Part shown: positions 1 through 64,000 of the stretch, piece by piece
Position numbering within the stretch: the stretch's first letter is position 1
Layout: every line of letters begins with the position of its first letter
Origin: Sphingopyxis terrae subsp. terrae NBRC 15098
Lineage (GTDB): Bacteria; Pseudomonadota; Alphaproteobacteria; Sphingomonadales; Sphingomonadaceae
Length of the DNA: 64,000 nt
Assembly: GCF_001598815.1 (NCBI RefSeq)
Contig: NZ_BCZQ01000018.1
Coordinates: 1 to 64,000 of the forward strand
Direction: 5' to 3'
Translations under genes and position numbers: made by a program
The notes under the pieces: generated by a model
Told to the model about the DNA's origin: nothing
Database searches by the model: none
What the model saw: the letters and a program-made list of their open reading frames with translations, nothing else

Positions 1-237
1 CCGACGTCGTCGGAATCTTCCCGAACGAAGACAGCATCATCCGCCTCGTCGGGGCTGTGCTGATGGAGCAGAACGACGAGTGGCAGCTCCAGCACCGATA
101 CATGCAGATCGAAGGCATGGCCGAACTCAACCAACCCATGATCGAGGAGGAAAATCAGCCCCTACACATCACCGCCAAAGCCGCCTGACGATGGCCCACG
201 GCCACAGCCGAAATTACACCACCTTGACGGACGCGAC
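1..237 (+). mobile_element. Right end of an IS256-family insertion sequence (truncated by window edge)
   Basis: The first 188 bases encode the C-terminus of an IS256-family transposase. About 20 bases after its stop, positions 213-237 read like the right terminal inverted repeat of this family (ttacaccaccttgacggacg then cgacc). The left end is outside the window, so the boundary is inferred rather than proven by a matching repeat or target duplication. The neighbouring decayed genes fit a rearrangement-prone spot. Confidence 0.6.
3..188 (+). CDS. IS256-family transposase, C-terminal 61 residues
   Basis: Reading frame 3 is open from the window edge to TGA at 186-188. It gives 61 residues with the ending typical of IS256 (mutator-type) transposases: [20 protein letters not shown], then EWQLQHRYM and an acidic, glutamine-containing tail. 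The enzyme catalyses copy-out/paste-in transposition with a DDE active site, but the catalytic residues lie upstream of this window. Whether the whole gene is intact cannot be judged here. The family call rests on the conserved [13 protein letters not shown] segment. Confidence 0.8.
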
Positions 238-802
238 CAATTTTCATGTGGCCGCTTCCCCCCGAGCGATCGATGAGGAACGAAGAAAATTTCATGGAAC
301 TCGGACCATGAGGCCAGCGTCTGGCACAAACCAACCACGAATTGCTTTTCCCTTCGCCGCAAATCGAGGGCCCCCAGAAATAGGGATGGTTCAAAATCCG
401 CGACAGGCTTCATGTGCGGATGGAGGAGCCGACCGAAGAAGGGAGCGAGCGCAAGGGCATCGAGGGGATTTATAAAAAACCAGGAACTTGAGCTTCGTGC
501 TGCGGGCTTCCGTGCGCGGGAAACCTTCCTTCTCGCCCCCGCCTGGCGCTGCGGCGCGGCACCCATCCTGTTGGCGCCACTGATCGAATAACATGTCGGC
601 GAAGCAACAGCGGAAGAGTCAAATCTGCTGCTGCGTCCACGATCGATACGACCTGATATCAGGCCGCCGCCGCGGCGGCGTTGGAGCGTATGCAGTGTAG
701 CACCGTCGAGGAGAGCATGCAGGTTCCGCAGATCAAGAACTGTTGAACCCGCATGTGGCCAGGACGACCAATCCCCGCCACGGGGGCCACTTGGTGACCG
801 GC
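238..802. other. Unassigned stretch between the IS end and a decayed acetyltransferase gene
   Basis: No open frame here shows a recognisable family, start with ribosome binding site, or consistent coding pattern. A short plus-strand frame at about 384-491 reads WFKIRDRLHVRMEEPTEEGS and on to KKPGT before a stop. It could be the tail of a lost gene, but I cannot assign it. GC content dips locally against the flanks. I read the stretch as non-coding or decayed DNA left by insertion and deletion next to the IS. Confidence 0.4.
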
Positions 803-1115
803 TCATCTCGGTTCGATGAGACGGGTGAACCGATAACTCTTCTGCTCGAAGCCAAGCGAGCGGAAGAAATTATGGGCGTTGTTGATCTTGATGTCACTCA
901 TGACCTCGACAAGCGTGCAGTCGGCCTTCGCGAGCGCCTTCTCGGCCGCTGCCCGCATGGCGTCGGCAATTCCGCGCTATCGGTCCCTTGTCGACACGCA
1001 GCAAGGTTATCCGGCCAACCGGACCGTACTGCAGCGTTGGGATGGCGGCCCATGCACAGCGGCCGACCAATTCCCCCGGTTGTGCAACGAAGCAGGCCCG
1101 CCTGCGCCAGTTTCA
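803..1115 (-). pseudogene. Frameshifted GNAT N-acetyltransferase remnant
   Basis: Two minus-strand frames join into one GNAT-like sequence. The upstream part reads FVAQPGELVGRCAWA, then YGPVGRITLLRVDKGP. After a one-base shift near 975-985 the downstream part reads RGIADAMRAAAEKALAKADC, then MSDIKINNAHNFFRSLGFEQ and a TGA at 803-805. The pattern of a beta-bulge strand, R-G-I-A-D-A-M acetyl-CoA loop, and N-NAHNFFRSLGF helix is the classic C-terminal half of the fold. A TAG codon sits in frame immediately before the acetyl-CoA loop. The N-terminus is not convincing in any frame. I infer a dead gene; a sequencing error is the main alternative. Confidence 0.65.
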
Positions 1116-1309
1116 GCGAGACGCCGAACTTTCGCACAAGGCGCTGGCGGCATTCATACGAGGCTCCGCTCGCATTCTCAGCGCTGAATGACACAATCTG
1201 CCGGGAAGCGCCTCCTTGCTAACGGCACCTATGTCAAATCTCCCGCCTTGAACCGGACAGCCTCCTGCCTGCCAATTGATGCTCTCTGATAAGTCTTCGA
1301 ATTGCTAAT

Positions 1310-1600
1310 TCATGGTGAACTCTTGCTGGGCAGCGCCGCTTTCGGCGCGGGGCGGGCTTCCGGATTTCGAATGATCCAGCCGCGCCCCTCGCGTAGGTCG
1401 AGGGTGATGATCCAGTCGTGCAAAAAAATCATGCCCAGATTGCCGTCCATGATCATATCCGGCGTGAACATATGCTGAGACTCGATTTCGACGCCATCGG
1501 CAACCTTGAAATGCCCCGATTGAGGCGCTTCTGCGTCAGCCTGCAAGCCAAATAGCGAGTTCCCTGTCTGCTGAAGCGATTGATGCAAATCTTGATGCAT
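1310..1600 (-). CDS. Short protein resembling the C-terminus of a retropepsin-like aspartic protease; possibly a gene fragment
   Basis: The 96-residue frame contains DMIMDGNLGMIFLHDWIITL then DLREGRGWI, the closing strand pattern (G-x-x-G-x-x-FL...TLDL...R.W) seen in bacterial retropepsin-like proteases. The catalytic D-T/S-G motif is absent. The frame continues open upstream of the ATG into the end of the neighbouring histidine kinase gene, without a clear ribosome binding site. It lies 28 bases downstream of that gene on the same strand. I suspect a truncated gene joined to the kinase by a deletion; a small genuine gene is possible. Confidence 0.4.
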   Translation of the reverse strand: MHQDLHQSLQQTGNSLFGLQADAEAPQSGHFKVADGVEIESQHMFTPDMIMDGNLGMIFLHDWIITLDLREGRGWIIRNPEARPAPKAALPSKSSP

Positions 1601-1628
1601 CTTATGAATATCAATGCGGCTGCCTGCA

Positions 1629-2786
1629 TCAGGATCGACCTGCGACTACACGTCGGCTAAATGATCGGGCCGTCACCGAGGTTTGCATCAAGGCCCGATT
1701 TCCACGGCCCGGGCAGGGCATCAGCGGAATATGAAGGGTCGCGGTGAAACCGGACTCGCTGGCCGACGTGCGCAATTGCCCCCTCTCTCCGTAAAGTACG
1801 GCCAGCCGGTCACGAATGTTGCGAAGTCCGACCCCCGTTCCATTTTCTGGTAAGGGCAGTTCGGCTCTCCCGTCATCGCTTACGCAGATTGTCAGCATAT
1901 CGTCCGCGGCACGGACCACGATGGAGATCGTGGCACCGAGCCGCGACGAAGCCACAGCATATTTGACGGCGTTCTCGACCAGCGGTTGGAGGATGAAGCC
2001 TGGAACGCTCGCGTTGCCAAGATCGGCCGGGCAGTCGATTTCGACCTTGAGCCGCTCGCCGAAACGAATGGCTTCCATGTCGAGATAGGCTTCGATCGTC
2101 GCAATCTCATCGGCAAGTGCAATGGGCGTTTTGACATCGCCGCCCAGATTGATTTGGAAAAAAGTAGCCAGTTTCATAGTCATCGCATCGGCATCGTCGG
2201 GGCGGCCCTGCACGATCAGGCTCGATATCGCGTTCAATGTGTTCAGCAGAAAATGCGGGTTGAGCTGGAAGCGTAGCGCTTCGATCCTAGCATCCTGGGC
2301 GCGGGCTTCGGCGGCCGCGGCAAGCATCTCCTGCTTCTTGGCGCGCTCGCTGATGCCAAGGGCCCAGAACAGCGTGACGTTGAGGCAGAAAGTCCAGGTG
2401 TAGAGGATGAAGACGAAACCAATGCGCCTGAAATCGATATTGGTCCAGCTTCGCCACTCGGGAAATAATGTGTCCGTGAGCCACCGATAAAGCACAAGAT
2501 CGAGGGCGCTCTGAAGGGCGCCGGCGCAAAGGCAGCCGACGAGGATTGACGGCCAGCGCTGCGCCGGCGCGGCCGGCTCGAGGCGTTGCCAGAGAAAAAA
2601 GAGCGCCATGGCCAGGCTCAGCGCGGTGAGGCAGAGGGGCAGCTGGATCATGGCCTGCACCAAAAAGCCTCGCCCCATCAGTCCGGCCAGTATCGCAACC
2701 AGCGCAAAGCCGAAACCCCACAGGATCAGCGAAACCCGCGCCGCGGGCGATGCTGCGGCGCATGCGATAAAACTGCGATCCTGCAT
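1629..2786 (-). CDS. LytS/YehU-type sensor histidine kinase (no adjacent response regulator)
   Basis: This 385-residue protein autophosphorylates a histidine in response to an unknown signal at the inner membrane. Hydrophobic segments lie at about 16-36, 43-66, 81-100 and 124-145. The His_kinase domain follows with the phosphoacceptor H178 in LNPHFLLNTLN. The HATPase N box is LVENAVKYA near 270, and the glycine-rich part is GTGVGLRNIRDRL near 317-328. The start at 2786 is chosen because AAGGAGGAAGC precedes it directly. The domain normally ends near residue 355 (LHIPL), yet about 30 extra, low-similarity residues follow, which fits a junction with the protease-like fragment downstream. It is a paralogue of the kinase starting at 4157 but has no adjacent regulator gene. 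Confidence 0.85.
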   Translation of the reverse strand: MQDRSFIACAAASPAARVSLILWGFGFALVAILAGLMGRGFLVQAMIQLPLCLTALSLAMALFFLWQRLEPAAPAQRWPSILVGCLCAGALQSALDLVLYRWLTDTLFPEWRSWTNIDFRRIGFVFILYTWTFCLNVTLFWALGISERAKKQEMLAAAAEARAQDARIEALRFQLNPHFLLNTLNAISSLIVQGRPDDADAMTMKLATFFQINLGGDVKTPIALADEIATIEAYLDMEAIRFGERLKVEIDCPADLGNASVPGFILQPLVENAVKYAVASSRLGATISIVVRAADDMLTICVSDDGRAELPLPENGTGVGLRNIRDRLAVLYGERGQLRTSASESGFTATLHIPLMPCPGRGNRALMQTSVTARSFSRRVVAGRS

Positions 2787-3129
2787 GCTTCCTCCTTGCG
2801 AACCGGCGGATCCATTGCTGCGCATGTTCTTGCCGGGTTGCGGGCAGATTGGCGGGCGGGCGAGTCGGCCCAAGCGTCAGCGGTCAGGACGCCTAGCCGA
2901 TATCGCGACAAACAAGCCTCTCGTCGCGACCAAGTCCGACATTTGCAAGACAAAGATCGCTTTACAGTCTCGGCGGGCGTTTCTTCGCTGGGTACTGCCA
3001 GTTCATTTCGATCGAATGCGCAGCCGGCCCGAACGCGGCAGGGGCGGGCTTGATCGCAATCGGCTCTCGCGATGGATAAGCTCGGGGCAAGCTCGGCCTT
3101 TGACCTCATCAATGTGCAAGGAGCCGATA
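2787..3129. promoter_or_regulatory. Divergent intergenic region between kinase and small secreted protein
   Basis: These 343 bases separate two divergently transcribed genes and must hold both promoters. The only signals I can point to are the ribosome binding sites at each end: AAGGAGGAAGC before the kinase on the minus strand, and AAGGAG at 3119-3124 before the plus-strand gene. No convincing hairpin, dyad or additional reading frame stands out. Confidence 0.5.
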
Positions 3130-3555
3130 ATGCGTAAAATTCAATGGTCGATACTGGGCAGCCTGATCGCGGCGACATTGTTCGTGCCGGCGCCGTCCTA
3201 CGCCAAAAAGCAGGTGGAGGCACCGGCCTTCCAAACGGTAAAGCCTGGTGACCGTGAAATGAGCTGCGAGGCGCTGGCTGCGGAAATCAATTCGCTCGAC
3301 GGGCAGCGGCAGGCGGATGCGAGTGCCAAGCAGAAGAAAAAGAAGGGTCTTGGCTTTCTCAAGATGCTCGGTGCCGCCAGCCCAATCCTCGGGGTTGCCG
3401 GTAGCGGCGGCGCGGTCGCCTCTACCGCAATGGGCGCCGCCGGGTCCGTAGCGGGCGGGATGGGCGGCTCCGGTCAAGAGGATGCCGAAGCGATGCTCCA
3501 GCGCAACCAGCGCAAGCAGCGGCTGATGGGCATATTCGACGAGAAGAAGTGCTGA
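3130..3555 (+). CDS. Small secreted glycine-rich protein of unknown function
   Basis: The 141-residue product starts with a clear signal peptide (MRKIQWSILGSLIAATLFVP...) with likely cleavage after SYA near residue 25. The mature part has SCEALAAEINSLDGQR, then a lysine-rich stretch (KQKKKKG). A glycine/alanine-rich hydrophobic stretch (about residues 92-118) with glycine-zipper spacing follows. The protein ends in a basic tail and a C-terminal cysteine. AAGGAG six bases upstream supports the ATG. The gene sits between two histidine kinase genes. I do not recognise a family; the glycine-rich segment suggests membrane association in the envelope. Confidence 0.75.
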   Translation: MRKIQWSILGSLIAATLFVPAPSYAKKQVEAPAFQTVKPGDREMSCEALAAEINSLDGQRQADASAKQKKKKGLGFLKMLGAASPILGVAGSGGAVASTAMGAAGSVAGGMGGSGQEDAEAMLQRNQRKQRLMGIFDEKKC

Positions 3556-3614
3556 TCATGACATCGGTGGGGCGTCAGAGGGCACCCCGCCGATGTCTTC
3601 CGACCCTCTGCTCT

Positions 3615-4013
3615 CTACTGCCTATCTGCAGTTTCAATATAGTCCAGCCAAGGCTGCCAGCTCTTCGAACCTCTCACGCCCGCCCAGGTCATGATCCCGA
3701 GGATTACGCATATCCACTGCGGGGGTGAGGCCAGTTCGCCCAGCCGGACATGGGCGCAAATTGCGCCGCCAAGAAAGCCGGTGATGCAAATCGCTCCGAG
3801 CAGCGCTGTCCGCGGGAGGGCATAGAGAAGGATCGAGACGGCGAGAATGGCGGCAATCTGCGGCGCTTGCGCCGCTTCAAAGCCAGTCGCTGCAAATTCC
3901 GCCGCGAGGGCGTCTGGACGAAATGCCATCACGGCGGCATCCGCCCCCAGTATCAATATAGCCGATAGGCGCAGAGCCAGTGCCAGCCGGCGGCGCGTCG
4001 CTGATGTGATCAT
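3615..4013 (-). CDS. DoxX-like small integral membrane protein
   Basis: The 132-residue product is predicted from four hydrophobic segments (about 14-33, 50-70, 76-95 and 102-118). The pattern G-F-...-LLYALPRTALLGAICITGFL followed by GGAICAHVR resembles DoxX-like proteins, whose biochemical role is generally unclear. I start it at the ATG at 4013 because GGAGAAAAGCG precedes it; a TTG at 4055 would add 14 residues without a binding site. It is convergent with the secreted-protein gene and divergent from the kinase starting at 4157. Confidence 0.7.
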   Translation of the reverse strand: MITSATRRRLALALRLSAILILGADAAVMAFRPDALAAEFAATGFEAAQAPQIAAILAVSILLYALPRTALLGAICITGFLGGAICAHVRLGELASPPQWICVILGIMTWAGVRGSKSWQPWLDYIETADRQ

Positions 4014-4156
4014 CGCTTTTCTCCACGGCGCGACTGTCGCGCCCTCCATGAGCAATCACAGGGGGCGGGCGGTCTGGCGATGGGCACGCGACAAAGCTCG
4101 ACACGCAAGCGACGACGAAATCATCCCCGTCCGAAATTCGACCAACGCGGACCTTG

Positions 4157-5308
4157 ATGCGACCAATCCGGTCGGCCGAAACGCCAGCCTGTGCTAAGAC
4201 GCGCGCCGTGAACCGGCTCCCGACTTTCCGCCTCAAACTGAAGGGTTTTGCGCTTGGCGCAGCGATGACCCTGATATTTTGGGTCATGGTACTTCTACTA
4301 TGGGCCGCGCAGGACATCGCCTCGGGCAAACCGATACCTGATGCGCTGAAAGTCCTTCAGGCGATGACTTTGGGGCTGGGCGTCATATTCTGCGGAGCGC
4401 TGGCCGGGTTCATCATGCTCGCCCGGCGGCTGCCCAATCCGGCAATGACGGCTCTTGTCGCGCTTGTCACGACGGCGCTCGCCCTGCTGCATGCGCTAAT
4501 CGATGCGATATTGATCCAGATATTGGGTCCGTCGATGGGAATGCGGTCGATGCCGCTGGCGGAATTGTTCAACCGCAGCCTGATGCCCTTCGTCCTCATA
4601 TACGGATTCTATGCCTTGGCGCTCGGCCTGCGGCTTAGCGAGAATGCGGTTCGGGACAGCGCGAGACGCTTGGTCGAGGCGCGCAGCGCGGCCCAAGGCG
4701 CTGAACTCGCCGCCCTGCGATTCCAGCTCAACCCGCATTTCCTGTTCAATACTCTCAATTCCATTTCATCGCTCATTGTCACGAATGCGTCGGCGGAAGC
4801 TGACCGATTGACGATGCGGCTGTCCGACTTCCTGCGCCTGACCTTCGAGGCCGACCCCGAGGCCGAGGTGACGCTGGTCGAAGAATGGGCGATCGCGCAG
4901 GCCTATCTGGATATTGAAGCGGCTCGCTTTCCCGGGCGGCTGCAGGTGACGTTCGACTGTGAGAGCGCTCTTCTCGACGCGCACGTGCCGACATTTCTTT
5001 TGCAGCCGATTGTCGAAAATGCCGTCAAGCACGCGGTGCAGACTTCGCGCCGGCTGGTGACGCTCACTGTCCGTTGCCGTCAGGTGGACGACCGGCTGCA
5101 TTTGATGGTCGAGGACGATGGGGGCAGAGCGGTCGCCCTTCCATCCGAAGATCGAGAAGGGAGCGGATCGGGGCTGCGAAACGTGCGGGGCAGGATGGCG
5201 GCCTTTTATGGCGACGATGCCGCGGTCAATATCCGCGCGAGCGACGGAGGGTTCGCTGTGGAGCTGACCCTTCCGCTGCGGCGGGCAATGAAAAGGGCGA
5301 CGGCGTGA
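4157..5308 (+). CDS. LytS-type sensor histidine kinase
   Basis: About 383 residues. Hydrophobic segments lie near 30-51, 66-88, 97-122 and 141-160, followed by the His_kinase domain with H194 in FQLNPHFLFNTLNSISSL and a HATPase domain (LQPIVENAVKHAV; GSGSGLRNVRGRM). The protein should sense an unknown signal at the inner membrane and phosphorylate the regulator encoded next. Its stop codon shares one base with the regulator's ATG (TGATG at 5306-5310), which argues strongly for a cognate pair. The start is uncertain: ATG 4157, a TTG three bases before it, and GTG 4208 are all in frame, none with a strong ribosome binding site. It is paralogous to the kinase at 1629-2786. Confidence 0.9.
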   Translation: MRPIRSAETPACAKTRAVNRLPTFRLKLKGFALGAAMTLIFWVMVLLLWAAQDIASGKPIPDALKVLQAMTLGLGVIFCGALAGFIMLARRLPNPAMTALVALVTTALALLHALIDAILIQILGPSMGMRSMPLAELFNRSLMPFVLIYGFYALALGLRLSENAVRDSARRLVEARSAAQGAELAALRFQLNPHFLFNTLNSISSLIVTNASAEADRLTMRLSDFLRLTFEADPEAEVTLVEEWAIAQAYLDIEAARFPGRLQVTFDCESALLDAHVPTFLLQPIVENAVKHAVQTSRRLVTLTVRCRQVDDRLHLMVEDDGGRAVALPSEDREGSGSGLRNVRGRMAAFYGDDAAVNIRASDGGFAVELTLPLRRAMKRATA

Positions 5309-6069
5309 TGCGAATATTGCTGGTCGATGATGAACCTCTTGCTGCCGCGCGGCTGCGCGTGGCGCTCGATAAGATGGACGATGTCGAGGTTGTCGGAAGC
5401 GCCTCCGATGGCGAGGAAGCGGGGCGTCAGATCGCGCAGCTCGATCCCGATATGGTCCTCCTCGATATACAAATGCCCGAAGTCAGCGGGATGGAGCTGG
5501 CACATCGCCTGGCCGATGCGCCGCGCCGGCCCGAACTTGTGTTCGTTACGGCCTTCAACGATTTCGCAATGGAAGCTTTCAACGTCGACGCGGTCGACTA
5601 TCTTCTCAAGCCAGTCAGCTTTGACAGGTTGCGAATGGCGATCGATCGCGTCCGCCGTCGCCGCGCTCTGCCGGATCCCGACGCCTTCGTGCGAGCGGAC
5701 TCCGCCGGGACGGATCGGGGTGATGGGGACCAACCTGGCTATGACGATGGAATATGGGTCCCGGGACGGGGAGGCGCGGTGCGCGTGCCGATCGAGGCGA
5801 TTGACCGGATCGAAGCGGCGCGCGATTATGTGCTGCTTAACACGGCGACCAAATGCTATATTTTGCGGGCGCGAATGAGCGAAATCGAACAGCGTATCGA
5901 CCCGAAGATCATGATCCGGATCCATCGCTCGCATATGGTCCGCATCGATAGCGTCGTGGGTATCGAGCGACCTGGCAAGGGCGTGCTGCGCCTGCTTCTC
6001 AACGATGGCGCCAATCTTCAGGTCGGATCCAACTTCCAATCCAATGTCGTCCGGGCCCTGCGGCTTTAG
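5308..6069 (+). CDS. LytTR-family response regulator
   Basis: The 253-residue protein has an N-terminal receiver domain with acidic DD at positions 7-8, phosphoacceptor D53 in LLDIQMPEVSG, and the conserved T/K positions (FVTAFNDFAMEAF; DYLLKPVS). A poorly conserved linker follows, then a LytTR DNA-binding domain (about 150-253) with the typical segments RIEAARDYVLLNTATKCYIL, RIHRSHMVRIDSV and GSNFQSNVVRAL. LytTR proteins bind 9-bp direct repeats and often control cell-surface or secreted factors. Partner of the kinase it overlaps by one base. The autotransporter 1.2 kb downstream is a plausible but unproven target. Confidence 0.92.
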   Translation: MRILLVDDEPLAAARLRVALDKMDDVEVVGSASDGEEAGRQIAQLDPDMVLLDIQMPEVSGMELAHRLADAPRRPELVFVTAFNDFAMEAFNVDAVDYLLKPVSFDRLRMAIDRVRRRRALPDPDAFVRADSAGTDRGDGDQPGYDDGIWVPGRGGAVRVPIEAIDRIEAARDYVLLNTATKCYILRARMSEIEQRIDPKIMIRIHRSHMVRIDSVVGIERPGKGVLRLLLNDGANLQVGSNFQSNVVRALRL

Positions 6070-6165
6070 CGCTGGATCCCGGTCCGGCGACAAGGCTTGT
6101 CGCGGGGCGAACGGGGCTGGTCGCAGTGCTGTTTACGTCGAGGCGAATAAAAGCCCGTTGGGGAC

Positions 6166-7032
6166 ATGGCTCATGTTGCCCCATTCCGAAGCGGCGTTGG
6201 ATCATTCATACGCCTGCTGTCCTTTGCGGCCCTGCCGCTTTGCGTAGCGTCCGCTATAGCCGTCGGCCCGAGCGCTGATCCGGTCGACCGGATGATCGCG
6301 ACCGAGCTTAGTTTCGCGGACGACGCCCAGCTGATTGGTATCGCAGCGGCCTTTCGCCGCTATGCCGCGCCGGACGGCATATTGATGCGGCCCGATCCCG
6401 CGCCAGCGCTGGAAGTCCTGCAAGGCAGCGTCGATACGCCCGGTGTGCGTCTCGAATGGAAACCCGCAATTGCTGCCATGTCGCGATCGGGCGATCTTGG
6501 TTTCACGACCGGGCCTTATCGCCTGCTCCACGGTGACACCGTGATGAACGGCGATACGCTGACCGTCTGGGAACGCGGCGCCGATGGCCGTTGGGGCTGG
6601 TTTCTCGACCATGGCCTGCTCCCGGTCAAGGCGTCTGAGCCTGCCGCGCTCCCCACCGAGGTCGCGATACTCGGGCAGGGGAAGCCGGGCCGCCGCCGCC
6701 GCCCGTCGGGAGTGGCCGATGCCGATGCGGCGCTGAATGCAGCCATTGTTGCGACAGGAACGGCGGTCATTCCTGGTCGTCTCGCACAAGATGGATTCCT
6801 TCTCCGCCTGCAGCGCGGGCGGCTCTCGAAGGCGGACGCATTGCGGGTCAACGGCGACAATTTGCGGGCATCCGCGACCCAGCTGTTCGGAATGCGGGTT
6901 TCGCGCGCCGAGGATCTGGCGGCGACCTATGGCCGATTGACCTTCGACGACCCGCAAGGGTCGCACAATTATGTCCGCATATGGCGCCATGGTGCCACCG
7001 GCTGGCAATTGCTGGTCGACCTCATCAACTGA
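6166..7032 (+). CDS. Secreted NTF2-like (DUF4440/SnoaL-type) protein
   Basis: The 288-residue product has an N-terminal signal/anchor segment (about residues 17-32). It then carries two half-repeats with the features of NTF2-like cone folds: DLGFTTGPYRLLHG...WERGADGRWGWFLDHG in the first, and ATYGRLTFDDPQGSHNYVRI, then WQLLVDL, in the second. Such proteins bind small ligands or serve as non-catalytic domains; no catalytic residues can be named here. The ATG at 6166 is preceded by a GGGG stretch. It follows the LytTR regulator by 96 bases on the same strand and could be cotranscribed with it. A palindromic repeat lies directly after its stop. Confidence 0.65.
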   Translation: MAHVAPFRSGVGSFIRLLSFAALPLCVASAIAVGPSADPVDRMIATELSFADDAQLIGIAAAFRRYAAPDGILMRPDPAPALEVLQGSVDTPGVRLEWKPAIAAMSRSGDLGFTTGPYRLLHGDTVMNGDTLTVWERGADGRWGWFLDHGLLPVKASEPAALPTEVAILGQGKPGRRRRPSGVADADAALNAAIVATGTAVIPGRLAQDGFLLRLQRGRLSKADALRVNGDNLRASATQLFGMRVSRAEDLAATYGRLTFDDPQGSHNYVRIWRHGATGWQLLVDLIN

Positions 7033-7035
7033 TTT

Positions 7036-7090
7036 CCCTCCCCGGGAAAAGGAGGGTGTAGAGGGCGCCGGGGCGGCGGCCTCTGCACCC
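7036..7090. repeat. Palindromic intergenic repeat (two adjacent hairpins)
   Basis: Immediately after the NTF2-like gene there is a short hairpin (ccctcc at 7036-7041 with ggaggg at 7051-7056). A longer one follows: gggtgtagagg at 7054-7064 pairs with cctctgcaccc at 7080-7090, ten of eleven bases plus a wobble. It resembles the composite palindrome at 42252-42388 in being a double hairpin with purine-rich and pyrimidine-rich arms. It may act as a terminator or mRNA-stability element, or be a dispersed repetitive extragenic palindrome. Confidence 0.5.
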
Positions 7091-7176
7091 TTCGTCTGTT
7101 CCGGCTTGAATTTTCAGCGGAATTTTCATCGCTGGCTCGTCCGGGTCGGTCGCAAAAGGGCGGCCTGCACCCTTCG
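7083..7176. repeat. Direct repeats upstream of the first autotransporter
   Basis: Two perfect 12-base copies of ctgcacccttcg lie at 7083-7094 and 7165-7176, 82 bases apart. Between them gaattttca occurs twice (7108-7116 and 7120-7128), separated by gcg. They lie 65-160 bases upstream of the autotransporter start, in the expected promoter zone. Regulator binding is an inference. Confidence 0.45.
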
Positions 7177-7240
7177 CTTCATCCTAGCGGCACGGCGAGC
7201 GCATCGCGCGCGTCCAGTTTCAACGCAAACGAACCGAAGG

Positions 7241-10200
7241 ATGTTTCCAGTGAACCGTATCAATTCCGCCGCCCTGTCTCCCCGCCGCGGCAAGGCAGCA
7301 ATCCGCGGCCGGGCCGCGCTTCTGCTCGGCGGCGCGCTCGTCCCGCTGATGATGGCGGCGTCTGCCAGGGCGCAGGATCAGACGGTCGTTCTGGAAGAGG
7401 GGCAGGCCCCGGTCGCGGTCGAGCTGGGTGCGGGCAGCGATCGGGTGGTCGTCGACATCTCGCGCGTCAATGCCGACACCGGCGTCCTCGATCTGACCGG
7501 CCTGACGACCGGCCCGCTTACCGATGCGGGCGGGCGCGACACGGTATGGCTCCGCGCAACGTCCAGCCAGACACAGAATGTCGTGTTCACCGAACCAAAG
7601 GGCGATACGTCGCAGCAGTTCGTGCGCGCGGACTCGGCGACCGGAACGCCGTTCGACGGCGGAACGGTTTATGAAGCGTCGGGGAATGACACGGTCCTGA
7701 CGCTCGAAAACCGTTCGCGCTCGCCGATTCCGAGCGATCCGTCGAAGCTGCCCGACAATGCGTTTATGAACCTGCGTCACGGGCCGCTCCAGTTTGCGGG
7801 CGACGGCACAGTCGTGCTGACCTTCTCGGTGGCGGCGGCCGATCAGCCCGAGGAAACGCAGCAGGCAATCCGCGTCCTGTCGGGGTCGACATCGCAGGAC
7901 CAGGGAACTGGCGGCGACGGCAAGCTCTCGCTCATCATCGAGGGCGACGTTGGTGGTGGAAGCACCTTCAAGGGTCTGATCGACGTAACCAACGCCGAAT
8001 CGCTGCGACTGAGGAAAAATTCGCGCGTCCAGATTCTGGAAGGCACCGCGATTGTCGGCGGCAATGCGGATATCTTCCTCGAAGCCAATACCTGGGTCAA
8101 TTCGACCAATGGGGCTTTCCCGGACGTGACGCTGATCAAAAGCTCCGGCCGGGTCTACAATTCGACCAAGATCACCGTCGGCGGGCAATTTGGCAATCCG
8201 ACGGCCGGTGGCGTCGCCGTCCGGCTGGACGGCGGCAAGCTTTATAATATCCTGACTGAAGGCAGCACCGGTACGGGCGTGGCCAGCGGCGGTCTGGGCA
8301 ACATCATCGGCGGATCAAGCGGCGTTCTCGCCGCCAACGGCGATAATTATATCGAAAATGTCGGCGACATCAGCGCCAATACCGGCGCCGCGGTCGAAAG
8401 CCTGCGCGGAACGATGGTGCTTCGCAATACCGTATGGAACTTCTCGAAAGGCGGCACCCGCGCCGGAACGATCACCGGCGGCATGGTCGATGGTCGCCGC
8501 ATCGCCATCCAGGGCGGTGACGGCACCGACATGGTGGTCAATTCGGGCACGATCACCGGCGACGTCGATCTTGGTAATCGCGAAGACATGTTCCTCTTTA
8601 CCGGTGCGACCAATGGCGTGACCGGCACGATCGAGGGCGGCGAAGGCCTCGACGGCTATGGCCGTTCCTTTGCCGCAAGTGCGACGAACACGCTGTCGAA
8701 CGACATTCTCGGCAACGGCAACAGCGGCTTCGAAATGCACGGGATCGAAGCATCGGGCGCCGATACCATCGTCACCGTCGCGGCGGCGCAGACGCTCGAC
8801 GCCGGGCTGATGCTCGTCGGCAATGGCTCGGTCGTCAACACGGCGAAGATCAATGCCGATGGTTTCGGCGTCTATCTGCGCGACATTGCCAACGTGACGC
8901 GCGGCATGCGCTTTACCAACAATGCCGATGTGGTGAGCACCAAGGGCGTCTATGGCCGGGCGGGCGTCACCAGTTTCCTCAACACCGCGCTGATCCGCGC
9001 GACCGATGGCGATGGTGTTTTCTTCAATGTCGGCGAACTCGGCAGCTCCGTGAAAACACTGGAATTCCGCAACGAGGGAACGATCGAAACGACGTCGGAC
9101 TATGACCATGCGCTGGGCATGCAGTTCGATGCCTCGAACTCCGATGGTCCGCTTGCCAACGTCGTGAACACCGGGACGATCCGCAACAGCGGCGCGCGCG
9201 AAACCTTCTATGATTACGAGCAATTCGGCGTTCGGCTCTTTGACATCAGCTATGAGGACGGCAACAGTCTGAGCTTTCGTAACGAAGGTCTCGTGGAAAC
9301 GACCGGCCGCGGGGTGGGCGGTGTTTCGCTCGACAGCGCCCATAATGATGTCGTGAATAGCGGCACTATCCGCGCCGACGGGATGGGCGGCAGCGGCGTG
9401 CTTATCGTATCCCGCCTCGATCCGGAACAGCCGATGCTGGTGTCGTCACTGGTCAACAGCGGCCTGATTTCGGCCAATGGCGGGGCATGGACGAATTCGG
9501 ATGATGGCACCGTCCGTTTTAATGCGGCCGTTGTCATCGGGCTGAATGGCGACACCGCCAAGGGACGTGTCGTCAACAGCGGCACCATCGAGGCGATGGG
9601 CGCCGGCTCCAGCGCGGTTATCGTTGGCGGAGACGGGGCGGCTGGCGCAACCTTCGAGCTTGAAAATGACGGGACAATTCGCGGTCACGCGGAAACATTG
9701 TTCCGCGCCGATCAGGGCGTACCCGAAGCCTATCGCCGACTGGCTGGCGCCATTCACACTGTAGGCACCACCGACAGCATAACCAATCGCAACCTGATCC
9801 AGGGCAATGTCGATCTAGGCGATTATGACGATCAGTTCCGCAACTATGGCAAACTCGATGGCGATCTGCGGCTTGGCGAAGGCGACGATACTTATGTGTT
9901 CGGCGGCGGCAGCAGCCTGACCGGATCGGCCTATGGCGGCGACGGGAACGATATCATTGCGGTTGATCTCACCGGCGACATGGCCAAGCGCATCAATGCA
10001 AGCCAGTTCTTCGGGTTCGAGGCGCTGACCCGTCTGCAGGGCACCGCGGGATCGGGCAAGGTATCGATCTTTGGCAATATCGACTCCGAATCGCTGCAGC
10101 TGGCCAATATCGCCGTGCACGTCGATGCCGGTGACACCGTTTCGTCGGCGAGCGGCAACAGCGGCTATACCTTCACGGGAACCGACCAGGACGAACAGAT

Positions 10201-13200
10201 CGTCAATGCCGGAACGATCGCGGGCGGCGTGTCGATGGGCGGCGGCAACGACAGCCTTGAAAACAGCGGCACGATCGGCTGGGACGTCGATATGGGGGCG
10301 GGTGACGACGTCGTCACCAATTCGGGCCGGATCGAGGGGAATGTGAACCTGGGCGACGGCGACGATCGCTATATCGCATCGGGCGGCGGGATCGTGACCG
10401 GTGACATCGACGGCGGCGCCGGCAACAACACCTTCGTCTTCCGCCTGGAAGGAAGCGAGGGTGAAATTCCGGGATCGGTCCTGAATTTCAGCTCGTTCGG
10501 CGCCTATGGTCCGGGCACGCTGACGGTCAACCTCGACAAGGGGCAGACCTATACCAATCTCGAACTGCTCGAAGGGGCGGATCTCGTCCTCACGGGTTCG
10601 AACGGCTCGGTCGAAAATGTCATCGGCGATGACAGCGCCCAGAATGTGACGATCGACGGTGCCTTGACCGGCGGCGTTTCGCTGGGCGGCGGCGACGATG
10701 TTCTGACGCTCAACCTGGGCGGTGAACTGTCCGGCGCGCTCGACGGCGGTGACGGCACCGACACGTTGAATCTCAAGCTGACCGCGGCCTCGACCGTCAA
10801 CGACCTGTTCAATTTCGAAGTGGTGAATGTCGCCGGCAGCGCGTCGTTGACGCTCGCGGGCACGCTGGGTGCGGGCCAGTCGATCAACTTCGACGAGGCG
10901 GACAATCTTTTCATTGTCGATACGGGGGCAACCTTCAACGGACGCGCCGACGGCGGTGCCGGGACCGATACCATCGAAATCAACACGGGGGCCGAGAGCA
11001 ACCGCACGATCATCGCGGGGCAGCTGGTCTCGTTCGAACGTCTGGTCACCGGCGGCGACGGCACGCTGGCCCTGAACGGCGAGAGCTACAGCTTCGAGTC
11101 GGTCGACATCGCCGGCAGCTTGAGCATCGGCGACGGCGCCTCGCTGACATCGGCCAGCGGCGTCAACTTCAGCGACGGAAACAACAAGCTGACGCTCGAA
11201 GGCACCGGCAATGTGAACAGCCCCGTCGATGGTGGCGACGGCACCGACACGCTGGCGTTCAAACTGGCGCAGGGGCAGACGCGCAATCTGAGCTCGATCG
11301 GCAATATCACCGGCTTTGAACAGCTTGGCGCCGAAGGCGCGGGTACGCTCAACATCGACCAGAGCACCGACAGCTATCGGCGGTTGCTGCTCGGTGACGG
11401 CGCGACCGTCTCGCTGGCCAGCGAAGACGGCGGCAATGCCAGCATCGCCGAAGGCGTCACCTTCAGCGGCGATATCGGCGGCAATAATGGCGCGAACACG
11501 CTGACGCTGAAGGCCGGCGCGACGGTCGATGGCAGCGTCTATATGAACGGCGGCAACGATGTCATCACCAACGCCGGCACGATCGATGGCGATCTTGATC
11601 TCGGGGACGGCGACGACCGCTACATCGCACGCGGCGGCGGCGTCGTGACCGGAACGATCGACGGCGGCGCCGGGAACAACACCTTCGTGTTCAACCTCGA
11701 CGGCGGCAATGGCTCGATCCCCGGTTCGGTGGTCAACTTCGACTCGTTCGGCGCCTATGGCCCGGGCACGCTGACGGTGAATCTCGACGCCGGGCAGACC
11801 TACAATAATCTCGAACTGCTCGAAAATGCCAATCTGGTGCTCACCGGCAGCAATGGTTCGGTTCGCAACGTGATCGGCGACGACAGCGCGCAATCGGTGA
11901 CGATCGAGGGCGCGTTGACGGGCGGCGTTTCGCTCGGCGGCGGCGACGATACGTTGACGATGCAGCTTTCGGGGTTGCTTGAAGGCGCGCTCGACGGCGG
12001 CGCAGGCACCGACACGCTCAACCTCAACCTGACCGGCGCGTCGTCGATCGCAGGCATGTATGGTTTTGAAATCACGAATGTGTCGGGCGCGTCGCCGCTG
12101 ACCCTGACGGGCGACTTCGGTGCGGGCCAGCAGATCAATTTCGTCGGTGAAGACGATAATGAACTGATCATCGGCGCGGGCGTGAAGTTCGAAGGCGCCG
12201 TGAACGGCGGCGAGGGTCGCGATCTGCTCCGCGTTCAGTCGGGGAACAGCGACAACCGCACGGTCGTCGCGTCGCAGATCGTCTCGTTCGAGGATCTGGT
12301 TTCGGAAGGTGCCGGGACACTGGCGCTGACTGGCGGCGCCTACAGCTTCGAATCGGTCGCGATCAATGGCGGCAATCTGGAACTCGGCGCGAACAGTACA
12401 CTCGCGTCAGCAGCCGGCGTGCTGTTCGACGGGGCGAACAACCGCTTCACTTTGGGCAGCGGCGCCAGCGTGACGGGGCAGGTGGACGGCGGAGCCGGGA
12501 TCGATACGCTCGCGCTCGTCCAGGGGGCCGGAACGACGCGCCTGCTCAGCGCGCTCGACCAGACCGGCTTTGAAATCCTCGAAGCGTCGGGGGCCGGCGA
12601 ACTGCGTATCGACCGCGACGCCGCATTCGAAGGCGGCGTGCGTATCGAAGGCGGTGCGGTCAGCATACTCGCAGACTATTCGCTCACGGCCGATGTTACC
12701 GGCGGCAGCGCCAACGACATTCTGTCGGTTTATGGTTCGGTTGATGGCAATGTCGATCTTGGCGCCGGGAACGACACGCTGGTGATCGGCGGACCGGGTA
12801 ACATCACCGGCACCCGCTCGGGCGGCGAGGGTGTCGACCGTCTGGTCTTCGATACCCAGGGCACCTACACGGCGCCGACCGTCTTTGACGGAACCGGCTT
12901 TGCCGATTTCGAAGAGTTGGGCGTGGCCGGCGGCGTCGTTTCGCTGACCACCGACACCAGCTGGGACAAGGTGGTGGTCAGCGGCGGCCGGCTCATCGGC
13001 CAGGCGGGCACCACGATCAGCTCGACCGAGGCGATCCAGGTCGCGCACGGCGCAACCTTCGGGACGGCGGGTATCGTCAATGCCGACATCAATGTCGCGG
13101 GCACTCTCTCTCCCGGCGCGTCGCCGGGCACGATGACGGTCAACGGCAATGTCGCCTTCCTCGCGGGTTCGAACCTGCTGATCGAAGTGTCTCCGACGGT

Positions 13201-14500
13201 CAGCGACCTGCTGCGCATCTCGGGCAAATTGACGATCGAACAGGGCGCGGCCATCGATATCACCGGCATGCTGCAGGGGACGCCGGGCAATATGCTCGAT
13301 CTGGTCGTCGCCGAGGGCGGCATCACCGGACGCTTCACCACCATCAACAAGTCGAGCGACATTTTCGGGTTCGTCGTCCAGAACGGCAACAAGCTCCAGA
13401 TCCAGAGCGAGTTCCTGAATGATGAGGCCTTTCCGACCAATGTGCGCGCAAGCGTCGATTATGCCAACCAGGTTTTGCGGGGCGGCTATGGCGTGCAGGC
13501 CTTCACCGCGGCGCTGCCGGTCCTCGTCAGCGGGCAGGGCGTCGTCAATCAGGAGGCCTTCCGCCAGCTCACGCCAGAAGCCTATGGCTCGGCGTTGCAG
13601 CTCGGGGTGGAGAACAGTCTCTCGCTGGTCGAAGGCGCCTATGCCGCTACCGCAGGCCGGTCGGGGCATAGCGGGCTCTACAGCTTCGGTCAGTTTCTGA
13701 CGGGAAGCGCGGACGTCAGTGCAACGGGGGGTAGAACCGGCGCCTCCAGCAGCCATCTGACCCGCGATGGCCTGTTCGGCGGCGTGGGCTATGGTTTCGG
13801 CGAGAATGCGCAGGTTGGGGTGTTCTTCGGTGGGCTGAAAAGCGACCAGACGATCGGAGGCCTGGGCGCGAAAACCGATATGAATGTGCTGGCGGGCGGT
13901 GCCTTTGCCGATATGACGCTGGGCGGCTTCGGAGTGCGGGGACTGTTGGCCTTCAACGGGGGCAAGGCCGCTACGCATCGCCGGACCGCCGTCGCTGAAA
14001 GTGAGGCCCGGGCGAAGTATAATCTCAACAGCTGGGTGGCCGATCTGTCACTCGATTATCAGGTTGAATTGGGGTCCTGGGCGATCGCTCCCAAGCTTGG
14101 CGTCACCTACGTTCACACCAGCCGCGGCGCTGCGGTCGAACAGGGTGCCGGCGATTTCGGCCTGACGATCGACAAGGGCAGCAAGGATCTCTGGTTCGGC
14201 GAAGCGGCCCTCGCCGCCTCGGGCAGCTTGCAGGCCGGCGGCATCGGAATCACCCCTTATGCCGAGATCGGCCTGCGCCAGATGTTGAACGACGGCAGCG
14301 TCTTGGTTTCGGGGCAATTCAGCGGCGCCGACAGCGGGATCGTCGTGAACGGGATCGAGCGTGAGAAAACCGCGGTACGTGTTACCCTCGGCCTTGGTCT
14401 CGACCTGGCCGACAGTGTGCGCGTGCAGGTCGGATACGCCGGAGAGTTCGCAGGCAGCACCCGTAACAGCTTCATGGGCGGCCTCGCGGTTCATTTCTGA
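7241..14500 (+). CDS. Giant type V autotransporter with duplicated beta-helix passenger (about 2,419 aa)
   Basis: The product has a long signal peptide ending ASARAQ. A beta-helical passenger of about 2,100 residues follows, with stacked motifs such as NSGTI, GGxGxDxL and LGDGDDRYIA, and a translocation-associated segment (GTLSPGASPGTMTVNG, near 13090-13150). A C-terminal beta-barrel of about 280 residues ends in phenylalanine (GGLAVHF). It should cross the inner membrane by Sec and insert its barrel by BAM, exposing the passenger. Residues encoded by about 10340-11550 are repeated at about 11600-12680 with a 1,251-base (417-residue) offset. The GGxGxD turns recall RTX calcium turns but lack strict nonapeptide spacing. 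The start is ATG 7241, or GTG 7250 with GAAGGA eight bases upstream. A terminator follows at 14542. Confidence 0.9.
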   Translation: MFPVNRINSAALSPRRGKAAIRGRAALLLGGALVPLMMAASARAQDQTVVLEEGQAPVAVELGAGSDRVVVDISRVNADTGVLDLTGLTTGPLTDAGGRDTVWLRATSSQTQNVVFTEPKGDTSQQFVRADSATGTPFDGGTVYEASGNDTVLTLENRSRSPIPSDPSKLPDNAFMNLRHGPLQFAGDGTVVLTFSVAAADQPEETQQAIRVLSGSTSQDQGTGGDGKLSLIIEGDVGGGSTFKGLIDVTNAESLRLRKNSRVQILEGTAIVGGNADIFLEANTWVNSTNGAFPDVTLIKSSGRVYNSTKITVGGQFGNPTAGGVAVRLDGGKLYNILTEGSTGTGVASGGLGNIIGGSSGVLAANGDNYIENVGDISANTGAAVESLRGTMVLRNTVWNFSKGGTRAGTITGGMVDGRRIAIQGGDGTDMVVNSGTITGDVDLGNREDMFLFTGATNGVTGTIEGGEGLDGYGRSFAASATNTLSNDILGNGNSGFEMHGIEASGADTIVTVAAAQTLDAGLMLVGNGSVVNTAKINADGFGVYLRDIANVTRGMRFTNNADVVSTKGVYGRAGVTSFLNTALIRATDGDGVFFNVGELGSSVKTLEFRNEGTIETTSDYDHALGMQFDASNSDGPLANVVNTGTIRNSGARETFYDYEQFGVRLFDISYEDGNSLSFRNEGLVETTGRGVGGVSLDSAHNDVVNSGTIRADGMGGSGVLIVSRLDPEQPMLVSSLVNSGLISANGGAWTNSDDGTVRFNAAVVIGLNGDTAKGRVVNSGTIEAMGAGSSAVIVGGDGAAGATFELENDGTIRGHAETLFRADQGVPEAYRRLAGAIHTVGTTDSITNRNLIQGNVDLGDYDDQFRNYGKLDGDLRLGEGDDTYVFGGGSSLTGSAYGGDGNDIIAVDLTGDMAKRINASQFFGFEALTRLQGTAGSGKVSIFGNIDSESLQLANIAVHVDAGDTVSSASGNSGYTFTGTDQDEQIVNAGTIAGGVSMGGGNDSLENSGTIGWDVDMGAGDDVVTNSGRIEGNVNLGDGDDRYIASGGGIVTGDIDGGAGNNTFVFRLEGSEGEIPGSVLNFSSFGAYGPGTLTVNLDKGQTYTNLELLEGADLVLTGSNGSVENVIGDDSAQNVTIDGALTGGVSLGGGDDVLTLNLGGELSGALDGGDGTDTLNLKLTAASTVNDLFNFEVVNVAGSASLTLAGTLGAGQSINFDEADNLFIVDTGATFNGRADGGAGTDTIEINTGAESNRTIIAGQLVSFERLVTGGDGTLALNGESYSFESVDIAGSLSIGDGASLTSASGVNFSDGNNKLTLEGTGNVNSPVDGGDGTDTLAFKLAQGQTRNLSSIGNITGFEQLGAEGAGTLNIDQSTDSYRRLLLGDGATVSLASEDGGNASIAEGVTFSGDIGGNNGANTLTLKAGATVDGSVYMNGGNDVITNAGTIDGDLDLGDGDDRYIARGGGVVTGTIDGGAGNNTFVFNLDGGNGSIPGSVVNFDSFGAYGPGTLTVNLDAGQTYNNLELLENANLVLTGSNGSVRNVIGDDSAQSVTIEGALTGGVSLGGGDDTLTMQLSGLLEGALDGGAGTDTLNLNLTGASSIAGMYGFEITNVSGASPLTLTGDFGAGQQINFVGEDDNELIIGAGVKFEGAVNGGEGRDLLRVQSGNSDNRTVVASQIVSFEDLVSEGAGTLALTGGAYSFESVAINGGNLELGANSTLASAAGVLFDGANNRFTLGSGASVTGQVDGGAGIDTLALVQGAGTTRLLSALDQTGFEILEASGAGELRIDRDAAFEGGVRIEGGAVSILADYSLTADVTGGSANDILSVYGSVDGNVDLGAGNDTLVIGGPGNITGTRSGGEGVDRLVFDTQGTYTAPTVFDGTGFADFEELGVAGGVVSLTTDTSWDKVVVSGGRLIGQAGTTISSTEAIQVAHGATFGTAGIVNADINVAGTLSPGASPGTMTVNGNVAFLAGSNLLIEVSPTVSDLLRISGKLTIEQGAAIDITGMLQGTPGNMLDLVVAEGGITGRFTTINKSSDIFGFVVQNGNKLQIQSEFLNDEAFPTNVRASVDYANQVLRGGYGVQAFTAALPVLVSGQGVVNQEAFRQLTPEAYGSALQLGVENSLSLVEGAYAATAGRSGHSGLYSFGQFLTGSADVSATGGRTGASSSHLTRDGLFGGVGYGFGENAQVGVFFGGLKSDQTIGGLGAKTDMNVLAGGAFADMTLGGFGVRGLLAFNGGKAATHRRTAVAESEARAKYNLNSWVADLSLDYQVELGSWAIAPKLGVTYVHTSRGAAVEQGAGDFGLTIDKGSKDLWFGEAALAASGSLQAGGIGITPYAEIGLRQMLNDGSVLVSGQFSGADSGIVVNGIEREKTAVRVTLGLGLDLADSVRVQVGYAGEFAGSTRNSFMGGLAVHF
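10340..12680 (+). repeat. Tandem 1,251-base duplication inside the first autotransporter passenger
   Basis: Matching landmarks repeat with constant 1,251-base offset: the segment encoding GDGDDRYIA (gacgatcgct at 10361 and gacgaccgct at 11612), GGAGNNTFVF, SFGAYGPGTLTVNLD, LVLTGSNGSV, and IGDDSAQ followed by GALTGGVSLGGGDD. The second copy fades near 12680, in a region matching the end of the first near 11430. Copies differ at many positions, so the duplication is old or under diversifying exchange. Confidence 0.8.
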
Positions 14501-14541
14501 GACGTCGCTAGGGGATTAGTCCCACCTCAAGCGGCTTCGTT

Positions 14542-14581
14542 GGCACGGTCTGGATTGCGATCCGGGCCGTGCCAAATTTTT
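14542..14581 (+). terminator. Rho-independent terminator after the first autotransporter
   Basis: The stem starting ggcacgg at 14542 pairs with ccgtgcc ending at 14573. The middle continues with G-U-compatible pairs to give about 14 bp around a tgcg loop. It is followed by AAATTTTT, with the T run at 14577-14581. It lies 41 bases after the autotransporter stop. Confidence 0.85.
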
Positions 14582-14643
14582 ACTGGTTCACACGTGCGCC
14601 GGGCGACTTAGTCCCGCGGATATCGTGGGGAATTCGGGACGTG

Positions 14644-14664
14644 AGGCCAAGGCCAAGGCCAAGG
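14644..14664. repeat. Short hexanucleotide tandem repeat
   Basis: Three and a half copies of ggccaa lie between the autotransporter terminator and the decayed serine hydrolase gene. No gene covers it. Confidence 0.6.
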
Positions 14665-14701
14665 TTTAGACAGGCCGCCGTTTTGTTGCGCGGTGGCCGG
14701 C

Positions 14702-15530
14702 ATGAGGGCGCAAAACTTCAATTCGGGCGCGTCCCTTCTTGTAGGGTTCCCCCCGTCGATTTCGGACGCCCTTGCTGCGCCGGCTCTTGTCGACCCTGTT
14801 CCCGATCAAATAGATTGGAATCATATCCCCGGCGTCGCAGTAGCGGTTGTCGAGCGGGACGGATCGTCAAGATCGCGGACGAGGCACCGTCCATCGCGGA
14901 TTGGGATGCACCTGTTGGCATCGACACACGCTTCCAGCTTGCATCGGCAACTCAGATGGCCATTGGCGTGCTGTTCACGCGGTGGGCGGAAAAGCGAAGA
15001 TTGGCGAAGTTGTTCGCGATTGTGGTCAATTGACGCTGGTTAAAGTTCGAAGGCATTCGCGCTTGAGAAGCCCGCGAAACGGACCAATGGCGACCGCGTG
15101 ACTTTCGGTCTGGACCGGATCGAGGATCGCAAGCTGCCGTCATCGAGCTGATGAGCCAGCAGGTCCGGCGTCCGCTGCTGGCGGAGGCAGTCATTGACAC
15201 ATATCTGCCAGAGTGTGAGGCCGAGCCCATTATTGACGAAGATCGGCCAGAAATCGCCGCAAATATCCGAGCTGCCATCACGAGGGCTGCCGTGGGCGAT
15301 CCAGGCGCGGTTGCCGCCTTTTTCTTGTGGCGCCAACGTGCCGCCGCAAGCATCGCCGCGCCATTTGCCCGGGCGCTGCTGGGGGGATGGGGTCGCTGCG
15401 CTCTTTGGATATGCTTCGCGTCAAACCGGATTGCGAGTGGCGATACAGGATCAGCCTTCAATACAAGACGGTTGTCGGGCTGGCATCCGCCGACATCGAG
15501 GGAATGTTGGTGCGTTTTCGACCGGAATAA
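14702..15530 (+). pseudogene. Decayed serine hydrolase (beta-lactamase/class C fold) gene
   Basis: Pieces of one serine hydrolase lie in order but in different frames. The ATG at 14702 gives a degenerate signal peptide and IDWNHIPGVAVAVVERDG. After a shift near 14862 comes WDAPVGIDTRFQLASATQMA, where the catalytic S-x-x-K has become S-A-T-Q. A stop follows at about 15033, and the middle of the protein, including the Y-x-N region, is missing. From about 15150 the C-terminal domain reads RPEIAANIRAAITRA, FARALLGGWG, and finally DMLRVKPDCEWRYRI, TVVGLASADIEG and FRPE ending at 15530. Loss of the catalytic lysine, several frameshifts and a central deletion make this a pseudogene. The order of fragments argues against sequencing error alone. 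Confidence 0.75.
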
Positions 15531-15551
15531 TCCCTCGATTCAGCCGGTGTC

Positions 15552-15740
15552 ATGACATCCAAGTGGACTTTCGTCCAAGCCGGAACACTTTGCGATCGAA
15601 GCGCCGACACGGCGTTCGGCTATCTTGTCGCCGGTCGCGACCAATGTCGAAACGCCGTCATCGAGCTGAGATATCGGTTCATGGTTTCGCGGCCAGAAAT
15701 TATCAAGACGATGGCGGTCCGCAAATCCGGAGCGCTTCCG
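15552..15740 (+). pseudogene. Possible amidohydrolase N-terminal remnant
   Basis: The plus-strand frame reads TSKWTFVQAGTLCDRSAD, which resembles the beta-strand opening of amidohydrolases (x-AGTLIDG...). The following residues are not recognisable, and no metal-binding HxH is present. It follows directly on the decayed serine hydrolase and precedes the terminator of the convergent receptor gene. Assignment is weak; it may simply be non-coding. Confidence 0.2.
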
Positions 15741-15754
15741 CTGAGTACAAAGAT

Positions 15755-15779
15755 GGGGGGCGGTGTATCGCCGCCCCCC
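15755..15779 (-). terminator. Terminator-type hairpin for the TonB-dependent receptor gene
   Basis: ggggggcgg at 15755-15763 and ccgcccccc at 15771-15779 form a perfect 9-bp GC stem with a 7-base loop, 28 bases beyond the receptor stop on the minus strand. On that strand it is followed by ATCTTT, a poor U tract, so efficiency is uncertain. Confidence 0.65.
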
Positions 15780-15807
15780 TTCCCGGAATGCCGGGCACGC
15801 AAGAGCT

Positions 15808-18800
15808 TCAGAAGTCCAGCTTCGCGCCGATGCGGAAATAGCGGCCCATGATGTTCGGACCGGCCCAAGCCGGGTTGAAACCATAGCTGCCATAGGCGGC
15901 ATTGGGATCGAACGGCGGCTTGATATCGAGGACATTCAGGGCATTGGCATAAAGGGTGAACTTGTCGTTGATCCGGTGCGACGCGATCAGATCGAGATTC
16001 CAGACCGCTTTAGACCGGCACATCACCGGCGTTCCGTCATCATAGGCCGCAGCGCCTACATCCAGCGCGCTCTGACAATTTCCCGGCGTGGCGCCGAAAT
16101 CGACCTGCGCGACGTCATAACCGCTGGTGTAATAGGCCGTGGCCGAAACGGTCGTGTTGCCGAAGGACAGCGTATTCTGCCAGCTCGCGCGCCAGCGCGG
16201 CGAGCCGGAACAGGAGGTCGTGTTGCAGGGGCTCAACGTGCCCTCATATTGCAACGGGTCAGCGGCAGCTCCGGTGAGCGGATCGACCAACGTCAGATGA
16301 TTTTTGTCGAGATAGGATGCTTCGAACGAGCTCTCCCATTGCAGCCTGTCGGCGAGCCAGAGCCGGGCATTGATCCCGAAATCTACGCCCTGAACCAATT
16401 GACGATTTGCATTGGTGTAAGATGCCTGAATTGAGCCGATATGCGGCAGGGCTCCGGGGTTCGCTTGGTCGACGACCCCTTGTGTGACGGTAAACCCGGG
16501 GATGTTAACGACACCATTGTTCGAATAATAGGCCGCTATGGCAGGGCCGATCCCGGTGACACCGACGATCTGGTCGCGAATTTTGATCCGCCAGAGGTCG
16601 ACGGTGAAGTTCAGGTTGCGGACGGGCTCGAAAATTGCTCCCAGCGTGATGTTTTCAGATTTTTCGGGAGAGAGTTCAGGGTTCCCCACGTTGGTCAATC
16701 CCACCGAAAAGGGTGAGGCTGCATAGCTGTTATTGCCGTGAGCGGCGCAGAAGTCGGCGTAGGTGTTGCAAAAATTTCCGCCACCCTGTGAAAGGAAACC
16801 GGTTGTCGGAAGGCCGAAGGCTTCGTTGAAGCTCGGAATGCGAAAGCCTCTCGACCAGGTCCCGCGCACTGCCAACTGCGGAATGGGGGTGAACTTGACG
16901 CCGACCTTGGGCGAAAAATTCTTCTGCCCGGTCGAATAGGAATCATAACGGCCCGACAAATTCATTTCGAGCTCATCGACGATTTGCACCCCGATTTCAC
17001 CGAACGCCGAAAAGACATTACGGCTACCGGCCGTGCCCACTGCGTTGATCCCATAATAGCGATCATAGGGGTGCGCGTCGTTTTGCGGATTGGCGCTTGG
17101 TGCATCGATCGCCTCGTGGCGATACGCAAGGCCCAAGGCCATCTCAAGTGGGCCGCCTGGCAGTTCGAATACCGAACCCGAGACCGCTGCTGTCGCCTGC
17201 CAAAGATCGGAGGTGGAGCGTGTTACATTCGTGGGCATAATGTAATCCCACACATCTTCGGGGGTGGCCGCCGGGTTGGCGAAGTTGAGCGTGCCGCGCG
17301 CCAGGACGTCCATGATTCTTTGCGGGATGGGGTAGCCGCGCTGAACACGATCGAGCTGTACGTTCGAAGCGGTGAAGTCGGCAGAATACTTCCATTTGTC
17401 CGCCAGTGACCCGGTGAGACCGATCACACCGCGCAGCGACCGCACGGAGGTTTCGTCGCTCGTGGGGCGATCGGGAGAAAAGAATAGCTGCGCGGTTTGC
17501 CCATCGGATGCATAGGGGTTGTAAGGATTGAGCGTGCCGTTGGTTGCATCGCATCCCGTCCCGGCGCCGTTCAGCGTACCCACCCCGGTCGGGCAAACAT
17601 AAACCGGCGCGATGACATTGTAGACGACGGCGGAGCCACGCGGCGCGGTTGGGCGATCGCGAAATCCTCGCGGCGCTTGCAGTGCAAAAGTATCCGTCCG
17701 ATAATAGTTACCTTGGATGTAAATCTCATGCGCGTCACCCAGTTTGGCCGTGAAGCGCGTTGAAAATCCGAAGCGCTCGACATCGGGTTGCAGCATGCCG
17801 TAAGCCCCGACAGTATTCGCCTCGCAGATGCGGCCATCGGCGGGAGCCGACGCCGATCCTCCCTGCTCGGGGTCCAATTGCTCGGGCGTGAGTTGTACAG
17901 GGGTCCAGCGACCACAACCTAGCGCAGGATTCAGGAAGGAAAAGCGACCGGAGCCCAGGTCTCCGCCAGCGGTGGCTACCGGGCGGACCATTACCACGCC
18001 GGGGACAGCGAACAGGGTGTTGATCGATCCGTCCGGACTGACCCCGTTGGCGTTGAGATTGTGCATGCACGCGCCGTCGGCGTTGCAGATGCGGCTCCAG
18101 TCCGAGGTGTTGAACGGATAGCCGCGGTCGCGCGCCCACAGGGCATCCTGCTTCAGATATTCGCCGCTGATATACAGGTTCAAACCTTGATCCGCGAGGT
18201 CGCCATAACCATAGGTCGCGTCGAAGCGCTGCTCGCCGGCGTCGCCGCGCTGCGATATTCCCATCGACCCATTCAGATGCAGGCCGTTGACCTGCTTCTT
18301 GGTGATGACATTGATGACGCCTGCGACCGCGTCGGCGCCATAAGTCGAAGACGCCCCATCGCGAAGCACTTCGATACGCTCAACGATCGCGTTCGGGATT
18401 GTGTTCATGTCGACGAAGTTGCGCTGACCATCGTCCGCGAGCGGGTAGGGGGCCATGCGCAGCCCGTCGAACACAGTCAGAGTCGATTGAACGGTAAGAC
18501 CTCGCAGCGCAATTGCGTTGGCACCAGCCGCGAAATTGTTCCCATTGTTCCACCCTTGCGTAATCGTACCGGCATTGCCGGCCGAAATACGCTGCATCGC
18601 GTCCGCCACCGTGTTGAGGCCGCGCCGCTCCATCGTTTCGGCAGACAGCACAGTGACAGGAGAGGCTGTCTCGGCATTGGTACGGCGGAATAGCGAGCCG
18701 GTGACGACGATGGCTTCTTCCGGCGCTGCCGCTTCCTCCGCGCTGGCATGGAGATGCTGCTCAAGGGGCGCTAGCGAGCTTTCGCCTGCCTGCAGGCTCT

Positions 18801-18906
18801 GGGCATAGACCGGGGTCACCAGCAGCAACCCGGCTGCCGGGAAGAGCGAGGCCAGTGCGGTCGTGCTACACAGCATTTTGGCCATAGTCATGTTTCGTTT
18901 CATCAT
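15808..18906 (-). CDS. TonB-dependent outer-membrane receptor
   Basis: The 1,032-residue protein has a signal peptide (MMKRNMTMAKMLCSTTALAS... cleaved near VYAQS). A spacer and a plug domain follow (EEAIVVTGSLFRR, RGLNTVADAMQRISAG, RIEVLRDGASSTYGADAVAG, GVINVITKK). The large beta-barrel ends in a terminal phenylalanine (RYFRIGAKLDF). It imports an unknown substrate across the outer membrane using TonB energy. Cysteine pairs occur in several putative extracellular loops (CNADGAC, CNTYADFC, CNTTSC), a pattern seen in many sphingomonad and caulobacterial receptors. The double ATG at 18906 follows AGAGGG on the minus strand. Its upstream region is shared with the divergent HTH-hydrolase gene. The substrate cannot be inferred from sequence alone. 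Confidence 0.93.
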   Translation of the reverse strand: MMKRNMTMAKMLCSTTALASLFPAAGLLLVTPVYAQSLQAGESSLAPLEQHLHASAEEAAAPEEAIVVTGSLFRRTNAETASPVTVLSAETMERRGLNTVADAMQRISAGNAGTITQGWNNGNNFAAGANAIALRGLTVQSTLTVFDGLRMAPYPLADDGQRNFVDMNTIPNAIVERIEVLRDGASSTYGADAVAGVINVITKKQVNGLHLNGSMGISQRGDAGEQRFDATYGYGDLADQGLNLYISGEYLKQDALWARDRGYPFNTSDWSRICNADGACMHNLNANGVSPDGSINTLFAVPGVVMVRPVATAGGDLGSGRFSFLNPALGCGRWTPVQLTPEQLDPEQGGSASAPADGRICEANTVGAYGMLQPDVERFGFSTRFTAKLGDAHEIYIQGNYYRTDTFALQAPRGFRDRPTAPRGSAVVYNVIAPVYVCPTGVGTLNGAGTGCDATNGTLNPYNPYASDGQTAQLFFSPDRPTSDETSVRSLRGVIGLTGSLADKWKYSADFTASNVQLDRVQRGYPIPQRIMDVLARGTLNFANPAATPEDVWDYIMPTNVTRSTSDLWQATAAVSGSVFELPGGPLEMALGLAYRHEAIDAPSANPQNDAHPYDRYYGINAVGTAGSRNVFSAFGEIGVQIVDELEMNLSGRYDSYSTGQKNFSPKVGVKFTPIPQLAVRGTWSRGFRIPSFNEAFGLPTTGFLSQGGGNFCNTYADFCAAHGNNSYAASPFSVGLTNVGNPELSPEKSENITLGAIFEPVRNLNFTVDLWRIKIRDQIVGVTGIGPAIAAYYSNNGVVNIPGFTVTQGVVDQANPGALPHIGSIQASYTNANRQLVQGVDFGINARLWLADRLQWESSFEASYLDKNHLTLVDPLTGAAADPLQYEGTLSPCNTTSCSGSPRWRASWQNTLSFGNTTVSATAYYTSGYDVAQVDFGATPGNCQSALDVGAAAYDDGTPVMCRSKAVWNLDLIASHRINDKFTLYANALNVLDIKPPFDPNAAYGSYGFNPAWAGPNIMGRYFRIGAKLDF

Positions 18907-19435
18907 ATTCAGCCCTCTTTTTTCCCATCGACACTCGCGCACCGCTGTGCGTCGCAGTTTGACGGGCTTGGTAGGTGGCGCAGAGGGACGCGCGAAGCCG
19001 TTCGACGGATTTGCTCCGCCGTCTACTTGCCCCAGACGCCCCGCAGTGCCGCGCCCGTATTCGAAAAGGGCGCACCGCAAGTGATAGGTCGCACCCGTCG
19101 AGCCTTCCGGCTAAAGCGACGGAAGTCGACGGCGATGCGACGGAGGCGGCGGCCGTGCAGACGGTAGGTTATTTGGAAGTGGCGTGCCGCGCTTCATGTA
19201 AGTCGGGAAGTTGAAGCCGCTCGCCGTGGCCGGTGAGATGCCCGCGAAGCCTTGGCTTCCTCAGCCTTCGATGATCCACGAAGGAAGGTTGCGATCGTCG
19301 GCAAGAAGCAGGCCGAGGCCGGGCGAGTGCGCGGTTTTGAAGGTGAGGACTCCCGGTTCGAGCTGTTCAAAGCGAGCCCGGCAAAGTGCGATTGCAATTG
19401 ATCTTGTTTTCAAAAGGAAAATCGCGACAGTCGGG
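18907..19435. promoter_or_regulatory. Shared divergent promoter region of receptor and HTH-hydrolase regulator, with a long hairpin
   Basis: These 529 bases separate two divergent genes. A dyad at 19095-19132 has a 13-bp arm (cggaagtcgacgg, 19120-19132). It pairs with ccgtcga plus cttccg (19095-19109), interrupted by a two-base bulge. Several copies of gcgacgg or tcgacgg cluster around it (19116-19145). The plus-strand frame is open far upstream of the ATG at 19436, but the residues there look non-coding. The dyad is a candidate operator or leader element; direct evidence is lacking. Confidence 0.5.
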
Positions 19436-20854
19436 ATGATACAAGATTCAGGGGCGGCGCTTAGATTGATCTCGAACCCGGCATCCGACTGCATCGGCGC
19501 CTACGACAATGCGTCGCGCGCCAACGTGGCCCGAATATTCGCGCTTTCGCCGCGTCAGGCCGAACTATTGTGGAATCTCGTCGATACCGGGGCGCTGCGC
19601 GACGCAGCGGTTTCAGCGGGCATTTCCTATGTTTCGGCGCGCAACATGCTCGCGGAGATCAAGGTCAAGCTGGGGCTGGACACGATCCCGCTGATCGTCG
19701 GACAGGTTCTTGCGATCAGCGATCATCATGCCGGAGCCACGCAGTTGCACGATCTGTTCGGGCTCAGTGATCGGCAGTTTGCAATCGCCCGTGCCGTTGC
19801 GATCCGCAAGAGCCGCGCCGAAATCGCTGGATCGCTGCACCTTTCGGAATCGGTGATCGATGCCGAGATGAAGAATATCCACCTGATCCTTGGTACCGGC
19901 AATGCGGCGGAGGTCGTCCGGATCGTTTCCGCCGCGCTTGAGCATCCTTCGGTCGATGCCGAGCCCGAGATAACGATGCTCGACGGCCATGTGCTGCCCG
20001 CCGCTGCGATCGACCATGGGGGGCGCAGGATCGCCTATTCCGATTATGGCCCGGCGGGAGGCAAGCCGGTGTTGATCCTGCACAGCACGATAACCGCGCG
20101 CGCGCCGCCGACGCGGCTGGTGCGCGTACTGGCGGCGCGCGGCTTCCGCGTATTGGCCATCGACCGGCCGGGGTTCGGGGGTACCGACCCGGCGGCCGAC
20201 TGGTCGTCGCTCTATCGCCCCGCGTCGGACGATGTCGCGGCGGTCTGCGCGGCGCTGGGCATCGCGCATATCGATCTTGTCGCGCGGGGGAGCGGTCAGG
20301 CGGCGGTCTGCCTCGCGCACCGTCACCCCGATCTGGTGGCGCGCGCCGTCCTCGTCAATCCGACCCCGGCGATCGATCACACGCCGCACGACCGCGGGCC
20401 GCTCGGCATCGTCAAGCGGCGCTTTGCGGCGAACCCGGCGGTGATCGAACTGATGATCCGCACGCTCGCCCGCTTCGCCACCGCAACGCGCATGCGCGAC
20501 GGCATGATCCGCTCCTATCGCGACAGCCCGCCCGATCTCGCGCTGGCCGAAGGCGATCCGCAGTTCGTGGCGGATTATCTGCGCGCGACGCGCGATTTCG
20601 CGCGCGGCCGGATTCGGGGCTATGTCGAGGAACAACGCGCCTGGGCGACCGGTTTCGACGTCGAACCGCTGCCCGGAAAGGCGCAGTGGCGCATCGTGCA
20701 GGGCGCCCATTATATCTTGCACGCACCCGACGCCGCGATCGCCTATTGGCAACCGCGACTGCCCGACACGCCGGTCAGGCGGATCGCCGATGCCGGCCAG
20801 ATGCTCGCCTATTCGCACCCCGAAATCGTCGCCGAAGCACTTGCCGAGGCGTGA
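19436..20854 (+). CDS. Two LuxR-type HTH units fused to an alpha/beta-hydrolase
   Basis: The 472-residue protein begins with two LuxR-like helix-turn-helix units in tandem. The first (about 36-93) reads LSPRQAELLWNL, then AAVSAGISYVSARNMLAEIK. The second (about 109-168) reads LSDRQFAIARAVA, then EIAGSLHLSESVIDAEMKNI. An alpha/beta-hydrolase fold follows (about 195-472) with GKPVLILHS, AIDRPGFGGTDP and a terminal HYILHAPDA motif carrying a histidine. The nucleophile elbow is LVARGSGQAAV: the serine (S286) is present but its flanks are not the usual small residues, so catalysis is doubtful and ligand sensing is plausible. The ATG at 19436 is my choice; longer in-frame starts exist. It is divergent from the TonB receptor gene and upstream of a second LuxR-type gene, suggesting local regulation. 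Confidence 0.8.
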   Translation: MIQDSGAALRLISNPASDCIGAYDNASRANVARIFALSPRQAELLWNLVDTGALRDAAVSAGISYVSARNMLAEIKVKLGLDTIPLIVGQVLAISDHHAGATQLHDLFGLSDRQFAIARAVAIRKSRAEIAGSLHLSESVIDAEMKNIHLILGTGNAAEVVRIVSAALEHPSVDAEPEITMLDGHVLPAAAIDHGGRRIAYSDYGPAGGKPVLILHSTITARAPPTRLVRVLAARGFRVLAIDRPGFGGTDPAADWSSLYRPASDDVAAVCAALGIAHIDLVARGSGQAAVCLAHRHPDLVARAVLVNPTPAIDHTPHDRGPLGIVKRRFAANPAVIELMIRTLARFATATRMRDGMIRSYRDSPPDLALAEGDPQFVADYLRATRDFARGRIRGYVEEQRAWATGFDVEPLPGKAQWRIVQGAHYILHAPDAAIAYWQPRLPDTPVRRIADAGQMLAYSHPEIVAEALAEA

Positions 20855-21034
20855 TTTTTTGAAAGAACCATACATTCCGGGATGGACGCCGCCGCCGCCG
20901 CGCTTTTAGGTAGACGTCCCCACGGCGGACTTCGACGGTCGGCGCGCAGGGCAATGATATCCGTATAAGGCAGGGGTCGGTTTTGAGCATGGGCTGCGCG
21001 CAGCGCGGTCAACTCGGGGTGATGAGGGCAGGGC

Positions 21035-22141
21035 ATGGGGCAGCGTATCCCGCCGGATTGGGACGACATATTTCTTGAAGCAGCACTGGAACCCGCAAAT
21101 TGGCTGGGGGCGCTCGACCGCATGGCGAGGCATACCGGATCCAGCCACGGACAGTTGATCGGCGTCGGTGGCGCTCGCGAGCGGCCTTTCAATATCGTTA
21201 CCAATTTCGGCCCCGACATGATCGCGAAGGCGCAGAGCAACGATTGGTACGGCGAGACGACGAATTTTCGCATCGCCGTGTCGAACCAGCATGTTGCCAA
21301 AGGCCATTATGATCCGATCCTGCACGAAGCGCATTATGATGCCGCGGTCGAGACGCTCGAATCGCGCGACTATGTCGACTGGTGCGAAGAGATCGGCATT
21401 CCCTTCGGCTGCCAGACCAATCTCGTCATCGACAACTTCGGCATTGTCGGGCTGGCGACGCTCCGCAATCGCGGCGATCGCCGCACCACCGACGATCAGC
21501 GCGGTATATTTGCGCAAGCGGCCGCCGCAGCTCGCCGCGCGGTGCGCTTGCAGGAAAAGCTCGAAGGCCAGCAGGCCCAACTGCTTGCCGGTGCTTTCGA
21601 CGCGATTTCGGTGACCGCCTTCATCCTCGATGCCCGGGGCAATTTGCTCGCGCATACGCTGGCGGCGGAGGCCTTGCTGCAAGCGGGAACGGTCCGGCAG
21701 GTCGGGTCGTCGATCGATGCCGGCGGCGCCCCCCATACGCTCCGTGCCTTGATCCAGGCGCTGATTGCCGAAGAGGGTGCGCGGCATGGCCGCACGATGC
21801 TGGCGACCGGAGATGCGGCGCCGTCGCTGATGATCGAGGGCTTTCGCCTTCCCGAGCGCGACTGGTCGCTGGGCAAGCGACCGCACGCGATTTTGGTCGT
21901 CAACCCGCCCCGACGCGACCGCGCGGGCGTTACGCCCTTCCTCTCGACGCTCTACCGGCTCAGCCCGGCGGAGGCCGACATTGCGCTGCGCCTGTTCGAA
22001 GGAAAGACCCGCGCACAGATCAGCGACGAACGCGGCGTGACGGCTGAAACGCTGCGCGGACAGATCAAGCAAATCTATCAGAAGTGCGGTGTCGACGGGG
22101 AGGCGGCACTGATGCGTTTGCTTGCACCGATTTTTGCATAG
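21035..22141 (+). CDS. LuxR-family transcriptional regulator
   Basis: The 368-residue protein has an N-terminal alpha-helical and mixed segment. A central region follows, with GIPFGCQTNLVIDNFGIVGL then LRNRGDRRTTDD, and a PAS-like stretch (AFILDARGNLLAHTLAAEAL). The C-terminal LuxR-type HTH (about 305-366) reads YRLSPAEADIALRLFEGKTR, AQISDERGVTAETLRGQIKQ and IYQKCGV. It should bind DNA and respond to an unknown intracellular cue. It lies 180 bases after the HTH-hydrolase gene and 274 bases before the second autotransporter, both on the same strand. Control of the autotransporter is an inference from position. Two GC-rich hairpins follow its stop. Confidence 0.8.
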   Translation: MGQRIPPDWDDIFLEAALEPANWLGALDRMARHTGSSHGQLIGVGGARERPFNIVTNFGPDMIAKAQSNDWYGETTNFRIAVSNQHVAKGHYDPILHEAHYDAAVETLESRDYVDWCEEIGIPFGCQTNLVIDNFGIVGLATLRNRGDRRTTDDQRGIFAQAAAAARRAVRLQEKLEGQQAQLLAGAFDAISVTAFILDARGNLLAHTLAAEALLQAGTVRQVGSSIDAGGAPHTLRALIQALIAEEGARHGRTMLATGDAAPSLMIEGFRLPERDWSLGKRPHAILVVNPPRRDRAGVTPFLSTLYRLSPAEADIALRLFEGKTRAQISDERGVTAETLRGQIKQIYQKCGVDGEAALMRLLAPIFA

Positions 22142-22193
22142 GCACCCCCCGCGCGGGGGGTGACGCCAGGGTGCCGGCTAAATTACGGCACCC
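22142..22193 (+). terminator. Two adjacent GC-rich hairpins after the LuxR-type gene
   Basis: The first, starting 22142, is the near-perfect palindrome caccccccgcgcggggggtg. The second pairs gggtgccg (about 22169-22176) with cggcaccc (about 22186-22193) around a ctaaatta-type loop. No T tract follows, so this may be a terminator working with Rho or an RNA-stability element rather than an intrinsic terminator. Confidence 0.5.
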
Positions 22194-22268
22194 AATCGGG
22201 GACTAAGGGGTCGTTCGCCGGGTGCCGATTGCTGCGACGCAATCCGCCCCGCGGGAACGGGCACCGGT

Positions 22269-22303
22269 AACCGGCCACTCGATGCGACCCCGAGTGGCCG
22301 GTT
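22269..22303 (+). promoter_or_regulatory. 13-bp perfect hairpin in the leader of the second autotransporter
   Basis: aaccggccactcg at 22269-22281 and cgagtggccggtt at 22291-22303 are exact reverse complements around a 9-base loop (atgcgaccc). The structure lies 113 bases upstream of the autotransporter ATG and is not followed by T residues. A short internal palindrome (ccggtaaccgg, 22265-22275) overlaps its left arm and could form an alternative fold. It may be a leader RNA structure or a large DNA operator. Confidence 0.65.
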
Positions 22304-22415
22304 GCTCCCAAGGACAGGGGATCGTGACGGACATTGCGGACAAGGTCATCCGGGGCGCGAGGCGCCTTTCGGAAACCCTGCCGCTCGGGCTTGAAACTGA
22401 AGGGGTTTTCACATC

Positions 22416-25400
22416 ATGTCGACCATTGCCAAATCGCGTCTGCTGACGACCAGCGCGATCGCCGGAATTTCGATCCTGCAACTGGGCGCTGCCGCCCATG
22501 CGCAGGAACAGACCCCCGCTTTCGGCGTGCATGTGGACCAACCCGGGACGGTCGAGGTCAATGTCGGCGAGGACGAGGAAATCGTTGGTAACGACATCGG
22601 TATCTACGCGGATAATGGCACGGTCATCGTCGACAATGCCGGGACGATCCGCGGGGACGGCTTTTCGCCGGCGGGGCTGGACAGCCGGCCAGCCGGTGGC
22701 ATCGTCATCGCTCAGCCGGGGGCGTCGATCACCAACAGCGGGACGATCAGCGGCGCGGCAAACGGGATCGCCACGTCCTATTTCTTCAGCGAGGATGAAA
22801 ATGGCGACAATCTGCCGCCGGCGGCGCTCGCCGCCGACACGGTCGTCGTCAACAGCGGTCTGATCAGCGGGGAAGGCGGAGCGGGCGTATCGCTCGTCGG
22901 CGGCGGCAGCGTCACCAACGATGGCACCATCCGCGGCGCCAATGGCGCGCCGGGCAGCGGGATCAACGGCATCGGCGTCGCGATCGCCGAATTTCCCGAC
23001 CGGATCGCCGAGGGGGTTGAAGGCGTCGGATCGATCGTCAACAGCGAAGACGGGCTGATCGAAGGCCAGGCTATCGGCGCCGTCTTGCAAGGCGGCGGCA
23101 CGATCGAGAACCAAGGCACGATCCGTGCCTTTGGACAGTTCAATCCGGCGACGCCGGCAGCGCAGACGCCGATCGGCGTTGTTATGACTGCCACGCCCCA
23201 CCAGCAGGGACGGAGCGCGACACTGACCAACGACGGACTCGTCCAGGGGTTCATCGGTGTGGTCGCAACCGGTTCGCTGGAGACGGTAACCATCAACAAT
23301 GAAGGTGCGATCATCGGGCAGGGGATCGGTATCACCGGTCAATCGACCGGCGACCTGATCGTCAACAATGGCGAAGACGCACAGATTGTGGCGAGCGGCA
23401 ATGCGATCGCGGCCAATACGAGCACGCTCACCGTCGACAATGCCGGGCTGATCCAGAGCCAGGGCCAGGTCGGCATCAACATAGCCTCAGCGAATGCGGT
23501 CATCGTCAACAGCGGCGGGATCGTCGGCGGCACCAACGCGATCACGACCGCGGCGCTGCAGACCGCGCCGAACATTTTCGTCAATACGGCCGTTAACGCC
23601 AGCGTGACCAACAGCGGCTCTATCACGGCGCAAAACGGCACGGGCGTCAGGTTCCAGGGCGGCGGATCGGTCGCCAACAGCGGGTCGATCAGCGGCACCG
23701 TCGACGGCGTCTATATCGCGATGCTTCCCGATCAGGATGCCGAAGACTTTTCGGCGACGGTTGCCAACGAAGCCGAGAGCGAAGTGTCGGGAGGGCGGTT
23801 CGGCGTCAACCTGATGGCTGGCGGTTCGGTCGAGAATGACGGCAGCATCAGCGGTGGCATTACCGGCGTCGTCGTCCAGAATGCGCTCGGCCTTGCCGAT
23901 GTGGCGGGCAGCGTGACGAACGGTGGCTCGATCACCGGCACCGATGCCTTCGGCGTCGCCTTCGATGGCCTGGCCAGCGCGACGCTGACGAACAGCGGCA
24001 CGATCACCGGCGGCGGCAACGATGGCGTCAACGTCAGCTATATGCCCGGTGGCCACACGATGATCGACAATCAGGACGGCGCGACGATCACCGGCGCGGC
24101 TTCGGGCATCCGCATCGACGATGGTACGGCAGAGATCGTCAACGCGGGCACGTTCCGGGGCAACGGCAGCAGCACCGACCTCTATTTCTATCCCGACGCG
24201 GGCATCACCGTTACCGGCGGGGTAGCGACCATCACCAACAGCGGCACCATTTCGGGCAATCGTCTGGGCATTACCACCGCGCCCTATATGGATCCCTTCA
24301 CGGGCGAATATAGCGGCGTTGCGGTCGGCGCGGCGGTCGTCAACAGCGGTACGATCATCGGCGACAATGACGATGGCGTCCGCCTGATCGGCGGCGGCAG
24401 TGTGACCAACAGCGGTACGATCGAAGGTCGCACCGAAGCCTTTGCCGACGGCATTTCGATGTTCGCCTATACCGATCAGGCGAACGAGGATTATGCGGCC
24501 AGCGTGACCAATCAGGACGGCGGTTCGATCGCAGGGCAGCGCTTCGGTATCATCCTGTCGGGGGGCGGTTCGGTCGATAATGCCGGCGAGATCGTCGGCG
24601 TCGCTGGCGGCGTGTTCATCCAGGGCACCGCGCTCAACAGCGCACCGGGCGAGGATCGCAGCGGGCTGACCGCCAGCGTCGTCAACAGCGGCCTGATCCA
24701 AGGCACGGGCGACCTGGGCGGCAGCGGCGGCGACGGCTATGGCGTCGGCTTTGGCAGCGACATGTCGAGCGCCACGCTCGAAAACAGCGGTACGATCCTG
24801 AGTGACTTCGGAGCCGCGGTTTCGCAAGGGTCGCGTGCAGACGTCACCGTCACCAATCTGGAAGGCGGAACGATCGAGGGCGCAACATCGGGCATCTATT
24901 CCTTTGCGACCGGGACGCTCACGGTGGACAATGCCGGGACGATCCGCGGCAACGGCAGCTACGACGGCTTCGCCGCCGCGCCCGACGCCGGGATCACGAT
25001 CACGACCGCAACGTCGAGCGTGACGAACAGCGGCACCATCTCGGGCGCGGGCGCAGGGATCACCACCGCCTATCAATTCGATGACGATATCGGCGATCTG
25101 GTCGGCATCGCGATCGGAACCACGGTCGAGAACAGCGGCACCATCAGCGGCGAATCGAACGATGGCGTCCGCCTGATCGGCGGCGGCACCGTAACCAACA
25201 GCGGTACCATTACCGGTGCGGGGGCTTCCTTTGCCGATGGCGTGTCGATGTACGCCTATGACGGACAGGATGGCGAGAGCTTTGCGGCCAATGTCGTCAA
25301 CAGCGCGAGCGGAACGATCGGTGGCGACCGGTTCGGTATCATCCTGTCGGGCGGCGGCACCGTCGACAATGCGGGCACGATCGCCGGCACCACCGGCGGC

Positions 25401-28052
25401 GTCCTCATTCAGAGCGACCTTGCCGACACGCCCGGCCTGCTCGGCAATTTCATCAACAGCGGGGCCATCACCAGCGCCGATGGCGCGGCAATCATCGCCC
25501 ATGTCCAGTCGAACGTCACCAATGCGGGCACGCTGAGCGGCGGAAATGGCGTCGCAATCCAGCTCGATGCGTATGACGATGTGGTGACGCTGAAGACCGG
25601 GAGCGCCGTCGATGGCCTGATCGACGCCGGGGCGGGCGAAGACAGCCTGGTACTCGATGGCGATGTCCTTGCACTGACCGAGGCGCAGCAGCTGACTTCG
25701 TTATCGGGTTTCGAAGCGCTGACGGTCGCGGCGGGCTATTGGTCGACCAGCGGCATGGTCGGCGAATTCGGCAACGTCGTGATCGACGAAGATGCTGCGT
25801 TGCAGGTCAATGAAGTGGTTGGCGAAGACGGCGCGGAATCGCCCATCCTGACCCCGGCGGTGACGACCAACGGCTTGCTCGTGCTCAACTTCGGCGACGA
25901 TGAGACCGTCTCGAACCTTGACGAACTGACGATCAGCGGCAGCGGCAAGCTGCAGTTGATCGGCGATGCGGTATTCACCGTCGATACCGATACGGTGGCG
26001 CACACCGGCGGGACGATCGTGTCGGACGGCGGCCTTGTCCTAACCGGCCTGCTTCAGGGCGATGTGAAGACCGAGGGCGACGGCTATTTCGAACTCGGCG
26101 CGGGCGGCACCGAAGGCAGCTTCGCGGGCGACATCGTCAACGACGGGCGTTTCGTTTTCAACCGTTCGGACGATTACGACTTCCTCGGTGCCTTTTCGGG
26201 TAGCGGCACGCTCGACAAGCTGGGTGACGGCACGCTGACCTTCATGGGTGACTATGGCTTCCAGGGCGTGACCAACATCTTTGGGGGCGCCGTGCGGATC
26301 GGCGGGACGATCGACCCCGGTACCGACTTCAATCTGGGTGAAGGCGGGTCGCTCGACATCACCGGAAAGGACCAGACGATCGGTGGCCTTGCTGGCGAGA
26401 GCGGCGCCCAAGTCGTGCTCGGCGACAATCAACTGACCGTCGATCAGGACGACAATAGCGAATTTGCCGGCACCATTTCGGGAAGCGGCGGCTTCGTCAA
26501 ATCGGGTGACGGTACGCTCAACCTGTCGGGCGACAGCGACTATACCGGCCCGACGACCGTCGATGGCGGCAAGCTTGCCGTCAACGGTTCGATCGTCTCC
26601 GACGTCACCGTCAATGCCGGCGGCGCGCTGGGCGGCAACGGCAGCGTCGGCACGACGACGATCAATGGCGACGGCAAGTTGACGCCGGGCAACTCGATCG
26701 GGCGCCTCACCGTCAACGGCGATCTCGATTTCGCGGCCGGTTCGGTCTATGAGGTGGAGGTCAATGCCGCGGGTGCGGGTGACCGCGTCGATGCGACGGG
26801 CCTCGTCACCATCGACAGCGATGCGAGCGTGGCGGTGCTGGCGGAGGACGGCGACTATAACGGCCGCACCGACTATGTGATCCTGACGGGTGCGGGCGGG
26901 ATCGACGGCACCTTCGGTTCGGTGACCAGCGACCTGGCCTTCCTTGATCCGCTGCTGCGTTACGGCGCCAATTCGGTGACGCTGTCGCTGTATCGCAACG
27001 ACGTCGATTTCGCCGACGTGGCGATCGGGTTCAACCAGGCGAGCGTTGCCGCGGCGGTCCAGTCGCGCGGCATCGACGATCCGCTGTTCGAAGCGGTGGT
27101 CAACCAGAATGCGACCGGCGCGCAGGCCGCTTTCGGTGATCTCTCAGGCGAAATTCTTGCCAGCACGCTCAGCGGGCTGACCGACGATAGCCGGCACCTG
27201 CGCAACGCGTTGTACAGCATGTCGGGTCCGGCCGAGGCCGGCCTCTTCCTCTGGGGTTCGGCCTTTGGCGGCTGGGGCGACTTCGATGCCAAGGGAGGAC
27301 GCTTTGGCATGGATACCGACCACAAGGGCTTCGTCACCGGCATCGGCTATGGCGGCAACGGCTTCGCGGCGGCAATCTCGGCAGGGATCGGCGACAGCGA
27401 TTTCCGCCTCGGCGGCCGCAACGACCATGCACAGGCCGACAGCAAATATCTGGCCGCACATGTCAGCTATGGCACGGGCGAGGGCGTTCGCGCCGCCGCC
27501 GGCCTTGCGTATGGCTGGCATGATATCGACACCAGCCGTTCGATCAGCGTCGCGACGCTGGCGCAGACGCTGACGTCGAAGCGCGATGCGGACACGATGC
27601 AGCTCTTCGGCGAACTTGGTTATGACGTGCGGACGAGCAACCTTGCACTGACGCCCTTCTTCCGTCTTGCCCATGTCCGCACCAAGAGCGACGCCTTTGC
27701 CGAAGCCGGCGGCAATGCGGCGCTTTCGATCGCGGCGGCAAAGCAGGAAACGACCTTCGTCAGCCTGGGCGGCCGCGTACGGTTCAACATCGGTGAGGGC
27801 TTCCAGCCCTATGTGTCCGCCGCGTGGAACCGGGCTTCCGGCGACCGCGGTGCGCCGGTGGCCGCGGCCTTCACCACCGGGGGCGGCAGCTTCGCCCTGA
27901 TCGGCACGCCGATCCCGAAGAATTCGGCCGAGATCGAAGCGGGCTTCGATTATAGCGCGGGCAATTTCCGGATCGGCGCCGCCTATAGCGGTACACTGGC
28001 CGGCGATCGCAACACCCATGGCGCACGCGTGACCGCACGGATCGCCTTCTGA
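22416..28052 (+). CDS. Type V autotransporter with long-period passenger repeats (1,878 aa)
   Basis: The protein has a signal peptide ending AAAHAQ (about residue 29). A beta-helical passenger follows, rich in VTNSGTI, VDNAGTI and GVRLIGGGSVTN strands. Two autotransporter-associated repeats (KLGDGTLTFMGDYGFQGVT and KSGDGTLNLSGDSDYTGPTT) and the segment LTPGNSIGRLTVNGDL come next. The C-terminal beta-barrel (about residues 1600-1878) ends in phenylalanine (TARIAF). It should be secreted by Sec and assembled by BAM, displaying or releasing the passenger. One long module occurs near 24110-24880 and again near 24890-25470 with a 789-base (263-residue) offset, plus a more diverged copy near the N-terminus. 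The ATG is preceded by AAGGGG eleven bases upstream. A 12-bp hairpin follows its stop. Confidence 0.9.
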   Translation: MSTIAKSRLLTTSAIAGISILQLGAAAHAQEQTPAFGVHVDQPGTVEVNVGEDEEIVGNDIGIYADNGTVIVDNAGTIRGDGFSPAGLDSRPAGGIVIAQPGASITNSGTISGAANGIATSYFFSEDENGDNLPPAALAADTVVVNSGLISGEGGAGVSLVGGGSVTNDGTIRGANGAPGSGINGIGVAIAEFPDRIAEGVEGVGSIVNSEDGLIEGQAIGAVLQGGGTIENQGTIRAFGQFNPATPAAQTPIGVVMTATPHQQGRSATLTNDGLVQGFIGVVATGSLETVTINNEGAIIGQGIGITGQSTGDLIVNNGEDAQIVASGNAIAANTSTLTVDNAGLIQSQGQVGINIASANAVIVNSGGIVGGTNAITTAALQTAPNIFVNTAVNASVTNSGSITAQNGTGVRFQGGGSVANSGSISGTVDGVYIAMLPDQDAEDFSATVANEAESEVSGGRFGVNLMAGGSVENDGSISGGITGVVVQNALGLADVAGSVTNGGSITGTDAFGVAFDGLASATLTNSGTITGGGNDGVNVSYMPGGHTMIDNQDGATITGAASGIRIDDGTAEIVNAGTFRGNGSSTDLYFYPDAGITVTGGVATITNSGTISGNRLGITTAPYMDPFTGEYSGVAVGAAVVNSGTIIGDNDDGVRLIGGGSVTNSGTIEGRTEAFADGISMFAYTDQANEDYAASVTNQDGGSIAGQRFGIILSGGGSVDNAGEIVGVAGGVFIQGTALNSAPGEDRSGLTASVVNSGLIQGTGDLGGSGGDGYGVGFGSDMSSATLENSGTILSDFGAAVSQGSRADVTVTNLEGGTIEGATSGIYSFATGTLTVDNAGTIRGNGSYDGFAAAPDAGITITTATSSVTNSGTISGAGAGITTAYQFDDDIGDLVGIAIGTTVENSGTISGESNDGVRLIGGGTVTNSGTITGAGASFADGVSMYAYDGQDGESFAANVVNSASGTIGGDRFGIILSGGGTVDNAGTIAGTTGGVLIQSDLADTPGLLGNFINSGAITSADGAAIIAHVQSNVTNAGTLSGGNGVAIQLDAYDDVVTLKTGSAVDGLIDAGAGEDSLVLDGDVLALTEAQQLTSLSGFEALTVAAGYWSTSGMVGEFGNVVIDEDAALQVNEVVGEDGAESPILTPAVTTNGLLVLNFGDDETVSNLDELTISGSGKLQLIGDAVFTVDTDTVAHTGGTIVSDGGLVLTGLLQGDVKTEGDGYFELGAGGTEGSFAGDIVNDGRFVFNRSDDYDFLGAFSGSGTLDKLGDGTLTFMGDYGFQGVTNIFGGAVRIGGTIDPGTDFNLGEGGSLDITGKDQTIGGLAGESGAQVVLGDNQLTVDQDDNSEFAGTISGSGGFVKSGDGTLNLSGDSDYTGPTTVDGGKLAVNGSIVSDVTVNAGGALGGNGSVGTTTINGDGKLTPGNSIGRLTVNGDLDFAAGSVYEVEVNAAGAGDRVDATGLVTIDSDASVAVLAEDGDYNGRTDYVILTGAGGIDGTFGSVTSDLAFLDPLLRYGANSVTLSLYRNDVDFADVAIGFNQASVAAAVQSRGIDDPLFEAVVNQNATGAQAAFGDLSGEILASTLSGLTDDSRHLRNALYSMSGPAEAGLFLWGSAFGGWGDFDAKGGRFGMDTDHKGFVTGIGYGGNGFAAAISAGIGDSDFRLGGRNDHAQADSKYLAAHVSYGTGEGVRAAAGLAYGWHDIDTSRSISVATLAQTLTSKRDADTMQLFGELGYDVRTSNLALTPFFRLAHVRTKSDAFAEAGGNAALSIAAAKQETTFVSLGGRVRFNIGEGFQPYVSAAWNRASGDRGAPVAAAFTTGGGSFALIGTPIPKNSAEIEAGFDYSAGNFRIGAAYSGTLAGDRNTHGARVTARIAF
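24110..25480 (+). repeat. 789-base long-period repeat inside the second autotransporter passenger
   Basis: The two copies share the order GTxRGNGS, PDAGIT, TNSGTISG, then GVRLIGGG, FADG, YAY and FGIILSGGG. The shared caacggcagc occurs at 24161 and 24950, giving an offset of 789 bases or 263 codons. A third, weaker version lies at about 22600-23110. Confidence 0.7.
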
Positions 28053-28085
28053 TCATTCTACCCCGATCAAAGGCAACATGCGGCT

Positions 28086-28118
28086 GGGGCCGGAGCAGGG
28101 TCAAAATGCTCCGGCCCC
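28086..28118 (+). terminator. Strong hairpin after the second autotransporter
   Basis: ggggccggagca at 28086-28097 pairs perfectly with tgctccggcccc at 28107-28118 across a 9-base loop, 34 bases after the stop. Only a weak T tract follows (ttcgccgttt). It lies between convergent genes and could end transcription from the plus strand. Confidence 0.65.
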
Positions 28119-28170
28119 TTCGCCGTTTCGGCACGGCGCGGGGTTGCGTTCCGAACGTGGGGTCAGGCCC

Positions 28171-30165
28171 CTAGCGCAGCGCTTCGGCGGCGAGCGCGCG
28201 GCAGTTGACCGTTCCCGGCTTGGGAAGCGGCGCATCGCGCTGCGGATCCTTGCGCAGACCGAGCGCCGCGCCGATCGACCGTGTCACCGCCCCGAACACC
28301 CCGCCGCCCGATTTCTTTCCGGGTGGCGCGAAATCGATGGTGGGCTGCGACAGCGTTCCCTCGACCTTCACCGGATCGACGAGCTTGAGATCGGGCTTCT
28401 CGCTTCCCGCGCCATTCATGGCCAGCGCGATGCGCTCACCATCGAGGTTTATCTGGCCGCGCCCGCGCGCCCGGGCGATGGCGGTGTCGATGACCAGCGG
28501 GGCGGGCGTCAGCAGCCCGTCCTTGGCCGCAAAGGCGAGGATCGCGCACCGGATCGGCGTCATGGCCTCGTCGTCCCCCAGTTTCTGCCCGATCGCTCCG
28601 CCAAGGTCCTGCGCCATGACATAAGCGGCTGCGCGGTTCATCGCGCCGCCGCTCGCGACGAAGGCGATCTTCCCGTTTCCTGAAGCGAAGGCCTGGCGGA
28701 CGGTGTCGCCGCGTCCCGAAATCCGAACCAGCCCGCGCACGGGACCGCGGATCATGTCGGGCTGGCCGATGAAATCGTCGAAGCTGGCTCCCTCGACACG
28801 CAATTCGGTGGTCAAAAGGGGAATCTTGCTGCGCGAATCGACCCTGACCCGGCCGGTCATGGTGCCGCGCCCGAGCTGTGCGACGGCCTTGTCGAGCGTC
28901 AGTATCCGGTGGTCGAGCGACAGCTGACCCTTAAGGCTTTTGAACACCGACCCTCCCTTTACGAGCAGTTGATGGATCGTGATGCGAATGACGCCGTCGG
29001 TAGGCCCCATTTTCGCTAGATTGATCCGCGTGTCTGGAAAGATGCGCGGGCCGATGCGCGCTTCCTGCGCGCGTGCGGCCGCAAGTCCGGCGTCGTCGGC
29101 CAGATCGTCGAAGTCCAGCCGGGGCGCATCGATGCTGGCGTCGATTCTGGTGCGACCGTCACGCTTCAGTATCTTCGCGGTGGCGGCAATCGTCGAACGA
29201 CCGATGCGCCCGTCGAGCTTGTCGATAAACCAGTCGCTCCCGTCGCGGCGCACCGTGCCGACAAGGTCGATCGCCTGGGTGCCGAACAGCCCCGCCTCGA
29301 TGATATAGTCGAGTTGCTTGAGGCTGGTACCGCGCGCCGCCATCCGCATGGTCATATGCCCGGTGTCCAGGGGGGCGGCCATCGTGCCCGAGGCGCGTAG
29401 CCGGAGCAGGTCTGACGTCAATTCGGCGGAAAAGGGCCAGCGGCCATTGGCGTCTTGGATCCAACGCGCCGCCGCGCCAAGCTTCGCGGCGGCGCCGTTG
29501 AATTGCCCTTCGGCGGCAATCGCGAGGCCCTTGGCGTCCTTGGCTTCGATCGTTCCGGCGATGTCGAGGTGGCGCTTGGCATCCTTGAGCGTGAAGCGGC
29601 CATCATTTATCCGAACGGTGCCGATGGCAGGCGGCGGCGAACTGTCCGAACCGCCGGGCCGACGGCCACCCCAATTTGTCCGTCCGTCGGCATCGCGGAT
29701 CAGCGCCAGCGACAGGCCGTCGATATCGATCGAGCGCGGCGCAATCGTGCCGGTCAAAAGCTTCAGGATCGGCAGGCGGATGCGCAGGCGCCCTATCGTC
29801 GCCATGTCGCCGTGTCCCGCCCAGGCGGGCTGTCCGACGCGGACGCTGCGAGCTTCTATCTCGGGCGAGAAAGAGAAAACATCCCTTCTCTCCAGCGCCC
29901 CGATATGAACGGGCGCGCCGAATTTTTCGCTCAGGCGCGCCTCGGCCGTCCCGCGCAGCATTCCCACCGGAAAGGTCGCGAGCAGCACAGCGGCAAGAAG
30001 AACCACGCCTGCGGCGACGACAAGGGCCATGCGCGCTTTGCGCGACAGGTGCGGCAGGGCGGGGCGGTTCACGCGGTTCGCTCGCAAGCGCGAACGGTCG
30101 GGGAGGATATCGAAAACATGCGTCTTCGATATGCGGGAGCGCGCGCAAGGTTCCTTGCGTGCCAT
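28171..30165 (-). CDS. AsmA-family protein
   Basis: The 664-residue protein has one N-terminal membrane helix (ALVVAAGVVLLAAVLLATFP, about 47-66). A long repetitive beta-rich region follows, with AsmA signatures: LSEKFGAPVHIG near the start, DGLSLALIRDADGRTNWGG, and the C-terminal part VDTAIARARGRGQINLDGER then KVEGTLSQPTIDFAPP. AsmA/TamB/YhdP-type proteins span the periplasm and are linked to lipid transport and outer-membrane homeostasis. The ATG at 30165 lacks a clear ribosome binding site; a GTG about 30 codons downstream (VNRPALP) is an alternative. It is convergent with the second autotransporter and on the same strand as the DUF885 gene upstream. Confidence 0.85.
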   Translation of the reverse strand: MARKEPCARSRISKTHVFDILPDRSRLRANRVNRPALPHLSRKARMALVVAAGVVLLAAVLLATFPVGMLRGTAEARLSEKFGAPVHIGALERRDVFSFSPEIEARSVRVGQPAWAGHGDMATIGRLRIRLPILKLLTGTIAPRSIDIDGLSLALIRDADGRTNWGGRRPGGSDSSPPPAIGTVRINDGRFTLKDAKRHLDIAGTIEAKDAKGLAIAAEGQFNGAAAKLGAAARWIQDANGRWPFSAELTSDLLRLRASGTMAAPLDTGHMTMRMAARGTSLKQLDYIIEAGLFGTQAIDLVGTVRRDGSDWFIDKLDGRIGRSTIAATAKILKRDGRTRIDASIDAPRLDFDDLADDAGLAAARAQEARIGPRIFPDTRINLAKMGPTDGVIRITIHQLLVKGGSVFKSLKGQLSLDHRILTLDKAVAQLGRGTMTGRVRVDSRSKIPLLTTELRVEGASFDDFIGQPDMIRGPVRGLVRISGRGDTVRQAFASGNGKIAFVASGGAMNRAAAYVMAQDLGGAIGQKLGDDEAMTPIRCAILAFAAKDGLLTPAPLVIDTAIARARGRGQINLDGERIALAMNGAGSEKPDLKLVDPVKVEGTLSQPTIDFAPPGKKSGGGVFGAVTRSIGAALGLRKDPQRDAPLPKPGTVNCRALAAEALR

Positions 30166-30238
30166 TGATGGTCGTTCGCGGGCGCCGGCGCTGTTCCCCG
30201 CGCGCCGCGGTGAGGCGAGGCGCGTGGGAGAGGTGCGA

Positions 30239-32053
30239 CTATTGCTTGTGCGCGGCGATGTAGCGCTCGACCTGTTCTTCCAGGATGTCGAGCGGCAGCG
30301 CGCCTTCGCTCAGAACGGCCTCGTGAAAGTCGCGAATGTCGAAACGCGGGCCGAGTTCGGTTTCGGCGCGTTTGCGGAGTTCGGCGATCTTGAGCTGGCC
30401 GACCATGTAGCTCGTCGCCTGGCCCGGCCAGTTGAAATAGCGATCGACTTCGCGCGCAATGTCGGTGTCCGATACCGAGCTGTTGGCCTTGAAATAGGCG
30501 ATGGCCTGTTCGCGCGTCCAGCGCTTCGAATGGATGCCGGTGTCCAGAACCAGCCGGATCGCGCGCCACACCTGAAGCGACAACATGCCGAAGCGGTCAT
30601 AAGGCGTCTTGTAAACGCCCATCTCGTCTGCAAGCCGCTCCGAATAGAGGCCCCAGCCTTCCATATAGGCGCCATAGCCGCCGAATTTCCGGAATTTCGG
30701 TATGCCGGTCAGTTCCTGCTGGCGCGCGATCTGGAAATGATGGCCGGGCGCCCCTTCATGTGCGGCAATCCCGGCGACTTGCACCTTCTGCGTCTGGTTC
30801 ATGTCGACAAGATTGACATAATAGATGCCCGGCCGCGTCCCGTCCGCCGACGGCGGGTTGTAGAAGGCCGTCGACGCCGTGCCCTCACGCCATTTTTCGA
30901 CCGCCCGCACTTCGAGCGGCGCCTTGGGCAGGACCCGGAAATAGCGCGGGGCAGCCTCCATTACCGAGGCGATGACGGCGCGCGCATCGGCCAGATAGGT
31001 TTCGCGGCCCGCATCGGTATTCGGATATTTGAACTTGGGGTCGGTGCGGATGCTGTCGAAAAATTCGGCGAGCGTTCCTTTGAAGCCGACCTCGCGCATC
31101 ACGGCTTCCATCTCTTTGTGAATAGCCGCGACTTGTGCGAGGCCAAGCGCGTGAATCTCGTCCGCGGTAAGATTTGTCGTCGTCGAACTCTTGAGGCGGT
31201 CCGCATAATAGGCCGCGCCGTCAGGAAGGTGCCAGGCACCGAAATTGCCTGTCGATTTGGGTTCGATCTCGTCGATCGCGGCGATCAATGTCTCATAGCC
31301 ATGTTTGAAGGGGCCGGTGAGGGCCGCGCTGGCATCCGCGAGCAGCTTTTCCTTCGTCGCCTCCGGCGCATCGAGCGCGCTGACCTTTTTGCGGAAGTCG
31401 GCCATGAGCGTCGAATCGCCGCCGCCGTCGAACGGGGCACCGGCAAGGATTTTGAGCGCATCAGCGCGGGCGGGAGCGAAATTGACCTTGTTGGGGATGA
31501 TCCCCGCCGCCGCCTGGTCGCGCATTCGCGCCGCGACTTCGCGCATGACGCGGTCGGTATCGCGCAGACGTGCAATATAGGCTTCGGCGTCTGCCACGCT
31601 GTCGATTTTGTGATTGTTGATCAGCAGAACGGGGATGTCGCCGGCGGGGCTACCATTGGTCGACACGGGAAAACGCAGTTTGCGGAAGCGAAACGATTCG
31701 CGGCCGCGCTCGACTTCATATTCGAACAGTCGATAGCTCACCCGCGCGCTTTCACCGAGCTGGTCGGGCTTGAAGCGGGCGTGCATGGCCTTGAGCTGCG
31801 TTTCAGCGAGCGCCTGCTCCCGCAACGCCGCCGCATCGCTATAGTCATCGAGCCGGTCGTAGCTCGTTTTCAGCCCAAGCTGCGTTTGCGATTCCGGGCT
31901 GAGCGCCAAGCGCGCGTCGAAAGCCTGATCGAGAAATTGCAGTAGCGCGGCATCCTGCGCTTGGGTCTGTGACGCGGTTTGGGCAAATGCCGGGGCGTTG
32001 GCGGCGAGCGGGACGACGGGCAGCAGCATCAGGGCAACGGCGAGGCGCATCAT
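30239..32053 (-). CDS. DUF885 family secreted protein (peptidase-like)
   Basis: The 604-residue product starts with a signal peptide (MMRLAVALMLLPVVPLAANA, cleavage after AFAQ). It carries the family's metalloprotease-like motif AAHEGAPGHHFQ in its C-terminal half, followed by GGYGAYMEGWGLYSERLADE. These histidine and glutamate residues fit a zinc site, and members are suspected carboxypeptidase-like enzymes, but function is unproven. The length is typical. The ATG follows CAGGAGAAT. The gene ends 73 bases upstream of the asmA-like gene on the same strand, so cotranscription is possible. Confidence 0.88.
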   Translation of the reverse strand: MMRLAVALMLLPVVPLAANAPAFAQTASQTQAQDAALLQFLDQAFDARLALSPESQTQLGLKTSYDRLDDYSDAAALREQALAETQLKAMHARFKPDQLGESARVSYRLFEYEVERGRESFRFRKLRFPVSTNGSPAGDIPVLLINNHKIDSVADAEAYIARLRDTDRVMREVAARMRDQAAAGIIPNKVNFAPARADALKILAGAPFDGGGDSTLMADFRKKVSALDAPEATKEKLLADASAALTGPFKHGYETLIAAIDEIEPKSTGNFGAWHLPDGAAYYADRLKSSTTTNLTADEIHALGLAQVAAIHKEMEAVMREVGFKGTLAEFFDSIRTDPKFKYPNTDAGRETYLADARAVIASVMEAAPRYFRVLPKAPLEVRAVEKWREGTASTAFYNPPSADGTRPGIYYVNLVDMNQTQKVQVAGIAAHEGAPGHHFQIARQQELTGIPKFRKFGGYGAYMEGWGLYSERLADEMGVYKTPYDRFGMLSLQVWRAIRLVLDTGIHSKRWTREQAIAYFKANSSVSDTDIAREVDRYFNWPGQATSYMVGQLKIAELRKRAETELGPRFDIRDFHEAVLSEGALPLDILEEQVERYIAAHKQ

Positions 32054-32145
32054 ATTCTCCTGTTGAATGAGGGGCCTTGTTGCCCAAGGTTAGAGAAGGC
32101 GCAATTATATTTCCGTTGGTGGTAAAGCGGTGCGGGTGCGGGCGT

Positions 32146-33387
32146 TCAAAAAGACCGGTGGAAGCTGAACAGGTCGGCGTCGGGATCGCGATCGCCGCAA
32201 AGGGCGCTGCGCAGTATCTGCGCCGCCATCATCGAGAAAGTGATCCCGTTGCCGCCATAACCCATCGCCGCATAGCAATTGGGCATGCGCGGTATGCGTC
32301 CCACCGTCGGAATACCGAGCGGGCTGTTACCGAAGCTTCCGGCCCAGGCATAAGCGGGCGTGGGGTCTATCGCGGGAAGCAGCGCCCCGAGCTTGCGGGC
32401 GAGCGTTTTCGCCTTGTCCGCAATCTTCGCGTCGCGCGCCGGCGCATCCGAAATATCCTCGTCTTCCCCGCCGCAGATGACGCAGCCGTCAGGGGTCGTG
32501 CGAATGTAGAGATAGGGGTCGGACGCCTCCCATATCATGGCCGCGTCGCGCCAGATCCGCTGCGGTTGCGGACGCGTTGCGATCGACCAGGTCGACATAA
32601 TGTAATTTCCCTTTTTCGGGATGCCTTTCAGCATCTCGTAGCCGGTTGCGAAAATGGCGTGCGCCGCGCTTATCGTAGCCCCGCCGTCGATCTGCAGTTG
32701 GACGCCGCTGTCGTCGCTCTCCACGCCGATCACCTCGGCAGGCGCGTAGAGGCGCATCCCGTGCTGTTGTGCGACTTGCAGATAGGCCGCCGCCAGGCGC
32801 CGCGGATCGGCCGAATAATTGCCGTAGCCGACGATCGCGTGGCGCCTGCCGATCCCGTAGCGTCGCTCGACCTCAGCGGGGCCGATATATTCGACCTCGA
32901 AACCCGCTTTGCGCCGGACATTCGCTTCGACGGCGAGCGCGGCCGGGTCGAGAATATTGCCGTCAAGATACAGCGTCGAGCGCGTGGCAGCGCTGACAAC
33001 GAGGCCGAGGCGTTCGGTTCGTTCGCGCAAGGCGTCGACCGCCAGCCGCGAGCGGCGCCAGATCCGCGTTGCGCGTTCCGTGCCGATCCGCCCGGCCATT
33101 TGCGAGAGGGGGAGGTCGATCTCATATTGCAGCATCGCGGTCGACGCGGCGGTCGATCCTGCGGCGGGGCCGCGACGATCCACGACCACCACGTCGAGCC
33201 CGGCGTCGCTGAGCGTCTCTGCAATCAGCGCGCCCGATATGCCCGCGCCGACGATCACCACGTCGCAGCGCAGCGATCGCGCAAGCTCTTTGATTGCGAG
33301 CGGGAGGCGATGGTGGCGGAGCCAGATCGGGCGCCCCGTTCGCAGATCGCGATGCTGGGTGACCGAAGGCTCGGACACGCGGGTCAT
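32146..33387 (-). CDS. FAD-dependent oxidoreductase (D-amino-acid oxidase/glycine oxidase family)
   Basis: The 413-residue protein has a Rossmann dinucleotide-binding start (DVVIVGAGISGALIAETLSD, near 41-60). The DAO-family middle and C-terminal features follow: GIGRRHAIVGYGNYSADPRR, ATGYEMLKGIPKKGNYIMST and PTVGRIPRMPNCYAAMGYGG then NGITFS. It probably oxidises an amine or amino acid with FAD; the substrate is unknown. I start at ATG 33387 because the frame further upstream runs antisense-like through the tRNA-Pro gene. Upstream GGGACGG is a weak ribosome binding site. Confidence 0.85.
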   Translation of the reverse strand: MTRVSEPSVTQHRDLRTGRPIWLRHHRLPLAIKELARSLRCDVVIVGAGISGALIAETLSDAGLDVVVVDRRGPAAGSTAASTAMLQYEIDLPLSQMAGRIGTERATRIWRRSRLAVDALRERTERLGLVVSAATRSTLYLDGNILDPAALAVEANVRRKAGFEVEYIGPAEVERRYGIGRRHAIVGYGNYSADPRRLAAAYLQVAQQHGMRLYAPAEVIGVESDDSGVQLQIDGGATISAAHAIFATGYEMLKGIPKKGNYIMSTWSIATRPQPQRIWRDAAMIWEASDPYLYIRTTPDGCVICGGEDEDISDAPARDAKIADKAKTLARKLGALLPAIDPTPAYAWAGSFGNSPLGIPTVGRIPRMPNCYAAMGYGGNGITFSMMAAQILRSALCGDRDPDADLFSFHRSF

Positions 33388-33581
33388 CGCGCCGCCGTCC
33401 CGAGTGGCGGGCCCTTCATGGGGAAGGCGACTGCCGAACGGCGGTTGACCAAGAGTCCGACCAAGGGAAGCGAGGGGTGCATAACCGTCGCATACTCGCG
33501 GCGTCGCGCGCTGGTTCCCGCGGGCGGGGCAATAGCGCGCAGCTGCGCTGAGCGCTTTGCGATATGGTTTTGCGGTAAAAT

Positions 33582-33658
33582 TGGTCGGGACGAGAGGATT
33601 CGAACCTCCGACCCCCACACCCCCAGTGTGATGCGCTACCAGGCTGCGCTACGTCCCG
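33582..33658 (-). tRNA. tRNA-Pro (anticodon GGG)
   Basis: On the minus strand the 77-base sequence folds as a standard tRNA. The acceptor stem is CGGGACG/CGTCCCG and the D arm GCGC...GCGC. The anticodon stem TCACA/TGTGG carries loop CTGGGGG, and the T arm has loop TTCGAAT. The discriminator A and an encoded CCA are at 33582-33585. Anticodon GGG reads CCC and CCU proline codons. Confidence 0.96.
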
Positions 33659-33911
33659 ACCGGCCCTTTCGGGCAGGCGAGGCCCCTAGCGCGGCTTTGC
33701 TGGCGATGCAAGCGGCGATGGCCATTTGGCGGTGTTTCTTTCGGCGGGCTTGATCGCGCCGTCGTCGACCCCATCTGGCGGGGGCTTGCCGTGGGGGAGG
33801 GGCGCAGCGACGGTTGCGCGGGACGCCCCTGCGTGATAGGCGCCGCGCTTATTTTTGCGTGGTCCTTCCATGGGGAAAGGCCGCGCCACGGTAACGGAAA
33901 GTCTTTCATTC

Positions 33912-34241
33912 ATGTCGACCCAATTGCTTCTGACCCAGGCGGCCGGATCGGGGGGCGGGGCAGCCGGCTTCATCATGCTGGTGCCCTATCTGCTGATCTT
34001 CGTCGTATTCTGGTTCTTCCTCATCCGCCCGCAACAGGTGCGCATGAAGGAGCATCGCGCCAAGATCGCATCGGTGAAGCCGCGCGATCAGGTGGTCACC
34101 GGCGGCGGGATCGTCGGCAAGGTGACGCGCGTCGACGATGACTTCGCCGATGTCGAAATCGCCCAGGGCGTGAAGATCAAGATCGTGAAGTCGACGATCT
34201 CCGACGTCCTCCAGCCGGGCGCCAAGCCCGCCAACGACTGA
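33912..34241 (+). CDS. yajC: Preprotein translocase subunit YajC
   Basis: The 109-residue product is a small single-span protein that forms a complex with SecD-SecF and stimulates export through SecYEG. The hydrophobic helix is FIMLVPYLLIFVVFWFFLIR (about 18-37). It is followed by the family signature PQQVRMKEHRAKIASVKPRD and VVTGGGIVGKVTRVDDDF. The start at 33912 gives the usual N-terminus and length; upstream in-frame codons look non-coding. It stands 49 bases before secD on the same strand, the common yajC-secD-secF order. Confidence 0.95.
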   Translation: MSTQLLLTQAAGSGGGAAGFIMLVPYLLIFVVFWFFLIRPQQVRMKEHRAKIASVKPRDQVVTGGGIVGKVTRVDDDFADVEIAQGVKIKIVKSTISDVLQPGAKPAND

Positions 34242-34290
34242 CGCGCCGGCGTCGGGGAACCGGCGCCGCCCAGACCATCGGAACCCCGTC

Positions 34291-35904
34291 ATGCTCGATT
34301 TCCCGCGCTGGAAAGTCATTGGCATCAGCGTCATCCTGGCGCTTGGTGTCATCTTTTCCATTCCCAGCTTCCTTCCCCAAAAGCAGTTCGAAAGCCTGCC
34401 GTCCTTCGCGCAGATGAAGGTCAATCTGGGCCTCGACCTTGCCGGGGGCAGCCACTTGCTGCTCGAGGCCGATCTTGGCGACCTCCAGAAGACGCAGCTT
34501 GCCAATATGGAAAAGACCGTGCGCACCGCGATGCGCGGCGAGCGTGGGCCCGACGACGACATTGCGATCGGCGAATTGTCGACCGCGGGCGGCAAGATCA
34601 GCTTTCTGGTCCGCGATCAGGCGCAGCTCGACGAAGCGCGCGAGCGGCTATTCCGCGAGACGCAGGGTGCGGGGCTGACCGGCCAGCGCGACTGGACGAT
34701 CGATGTCGTCGATACGACGCGCATCGTGATGACGCCGACCAAGGCGGGGCAGGCGCAGGCGATCAGCCGTGCGATGGATACCGCCCGCGACATCATCGAC
34801 AAGCGCGTCAACGCGCTCGGCACACGCGAGCCGACGATCATCCGTCAGGGCGACGACCGCATCGTCGTGCAGGTGCCGGGGCTTCAAGACCCGCAGCAAT
34901 TGAAGGATTTGATCGGCAAGACCGCGCGGCTCGAATTCCGCATGGTCGATACCAATGCCGATCCCAACGAAGTCGCCGCGGGCCGCGTCCCGGTCGGCAG
35001 CGAGGTCGTTCCCTATTCGCCTGACGCCGGCAATGGTGTGCCGTTCGAAGTGTTGCGCCGCCAGGTCATGATCAGCGGCGACCAGCTTATCGACGCCAAA
35101 CAGAGCTATGATCCGCAGAGCGGCCTGCCGGTCGTCACCATCCGCTTCGATTCGGGCGGGTCGGCGACCTTTGCCAAGGTGACGGCGCAGAATGTCGGCA
35201 AGCGCTTTGCCATGGTGCTCGACGGCCGGGTGCTGTCGGCGCCGTCGATCAACGAGCCGATCCTGGGCGGTAGCGCGCAGATTTCGGGCAATTTCACTGT
35301 CGCAAGCGCAAATGCGCTGGCGATTTCGCTGCGATCGGGCGCGCTGCCCGTCAAGATGGCGGTCGTCGAAGAGCGGACGGTGACGCCCGAGCTCGGCGCC
35401 GATTCGATCCGCAAGGGCGCGATCGCCGGGATCATCGCGACGGTCGCGGTGCTGGCGTTCATGATCGTCGTCTATGGCCGCTTCGGCATCTACGCGAACG
35501 TCGCGCTCTTCTTTAACATCTTCCTGATCGTCGCGATCATGGCGGCGTTCAATGCCACGCTGACGCTGCCGGGTATCGCGGGTTTCGTGCTTACGATCGG
35601 CGCCGCGGTCGACGCCAACGTGCTGATCAACGAACGTATCCGCGAAGAGTTGAAACGCGGGCGACGCGTCTTTCAGGCGGTCGAGCTGGGCTACAAGGAA
35701 GCCAGCCGCGCGATTTTCGACGCCAATATCACCAACGTCATTGCCGCCGCGCTGATGTTCTGGTTCGGCACCGGGCCGATCAAGGGCTTCGCGGTCGTGC
35801 TGACCATCGGCATCGTGACCAGCGTCTTCACCGCGGTTACCGTGACCCGCATGTTCGCCGCGCACTGGCTGCACAAGACGCGTCCGGCGTCGCTGAATAT
35901 TTGA
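34291..35904 (+). CDS. secD: Protein translocase subunit SecD
   Basis: At 537 residues this is a full-length SecD, which with SecF uses the proton motive force to pull exported proteins into the periplasm. The first helix lies at about 10-28. The large periplasmic domain contains VNLGLDLAGGSHLLLEAD near 38-55 and the P1-type segment GQAQAISRAMDTARDIIDKR. The C-terminal membrane domain has the signature GAAVDANVLINERIREELKR and five predicted helices. It is 16 bases upstream of secF. Heavy autotransporter and receptor export elsewhere in the window depends on such machinery. Confidence 0.97.
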   Translation: MLDFPRWKVIGISVILALGVIFSIPSFLPQKQFESLPSFAQMKVNLGLDLAGGSHLLLEADLGDLQKTQLANMEKTVRTAMRGERGPDDDIAIGELSTAGGKISFLVRDQAQLDEARERLFRETQGAGLTGQRDWTIDVVDTTRIVMTPTKAGQAQAISRAMDTARDIIDKRVNALGTREPTIIRQGDDRIVVQVPGLQDPQQLKDLIGKTARLEFRMVDTNADPNEVAAGRVPVGSEVVPYSPDAGNGVPFEVLRRQVMISGDQLIDAKQSYDPQSGLPVVTIRFDSGGSATFAKVTAQNVGKRFAMVLDGRVLSAPSINEPILGGSAQISGNFTVASANALAISLRSGALPVKMAVVEERTVTPELGADSIRKGAIAGIIATVAVLAFMIVVYGRFGIYANVALFFNIFLIVAIMAAFNATLTLPGIAGFVLTIGAAVDANVLINERIREELKRGRRVFQAVELGYKEASRAIFDANITNVIAAALMFWFGTGPIKGFAVVLTIGIVTSVFTAVTVTRMFAAHWLHKTRPASLNI

Positions 35905-35920
35905 TAGAGGGACCGAACCC

Positions 35921-36907
35921 ATGCGTCTGCTGAAACTCGTCCCCGAAGACACCAACATCCATTTCCTCAAGTGGCGCAACATCGCCATGGGGATCAGCTT
36001 TCTGATGATCGTCGCGTCGATCGTGCTGGTCGCGGTGCGCGGGCTGAACCTTGGCGTCGATTTCGTCGGCGGCCAGTCGGTGCGCGTCGAATTTTCGGGC
36101 ACCATGCCCAAGATCGACGAGATCCGCGAAAAGGTCGACAATATCGGCCTCGGCGAAGCGACGATCCAGCAATTCGGGTCCGACCAGGCGGTGTCGATCC
36201 GTACCGCGCTGCCCGAAGGCGACAAGGCGGCCGCCGACCGGGCGGGCAAGCAGCTTGTCGACGGCATCCACAAGGCGTTTCCGACCGCCAAGACCGGGTC
36301 GGTCGAAACCGTGTCGGGCAAGGTATCGGGCGAGTTGCTGCGCACCGGTGCACTCAGCCTCGCGCTCGCGATGATCGCGATTTCGATCTACATCTGGATC
36401 CGCTTCGAATGGCAGTTCGGGGTCGGGGCGCTGTTCGCGCTGTTCCACGACGTCATGCTGACCTTCGGTTTCTTCGCGCTGACGCAGATGCAGTTCGACC
36501 TTAACATCGTGGCCGCGCTGCTGACGATCATCGGCTATTCGCTGAACGATACGATCGTGGTCTATGACCGCATCCGCGAAAATCTGAAGAAATATCGCAA
36601 GATGGAGATCATCCCGCTGCTCGACCTCAGCATCAACGAGACGCTGGCGCGCACGGTGATGACCAGCTTCACGATGCTGATCGCGCTCGCGGTGCTGCTG
36701 TGGGTCGGGCCGGACGTGATCTTCGGCTTTACCGCTGCAATGCTGCTCGGCATTTTCGTCGGCACCTATTCGTCGATCTATATGTCGGCGCCGATCCTGG
36801 TGTGGCTGAAGGTCGGTCCCGACAGTTTCGTGCCGCGGACCAGCGCCGCGACGCAGGGCGCCGAGCGCGTGACCAGCAAAGAGGACGACGACGGCGCGGT
36901 CGTCTGA
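35921..36907 (+). CDS. secF: Protein translocase subunit SecF
   Basis: The 328-residue SecF has six predicted helices and the characteristic sequences GVDFVGGQSVRVEFSG after helix 1 and LLTIIGYSLNDTIVVYDRIR in the fourth. A short acidic C-terminal tail (TSKEDDDGAVV) ends the protein. It partners SecD in the inner membrane. The gene ends four bases before the convergent glycosyltransferase stop, leaving almost no room for a terminator between them. Confidence 0.97.
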   Translation: MRLLKLVPEDTNIHFLKWRNIAMGISFLMIVASIVLVAVRGLNLGVDFVGGQSVRVEFSGTMPKIDEIREKVDNIGLGEATIQQFGSDQAVSIRTALPEGDKAAADRAGKQLVDGIHKAFPTAKTGSVETVSGKVSGELLRTGALSLALAMIAISIYIWIRFEWQFGVGALFALFHDVMLTFGFFALTQMQFDLNIVAALLTIIGYSLNDTIVVYDRIRENLKKYRKMEIIPLLDLSINETLARTVMTSFTMLIALAVLLWVGPDVIFGFTAAMLLGIFVGTYSSIYMSAPILVWLKVGPDSFVPRTSAATQGAERVTSKEDDDGAVV

Positions 36908-36911
36908 TCGC

Positions 36912-38078
36912 TCAGCAGCCCGCGCAGCGACGGAGATGCTCCGCCAGCTCGCGGCCGTTGCGGTCCCAGTCGAAGCGGCCGGCAAGGCTCGCCGCGACCG
37001 CATCCGGCGCAGCGGGCGCCGCCAATAGCGCGCGCACCGCATCGGCTATGGCCGCTGGCGTGCGTTCGACGATCCGTCCTGCCGCCGGCGACGTCACCAG
37101 TTCGGCCGCGCCGCCGGCATCGCTGATGACGATCGGGGTGCCGCAGGCAAGCGCCTCGACCCACGCATTCGCGAGCCCCTCGCTGACCGACGGCATGGCC
37201 ACGGCATCGACCGCGCGATAGAGCTGCGGCAAGTCGGCGTTGGCGACGGGCCCCATCAGGTGAACCCGGTCGGAGACGCCGATCCGCTGCGCCAGGGCGC
37301 GATATCGCGCTTCCTCTTCGCCCGCACCCGCCAGCCAATAGTGGACCCCCGGCAAGGTAGGCAGCGCTTCGATGACGAGCGCCTGGCCCTTGCGGGGGAT
37401 CAGCGCGCCGACGGTCGCGATCGCGGGCGCGTCCCCCATGCCGAGCGCCGCGCGGGCCGCGGTGCGGTCGCCGGGATGAAAGCGCATGGTGTCGATGCCC
37501 GTATAGTGGACCATCGTCTTGCCCGCATCGATGCCGATCGCCGCCATGTCGCCGCGCATCGCCTCCGACACGGCGAGCAATCCGGCGGCGCGCTCGGCGG
37601 CGGCGAGCAGTTGCGGGCGAGTCGCCGGATCGTGGCCGAAATGGCTGATGTCGGCGCCGCGCGCCTTGATCGAAAAGGGACGGCCGAAGGCGTCCGCGAT
37701 ACGCATTGCGGCGGGACCGTCGGGATAGAAGAATTGGGCATCGACGACATCGAAGCCGCCTTGCCGCGCAATCGGCAACACGGCGCGCGCGATCGCCGCC
37801 GGATTGCGCGCTGCGCCGAATTTCGGAATCAGCGTGAAGCGCGGCCGATGGACGGTGAGGCCCCGCCACGCCTCGCGGTGCGGTAGCTGGCGCAGCGCCC
37901 GGTATCGCGGGTGGAGCGAAAGCGGGAAGGGCGGAAGGCCGACGGGAGCGACGACGGTCAGCATGACGCCCGGCTGCGCGGCGAGCGCAAGCAGGCTCTT
38001 TTCGACGAAAAGGCCGAAATTGGGGCGCGCCGCATCGGGAAAGAGCGTGGCGATCGACAGGATGCGAAGGGGCTTCAT
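36912..38078 (-). CDS. Glycosyltransferase family 4 protein
   Basis: The 388-residue protein has the GT-B layout. The N-terminal domain opens LRILSIATLFPDAARPNFGL. The C-terminal nucleotide-sugar-binding domain carries the EX7E motif in SVSEGLANAWVEALACGTP, then IVISDAGGAAELV. It should transfer a sugar from a nucleotide donor to a glycan or lipid acceptor; donor and acceptor are unknown. It ends in two cysteines (RRCAGC). It is followed on the same strand, with an 18-base upstream gap, by the XRE regulator gene, which would precede it in a transcript. Confidence 0.88.
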   Translation of the reverse strand: MKPLRILSIATLFPDAARPNFGLFVEKSLLALAAQPGVMLTVVAPVGLPPFPLSLHPRYRALRQLPHREAWRGLTVHRPRFTLIPKFGAARNPAAIARAVLPIARQGGFDVVDAQFFYPDGPAAMRIADAFGRPFSIKARGADISHFGHDPATRPQLLAAAERAAGLLAVSEAMRGDMAAIGIDAGKTMVHYTGIDTMRFHPGDRTAARAALGMGDAPAIATVGALIPRKGQALVIEALPTLPGVHYWLAGAGEEEARYRALAQRIGVSDRVHLMGPVANADLPQLYRAVDAVAMPSVSEGLANAWVEALACGTPIVISDAGGAAELVTSPAAGRIVERTPAAIADAVRALLAAPAAPDAVAASLAGRFDWDRNGRELAEHLRRCAGC

Positions 38079-38096
38079 TTCCGCCTCATCGCGCCA

Positions 38097-38657
38097 TCAA
38101 AGCGTCCGGATGAGGCGGACCGCGACCGCGGCCCATGGCGGGTTGCTCACCACCTGCTGGCGCTGACCGGCTCCAAGCGGCAGCAGGTGCAGCTTTTCGC
38201 CATCGATGTTGAGCAGCCGCGCAAAGATGAAACGACCGGCGGGGCGCGGCACAAGCAGGTCGCGATTGAGTGCGCTGGTCCAGTCGCCCTCGACCTTGCG
38301 GCACCATATCTCGTCGCCCGCGCGATAGTCGCCGATCGACGAGGTGACGCGCATGGCGATCATGTCCTCGGTCGGACGCGCGGTCAGCGCCTGTTCGACG
38401 CGCGTCGGCGCATGGGCGCCATCGGCGCCGAGCAGCGCGGTAATCGCAAGCTGGGTATCCTGCGGCAGTTGGACGAGATCGGCAGCATCGACGCCGAGCG
38501 CCTTGGCGATGCGGTTCATCCAGCCGAGCGACAGATTGCGCGTTCCCGTTTCGAGGCGTCCGATCGTCTGGGCGGTCGTCGGCGGGTCGCAGCGCTGCGC
38601 AACCTCTTCGAGCGTCAGTCCCTTGGCGCGGCGCACGGCGCGGATGCTGTTGATCAT
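38097..38657 (-). CDS. XRE-family regulator with S24-like C-terminal domain
   Basis: The 186-residue protein has an N-terminal cro/CI-type HTH (about 2-62): RAVRRAKGLTLEEVAQRCDP, then QTIGRLETGTRNLSLGWMNR. The C-terminal domain of about 100 residues carries GDYRAGDEIWCRKVEGDW and FIFARLLNIDGEKLHLLPL, like the S24/LexA peptidase-type dimerisation fold. No clear catalytic Ser-Lys pair can be assigned. The ATG follows ATCGGAGGTTCGTC, an excellent ribosome binding site. It is divergent from the DUF6456 gene, the usual arrangement for an autoregulated repressor. Confidence 0.85.
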   Translation of the reverse strand: MINSIRAVRRAKGLTLEEVAQRCDPPTTAQTIGRLETGTRNLSLGWMNRIAKALGVDAADLVQLPQDTQLAITALLGADGAHAPTRVEQALTARPTEDMIAMRVTSSIGDYRAGDEIWCRKVEGDWTSALNRDLLVPRPAGRFIFARLLNIDGEKLHLLPLGAGQRQQVVSNPPWAAVAVRLIRTL

Positions 38658-38742
38658 GACGAACCTCCGATAACCAAATCGGTTTCTTCTTTCCTACAAA
38701 ATAATCCAATGTCAAGCCGACACTCCCAGCAAGGAGAATCGC
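38658..38742. promoter_or_regulatory. Divergent promoter region with a dyad near the XRE gene
   Basis: The 85-base gap holds the dyad ccgataaccaaatcgg (about 38670-38685), five matching bases on each side, and a TTGACA hexamer on the minus strand at 38710-38715 that could be a -35 element. A matching -10 box is not obvious. The dyad overlaps the XRE ribosome binding region, a reasonable autoregulatory operator position. AAGGAG precedes the plus-strand gene. Confidence 0.4.
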
Positions 38743-39225
38743 ATGACGACGCGCCATTTCGTAACCCGCCTGCATCCCGACGATCGGGTTGATCCCGGCA
38801 GGGCGGGCCCGCAGGTGATGCGGCATGTCACCGTCAATGTCGCGGAAAGTCCGCTGGCATGGCTCGCGGCGCGCGGGATGGTCTCGGACGCGCAGTATCG
38901 CGCCGGCGAGCGGCTGCGGACCGATTATGAGCGGGCAGGGCTGGCGGGACGGGTGACGATGCGCTGGGACGCGGCGCCGCCGTCGAAAAGCCGCGGAGGC
39001 GCCCGCGCCGCCGACGCTTCGCTGGCGCGCATCGACGCGCATCGACGCTTCCACGCTGCGGTGGAGCATGTCGGGCCGGGATTGGCCGACATCTGCTGGC
39101 GCGTGATTTGTGCGGGTGAGGGGATCGGCGGCGCCGAAAAGGCGCTGGGATGGCCGTCGCGATCGGGCAAGCTGGTTTTGACGCTGGCGCTCGATCGGCT
39201 GGCGCGCTTCTATGGAACCGGCTGA
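38743..39225 (+). CDS. DUF6456 domain protein
   Basis: The 160-residue protein matches the alphaproteobacterial DUF6456 pattern: NVAESPLAWLAARG, then ISDAQ-like VSDAQYRAGERLRTDYERAG in the first half. LADICWRVICAGEGIGGAEK, then GWPSRSGKLVLTLALDRLAR, forms the second half with a helix-turn-helix-like ending. Members are small, probably DNA-binding proteins of unknown target. ATG 38743 follows AAGGAG with seven bases between. It is transcribed away from the XRE regulator. Confidence 0.82.
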   Translation: MTTRHFVTRLHPDDRVDPGRAGPQVMRHVTVNVAESPLAWLAARGMVSDAQYRAGERLRTDYERAGLAGRVTMRWDAAPPSKSRGGARAADASLARIDAHRRFHAAVEHVGPGLADICWRVICAGEGIGGAEKALGWPSRSGKLVLTLALDRLARFYGTG

Positions 39226-39322
39226 ACGGGGCGGCGCAACTTCTCGCTGGACCCTCGCGCACCGCACCGCCTATAGGCTTCGCCGATGTTTTCGCCCGAA
39301 CGGGCAGGGGAAGGACAAGAGC

Positions 39323-39844
39323 ATGAGCGTAACGACGGTTCCATTGCGCCCGGTGAGCAAGGGCGGGCTGTGGCTGCTGTGGATCGGCCTGATCGCGCTG
39401 CTGGGCATCGGCGTCGCGTTCGCCCTGACGCACACGCCGCGGATCGGCTTCGAGGTCGTCAAGGAAGGCAGCGGGCCGAGCCCGACCAAAGCCGACATCG
39501 TCCTCATCAAATATGAAGGCAAGCTCGACGACGGCACCGTGTTCGATTCGAACGAACAGGCGCCGCTCCAGGTATCGCAGGTCGTCCCCGGCTTTGCCGA
39601 TGCGCTGACCCGCATGAAGAAGGGCGGCAAGTACAAGGTCGTGATTCCGCCGGCGCTGGGGTATGGCGACCGCGCCGCCGGGCCCATCCCCGCGAACAGC
39701 ACCTTGCACTTCGACATCGAACTGATCGACTTCCGCAGCGAAGCCGAAGTGCGCGCGATGCAGCAGATGATGCAGCAGCAACAGATGATGCAGGGCGCCC
39801 CCGGCGGCGCACCCGGAGCGCCGGGCGCTGCGCCGCAGCCCTGA
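39323..39844 (+). CDS. FKBP-type peptidyl-prolyl cis-trans isomerase
   Basis: The 173-residue protein has an N-terminal hydrophobic helix (about 16-34, LWLLWIGLIALLGIGVAFAL). A complete FKBP domain follows (about 60-145) with YEGKLDDGTVFDSNEQAPLQ, VVPGFADALTRMKKGGKYKV and IPPALGYGDRAAGPIPANST then LHFDIELIDF. It should accelerate proline isomerisation during folding of exported proteins, anchored in the inner membrane facing the periplasm. The C-terminus is a low-complexity Met/Gln stretch followed by a Gly-Ala-Pro tail. GGGAAGGACAAG precedes the ATG. Confidence 0.93.
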   Translation: MSVTTVPLRPVSKGGLWLLWIGLIALLGIGVAFALTHTPRIGFEVVKEGSGPSPTKADIVLIKYEGKLDDGTVFDSNEQAPLQVSQVVPGFADALTRMKKGGKYKVVIPPALGYGDRAAGPIPANSTLHFDIELIDFRSEAEVRAMQQMMQQQQMMQGAPGGAPGAPGAAPQP

Positions 39845-39878
39845 TCGGGATTTTCCGTTTTGAAGAAGCGGCGGTGAG

Positions 39879-40958
39879 CTAGGCGCTCGCCGCCGCTTTT
39901 TTCTTGGGGGCGGCGCCCGCGTTCCGCTCGGCCTCGCGCTCCAGTGCGACCTTGATCATCGCGACGATCGGGTCGGCGAGGAACAGCCCCATGATACCGA
40001 GCAAGGTGCCGAGCAGGATTTGCGCGCCGAGGACGAGCGCCGGGGCAAGGTCGACCGTCTGCTTCGCGACCATTGGGACGATGAGATAGCCGTCGACGGT
40101 CTGCACGAAAAAATAGATGCCGATCGCCCACAGGCCCGTATCGGTGCCCGCCGAAAAGCCCACGAGAACGAGCAGCACGCCCGACACGATCGCACCGATG
40201 TTGGGGATGAAGGCAAGCAGGCCGGTGAGCAGCCCCATGAGCGCCGCCATCGGTATTCCCACCGCCATACAAGCAAGCCAGGTGCCGACACCCTCGACCG
40301 CCATGCCGAGCAGCCGCCCCGCCATCAGGCGGCGCAGCGTGAAGGCCATGCGCGCGGTCGTCACGTAGAAGTCGTCGCGGTTCTTCATCGGCAACAGCCA
40401 GGCGATGCCGCGTTCATAGAGTCGCGGTTCGATCGCAATGAAGATGCCGAGCACGACGACCATGACGAGGCTGGTGAGCGCGCCGAGCACCGACCCGACC
40501 GCCGCGGTGACGCGCCCGACGGTGCCCGCGAGATTCTCGGTAATCGTCTTGGTGTCGATGTCGATCGTGCCCATGCCATGCTCGCTCGCCCAGTTGGCGG
40601 CGCGCTCGACCTGGCTCATGATCACCTTTTGCAGTGTCGCCGCTTGATCAGCGATCTGTGAACCTGCGAACATCACGGTCCAGGCAAGAAAGGCGACGAG
40701 CGACAGGCAGATGATCAGCAGGCGCCAGCCGCGTCCGATCGGCAGCACGCGGCCAAGGAGGCGGGTGCCGCCATCGAGCATCGCCGCCATCACGATACCG
40801 GCAAAGATCAGCAGAATGGGCTGGATCAGGATGACGCAGACGCCGACGAGCAGCGCGACGCCGAGCCACACGCTGGCCTTGAGCAGTTCGGTGCGAACGA
40901 GCTGGCTGCGGATCTCGGTCGGGCCGGGGGCTTCGATCCGCGTTTCCTTGTCGGCCAT
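39879..40958 (-). CDS. AI-2E family (PerM/TqsA-type) permease
   Basis: The 359-residue membrane protein shows the family arrangement. Paired N-terminal helices (LKASVWLGVALLVGVCVILI and beyond) come first, then a central hydrophilic segment with ASEHGMGTIDIDTKTITENL. A C-terminal bundle has MAGRLLGMAVEGVGTWLACM, FIPNIGAIVSGVLLVLVGF and MVAKQTVDLAPALVLGAQIL. Members are implicated in export of small molecules; here the substrate is unknown. The tail is lysine/alanine-rich. The gene ends 35 bases past the convergent FKBP gene and starts 26 bases below the lepB stop on the same strand. Confidence 0.88.
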   Translation of the reverse strand: MADKETRIEAPGPTEIRSQLVRTELLKASVWLGVALLVGVCVILIQPILLIFAGIVMAAMLDGGTRLLGRVLPIGRGWRLLIICLSLVAFLAWTVMFAGSQIADQAATLQKVIMSQVERAANWASEHGMGTIDIDTKTITENLAGTVGRVTAAVGSVLGALTSLVMVVVLGIFIAIEPRLYERGIAWLLPMKNRDDFYVTTARMAFTLRRLMAGRLLGMAVEGVGTWLACMAVGIPMAALMGLLTGLLAFIPNIGAIVSGVLLVLVGFSAGTDTGLWAIGIYFFVQTVDGYLIVPMVAKQTVDLAPALVLGAQILLGTLLGIMGLFLADPIVAMIKVALEREAERNAGAAPKKKAAASA

Positions 40959-40983
40959 CGCTTCGCTTCCCCGCTCTTGCGCC

Positions 40984-41841
40984 TCAGTTCTTGCTGGCCT
41001 GACGCTCCGGTCGGAGATTGGTTCCGGCGCGGCCGGGGCGCAGCGCCTCGAACCAGCTCAGCGGATTATACCATTCGGCGGTACCATCGGTCGAAAAGCT
41101 GATGATCTCCGCCCGGCCGGCAATCGCGTCGAACGGCACCGGGCCGCCAAGCCCCTTGCGATCGACCGGCACGCGGCTGTCGGCGCTGCCGTCGCGATTG
41201 TCGCCCATCAGGAACAGGTGGTCGGCGGGCACGGTGATCGGCCCGTAATCGTCGGTCAGATAGCCCGGCCCCATGTCGATCGTGTCGAAGGTCGCTCCGC
41301 CGGGCAGCGTCTCGCGCACGATCGGCAGTTCGAGAACTGCCTTGCCGACCGCGTCGCGGGTGACGAAGCGGCCGAGGCTGCTGTCCGAACCCGGCATATT
41401 GGCATCGACGGGCACCGACAGCATCGGCTGCACCTCGCGCTTGATCGGCTTGCCGTTGATGATCAGCGCGCCGCCACGCAGTTCGATCGTGTCGCCGGGC
41501 AGCCCGATGACGCGCTTGATATAGTCGACGCGCGTCACGGGATGTTCGAGCACGACGATGTCGCCGCGTTCGGGCAGCTTGCCGAACCAGCGCCCCGGCT
41601 TCTTGGGTGCGAGGTGAAAGCTGACCGAGGCGTAGGACCAGCCATAGGGATATTTGCTGACGATCAGCCGGTCGCCGTTGCGCAGGATCGGCATCATCGA
41701 ATCGGACGGGATGTAAAAGGGCTTGGCGACGCAGCTATGGATGCCGAGCACCAGGATCAGGATCACCACGATGTCGCGCAGCAGTTTGAGCATGCTGCCT
41801 TCGTCCGCGGCCTTGGTCTTTGCCGCCTTGTTCTTTGCCAT
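40984..41841 (-). CDS. lepB: Signal peptidase I
   Basis: The 285-residue enzyme removes signal peptides from exported proteins on the outer face of the inner membrane. One N-terminal helix (about 21-36) is followed by the catalytic serine S48 in YIPSDSMMPIL and the general-base lysine K109 in TRVDYIKRVIGLPGD. The C-terminal box is GDNRDGSADSRVPVDRKGL. The ATG at 41841 follows AAGGATTGACC. Its start is three bases after the acpS stop, so translation is probably coupled. Confidence 0.96.
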   Translation of the reverse strand: MAKNKAAKTKAADEGSMLKLLRDIVVILILVLGIHSCVAKPFYIPSDSMMPILRNGDRLIVSKYPYGWSYASVSFHLAPKKPGRWFGKLPERGDIVVLEHPVTRVDYIKRVIGLPGDTIELRGGALIINGKPIKREVQPMLSVPVDANMPGSDSSLGRFVTRDAVGKAVLELPIVRETLPGGATFDTIDMGPGYLTDDYGPITVPADHLFLMGDNRDGSADSRVPVDRKGLGGPVPFDAIAGRAEIISFSTDGTAEWYNPLSWFEALRPGRAGTNLRPERQASKN

Positions 41842-41843
41842 GG

Positions 41844-42245
41844 TCAATCCTTGATGGCTTCGATGATGACGAACGCCTGCGCCCAGGGATGGTCATCGGT
41901 GAGCGTGAGGTGGATGCGCGCGCTATGGCCGTCGGGCAGCATCGCGGCGAGCCGCTCGGCGGCGCCGCCGGTGAGGGCCAGCGTCGGCGCGCCCGAAGGG
42001 GCATTGACGACGCCGATGTCCTTCATGAACACGCCGCGTTTGAAACCAGTGCCGACCGCTTTGGAAAAAGCCTCTTTCGCGGCGAAGCGTTTGGCGTAGG
42101 TGCCGGCGCGGGTGAAAGGCCGCCGCGCCGCCTTGGCCCGCTCGACCTCGGTGAAGACGCGCAGTTCGAAACGCTCGCCGAAACGGTCGAGCGAAGCCTG
42201 GATACGTTCGATGCTGCAGAGATCGGAGCCCAGGCCGATGATCAT
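41844..42245 (-). CDS. acpS: Holo-[acyl-carrier-protein] synthase
   Basis: The 133-residue AcpS transfers 4'-phosphopantetheine from CoA to the serine of apo-acyl carrier protein, needed for fatty acid synthesis. The metal-binding D8 lies in [15 protein letters not shown], and E58 in [16 protein letters not shown]. The family C-terminus [16 protein letters not shown] is present. The start at 42245 follows CGGGGAGGATCGTC; the same bases form the end of a large palindromic repeat, so the ribosome binding site is embedded in the repeat. It sits between pdxJ and lepB on the minus strand. Confidence 0.96.
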
Positions 42246-42251
42246 GACGAT

Positions 42252-42388
42252 CCTCCCCGGCACGGGGAGGGGGACCGCCGAAGGCGGTGGAGGGGCAGGC
42301 GCGTCATCGCGCTGCCTCTCGGCGGCAAGCAAACTGCAGGTGCCCCTCCACCATGCTTCGCATGGTCCCCCTCCCCGTGCCGGGGAGG
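42252..42388. repeat. Composite palindromic repeat (REP-like) between pdxJ and acpS
   Basis: Two arms, 42252-42297 and 42341-42388, are inverted copies of one another. Each has an outer cctccccggcacggggaggg hairpin and an inner hairpin with a gaa loop. The inner stems differ, accgcc/ggcggt on one side and accatgc/gcatggt on the other, yet both remain fully paired. A 43-base spacer separates the arms. This is the build of repetitive extragenic palindromes arranged as an inverted pair. The arm nearest acpS supplies its ribosome binding site. Confidence 0.8.
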
Positions 42389-42404
42389 CTCTGTCGCGCT
42401 CCGC

Positions 42405-43148
42405 TCATCCGCGCGCCTCGTCCATCAGGTCGCGCATGCGGCGCACCGCGGTTTCGAGCCCGGTGAAGATCGCCTCGCCGATCAGATAATGGCCGATGTT
42501 GAGCTCGGCGAGTTGCGGGATGGCAGCGACAGGGATGACATTGTCATAGGTCAGGCCATGGCCGGCGTGCGGCTCGATCCCGTTCTTCCACGCGAGCGCG
42601 GCGGCGTCGGCGAGGCGGAGGAGTTCGGCGGCGCGTTCCTCGCCCTCGACATGCGCATAGCGGCCGGTGTGGAATTCGACGACGGGAGCCTTCAGCCGCA
42701 TCGCCGCCTCGATCTGGCGCGCGTCGGGTTCGATGAACAGGCTGACGCGGATGCCCGCGTCGGACAGGCGCGCCACGATCGGGGCAAGATGGTTGTGCTG
42801 GCCGGCGGCGTCGAGCCCGCCCTCGGTCGTGCGCTCCTCGCGCTTTTCGGGGACGATGCAGGCGGCGTGCGGCGCGTGGCGCAGCGCGATCGCCAGCATC
42901 TCGTCGGTCGCCGCCATTTCGAGGTTGAGCGGCAGGTCGGTCGCGGCCTGGATGCGGGCGAGGTCGTCATCGCGGATGTGGCGGCGGTCTTCGCGCAGAT
43001 GCGCGGTGATGCCGTCGCCGCCGACCGCCGCGACGATCTCGGCCGCGCGGACCGGATCGGGATGGTCGCCGCCGCGCGCGTTGCGGATCGTCGCGACATG
43101 GTCGATGTTGACGCCCAGGCGCAGCCGCCGAGGGGAGGGCGCGCTCAA
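42405..43148 (-). CDS. pdxJ: Pyridoxine 5'-phosphate synthase
   Basis: The 247-residue enzyme condenses 3-amino-1-hydroxyacetone 1-phosphate with deoxyxylulose 5-phosphate to make pyridoxine 5'-phosphate. The TIM-barrel signatures are [17 protein letters not shown] at the start, [17 protein letters not shown] in the middle, and [11 protein letters not shown] and [17 protein letters not shown] near the end. No ATG exists at the N-terminus. The start is a TTG at 43148, preceded by GGGGAG nine bases upstream and overlapping the pyrE stop (TTGA). This indicates translational coupling. Confidence 0.95.
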
Positions 43149-43726
43149 TTCGCGCGGCTCCCCGGCTTCATCGCTGGCGTCGCGGCGAGTTCGGGCGGCA
43201 ATTCGCCTTCGGCATAGGTCGGAAAATTGATCGCGACGAGCGGGTAGAAGGGAACGCCAAGGTCGACGCTGCCTGCCGAACGATCGACGAGGGCGGCCTC
43301 GGCGATCACGTCGCCGCCCGCGGCACGGACCGCCTCCATCGCTTCGCGCGACGACAGGCCGGTGGTTACGACATCCTCGACCATCAGGATTTTGGCGCCG
43401 GCCGGGATTGCGAAGCCGCGGCGCAGTTCGAAGGTGCCTGTCGGCCGTTCGACGAAGATCGCGGGCTTGCCGAGCGCGCGGCCCATTTCATGGCCGATGA
43501 TGACGCCGCCCATCGCAGGCGAAACGACCATGTCGATCGCCGCGCGCAGGTCGCGCGGCAGCTTGGCGGCGAGGGCGATCGCCAGCCGTCCGGCGCGTTC
43601 GGTGTCCATCAAAACGCGCGCGCATTGCAGATAATATTCGCTGTGGCGCCCCGAAGAGAGCAGGAAATGCCCCTGCAACAGCGCGTCTGCGGCGCGGAAT
43701 TCGGCCAGAATTTCGTCGTCAGTCAT
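43145..43726 (-). CDS. pyrE: Orotate phosphoribosyltransferase
   Basis: The 193-residue enzyme joins orotate and PRPP to form orotidine monophosphate in pyrimidine synthesis. It carries the PRPP-binding motif [17 protein letters not shown], and also [20 protein letters not shown] and [20 protein letters not shown] 43726 gives the family N-terminus ([20 protein letters not shown]); no purine-rich ribosome binding site is visible just upstream. Its stop overlaps the TTG start of pdxJ. It is divergent from the cox cluster. Confidence 0.96.
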
Positions 43727-43959
43727 GGGAGGTTCGGTCTTTTGTCCATCAAGTCGCCCGCGTCGGATGAGCGGGTTTCGGGCACGAAGATTATCGTGCT
43801 GCAAAATAGTGTTAGAGATGCTTGAGGCAAGCGGCAAGCGGGTCTATAGCCCCGGCGAGTTTCAGCCTGTTCGCGGGCTGTCCGGGCCTGTGCCCGGCTG
43901 CCGAGACGGAGAGGTTGGGGGATCGAGAACAGCAACAGGCAACGGGCGGCACTATCCTT

Positions 43960-45051
43960 ATGAAGAGCTTGAAAACCCTTGTAATTGCGGCGGCTTTGTC
44001 GCTCGGCACCGTGGGCGCGGTGCAGGCGCAGGCCCCGGCGGCAGCTCCCGCTGCGGCGCCGGCCGCGACGACGAACGCGACTCCGGCCGCGGCGACCAGC
44101 GATGCGGCGGCTCCCGCCGGCGACAAGGCTGCGGTGCCGGCCGGCGATGCGACCTATGTGCCGATGAAGCCGACCGCAGGCATCGGTCAGCCGGTCGAGG
44201 GCGGATGGAACTTCCAGGAACAGGAAAGCCCGATCGGCAAGCGCGCTTATTGGTTCAACCATTATATGCTGCTGCCCGTCATCACCTTCATCTCGCTGCT
44301 GGTGCTTGGCCTGCTGCTGTGGGTCGTCGTGCGCTACCGCGCTTCGGCCAATCCGGTGCCGTCGAAGACGACGCACAACACCTTCATCGAAATCATCTGG
44401 ACCGCGATCCCGGTCCTGATCCTTGCGGTGATCGCGGTTCCGTCGATCCGCCTGCTCGCGGCACAATATGAGCCGCCGAAGAAGGATGCGCTGACGATCA
44501 AGGTCACCGGCTATCAATGGTATTGGGGCTATGCCTATCCCGACCAGGGTATCGGCGAATATGTCTCGAAGATGCTGCCCGAGGACAAGGCCATTGCCGC
44601 CGGCGAGCCCTATCACCTCGCGGTGGATAATCGCATGGTCGTCCCCGTCGGCAAGCAGGTGAAGCTGATCATCACCGGCGCCGACGTGATCCACAGCTTC
44701 GCGGTTCCCGCGCTGTGGACCAAGATGGACGCGGTTCCGGGCCGCGCCAACGAAACGACGTTCACCGTCGACAAGCCCGGCGTCTATTACGGCCAGTGTT
44801 CGGAACTGTGCGGCGTCGACCACGGCTTCATGCCGATCGCGGTCGAAGCGCTGCCGATGGACAAATGGAAGGCGTGGGTCCGCTCGAAGGGCGGCAATCC
44901 CGACGGCGCCCAGGCCGCCGCCGCGGCAGCGCCCGCCGCGGCCGCCCCGGCGCCGACCGGCCCGATCCCGGCGACGACCGTCCCCGCCGCCGACACGACC
45001 ACAGCGGCTCCGGCTGCGGCGCCTGCCGCCGCGCCGGCCGCCAAGAATTAA
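43960..45051 (+). CDS. coxB: Cytochrome c oxidase subunit II
   Basis: The 363-residue subunit carries the CuA centre that accepts electrons from cytochrome c. A signal peptide (ending AVQAQ) is followed by an Ala/Pro-rich low-complexity stretch. Two membrane helices come next (about 108-135 and 147-170), then a cupredoxin domain with [18 protein letters not shown], which supplies the cysteine, histidine and methionine CuA ligands, and the aromatic patch [12 protein letters not shown]. The C-terminus adds a second Ala/Pro-rich tail of about 55 residues. It starts the aa3 oxidase cluster and lies 16 bases before ctaD. Confidence 0.97.
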
Positions 45052-45067
45052 TCAGGGGGTCCGACAG

Positions 45068-46735
45068 ATGACCGATATCGCAGCGACTGCACCGGCGCAT
45101 GGCCACGACCATGCGCACGACCACGACCATGACACGCCCAGCTTCTTTGTCCGCTGGTTCATGTCGACGAACCACAAGGACATCGGCACGCTTTACCTGA
45201 TCTTCGCGATCATCGCCGGCATCGTCGGCGGTGCGCTTTCGGGGATGATGCGTCTCGAACTCGCCGAACCCGGGATCCAGTATCTTCCGGGCTGGGCGCA
45301 TATGCTCGGTGGCGCGGCGGACGCGACCGCGGGCAAGCATTTCTGGAACGTCATGATCACCGCGCACGGCCTGATCATGGTCTTCTTCATGGTCATGCCC
45401 GCGATGATCGGCGGCTTCGGCAACTGGTTTGTCCCGCTGATGATCGGTGCGCCGGACATGGCCTTTCCGCGCATGAACAACGTGTCCTTCTGGCTGACGG
45501 CGGTTGCGTTCGTCATGCTGTGCGGATCGATGTTCGTTCCGGGCGGCAGCGGCCTCGGCGCCGGCACCGGCTGGACCGTCTATGCCCCGCTGTCGACCAG
45601 CGGGTCGGTCGGCCCGGCGGTCGACATGGCGATCTTCTCGCTCCACCTTGCCGGTGCGGCGTCGATCCTCGGTGCGATCAACTTCATCACCACGATCTTC
45701 AACATGCGTGCGCCGGGCATGACCCTGCACAAGATGCCGCTGTTCGTCTGGTCGGTGCTCGTCACCGCCTTCCTGCTGCTGCTCGCGCTGCCGGTCCTTG
45801 CCGCCGCGATCACCATGCTGCTGACCGACCGTAACTTCGGCACCACCTTCTATGACGCCACGGGCGGCGGCGATCCGCTGCTCTATCAGCACCTCTTCTG
45901 GTTCTTCGGCCACCCCGAAGTGTACATCATGATCCTGCCGGGCTTCGGCATCGTCAGCCAGATCATCTCGACCTTCAGCCGCAAGCCGGTGTTCGGCTAT
46001 CTCGGCATGGCCTACGCCATGGTCGCGATCGGTGTCGTCGGCTTCATCGTGTGGGCGCACCACATGTTCACCGTCGGCATGAGCGTGAACCTGAAGATGT
46101 ACTTCACCGCCGCGACGATGGTCATCGCGGTCCCGACCGGCATCAAGATCTTTTCGTGGATCGCGACAATGTGGGGCGGTTCGATCAGCTTCAAGACCCC
46201 GATGGTCTGGGCGATCGGTTTCATCTTCATGTTCACCGTGGGCGGCGTGACCGGCGTCGTGCTCGCCAATGGCGGCGTCGACACCAACCTGCACGACACC
46301 TATTATGTCGTCGCGCACTTCCACTATGTGCTTTCGCTCGGCGCGGTCTTCTCGCTGTTCGCGGGCTTCTATTACTGGTTCCCGAAGATGTCGGGCCGGA
46401 TGTACAACGAGTTCCTCGGACAGTTGCACTTCTGGATCTTCTTCATCGGCGTGAACGTCCTGTTCTTCCCCCAGCACTTCCTGGGCCAGCAGGGCATGCC
46501 GCGCCGCTATCCCGACTATGCGGAAGCCTTCGCCTATTGGCACTATATCTCGTCGTTCGGCTATGTGATCATGGCCGTCGGCATGATCTTCTTCTTCGTG
46601 AACATCGCCTGGTCGCTGTTCGCGGGCAAGAAGGCCGCCGACAACCCGTGGGGCGAAGGTGCGACGACGCTCGAATGGACGCTGTCGAGCCCGCCGCCGT
46701 TCCACCAGTTCAACGAACTGCCGCGTATCGCCTGA
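45068..46735 (+). CDS. ctaD: Cytochrome c oxidase subunit I
   Basis: The 555-residue catalytic subunit binds haem a and the haem a3-CuB centre and pumps protons. It has about 12 hydrophobic segments and the CuB-ligand and haem-ligand motifs [31 protein letters not shown] and [19 protein letters not shown]. The N-terminus carries an unusual histidine- and aspartate-rich stretch ([12 protein letters not shown]) that could bind metal. It lies 16 bases after coxB. A perfect 11-bp hairpin separates it from ctaB. Confidence 0.98.
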
Positions 46736-46742
46736 TTGCGCT

Positions 46743-46775
46743 GCGCCCCCTGCTAAGAGCCTTGGCAGGGGGCGC
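46743..46775 (+). terminator. 11-bp hairpin between ctaD and ctaB
   Basis: gcgccccctgc (46743-46753) and gcagggggcgc (46765-46775) are exact complements around an 11-base loop, eight bases after the ctaD stop. No T tract follows. It may reduce read-through, stabilise the coxB-ctaD message, or mark an RNA processing site, giving higher levels of structural subunits than of assembly factors. Confidence 0.6.
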
Positions 46776-46799
46776 CCCGCTTTCCGGCCTGGAGTTAGC

Positions 46800-47711
46800 A
46801 TGGCGCAGAGCCTGACCCACGGCGAGATGTCGCTTCCCGCAGATTGGCGCGACCTGTTCGCGCTGACCAAGCCGCGCGTGATGTCGCTTGTCGTCTTTAC
46901 CGCGCTGTGCGGTTTGCTCGCGGCACCGGGCAGCGTTCATCCGGTGCTTGCCTTTTCGTCGATCCTCGCGATCGCGCTCGGGGCAGGCGCATCGGGGGCG
47001 CTCAACCAATGGTATGAAACGACGATCGACGCGAAAATGAAGCGGACGGCGAACCGCCCGCTGCCTGCCGGTCGTCTCGACCGCCAGACGGCGTTGCAGT
47101 TCGGGGTCGGACTCGCTGCCTTTTCGGTCTTCCTCATGCTGTTCGCAGCCAATTGGCAGGCGGCGGTGCTGCTGACCGTTTCGATCCTGTTCTACGTCTT
47201 CATCTACACTATGTGGCTCAAGCCGCGGACGCCGCAGAATATTGTGATTGGCGGCGCGGCGGGGGCATTCCCGCCGCTGATCGGCTGGGTCGCAGCGACG
47301 GGCAGCGTCGCACCGCTGCCGATCGCGCTGTTCCTGCTGATCTTTCTCTGGACGCCGCCGCATTTCTGGGCGCTCGCGTTGTTCGTGCGCTCGGACTATG
47401 CCGCAGCGGGAATTCCGATGATGCCGGTGGTCGCAGGCGAGCGCGCGACGCGCCGCCAGATTCTGCTCTATGCCGTCGTGATGGCGGCGGCGGCGATCGC
47501 GCCGTGGCCGCTCGGCTATACGGGCGCGCTCTATGGCTGGACTGCGACGATCCTGTCGGCGCTGTTCGTGCTGCTGTCGGCTCAGGTCGGCTTGCGCAGT
47601 GCGGGCGCGGACGACCGGATGCAGCCCGAGAAGCGCCTCTTCGCCTTTTCCATCGCCTATCTCTTCATCCTCTTCGGCGCCGTAGTTGCCGATCACTGGT
47701 TGCCGCTATGA
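46800..47711 (+). CDS. ctaB: Protoheme IX farnesyltransferase (haem O synthase)
   Basis: The 303-residue UbiA-type membrane enzyme attaches farnesyl to haem b, giving haem O, the precursor of haem a for the oxidase. The prenyl-diphosphate site is [20 protein letters not shown], and the second conserved loop is [20 protein letters not shown] then [20 protein letters not shown]. About eight to nine helices are predicted. Start ATG 46800 follows GGAGTTAGC. Its stop overlaps the next gene by ATGA. Confidence 0.96.
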
Positions 47712-47857
47712 CCGACGAAAATCCGCAACAGCCTTTCGACGAAGCCGAATATCGCCGCCGCCAGCGCGTGCGCGCCAACCTGATGGGCTGGATCCTCGGC
47801 GGGCTCGCTTTCCTCTTTTTCTTCATTACGATGGCGCGCATGGTGGTGCCGACATGA
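47708..47857 (+). CDS. 49-residue single-span membrane protein in the cox cluster (CoxF-like)
   Basis: The short product reads [20 protein letters not shown], then a short linker and one hydrophobic helix (about 24-43, [15 protein letters not shown]). It is coupled on both sides by ATGA overlaps, to ctaB upstream and ctaG downstream. A small membrane protein at this position is common in alphaproteobacterial cox clusters and is often annotated as a cytochrome oxidase assembly or CoxF-like protein. Its role is unproven. The tight double overlap argues that it is genuinely translated. Confidence 0.8.
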
Positions 47858-48420
47858 CGGACGAAGCGACACGCCGGAAAAATGGCCGCACTGCGGCGCT
47901 CGCGGCCTTGCTCGCGGCGGCGATGGTCGGGCTGGGTTTCGCGGCGGTGCCGCTCTACAATCTTTTCTGCCGCGTCACCGGCTTTGGCGGTACGACGCAG
48001 CGTTACGATCCGGTCGCCGCGGCCGAGACACCGAAGGTGTTGAGCGATACCGTCTCGGTGCGCTTCGATGCCAATGTGTCGCCCAAGCTGCCGTGGAAAT
48101 TCTATCCCGAACATCCCACCGATACGGTCAGCATCGGCGCGCGCGACATGGCGATCTTCATCGCGCAGAATAATTCGCCGCACCCGATCACCGGCACCGC
48201 GACCTTCAACGTAACGCCCGACCAGGCGGGGAAATATTTTACCAAGATCCAGTGCTTCTGCTTCACCCAGCAGACGCTGAAGCCGGGCGAACAGATCCGC
48301 ATGCCAGTGCTGTTCTTCGTCGATCCCAAGATCAAGGACGATCCCGACGCGCGCGACATTCAGGAAATCACCCTCAGCTACACCTTCTACCCAGTGGACG
48401 AGGGCAAAAAGGCGAGCTAA
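47854..48420 (+). CDS. ctaG: Cytochrome c oxidase assembly protein CtaG (Cox11)
   Basis: The 188-residue copper chaperone delivers copper to the CuB site of subunit I. One N-terminal helix (about 12-33) is followed by a periplasmic immunoglobulin-like domain. The copper-binding cysteine motif is KIQCFCFTQQTLKPGE, and there is also LPWKFYPEHPTDTVSIG and PVLFFVDPKI. It overlaps the small membrane protein gene by ATGA and is followed by coxC after 80 bases. Confidence 0.96.
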   Translation: MTDEATRRKNGRTAALAALLAAAMVGLGFAAVPLYNLFCRVTGFGGTTQRYDPVAAAETPKVLSDTVSVRFDANVSPKLPWKFYPEHPTDTVSIGARDMAIFIAQNNSPHPITGTATFNVTPDQAGKYFTKIQCFCFTQQTLKPGEQIRMPVLFFVDPKIKDDPDARDIQEITLSYTFYPVDEGKKAS

Positions 48421-48500
48421 GGCCGCAACCAATAGAGTCTTACCAAGGACCGGCAGATGATGGGGATCATCGCGCTGGGGCAAAAAACGGGAACTGTGAC

Positions 48501-49376
48501 ATGGCCGGTGCCAAACATCATGATTATCACCTCGTAAATCCCAGCGTCTGGCCGCTTTTCGGCTCGGTCGCCGCGCTGGTGATGTTCTTCGGCCTCGTCA
48601 TGGCGATGCACGCCGACCATTTCGGCGGTGCGGGCAAATGGGTGCTCGGCCTCGGTTTCATGGGTGTGATCGCCACCTTCTTCAGCTGGTGGGGCGAGGT
48701 CATCAAGGAAGCGCACGCCGGCGATCATACGCCGGTCGTTCAGCTGCACCTGCGCTATGGCATGATCCTGTTCATCGCATCGGAAGTCATGTTCTTCGTC
48801 GGCTGGTTCTGGGCCTGGTTCGATTTCTCGCTGTTTCCGGCGCCGGTCGAGATCGTCGACGGTGCGGTGACCTCGCTGTTCGGGCAGGAAGGTGCGGTGG
48901 CCGCGTCGATCTGGCCGCCGAAGGGCATCCATGTCATCGACGCCTTCTCGCTGCCGCTGCTCAACACGCTGATCCTGCTCTGCTCGGGCACGACGATCAC
49001 CTGGGCGCACCATGCGCTGATCCACGGCGATCGCGAAGGGCTCAAGAAGGGTCTGTGGCTGACCATCATCCTCGGCCTGACCTTCAGCTGCATTCAGGCC
49101 TATGAATATGCCGAAGCGCCGTTCCCCTTCGGCACGATCAACTATACCTCGGCCTTCTTCATGGCGACCGGCTTCCACGGTTTCCACGTTCTGGTCGGCA
49201 CGATCTTCCTGATCGTGAACCTCGTCCGCGTCTACAAGGGCCATTTCACGCCGACGCAGCACTTCGGTTTCGAAGCCGCCGCCTGGTACTGGCACTTCGT
49301 CGACGTGGTGTGGCTGTTCCTCTTCATCATCGTCTATGTCTGGGGTGGCTGGGGCGCACCGGTTGCCGCGCACTAA
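48501..49376 (+). CDS. coxC: Cytochrome c oxidase subunit III
   Basis: The 291-residue subunit has seven predicted helices and family signatures MILFIASEVMFFVGWFWAWF, CSGTTITWAHHALIHGDREG and FGFEAAAWYWHFVDVVWLFL. It stabilises subunit I and keeps proton uptake active. The ATG at 48501 gives the usual N-terminus (MAGAKHHDYHLVNPSVWPLF); no strong ribosome binding site is visible. An upstream gap of 80 bases separates it from ctaG. Confidence 0.97.
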   Translation: MAGAKHHDYHLVNPSVWPLFGSVAALVMFFGLVMAMHADHFGGAGKWVLGLGFMGVIATFFSWWGEVIKEAHAGDHTPVVQLHLRYGMILFIASEVMFFVGWFWAWFDFSLFPAPVEIVDGAVTSLFGQEGAVAASIWPPKGIHVIDAFSLPLLNTLILLCSGTTITWAHHALIHGDREGLKKGLWLTIILGLTFSCIQAYEYAEAPFPFGTINYTSAFFMATGFHGFHVLVGTIFLIVNLVRVYKGHFTPTQHFGFEAAAWYWHFVDVVWLFLFIIVYVWGGWGAPVAAH

Positions 49377-49779
49377 ATTGCCGGACAGCGAACAGCATCA
49401 AAAGGGGCAGCCGCCGGTCTGGCGCGCTGCCCTTTTCGGTCTCTGCCCCGAATGCGGCGCGCCGACGCTGTTCGACGGGCCGACCAAATTCGCGCCGCGC
49501 TGCCGCGCCTGCGGGCTGGACTACTCGACCTACAATGTCGGCGACGGGCCGGCGGCGTTTCTGACCATGATTATCGGTGCGCTGATCGTTGCCGCGGCGA
49601 TTGCCGTCGATTTCGCATTCGAGCCGCCGTTGTGGGTGCATGTGCTATTGTGGGTGCCGATCACGGCCGCCGCGGTCGTCTACGGCCTGCGGGTTGGCAA
49701 GGCCGCGCTGCTCGCGAGCGAACATCAGCGCAAGGCGGCGGAAGGGCGCCTGGTGGATCGGCATGACGACGACGCCTGA
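49336..49779 (+). CDS. DUF983 family zinc-ribbon membrane protein
   Basis: The product (147 residues from ATG 49336, or 133 from TTG 49378 just after the coxC stop) has a zinc-ribbon-like pair of motifs, CPECGAPTLFDG and CRACGLDYSTYNVGDGPA. Two hydrophobic helices follow (TMIIGALIVAAAIAVDFAF; WVHVLLWVPITAAAVVYGL). DUF983 proteins are common beside cox genes in alphaproteobacteria and may help oxidase biogenesis, but function is not established. The ATG start would overlap coxC by 41 bases, so the TTG is a serious alternative. It overlaps the SURF1 gene by 17 bases. Confidence 0.85.
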   Translation: MSGVAGAHRLPRTKLPDSEQHQKGQPPVWRAALFGLCPECGAPTLFDGPTKFAPRCRACGLDYSTYNVGDGPAAFLTMIIGALIVAAAIAVDFAFEPPLWVHVLLWVPITAAAVVYGLRVGKAALLASEHQRKAAEGRLVDRHDDDA

Positions 49780-50431
49780 CGCTCCTTCGCCCGGCGAAGC
49801 CGTCGCGCCGCCGCGCGGCTGGCCGGTGATTCCGACGATCCTGGTTCTCGCCGCCGTGGCGACGATGATTGCGCTTGGCATCTGGCAGTTGCAGCGCAAG
49901 GGAGAGAAGGAAGCGCTGATCGCGCTTTACGAACGCAACGGGGCGATGTCGGCGACGGTGACCTATCCGAAGCTGCCGCCGGTTCCCGACGCGATGCTCT
50001 ATCGCAAAAGCAGCGTTATCTGTCTCGAGCCGGTGCGCTGGGATCCGCGCAGCGGCACCGATCGCAAGGGCGGAGGCGGTATTCGCATGATTGCGGATTG
50101 CCGCACCGGCGCCGAGGGACCGGGCGTGCTGGTCGACATCGGTATCGCCGACGATTTCACGCCGCCCAAATGGACGGGCGGCACGGTTCAGGGCACGATC
50201 GTACCGGGGCCCGAGCAGCCGAGCCTGATCGAGCGGCTGACCGGCCGTGCCGTGCCGGCGCGCGCGATGCTGGTCGCCGACCAGCCCGCCGCGGGACTAC
50301 GGCCCAGCGCGGTGCCATCGGCGGCGGACATGCCCAACAACCACTTCGCTTACGCCGTGCAATGGTTCCTGTTCGCAGCGATCGCGCTGATTATCTATAT
50401 CATCGCGGTGCGCCGCCGCTTGCAGCGGTGA
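49763..50431 (+). CDS. SURF1 family oxidase assembly protein
   Basis: The 222-residue protein has the SURF1 layout: an N-terminal helix (about 23-42) ending LGIWQLQRKGEKEALIALYE, a periplasmic domain (about 45-190) and a C-terminal helix (FLFAAIALIIYIIAVRRR). It ends with the conserved NNHFAYAVQWF segment. SURF1 helps insert haem a into subunit I. It is the last member of the oxidase cluster here and overlaps the DUF983 gene. Confidence 0.93.
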   Translation: MTTTPDAPSPGEAVAPPRGWPVIPTILVLAAVATMIALGIWQLQRKGEKEALIALYERNGAMSATVTYPKLPPVPDAMLYRKSSVICLEPVRWDPRSGTDRKGGGGIRMIADCRTGAEGPGVLVDIGIADDFTPPKWTGGTVQGTIVPGPEQPSLIERLTGRAVPARAMLVADQPAAGLRPSAVPSAADMPNNHFAYAVQWFLFAAIALIIYIIAVRRRLQR

Positions 50432-50458
50432 CGGTGCGCCGCTAGGCGCTTTTCCGTC

Positions 50459-51856
50459 ATGGACTATATCAGCACCCGCGGCTCCGCGCCGACCCTCGAC
50501 TTCCGTGCCGCCACGCTCGCCGGCCTTGCGAGCGACGGGGGGCTCTACGTCCCGGCCGCCTGGCCGCAGATGTCGGCGCAGGATATTCGCGCGCTCGCGG
50601 GGCTCGACTATGCCGAAACCGCGGTGCGCGTGATGATGCCCTTCGTCGCCGGCGTGCTCGACGAGGCCGAACTGCGCGAATTGTGCCGGGCCGCCTACGG
50701 CCGCTTCAGTCATGATGCGGTGACGCCGCTCGTCCAGCTTGACCATCGCCACTGGCTGCTCGAGCTGTTTCACGGTCCGACCCTGGCGTTCAAGGATGTC
50801 GCGCTGCAACTGCTCGGCCAGCTGTTCGAAAAATTCCTGAGCGGCGGCGAGACCGATCTGACCATCGTCGGCGCGACGTCGGGCGATACGGGATCGGCGG
50901 CGATCGAGGCGGTCGCGGGGCGCGAGCATATCCGTATCTTCATGCTCCACCCCGAAGGGCGGGTCAGCGACGTACAACGCCGCCAGATGACCACCGTTCT
51001 CGCGCCCAATGTCCACAACATCGCGATCGACGGCAGCTTTGACGACGCGCAGGCCATGGTGAAGCGCCTGTTCGGCGATGCCGAGGCGCGCAGCGCGCTG
51101 ACGCTGTCGGCGGTCAACAGCATCAACTGGGCGCGGCTGATGGCGCAGGTGGTCTATTATTTCTATGCCGCGGTCCGCCTCGGCGCCCCCGACCGCGCGA
51201 TCGCGTTCAGCGTGCCGACGGGTAATTTCGGTGACGTGTTCGCAGGCTATGTCGCGGCACGCATGGGGCTGCCGGTGGCGCGGCTGGTCGTTGCCACCAA
51301 CGTCAACGACATCTTGCACCGTGCGCTGTCGCGTGGCGATTACAGCGCGGGCAGTGTGACCGCGACCGCGACGCCGTCGATGGACATTCAGGTGAGCAGC
51401 AATTTCGAGCGGCTGCTGTTCGACCTCGCGGGTCGCGACGGGGCTGCGATCGATGCGATGATGGCCGAATTTGACCGCAGCCGAGCGATGTCGATTCCCG
51501 AGGATATGCTTGCTGGCGCCCGCGACCTGTTTTCGAGCGCGCGCATCGATGCCGATGGCATGACGCTGGCGCTGCGATGGGCGCAGGAACATGGCGGGCA
51601 GATCATCGATCCGCATAGCGCCGTCGGGCTGGCCGCGGCGCGCGCGCTCGATATCGATGCCGACGTGCCGGTGGTGACGCTCGCGACTGCGCATCCCGCC
51701 AAGTTCCGCGATGCGGTCGAACGCGCGACAGGCGTTCGTCCGGCGCTGCCCGCCCGCCTCGGCAATCTGTTCGACCGCGAGGAGCGCTATGAAAAGCTGC
51801 CCGGCGACTATGACGCGGTAAAGGCCCACATCCTGCGCGAGGCGGCCCGTGGCTGA
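50459..51856 (+). CDS. thrC: Threonine synthase
   Basis: The 465-residue PLP enzyme converts O-phosphohomoserine to threonine. The PLP lysine is K112 in HGPTLAFKDVALQLLGQLFE. Other signatures are the N-terminal MDYISTRGSAPTLDF, TIVGATSGDTGSAAIEAVAG and the phosphate-binding SVPTGNFGDVFAGYVA. The start follows the SURF1 stop by 27 bases. The stop overlaps the next gene by eight bases. Confidence 0.97.
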   Translation: MDYISTRGSAPTLDFRAATLAGLASDGGLYVPAAWPQMSAQDIRALAGLDYAETAVRVMMPFVAGVLDEAELRELCRAAYGRFSHDAVTPLVQLDHRHWLLELFHGPTLAFKDVALQLLGQLFEKFLSGGETDLTIVGATSGDTGSAAIEAVAGREHIRIFMLHPEGRVSDVQRRQMTTVLAPNVHNIAIDGSFDDAQAMVKRLFGDAEARSALTLSAVNSINWARLMAQVVYYFYAAVRLGAPDRAIAFSVPTGNFGDVFAGYVAARMGLPVARLVVATNVNDILHRALSRGDYSAGSVTATATPSMDIQVSSNFERLLFDLAGRDGAAIDAMMAEFDRSRAMSIPEDMLAGARDLFSSARIDADGMTLALRWAQEHGGQIIDPHSAVGLAAARALDIDADVPVVTLATAHPAKFRDAVERATGVRPALPARLGNLFDREERYEKLPGDYDAVKAHILREAARG

Positions 51857-52739
51857 TCTGCTGCCGCTCGCGACGCTCGTCGGCGAGGGGTGGGGCGATT
51901 ACGGGTTGGTCGACAGCGGCGGCGGGCGCAAGCTTGAACGCTATGGCCCCTATCGTTTCATCCGTCCCGAACCGCAGGCGATGTGGCAGCCGGCGTTGGC
52001 CGAAAGCGAATGGGATGCCGCCGACGGCGAATTCATCCCCGCATCCGACGAAGATGGCGGCGGCCGCTGGTATTTTCATCGCCCCGTGCCAGCCGAAGGG
52101 TGGCCGCTCGCATGGCGCGAAGCGCGCTTCACCGCGTCCTGCACCCCGTTCCGCCATCTCGGCTTCTTTCCCGACATGGCACCGGTGTGGGACTGGCTGC
52201 GCGGCTGCGTCGCCGACAAGGCCGATCCCGCGTTCCTGAATCTGTTCGGCTATACCGGCGTCGGCAGCCAGGCGCTCGCCGCGGCCGGCGCGGCGGTCAC
52301 GCATGTCGACGCGTCGAAGAAATCGGTGGCGCAGGCGCGCGACAATGCCGCACTCGCGGGCATGAGCGACCGGCCGATCCGCTGGATCGTCGACGATGCC
52401 GGCAAGTTCACCGCGCGCGAGGTGCGGCGCGAGCGGCGCTACGATGCGATCCTGCTCGATCCGCCGAAGTTCGGACGCGGCCCGGGCGGTGAACGCTGGC
52501 AGATCGAGGAGGGGCTGGCGCCCTTGCTCGCCGATTGCCGCCAGCTCCTCGATGCCGACAGCCGCGCTCTGTTCCTCACCGTTTATGCGGTGCGCATGTC
52601 GGCGCTGGCGATTGGCGAACTGCTGGCGCAGATTTTCGCCGATTTGCCGGGCAAGGTCGAATGCGGCGAGCTTGCGGTGCGCGAAGAGGCGCGGGGGCTA
52701 CTGCTGCCCACGGCCATTTTCGCGCGCTGGAGTCGCTGA
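51849..52739 (+). CDS. Class I SAM-dependent methyltransferase (RlmI/RlmK-like fold)
   Basis: The 296-residue protein has a Rossmann methyltransferase core. Motif I reads FLNLFGYTGVGSQALAAAGA, motif II THVDASKKSVAQARDNAALA, and the catalytic-site motif ILLDPPKFGRGPGGERWQIE. The DPPKFGRGP and VDASKKSV features match rRNA m5C-type methyltransferases of the RlmI/YccW group; the exact target is not known. The start is GTG at 51849, overlapping the thrC stop by eight bases, which implies coupling. Confidence 0.85.
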   Translation: MADLLPLATLVGEGWGDYGLVDSGGGRKLERYGPYRFIRPEPQAMWQPALAESEWDAADGEFIPASDEDGGGRWYFHRPVPAEGWPLAWREARFTASCTPFRHLGFFPDMAPVWDWLRGCVADKADPAFLNLFGYTGVGSQALAAAGAAVTHVDASKKSVAQARDNAALAGMSDRPIRWIVDDAGKFTAREVRRERRYDAILLDPPKFGRGPGGERWQIEEGLAPLLADCRQLLDADSRALFLTVYAVRMSALAIGELLAQIFADLPGKVECGELAVREEARGLLLPTAIFARWSR

Positions 52740-52770
52740 CTCTCGATTGGTGATCGATGGGCAGGGGGCG

Positions 52771-53904
52771 TCAGATCCCCGCCAGCTCGATCCGGTTGCG
52801 GCCGCTTTCCTTGGCGCGGTAGAGCGCGTCGTCGGCGGCTTTCAGCGCGTCGCGCGCATTATTGTAACCGAAAACGTCGGCGACCCCGCCCGAGAAGGTG
52901 ATCTGGCCGAAGGGCTCGTCGGTCTTGCGGTTGATAAGGCGGCGGCCCGCGAGCTGTTCGCGCGCTTCGTCGAGACGCGCTGCGGCTTCGCTGGGCGGCA
53001 GGCCGCGGAACAGCATGACGAATTCCTCGCCGCCATGCCGCGCGACATGGCAATGGTCGTTCGAGATATGCGCCAGCGTATCGGCGATCAGCTTGATGAC
53101 GCGGTCGCCCGCCTCATGGCCGTGGGTGTCGTTGACCAGCTTGAAATTGTCGATGTCGCAAAAGGCAACACTCAGCGGCTCGCAGCTCGCGCGGGCTTCT
53201 TCATAATGGCGCTCGAGCAGCACCTCGAAGGCGCGGCGGTTGGGCAGGCCGGTCAGATAGTCGACCTCGGCGTCGCGCTTGGCGCGGGCGAGGCTGCGGC
53301 GCAGCGATTTCGCTTCATCCTCGCTGCGGCGCATTTCTTCTTCGGCATGGCGCGTGCGGTCGAGCATCGCCTTGGCGAGATCGGCGAGATGGGTGACGAG
53401 TTCGCCGGTGACCTGCACCTGCTGAAGGTCGGTCACATGCTTTTCGAGTTTGACGCCATAATCGCTCGTCGCGTTGCGCGCGGCCTTGGTGTTGGTCTGG
53501 AAGGTGTCGAGGTTGGTTTCGAGGCGGGTGACGAGGCGATCGAGTTCGGCGCGGTCGGGCTGGATCGGTTCCTGCTGCGCCAGTTCGTCCAGCCACTGCT
53601 GGGTGATTCCGTCGGCGGTCTGCGATCGCGTCGCGATCTGCCGCGCAAGCCTTGGATTGATCCCCGAAAAGGCACTGTGCGCGATCAGGAGATTGGCCGC
53701 CGATACATCGAGATCATGGTCGAGCAGGAAGGAAGCGATAGCGCCGACGAGCTGCTGACGGGCTTCCGTCACCATGTCACGCGGGGTACGCCCCCCGGGC
53801 GATGCGGCGTCTCCTGCCTGGGCGCCGGTTTTTCCGTGGCGGAGCCCCAGCCAACCAAGGAGCCGCCCTACCGGCTCGTTCGATGATGTAGCATGTGTGG
53901 TCAT
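52771..53904 (-). CDS. GGEEF-domain diguanylate cyclase
   Basis: The 377-residue cytoplasmic protein has an N-terminal helical region without membrane segments (about 40-140) and a coiled coil (about 150-212). A complete GGDEF domain follows (about 213-377): DYLTGLPNRRAFEVLLERHY, CDIDNFKLVNDTHGHEAGDR and active-site GGEEF at 291-295. It should make cyclic di-GMP. The product-inhibition RxxD site normally nine residues before GGEEF is N282...C285 here (NDHC), so feedback inhibition is probably lost. It is convergent with the methyltransferase gene and upstream on the same strand from no obvious partner. Confidence 0.93.
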   Translation of the reverse strand: MTTHATSSNEPVGRLLGWLGLRHGKTGAQAGDAASPGGRTPRDMVTEARQQLVGAIASFLLDHDLDVSAANLLIAHSAFSGINPRLARQIATRSQTADGITQQWLDELAQQEPIQPDRAELDRLVTRLETNLDTFQTNTKAARNATSDYGVKLEKHVTDLQQVQVTGELVTHLADLAKAMLDRTRHAEEEMRRSEDEAKSLRRSLARAKRDAEVDYLTGLPNRRAFEVLLERHYEEARASCEPLSVAFCDIDNFKLVNDTHGHEAGDRVIKLIADTLAHISNDHCHVARHGGEEFVMLFRGLPPSEAAARLDEAREQLAGRRLINRKTDEPFGQITFSGGVADVFGYNNARDALKAADDALYRAKESGRNRIELAGI

Positions 53905-53980
53905 ACCCGCTTTAACGGGCGCTTGCTTCGGCCTTTAAGGTGGCGCGGCGCGTCTTTTGTACCGGTACGGACAAAAAATT

Positions 53981-55222
53981 TCAGGGGATCACGCGGCCGT
54001 CGTCGCGGCGCGGCATCGGGGCGATGAGCGGGAGCAAAAGACCGGTAAAAGTCAGCCATCCAGCCGCGGTAAAAAGCGCCGTCGGCAGGTCGGTCAGATC
54101 GGCGAGCGTCCCGAGCAGCCAGGCGCCGAGCGCCATCGCGCCGAAGGTGACTGCCTGATAGATTGACAGGCAGCGGCCCAAAATCTCTTCGGGCGAGCGG
54201 AGTTGCATCGCCACGTTGAGCGTGGTCAGTGTCGAAACCCAGGCCGCCCCGGCGACAAAGGCGGTCGCCAGCAGCGGCGGCAGCGTCAGCGCCGTGGCCG
54301 CCGGCACCATCGCGGCGGCAAAGACCAAGGACGCGATGCTGACAACCCGGTCACTGCCCCAGCGTTTCCGGGCTTCGCCGACCCAGAGCGCGGCGAAGAT
54401 CGACCCGGCGCCGAACGCGGCGAGGCATAGGCCGTAGATGATCTCGGTTCCGTGCAGCCGATCGCGGACGAGCGAGGGCAGCAGCGCCGAAAAAGCAGCG
54501 CCTGCGATGCCGAAGGCAAAGCCGCGCGTCAGCACGCGGCGCAGCGGGCTCGAGCGGGCGCAATAGCCGATGCCGATCGCGATCGCGCCCAATATGGGGG
54601 TGCGCCGCGGCGGCGTGACTTCGGGGTGCCAGCGCAGCAGGACGACGATCAGCGCCAGATAACTGAGCGCATTGATCCCGAAGGCGGTCGCGGGGCCGGT
54701 CAGCGAGATGAGCAAGCCGCCAAGCGCCGGGCCGGCGCTGCGCGCGAGGTTGAAGGCGACGCTGTTGAGCGTGATCGCCTGCGGCAGATCCTTCGGCCCG
54801 ACCTGCAATCGCACCGATGCCTGCCATGCAGGGCCGTTGAGCGCGGTACCGCACCCGACCGCGAGCGTGAAGCCGAGCAGCAGCAGCGGCGTCAGCGCCC
54901 CCATCCACGCCGTGACGGTCAGCGCTGCCGACACGATCAGCATCGCGCTTTGCGCCGCCAGCATGATCCGGCGGCGATCGAAATTGTCCGCGATTGCCCC
55001 GGCAAAGACGCCGAGCAGCATGATCGGGATCGTCGCGCTCGCCTGCACCAGCGCGATGAGCAGATGCGAGCCGGTGAGTTCGGTCATCAGCCAGGCGGCG
55101 CCGACCGATTGGATCATCGACCCGATATTGGACGCCAGATTGGCGATCCAGATCGCGCGGAACGCAGGATAGCGAAAAGGCGCGAAGGGAGAGGATGCCC
55201 GGGGTGTCGTTGGCGCGTTCAC
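53981..55222 (-). CDS. Major facilitator superfamily exporter (EntS-like)
   Basis: The 413-residue protein has about 11-12 hydrophobic segments and MFS signature loops (FAGAIADNFDRRRIMLAAQS near 70-90; ARKRWGSDRV in the second half). The N-terminal motif SPFAPFRYPAFRAIWIANLA is typical of the MFS_3 enterobactin-exporter-like group. It probably expels a small molecule by proton exchange; the substrate is unknown. The start is GTG at 55222, read from the minus strand. The divergent small gene at 55274 begins 51 bases away. Confidence 0.88.
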   Translation of the reverse strand: MNAPTTPRASSPFAPFRYPAFRAIWIANLASNIGSMIQSVGAAWLMTELTGSHLLIALVQASATIPIMLLGVFAGAIADNFDRRRIMLAAQSAMLIVSAALTVTAWMGALTPLLLLGFTLAVGCGTALNGPAWQASVRLQVGPKDLPQAITLNSVAFNLARSAGPALGGLLISLTGPATAFGINALSYLALIVVLLRWHPEVTPPRRTPILGAIAIGIGYCARSSPLRRVLTRGFAFGIAGAAFSALLPSLVRDRLHGTEIIYGLCLAAFGAGSIFAALWVGEARKRWGSDRVVSIASLVFAAAMVPAATALTLPPLLATAFVAGAAWVSTLTTLNVAMQLRSPEEILGRCLSIYQAVTFGAMALGAWLLGTLADLTDLPTALFTAAGWLTFTGLLLPLIAPMPRRDDGRVIP

Positions 55223-55273
55223 CCCTCCGCGCTAGCTTTTGCGGCCGCGAGACGCAATATGGAGGCGATGCGG

Positions 55274-55660
55274 ATGTTCGATTCCGACCTGCGCCGCCGT
55301 GTTGGCGTCTTCCTGGCGTGGCTGGCGCTCGTTGCGCTCGGCGCGGGCGGCCTCGTGCGTGATGCCTCAGCCCCGGCCCGGCTGGTCGATCAAACCGCCG
55401 CCGCCATCGCGGGAGCGCCCTACGATGGCGGGCATCCTTTCGTCCGTGCCGGCGGCCTTACGCTCAGCGCGCATTATCGCGCCGGCGACGATGACCGGCA
55501 TCCGGTGGGCGGCGATCCCGCCACGCTGTCCGCCGCGCCGCCAGCATTGCCCGCCGTCGGACTGTTCCGGCCCGACTTCGGCCGGGTCGCCGCTGGCTGG
55601 ACTCACCGTGCTGCCGCGGCGCCCTATTCGGCGCGCGCGCCGCCGATGATTGCCATCTGA
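55274..55660 (+). CDS. Hypothetical protein with N-terminal membrane segment
   Basis: The 128-residue product begins with a hydrophobic stretch (RVGVFLAWLALVALGAGGLV, about 9-28) likely to be a signal or anchor. An Ala/Pro-rich region of no recognised family follows. The ATG at 55274 has GGAGG eight bases upstream; ATGs at 55268 and 55259 are in frame. It is divergent from the MFS gene and 77 bases before the next small gene. I cannot assign a function; the low-complexity tail makes a short non-functional ORF possible. Confidence 0.5.
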   Translation: MFDSDLRRRVGVFLAWLALVALGAGGLVRDASAPARLVDQTAAAIAGAPYDGGHPFVRAGGLTLSAHYRAGDDDRHPVGGDPATLSAAPPALPAVGLFRPDFGRVAAGWTHRAAAAPYSARAPPMIAI

Positions 55661-55737
55661 TCGACGGGCCGTGCGCCGCCGTGCGCCGGCCGATCCTTGC
55701 CCCCAGTGCGGAGGGCGATCATCGATGGAATTTGAAC

Positions 55738-56040
55738 ATGACCGAACCAATTGCCGCCGGGCCTCCGCTCGGCGCCGACGCGCTGCGCGCCGAGGATATA
55801 TTTCGCCGTTATCCCGATGTGTCCGAAGAGGAGGTCGCGCACGCGCTCGCCTTTCTCAAGACCGGACGTCATCTCGAAGTCGGACGCGTCACCGGAACCC
55901 CTGATCTGCGCGCGAATGTTGCGGCCTTTCGCGCCCGGTACGGTGCGAAGCTAACATTGGGCGTTGCCGACTATCTGAAGTTCGCGGTCGGCGTGACGCT
56001 GTTTATCGGCGGGCTCTTCCTCGTGCTCGGGCGCTGGTAG
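55738..56040 (+). CDS. Hypothetical small protein with C-terminal membrane helix
   Basis: The 100-residue product carries RYPDVSEEEVAHALAFLKTG, which is mostly helical, and a C-terminal hydrophobic helix (FAVGVTLFIGGLFLVLGRW, about 81-99), so it is probably tail-anchored in the inner membrane. No family is recognised. ATG 55738 is preceded by GGAATTTGAAC. It follows the preceding small gene by 77 bases on the same strand and stands 194 bases before guaB. Confidence 0.6.
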   Translation: MTEPIAAGPPLGADALRAEDIFRRYPDVSEEEVAHALAFLKTGRHLEVGRVTGTPDLRANVAAFRARYGAKLTLGVADYLKFAVGVTLFIGGLFLVLGRW

Positions 56041-56147
56041 GGGCAGGGCGGCGGGGGCGCGGACTGTCAGCCGCAATCCCGCCGCCTTTTCGCGCCGCTG
56101 ACCGGCGCAAATATTCCTGCGCCGCCCACTGGCGCGCCGGGAATTGA

Positions 56148-57692
<1,545 letters not shown>

Positions 57693-57701
57693 GGCCATCG
57701 C

Positions 57702-58892
57702 ATGACCCCCGCCGCGCGCGTCCAGACCGCGATCGAGATTCTCGATACCATCGCTGCCGCGGCGCGCGAGGGCGGTGCGCCCGCCGACGCCCTGTTTGCC
57801 GAGGCGATGCGGGCACGGCGCTATGCGGGATCGAAGGACCGGCGCGCGATCCGCGGCCACGTCTATGACGCGATCCGCGCGGTGCGGTCGGTGCCGGTGT
57901 CGGGGCGCGCGGCGATGCTCGCGCTCGCCGACCGCGATCCGGCGCTCGCGGCGCTGTTCGACGGATCGCCTTACGGGCCCGCGCCGATTGCCAGCGACGA
58001 GCCGCGCGCCGAAACCGGCGTCGCCGCGCCGGCGCTCGCCGAATTGTTCGATCCGCTGATCGATGGCGCGGAAGAGGCGGCCATGCTCGAACGCGCGCCG
58101 CTCGATTTGCGCGCCAACCGCCTGAAGGCGTCGCGCGACGGGCTTGCCGAACTTTTTCCCGAGGGGCGCGCGATCGAGGGCACGCCCGACGGCTGGCGTC
58201 TGCCGCCCGAAACCGCGGCGATCCAGCATCCCGCCCATGAAAACGGCGCGTTCGAGGTGCAGGATGCGGCGAGCCAATATGCGGCGGCGGCGCTGGGTGC
58301 CCAAGCGGGCGCACGCATCGTCGACCTGTGCGCCGGGGGCGGCGGCAAGGCGCTCGCTATTGCATCGTTGACCGGCGATGCCGCCGACATATTGGCATGC
58401 GACGTCAATCGCGCGCGGCTCCAGCAATTGCCGCCCCGTGCGGAGCGGGCGGGGGCAACGCGGATCGAGACGCGCCTGCTCGATCCGGGGAAGGAAGCGG
58501 CGATGCTGGCCGATTGGTGCGGCAAGGCGACGCATGTTTTCGTCGATGCACCCTGTTCGGGCAGCGGCACCTGGCGGCGCAGCCCCGAACTGCGCTGGCG
58601 GCTGACGCCGGCGCGCCTCGACCGCCATATGGCCGATCAGGCGAACCTGCTCGCCATCGGTGCCGATCTGGTGGCGCCGGGCGGCAAACTCCTTTATGCT
58701 GTCTGCTCGATCATCGCGCGCGAGGGGCGGGCACAGGTGCAAGCGTTTCTGGACCGACATCGGGGCTGGACCGCCGACAGTGGCTATTTGCCGGACGGCA
58801 TCGCGCGCGCCGCGGGCGCGGGCTATCTGTTCACCCCGGCGCACGACCGATGCGACGGCTTTTTCCTCGCACGGCTGACCGCGCCATGTTAG
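57702..58892 (+). CDS. RsmB/NOP-family RNA cytosine-C5 methyltransferase
   Basis: The 396-residue protein has an N-terminal NusB-like helical part (about 1-130), then a C-terminal methyltransferase domain. That domain has SAM-binding VDLCAGGGGKALAIASL and the two catalytic cysteines in VDAPCSGSGTWRRSPELRWR and LYAVCSIIAREG. It should methylate a cytosine of 16S rRNA, with RsmB (C967) the nearest known type; the exact site is unproven. Start ATG 57702 is close to guaB, so cotranscription is likely. Confidence 0.9.
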   Translation: MTPAARVQTAIEILDTIAAAAREGGAPADALFAEAMRARRYAGSKDRRAIRGHVYDAIRAVRSVPVSGRAAMLALADRDPALAALFDGSPYGPAPIASDEPRAETGVAAPALAELFDPLIDGAEEAAMLERAPLDLRANRLKASRDGLAELFPEGRAIEGTPDGWRLPPETAAIQHPAHENGAFEVQDAASQYAAAALGAQAGARIVDLCAGGGGKALAIASLTGDAADILACDVNRARLQQLPPRAERAGATRIETRLLDPGKEAAMLADWCGKATHVFVDAPCSGSGTWRRSPELRWRLTPARLDRHMADQANLLAIGADLVAPGGKLLYAVCSIIAREGRAQVQAFLDRHRGWTADSGYLPDGIARAAGAGYLFTPAHDRCDGFFLARLTAPC

Positions 58893-58924
58893 CGTCGCCG
58901 CAAATGAAGCGATGGGAGAATGCG

Positions 58925-59449
58925 ATGCGCATCAGTTTACTGGCCCTTGGCGCCGGTCTCGTTCTGGCCAGCCTGCCTGTAGCCTCCGATGCGCAGCGTG
59001 CCGACAATGATATCCTGCCCCAATCCGTAGCGCTGATGAACCAGGGTCAGGCGGCGCAGGCGAAGGGCGATCTCGACGCCGCGATCGACGCCTATGAATC
59101 GGCGCTTGCCGCCGACCCGCGCAACCGTTCGGCGATCATCGCGCTTGCGCAAGTCGCGCGCGCGCAGGGCCTGCCGGGCAAGGCCATCGGTCTTTATCGC
59201 GAGGCGCTGCTGCTCGAACCCAACGACATCGCCGCGCTGGCGGGGCAGGGCGAAGCGCTCGCTGACAAGGGCGCGATCGAACTGGCGCGCGAAAAGCTCG
59301 CCGACGTCCAGCGGCTGTGCAAGGATAAATGCCCGCAGGTCGCGGCGCTCGAAAAGGCGATTGCCAATGGCGACACGAAGCGCGTCGTCGCGGCAGAGGC
59401 AATCACGCCCAAACCCGTCGTCGCGACCGTGACTCCCAGCCAGAACTGA
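58925..59449 (+). CDS. Secreted tetratricopeptide-repeat protein
   Basis: The 174-residue protein has a signal peptide (MRISLLALGAGLVLASLPVA, cleavage near SDAQ) and three TPR-like helix pairs (ALMNQGQAAQAKGDLDAAID, ALAQVARAQGLPGKAIGLYR, ALAGQGEALADKGAIELARE). TPR proteins bind partner proteins; this one likely acts in the periplasm. ATG 58925 follows GGGAG; ATG 58904 is in frame. The stop lies inside a tandem repeat that continues beyond it. Confidence 0.8.
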   Translation: MRISLLALGAGLVLASLPVASDAQRADNDILPQSVALMNQGQAAQAKGDLDAAIDAYESALAADPRNRSAIIALAQVARAQGLPGKAIGLYREALLLEPNDIAALAGQGEALADKGAIELAREKLADVQRLCKDKCPQVAALEKAIANGDTKRVVAAEAITPKPVVATVTPSQN

Positions 59450-59498
59450 GGCAGCCAAAACTGAGGCAGCCAGAACTGAAGGCAGCCAGAACTGAAGG
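59437..59498 (+). repeat. Four-copy 15-16-base tandem repeat spanning a stop codon
   Basis: cagccagaactgagg, or a near copy of it, occurs four times at 59437-59451, 59452-59466, 59467-59482 and 59483-59498. The stop codon of the TPR protein is the TGA within the first copy, so later copies repeat the last codons and the stop. Confidence 0.8.
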
Positions 59499-59519
59499 CG
59501 GCGCGCCGCTTGCGCTCCC

Positions 59520-60227
59520 CTATTTATAGATGCACGCGTCCAGACCATCGCGCCGGACCTGGCCGATGCGCGCGGCGATCATATTGCCGTAACGGCGTGT
59601 GAAGCCCGAGGGGCTGATTGCCTCGCGCTTTTTGGGGAGCGGCAGGATCGCGGCAATGCGCGCGGCCTCGGCCGGGCTGAGGCGGTTCGCGCCATGGTTG
59701 AAATAGCGCCGAGCGCCCGCTTCGACGCCATAAGTGCCGATCCCCGTCTCGGCGACGTTCAGATAGACTTCCATGATCCGCCGCTTGCTCCAGAAGGTTT
59801 CGATCAGGAAGGTGAACCACACTTCCGGCACCTTGCGCAGATAGCGGGTCCAGCCGCTGCCCTGCCACAGAAAGACGTTCTTTGCCGTCTGCTGGCTGAT
59901 CGTCGACCCGCCGCGCAGCCGCTTGCCCTTGGCATTCCGCTCGATCGCATCTTCGATGGCTTCGGTGTCAAAGCCGTTATGGGTGCAGAATTTTCCGTCT
60001 TCGGCGGCGATGGCGGCGCGGACCATGTTGCGGTCGATCGCCGAAAGGCTCGTCCAGTCCTTGGTGATGCCGTTGCTGTCGGCGAGCATGGTGAAGGTGA
60101 CGGGCGGCGGCACCACCGCATAGACGAGCACCCACGCCGCCGACCCTATGGCGAACCATAGGAGCCATTTGAAGGGGCGCAGATACCAGGGGAGCGTGCG
60201 CTTTCTTGCGCGGGATCGGGATGCCAT
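59520..60227 (-). CDS. mtgA: Monofunctional biosynthetic peptidoglycan transglycosylase
   Basis: The 235-residue enzyme polymerises lipid II into glycan strands at the outer face of the inner membrane. One N-terminal helix (about 22-42) is followed by a family 51 glycosyltransferase domain with the catalytic glutamate in AIAAEDGKFCTHNGFDTEAI and the motif RGGSTISQQTAKNVFLW. RRIMEVYLNVAETGIGTYGV is also present. A TTG nine bases upstream is a second possible start. It is convergent with the TPR gene. Confidence 0.95.
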   Translation of the reverse strand: MASRSRARKRTLPWYLRPFKWLLWFAIGSAAWVLVYAVVPPPVTFTMLADSNGITKDWTSLSAIDRNMVRAAIAAEDGKFCTHNGFDTEAIEDAIERNAKGKRLRGGSTISQQTAKNVFLWQGSGWTRYLRKVPEVWFTFLIETFWSKRRIMEVYLNVAETGIGTYGVEAGARRYFNHGANRLSPAEAARIAAILPLPKKREAISPSGFTRRYGNMIAARIGQVRRDGLDACIYK

Positions 60228-60324
60228 GCCGGGCAAATTAACCGCTCGCGCGCCTGAGGCAAGCGCGCGATCGGAACAAGACCGCTAACCTCGCCCCCGC
60301 CGGGGCGGGAGCAAGGAAAAGCGT

Positions 60325-61227
60325 TCAGGCGCCGATAAGGCGGCGTTCACCGGCAAGCTTGAGCATCGCCTTTTGCAGTTTTTCGAAGGCACGCACTTCG
60401 ATCTGGCGGACGCGTTCGCGGCTGACGTCATAGACCTGGCTCAGATCCTCGAGCGTTTTCGGGTCGTCGGTCAGGCGCCGTTCGGTCAGGATGTGACGTT
60501 CGCGCTCGTTGAGCGTTGCGAGCGCTTCGGTGAGCAACTCGTGCCGCACGTCGCGTTCCTCGGCCTCGGCCACGCGCTCGTCCTGAAGCGGGCCTTCGTC
60601 GCCGAGCAGGTCCTGCCACTGGCTGTCGCCATCCTCGCCCATCGGCACGTTGAGCGACGTGTCGCCGCCCATCGCCATGCGGCGGTTCATGCTGACCACC
60701 TCATCCTCGGTGACGCCCAGATCCTTTGCGATCTTGGCGACGTTTTCGGGGCTGAGATCGCCGTCCTCGAACGCCTCGAGATTATTCTTCATCCGGCGCA
60801 GGTTGAAGAACAGCTTCTTCTGGGCCGCGGTAGTGCCCATCTTCACTAGGCTCCACGAGCGCAGGATGAATTCCTGGATCGAGGCGCGGATCCACCACAT
60901 CGCATAGGTGGCGAGGCGGAAGCCGCGTTCGGGGTCGAATTTCTTCACGCCCTGCATCAGCCCGATATTGCCTTCGCTGATCAGTTCGCTGACCGGCAGG
61001 CCATAGCCGCGATAGCCCATCGCGATCTTAGCGACGAGACGCAGGTGCGAGGTGACGAGCTGCGCCGCAGCTTCGCTGTCGCCATGCTCCTGAAAGCGCT
61101 TGGCGAGCATATATTCCTGCTCGGGCGTCAGAAGCGGAAATTTGCGGATTTCGGCCAGATAGCGGTTCAGGCTCGCCTCACCGCCGAGCGCGGGCACCAC
61201 TGCCGGAACATTGCTTTTGTTAGCCAT
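60325..61227 (-). CDS. rpoH: RNA polymerase heat-shock sigma factor (sigma-32)
   Basis: The 300-residue sigma factor directs transcription of chaperone and protease genes. It carries region 2 with LRLVAKIAMGYRGYGLPVSE, DPERGFRLATYAMWWIRASI and the promoter-melting aromatic residues. The diagnostic RpoH box QKKLFFNLR lies near 136-144. Region 4 reads LSQVYDVSRERVRQIEVRAF. The leader can form a 6-bp hairpin (ccgcga/tcgcgg, about 61262-61280), which might be thermosensitive. Alphaproteobacteria often carry more than one rpoH; this window shows one. Confidence 0.97.
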   Translation of the reverse strand: MANKSNVPAVVPALGGEASLNRYLAEIRKFPLLTPEQEYMLAKRFQEHGDSEAAAQLVTSHLRLVAKIAMGYRGYGLPVSELISEGNIGLMQGVKKFDPERGFRLATYAMWWIRASIQEFILRSWSLVKMGTTAAQKKLFFNLRRMKNNLEAFEDGDLSPENVAKIAKDLGVTEDEVVSMNRRMAMGGDTSLNVPMGEDGDSQWQDLLGDEGPLQDERVAEAEERDVRHELLTEALATLNERERHILTERRLTDDPKTLEDLSQVYDVSRERVRQIEVRAFEKLQKAMLKLAGERRLIGA

Positions 61228-61305
61228 GGAGAGTGTCTTCCCTAAAACCTGAAAATATCCTGCCGCGATTGCCTTTCGCGGTCAAAATAGATTTTCATTC
61301 GAAAC

Positions 61306-62262
61306 CTAAACGCGCAGTTCATCGATCAGTTCCCGCATGTCCGCTGGGAGTTCGCTGTCGAGCGCGATGCTGTTACCGGTCACCGGATGAATAAAGCCCA
61401 AATGGGCTGCATGCAACGCCTGACGCGCAAAATGGCGGGCTTTAAGCAGATCCGAAAGCGGCTTTCGGGCGCGCCCATAGACCGGATCACCGACGAGCGG
61501 GTGGCCGATATGCGCCATATGGACGCGAACCTGATGCGTGCGGCCCGTTTCCAGCCGGCATTCCACCAAAGTTGCGTCCCGCAGCGGCTCGATCGTCCGG
61601 TAATGGGTGATCGCATGTTTGCCGCGGCCCGGCTCGACCACTGCCATCTTCTTGCGATTGACGCTCGACCGACCGAGCGCGGCCTCTACCGTGCCGTTGG
61701 CGGGCATCGGGCGACCGGTCGCGATCGCGAGATAGCGGCGGTCGATGCTGTGCGCGGCGAATTGCTTCGCCAGCCCCTCATGCGCCTTGTCGTGCTTGGC
61801 GGCGACGATCAGTCCGCTCGTATCCTTGTCGATGCGGTGGACGATGCCGGGGCGCGCGACGCCGCCGATTCCGGACAATTGTCCGGCGCAATGATGGAGC
61901 AGCGCGTTGACCATCGTGCCGTCGAGATTGCCGGCGGCAGGATGAACGACCATCCCCGCGGGCTTGTCGACCACGATCAGATGCTCGTCCTCATAGGCGA
62001 TGACGAGATTCATGTCCTGCGCCACATTATGCGCGGGAGCGGGGGCGGGCAGGCGCAGTTCGAGCTTCGCCGGTGCGGATGCCTTGGCGGCGGGATCCCA
62101 CAGGATGCGCCCGCCAGCATCGGTAACGCGGCCGCCCTTGATCAGCGTCTTGACGCGCTCGCGCGACAGGCTGGGCAAAGCCTCCGCCAGCGCCCGGTCG
62201 AGCCGCAACCCGGCCGCGCTGTCGCCCAACGCCACGGTCAGAATGTCGTCGTCCCCCTTCAT
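61306..62262 (-). CDS. RluD-type ribosomal large subunit pseudouridine synthase
   Basis: The 318-residue enzyme isomerises uridines in 23S rRNA. An N-terminal S4-like RNA-binding segment (LDRALAEALPSLSRERVKTL) is followed by the RluA-family catalytic domain with VVDKPAGMVVHPAAGNLDGT and the motif VHRIDKDTSGLIVAAKHDKA, where the aspartate is catalytic. LETGRTHQVRVHMAHIGHPL closes the fold. RluD (helix 69) is the closest type by layout; RluC-type is possible. It is transcribed in the same direction as rpoH, 78 bases downstream of it in coordinate terms. Confidence 0.9.
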   Translation of the reverse strand: MKGDDDILTVALGDSAAGLRLDRALAEALPSLSRERVKTLIKGGRVTDAGGRILWDPAAKASAPAKLELRLPAPAPAHNVAQDMNLVIAYEDEHLIVVDKPAGMVVHPAAGNLDGTMVNALLHHCAGQLSGIGGVARPGIVHRIDKDTSGLIVAAKHDKAHEGLAKQFAAHSIDRRYLAIATGRPMPANGTVEAALGRSSVNRKKMAVVEPGRGKHAITHYRTIEPLRDATLVECRLETGRTHQVRVHMAHIGHPLVGDPVYGRARKPLSDLLKARHFARQALHAAHLGFIHPVTGNSIALDSELPADMRELIDELRV

Positions 62263-62381
62263 TGGTCGTCATGTGGCCCCGTCCGGGCAATATTCAAGGG
62301 GATGGCGCTTGCCCTGAAGGGGGCCGCTGCCCTAGGAGCGGCGGTGCCGGAAACTGCCGAGCTTGGGGAGCCACTGCATCC

Positions 62382-63026
62382 ATGACCGACGATCGCGTCG
62401 ATTTCGCCTCGATGATGGCCTCGCGCCTGTGTCACGACCTGCTGAGCCCCGTCGGGGCCTTTGCCAACGGCCTCGAGCTGCTGGCCGATGAAAAAGACCC
62501 CGAGATGCGGGCGCGGGTGCTCGACCTGCTCGAACAAAGCGCACGGACATCGGCCGCGAAGCTGAAATTCTTCCGGCTCGCCTTCGGATCGGCGGGCGGC
62601 TTCGGCGAAGCGGTGCCGCCGACCGAGGCCAAGGGCGCGATCGAAGGGATCATGGCCGACCGCCCGATCACGCTCAACTGGATGATCGGCGAGGACGCGC
62701 TGCCCAAACCGGCGGTCAAGATCATCCTCAACCTCGCGCTGATTCTGGTCGATGCGCTGGTCCGCGGCGGACGGCTCGACATCGGCTGCGAGCGGCAGGG
62801 CGAAAATATCGAGATTGCGTTGCATGCCGAGGCCGAGCGCATCCTGGTCGATGCCGACGTCGAACGCATCCTTGCGGAAGGCGAGGCGGCGGCCGCGATG
62901 ACCTCACGAACCGCTCCCGCGGTGCTCGTTCAGGCGGTGGCGGCGCAGAATAACGGCACCGTGATGCTGGCGCGCGAAACGCCGACGTCTTTGCTCGTCG
63001 GCGCGGTGCTGCGGCCCGCCGGGTAA
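62382..63026 (+). CDS. chpT: ChpT-type histidine phosphotransferase
   Basis: The 214-residue protein has the family's histidine-bearing helix (MMASRLCHDLLSPVGAFANG, H18) followed by a degenerate HATPase-like fold. In Caulobacter ChpT relays phosphate from CckA to CtrA and CpdR; a similar cell-cycle role is plausible here. The ATG at 62382 follows GGGGAG. It lies 62 bases upstream of cheA on the same strand and is divergent from the pseudouridine synthase. Confidence 0.85.
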   Translation: MTDDRVDFASMMASRLCHDLLSPVGAFANGLELLADEKDPEMRARVLDLLEQSARTSAAKLKFFRLAFGSAGGFGEAVPPTEAKGAIEGIMADRPITLNWMIGEDALPKPAVKIILNLALILVDALVRGGRLDIGCERQGENIEIALHAEAERILVDADVERILAEGEAAAAMTSRTAPAVLVQAVAAQNNGTVMLARETPTSLLVGAVLRPAG

Positions 63027-63088
63027 AGCGCTCCTTAACCATTGTCGGTCATGGTTGCGCCTTGATTTTGGGGCGCAGCGGAACCGCG

Positions 63089-64000
63089 ATGGACGATCTT
63101 CTGAACGATTTTCTGGCTGAAACGTCGGAAATCCTTGCCGATGCCGGCGGGGCGCTGGTCGTGTGGGAGGCCGATCCCGCCGACCGGGCGCAGCTCGATT
63201 CCATCTTTCGGATGATGCACACGATCAAGGGAAGCTCGGGCTTTCTGGCTTTGCCGCGCGTGACCGCGCTTTCGCATGCTGCCGAAGAGGCGCTCGACCA
63301 GGTTCGCCGCGGTCATCGCGCGCCCGACGCTGCGCTCGTCACCGGCGTGCTCGCCATCGTCGATCGACTGTCGATGCTGTGCGAGCGGTTGGCGAGCGAA
63401 GGCGCCGAGCCGGCGGGTGAGGATGGCGACGTTATCGCCTCCCTGTCGGGCGATGCGCCTGATCCGGTGCAGGCGGACGCGGCACCCGCGGTTCCGGCGG
63501 CGATCCGGATGCGGCGCGACGACGATATCATCACCGAATTGCAGGGCTGGCGGTCGATCCGCGTGCCGCTGCCGCTGCTCGACAGCGTGATGACGGGGGT
63601 TACCGACATCGTGCTCGCACGCAATGAATTTGCGCGGATGCTGCGCGAGTCTGGAGCCGATGCGGCACTGATCGGCGCGTTCGACCGCCTTTCCGATTCG
63701 ATCGCGGGGATGCGCCAGTCGGTCAGCCAGATGCGGATGCAGCGTATCGACAAGCTGTTCGCGCCGCTGCCGCGCATCGTGCGCGATCTGGCGCAGGAAC
63801 TGGGCAAGAAGGTCCATTTCGATACGAGTGGCGGCGAGGTCGAGCTCGACCGCGAGATGATGGAGAATATCCGCGATCCGCTGATCCATATCGTCCGCAA
63901 CGCCATCGATCACGGGATCGAGGGGCTCGACGAGCGGGTCGCAGCGGGGAAGGATATTACTGCCACCATCAGGGTTTCGGCGCGCCAGTCGGGCAATCAG
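63089..64000 (+). CDS. cheA: Chemotaxis histidine kinase CheA (3' truncated by window edge)
   Basis: The visible 304 residues contain the P1 Hpt domain with H44 in MMHTIKGSSGFLALPRV. A short linker follows, then the P3 dimerisation helices from about 155 (SIRVPLPLLDSVMTGVTDIV, MRQSVSQMRMQRIDKLF) and the start of the P4 kinase domain with N box DPLIHIVRNAIDHGIEGLDE. No obvious CheY-binding P2 domain lies between P1 and P3; about 45 residues separate them. It should phosphorylate chemotaxis regulators in response to receptors not present in this window. The remaining domain and any CheW domain lie beyond 64000. Confidence 0.92.
   Translation, partial: MDDLLNDFLAETSEILADAGGALVVWEADPADRAQLDSIFRMMHTIKGSSGFLALPRVTALSHAAEEALDQVRRGHRAPDAALVTGVLAIVDRLSMLCERLASEGAEPAGEDGDVIASLSGDAPDPVQADAAPAVPAAIRMRRDDDIITELQGWRSIRVPLPLLDSVMTGVTDIVLARNEFARMLRESGADAALIGAFDRLSDSIAGMRQSVSQMRMQRIDKLFAPLPRIVRDLAQELGKKVHFDTSGGEVELDREMMENIRDPLIHIVRNAIDHGIEGLDERVAAGKDITATIRVSARQSGNQ

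Follow-up and report, generated by a model that had tools for sequence, protein, structure and literature searches.

A tandem-HTH pseudo-hydrolase encoded beside an autotransporter gene in Sphingopyxis terrae, a candidate regulator of exported or surface proteins

Genes and features at the locus

The window analysed in this study, a stretch of 64,000 nucleotides from Sphingopyxis terrae subsp. terrae NBRC 15098, carries an ORF of 472 codons with an ATG start (Table 1). The same frame is already open from a TTG codon at position 19211, and the shorter ATG start is backed by both close orthologues. An earlier note, made from the sequence of the window alone, had called a gene here, and the ORF bears this out. 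Downstream on the same strand lie a gene for a 368-amino-acid LuxR-type regulator, whose orthologues are 74-75% identical, and a gene for an autotransporter of 1878 amino acids. The order of these three genes is kept in the window and in both close orthologues (three genomes), and the LuxR-type gene and the autotransporter are 72-75% identical in both.

Two additional observations concern the surroundings of this cassette. About 128 bp of the autotransporter leader (22190-22317) are absent from both orthologues and include a perfect 13-nt inverted repeat (22269-22303). The insertion was considered as a repeat element, a reading rejected on its single copy in the genome. Beyond the divergently oriented TonB-dependent receptor gene, a second giant autotransporter-like gene spans 7241-14500 on the plus strand (about 2419-2509 amino acids). 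Its PF03797 barrel was found in the genome search (E 6e-35), and the protein scan gave only FTP.

Table 1. Features of the locus, with positions in the window
Feature	Position	Strand	Basis
TonB-dependent receptor, divergent neighbour, judged outside the system	15808..18885	-	Pfam, neighbour comparison
472-aa regulator, tandem LuxR-type HTH and pseudo-alpha/beta-hydrolase (short form)	19436..20854	+	ORF, Pfam, AF2, profiles
HTH1 (residues 39-94)	19550..19717	+	AF2 helices 39-51, 54-61, 65-79, 84-94
HTH2 (residues 112-169)	19769..19942	+	AF2 helices 112-122, 127-134, 138-152, 157-169; GerE E 2.2e-4
Pseudo-alpha/beta-hydrolase domain (residues 189-472)	20000..20851	+	Abhydrolase_1; structural match 9wlv
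Elbow Arg284-Gly285-Ser286, nucleophile position deleted, Arg near-invariant in family	20285..20293	+	Alignments
Candidate operator, short-form variant ATCCCGGAATGTATGGT	20867..20883	-	Identical in G093, G095; genome scan
368-aa LuxR-type regulator (GerE-like C-terminus, N-terminus without Pfam match)	21035..22141	+	Pfam; orthologues
1878-aa autotransporter, PATR repeats and beta-barrel, proposed target	22416..28052	+	PF03797 E 9.5e-48; cassette, census

Two HTH units precede a hydrolase-like domain

An AF2 model of the 472-amino-acid protein, computed from 49 aligned family members, has a mean pLDDT of 82.8 and a pTM of 0.66 and consists of two four-helix units followed by the hydrolase domain, with no other folded domain. 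Because the pTM is below 0.7 and the linkers are of low confidence, the relative arrangement of the domains is not fixed by the model. HTH2 scores 21.2 against Pfam GerE, just under the cut-off of 23.5, and HTH1 has no GerE match of its own. However, a profile of HTH2 matches HTH1 of the window protein (E 0.0034), and the reverse search, with a profile of HTH1, recognises the other HTH region at E<0.05 in 40 of 53 rows, including the distant relatives L183 and L184 (29 and 35 bits). HTH1 was therefore named a duplicated LuxR-type HTH. GerE is matched at E<=0.01 by 24 of the 49 family members, and Abhydrolase_1 is present in 47 of them; the window protein itself matches Abhydrolase_1 at E 1.4e-12. 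Structural comparison of the AF2 model with VIA gave 9wlv as a match with Z 31.4 (rmsd 2.2, 278 residues aligned); the other 49 matches listed have Z values of 24.0-25.8. Tandem HTH units at the N-terminus with a hydrolase-like domain behind them had been proposed in the earlier note, which also suggested predicting the structure of the full protein, and the AF2 model and the profile matches support two units rather than one or none.

The resemblance to LuxR/NarL-type (GerE) regulators such as EL222 lies in the four-helix HTH, and the family profile matches the LuxR HTH of EL222 (8a5r) at E 5.9e-10, aligned at HTH2. In contrast to these regulators, which have one C-terminal HTH, the family has two in tandem at an N-terminal or central position, with the hydrolase fold after them. 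Unlike quorum-sensing LuxR proteins, the window protein has no Pfam match to an autoinducer-binding domain and lacks a single C-terminal HTH, its HTHs occupying residues 39-169 of 472. Unlike response regulators, it has no receiver domain: Response_reg is absent from the window protein and from the 17 Pfam families listed for the 49 members.

The hydrolase active site is lost

HMMER alignments to three solved hydrolases place a gap at the catalytic Ser/Asp, between Arg284 and Gly285. The gap measures one residue in two of the alignments and two residues in the third. The serine of the RGSGQ segment (Ser286), which had been taken for the nucleophile of an atypical elbow, falls after the gap and thus outside the nucleophile slot, and this assignment was ruled out. 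The elbow is shortened by one residue in 49 of the 53 aligned family rows, and the residue ahead of the gap is Arg in 47 of these, Lys in L048 and His in L178. Normal elbow spacing is seen in the four distant relatives (L053, L054, L183 and L184). As a side observation, these four have the hydrolase domain behind an HTH, with Ser at the slot in L183 only, and L184 adjoins a YadA-head protein and a P450-reductase fusion.

In the column of the catalytic His, after Gly454, 50 of the 53 rows have Gln or Arg; the exceptions are L177 and L179 (Val) and L183 (Asp), and no row has His. The acid, three residues after Gly423, is Asp in most members and is replaced in the subgroup of the window protein. 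In the register given by the profile alignments, the window protein has Gln455 at the position of the catalytic His and Tyr426 at that of the acid. With the nucleophile deleted, the His lost family-wide and the acid lost in the subgroup, the domain is a pseudo-hydrolase: the alpha/beta-hydrolase fold is present and the nucleophile-His-acid triad is not. The suggestion that the domain does not hydrolyse a ligand thereby gains a stronger basis than the one on which it was first made.

Despite divergence to about 30% identity, His216 is invariant in 49 rows and Arg222 and Arg284 are nearly so. From this conservation we infer that the three residues are candidates for a pocket and would face it; the two arginines may suit an anionic ligand, which the pocket would bind.

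RsbQ and the plant proteins GID1, D14 and KAI2 are stand-alone receptors, of which RsbQ, D14 and KAI2 keep the catalytic triad and GID1 keeps the Ser. They resemble the present family in using a hydrolase fold for signalling, and RsbQ (1wom) is among the sequence matches. Here, by contrast, the hydrolase fold is joined to DNA-binding domains and has lost its nucleophile. The enzymes of this fold, including the esterase-like 9wlv, haloalkane and fluoroacetate dehalogenases and HsaD, are alike in fold and cap, whereas the window protein has the nucleophile deleted, His replaced by Gln and the acid replaced by Tyr.

Distribution and forms of the family

Profile searches place the family in 13 of 80 Sphingopyxis genomes (E<=1e-20) and in 35 of 397 genomes of the taxonomic family (E<=1e-25), where the weakest match covers only HTH2 onward. 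Members also occur in named Caulobacter, Phenylobacterium, Sphingomonas, Novosphingobium and Porphyrobacter records. The window genome has a single family match (E<=1e-20), and no plasmid match to the 472-amino-acid protein was found at E 1e-20.

A typical member has about 600 amino acids, with an additional N-terminal segment of ~150 amino acids. The short form, which is without this segment, is that of the window protein, L164 (75% identical to it) and L031 (72%), which together make up one clade. For the long member L043, an AF2 model (pTM 0.87) shows a mixed alpha/beta N-terminal domain, which we call PAS-like by the order of its strands and helices only. This domain has no Pfam match in L043, the one long form scanned, and a VIA search with the full long-form model returned matches filled by the hydrolase domain. 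A description of a tandem-HTH pseudo-hydrolase family was not found in the literature searched, which included passages of PMC3466318 and PMC5413776.

A candidate operator is associated with family genes

The divergent promoters of the long-form loci L043, L156 and L159 have the motif ATCCCCnnTTGTAGGGTAT in common, though the flanks have diverged in L159. We scanned 44 held-out loci, leaving out the window, the training clade (L043, L156 and L159) and the sister copies L162, L163 and L031. At <=3 mismatches, 17 sites occur in 16 of these loci, all within 500 bp outside the family gene, and none elsewhere in 509 kb. In 28 of the 44 there is no site near the gene at this threshold. Without the hairpin clade described below, 14 sites in 13 loci remain, where 0.09 would be expected; here as elsewhere in this analysis, the statistics ignore the relatedness of genomes. 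As a control, 30 loci without a family member gave one site in 531 kb. With a site matrix, 29 of 51 loci yield 30 near sites, a partly circular count because the matrix was built on sites. A further 13 sites are weaker or lie farther away; four of these exceed 12 bits, all <=1.2 kb from a family gene.

The association holds on the scale of whole genomes. At <=1 mismatch, sites are present in nine of 11 genomes with a family member: one each, at the family locus, in G035, G075, G099, G077, G093, G095, G089 and G490, and two in G493. G020 has a pair at 2 mismatches only and G000 has none. Ten genomes without a member have no site at <=1 mismatch and three at 2 mismatches, and the reversed pattern matches six times at <=2 mismatches over the 21 genomes. 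The second G493 site lies away from the family locus, about 57 bp before an RsaA_NTD/FG-GAP gene, a class of gene that shares its operator with the regulator in L032 and L036 (an 86% identical pair). In G490, a second and weaker site (2 mismatches) has no clear gene start adjoining it. The sister group L180-L182 has neither the canonical motif nor the variant described below. Taken together, these counts suggest that ATCCCCnnTTGTAGGGTAT is a family-specific motif and likely the family operator. In L155, identical copies at 7994 and 9963 lie one on either side of the family gene.

In one clade (L050, L051, L052, L157 and L172), the motif lies near the 3' end of the regulator gene or of a neighbour. 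The L051 motif, the only one folded in this clade, sits at the apex of a very stable hairpin (-41.8 kcal/mol, z -6.6), and for this reason the sites of the clade were left out of the operator count. Five other motif sites that were folded have no unusual stability (z -0.78 to 1.45).

A candidate variant site lies between the regulator and LuxR-type genes

The canonical motif was sought and is absent from the window and its genome at <=2 mismatches. Of the family traits, the window protein has the two HTHs and the shortened Arg elbow; in place of the canonical operator the window has a candidate variant, ATCCCGGAATGTATGGT. The variant lies 12 bp 3' of the stop codon of the 472-codon gene and 5' of the LuxR-type gene, and is identical and in the same place in both orthologues (G093 and G095). 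It sits within a conserved block (20852-20889) of 38 columns, two of them mismatched, and the remaining intergenic region has diverged. No other match at <=3 mismatches occurs in the 4.08-Mb genome. Of the 17 specified positions of the consensus, the variant matches 12 and differs at five, a level that shuffled sequence also reaches. Since this agreement is at chance level, the argument rests on the position and conservation of ATCCCGGAATGTATGGT, on which we give even odds that it is the protein's own site.

Genes that start at the motif frequently encode exported proteins

Autotransporter genes start at the motif in L043, L156, L159 and L033, where it lies between the regulator and the autotransporter gene. 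RsaA/RTX-type genes start at the motif in L032, L036 and L039, and in L220 at a distant site, and PEP-CTERM protein genes do so in L034 and L167. The partner in L038 is a Big_9 protein with a lipoprotein-like start, and several further partners are small proteins whose N-termini resemble signal peptides. In L048, the motif adjoins an ORF that opens with a signal-peptide-like stretch and matches no Pfam family; an autotransporter ORF follows, possibly as part of the same gene. By a crude heuristic, exported proteins are enriched among the partners (16 of 27, versus 148 of 568 other genes; P 4e-4, with the partners partly interrelated). Neighbour genes were called with a custom gene caller, and their starts are approximate. 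The partners in L049 and L178 are of neither exported nor surface type, and the neighbours of other members are mixed.

The autotransporter is linked to the family within Sphingopyxis

Among the 13 Sphingopyxis genomes with the family, an autotransporter lies within 10 kb of seven of 15 family loci, with two neighbouring copies in G095 counted as one locus. The expected number is 0.31 (P 6e-9, with genomes treated as unrelated), and each of these genomes has 2-8 autotransporters. Outside the genus, a classical autotransporter is nearby in only three of 34 member genomes (G491 at L033, G160 at L169 and G502 at L048, the last matched by coordinates and tblastn); the autotransporter sites of G499 and G497 fall outside L044 and L040. 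The five other autotransporters of the window genome have no family member beside them. As a separate observation on the second family member of G093 (L163), a 2339-amino-acid two-partner-secretion exoprotein with MBG and GLUG repeats (130-7146) precedes the regulator, and an autotransporter lies about 3 kb away on the opposite side.

Autotransporters of the type encoded in the window are present in 35 Sphingopyxis genomes, and the regulator in 13 of 80, which indicates that the regulator is not needed for the autotransporter in general. We examined 36 autotransporter loci in these 35 genomes, comprising 30 newly fetched loci (15 with gene calls and 15 by tblastn alone), the window, L031, L164, L043, L156 and L159. 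Forty genomes had matched the autotransporter, and five were omitted: G018 (fragments) and G067, G086, G089 and G103 (C-terminal match of 42% or less). By tblastn, all 36 loci have a LuxR-type regulator or a LuxR-type two-component pair at the 5' side of the autotransporter gene. This slot is occupied by a kinase-type system in 29 loci, a divergent long-form family gene in three, a short-form family gene with the LuxR-type gene in three, and a LuxR-type gene alone in one (L200). No locus has two kinds of regulator within the stretch fetched, and the motif does not occur at <=2 mismatches in any of the 30 loci that lack a family member.

In the 29 kinase-type loci the histidine kinase gene is divergent, with a response-regulator gene behind it in 28; a contig end cuts the 29th. 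Pfam scans of examples found 7TMR-DISM and HATPase_c in the kinase and Response_reg and GerE in its partner. This system occupies the same 5' slot beside an orthologous autotransporter, but it is a two-component system with a membrane-type kinase, and the GerE-type HTH is the only part seen in common with the family. The same autotransporter is therefore found behind unrelated LuxR-type regulators. The nearest relative of the window autotransporter (98% over 894 columns) is that of G013, a kinase-type locus. DNA similarity between the two begins at 22400, 16 bases ahead of the start codon, and stops at 28118; these limits indicate that only the coding unit is common to both. In an autotransporter tree of 37 rows (L195 left out, L033 and L169 included), the well-supported branches require the kinase label to change at least 4 times. 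One copy of each locus type is present in G099. The kinase is absent from the three short-form genomes (E<=1e-50), and G035, G075, G081 and G032 retain it elsewhere with no autotransporter within 20 kb (22 kb in G081).

A proposed role and its alternatives

The presence of the motif beside these genes, together with the surface and exported proteins among the neighbours, suggests that the regulator probably responds to some signal by turning a surface protein on or off. We therefore favour, with a probability of about 0.6, a one-component regulator with a dead hydrolase domain, whose target is an adjacent gene encoding an exported or surface protein. The catalytically dead domain would act as a sensor of a ligand (or a protein). 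The 472-amino-acid protein would bind the motif, an imperfect dyad that is ATCCCCnnTTGTAGGGTAT in much of the family and probably ATCCCGGAATGTATGGT here, and its two tandem HTHs, as parts of one chain, would read the two half-sites. In the window, the adjoining gene under its control would be that of the 1878-amino-acid autotransporter, which it may regulate together with, or through, the 368-amino-acid LuxR-type protein.

The earlier note had proposed that the protein senses a molecule imported by the TonB-dependent receptor and regulates the receptor across a dyad-bearing promoter region. The receptor gene is indeed the divergent neighbour in the window. However, tblastn found no receptor homologue in the 17-kb loci of the closest orthologues, L031 and L164; an iterated profile labelled a 120-amino-acid fragment at the far end of L031 as TBDR. 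By that profile, TonB receptors make up three of 48 5' neighbours (those of the window, L038 and L166); Pfam finds the plug domain in two of 31 upstream neighbours scanned, and the window genome has 56 plug domains. Homologues of the regulator thus lack a conserved linkage to TonB receptors. Only weak inverted repeats were found in region 18886-19435, in a scan run without a chance control, and little of this region is conserved in the orthologues, where other genes occupy it; the dyad was set aside as an operator candidate. The receptor looks like an accidental neighbour, and we regard the TonB-based proposal, which was dropped, as highly improbable. The note was right in spotting a protein that is real and unusual, and the tandem HTHs and the family-specific operator-like motif support its description as a regulator, but the partner and the residue it named are wrong.

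A different view of the pseudo-hydrolase, rather unlikely in our judgement, is that it serves as a module for protein interaction or oligomerisation, with the signal entering elsewhere, for example through the PAS-like domain or the 368-amino-acid LuxR-type protein. The loss of all three catalytic residues in the subgroup and the separate N-terminal domain of the long forms, PAS-like by secondary structure only, would fit this role. They must be set against the conservation of His216, Arg222 and Arg284 at the divergence noted above, and against the absence of any other folded domain in the short-form model. It is unlikely, too, that the protein regulates only itself and the LuxR-type gene, with the autotransporter under other control: the variant site precedes the LuxR-type gene and not directly the autotransporter gene, as this would have it, yet in four other loci (L043, L156, L159 and L033) the motif stands between regulator and autotransporter gene. 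Very unlikely is a motif that acts as a transcription terminator or RNA element instead of an operator. In the hairpin clade most sites are near the 3' ends of convergent genes, as a terminator would be, and L051 forms its stable hairpin; the other five sites folded are unremarkable, many sites lie in divergent promoters away from called 3' ends, and the central TTGTA is common to Caulobacter and Sphingopyxis. The terminator reading was retained for the hairpin clade only, where L051 alone was folded.

A bolder version of the favoured one-component regulator can be put forward tentatively. The nucleophile-deleted, Arg-fitted hydrolase may be a pure ligand sensor mounted on a covalent 'pseudo-dimer' of LuxR-type HTHs. 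Such a protein would have one or two operators per genome and would control a giant surface protein, the gene for which would, in related strains, have been swapped between a two-component system and the regulator described here.

Significance

These findings give an unnamed family a testable function: the receptor would be a dead enzyme, its DNA site is predicted, and the targets would include autotransporters, RTX/RsaA-like, PEP-CTERM and other exported proteins. How large surface proteins are regulated in Sphingomonadales and Caulobacterales can thereby be tested directly. The occurrence of one autotransporter behind two unrelated regulators amounts to a natural experiment in the replacement of regulators.
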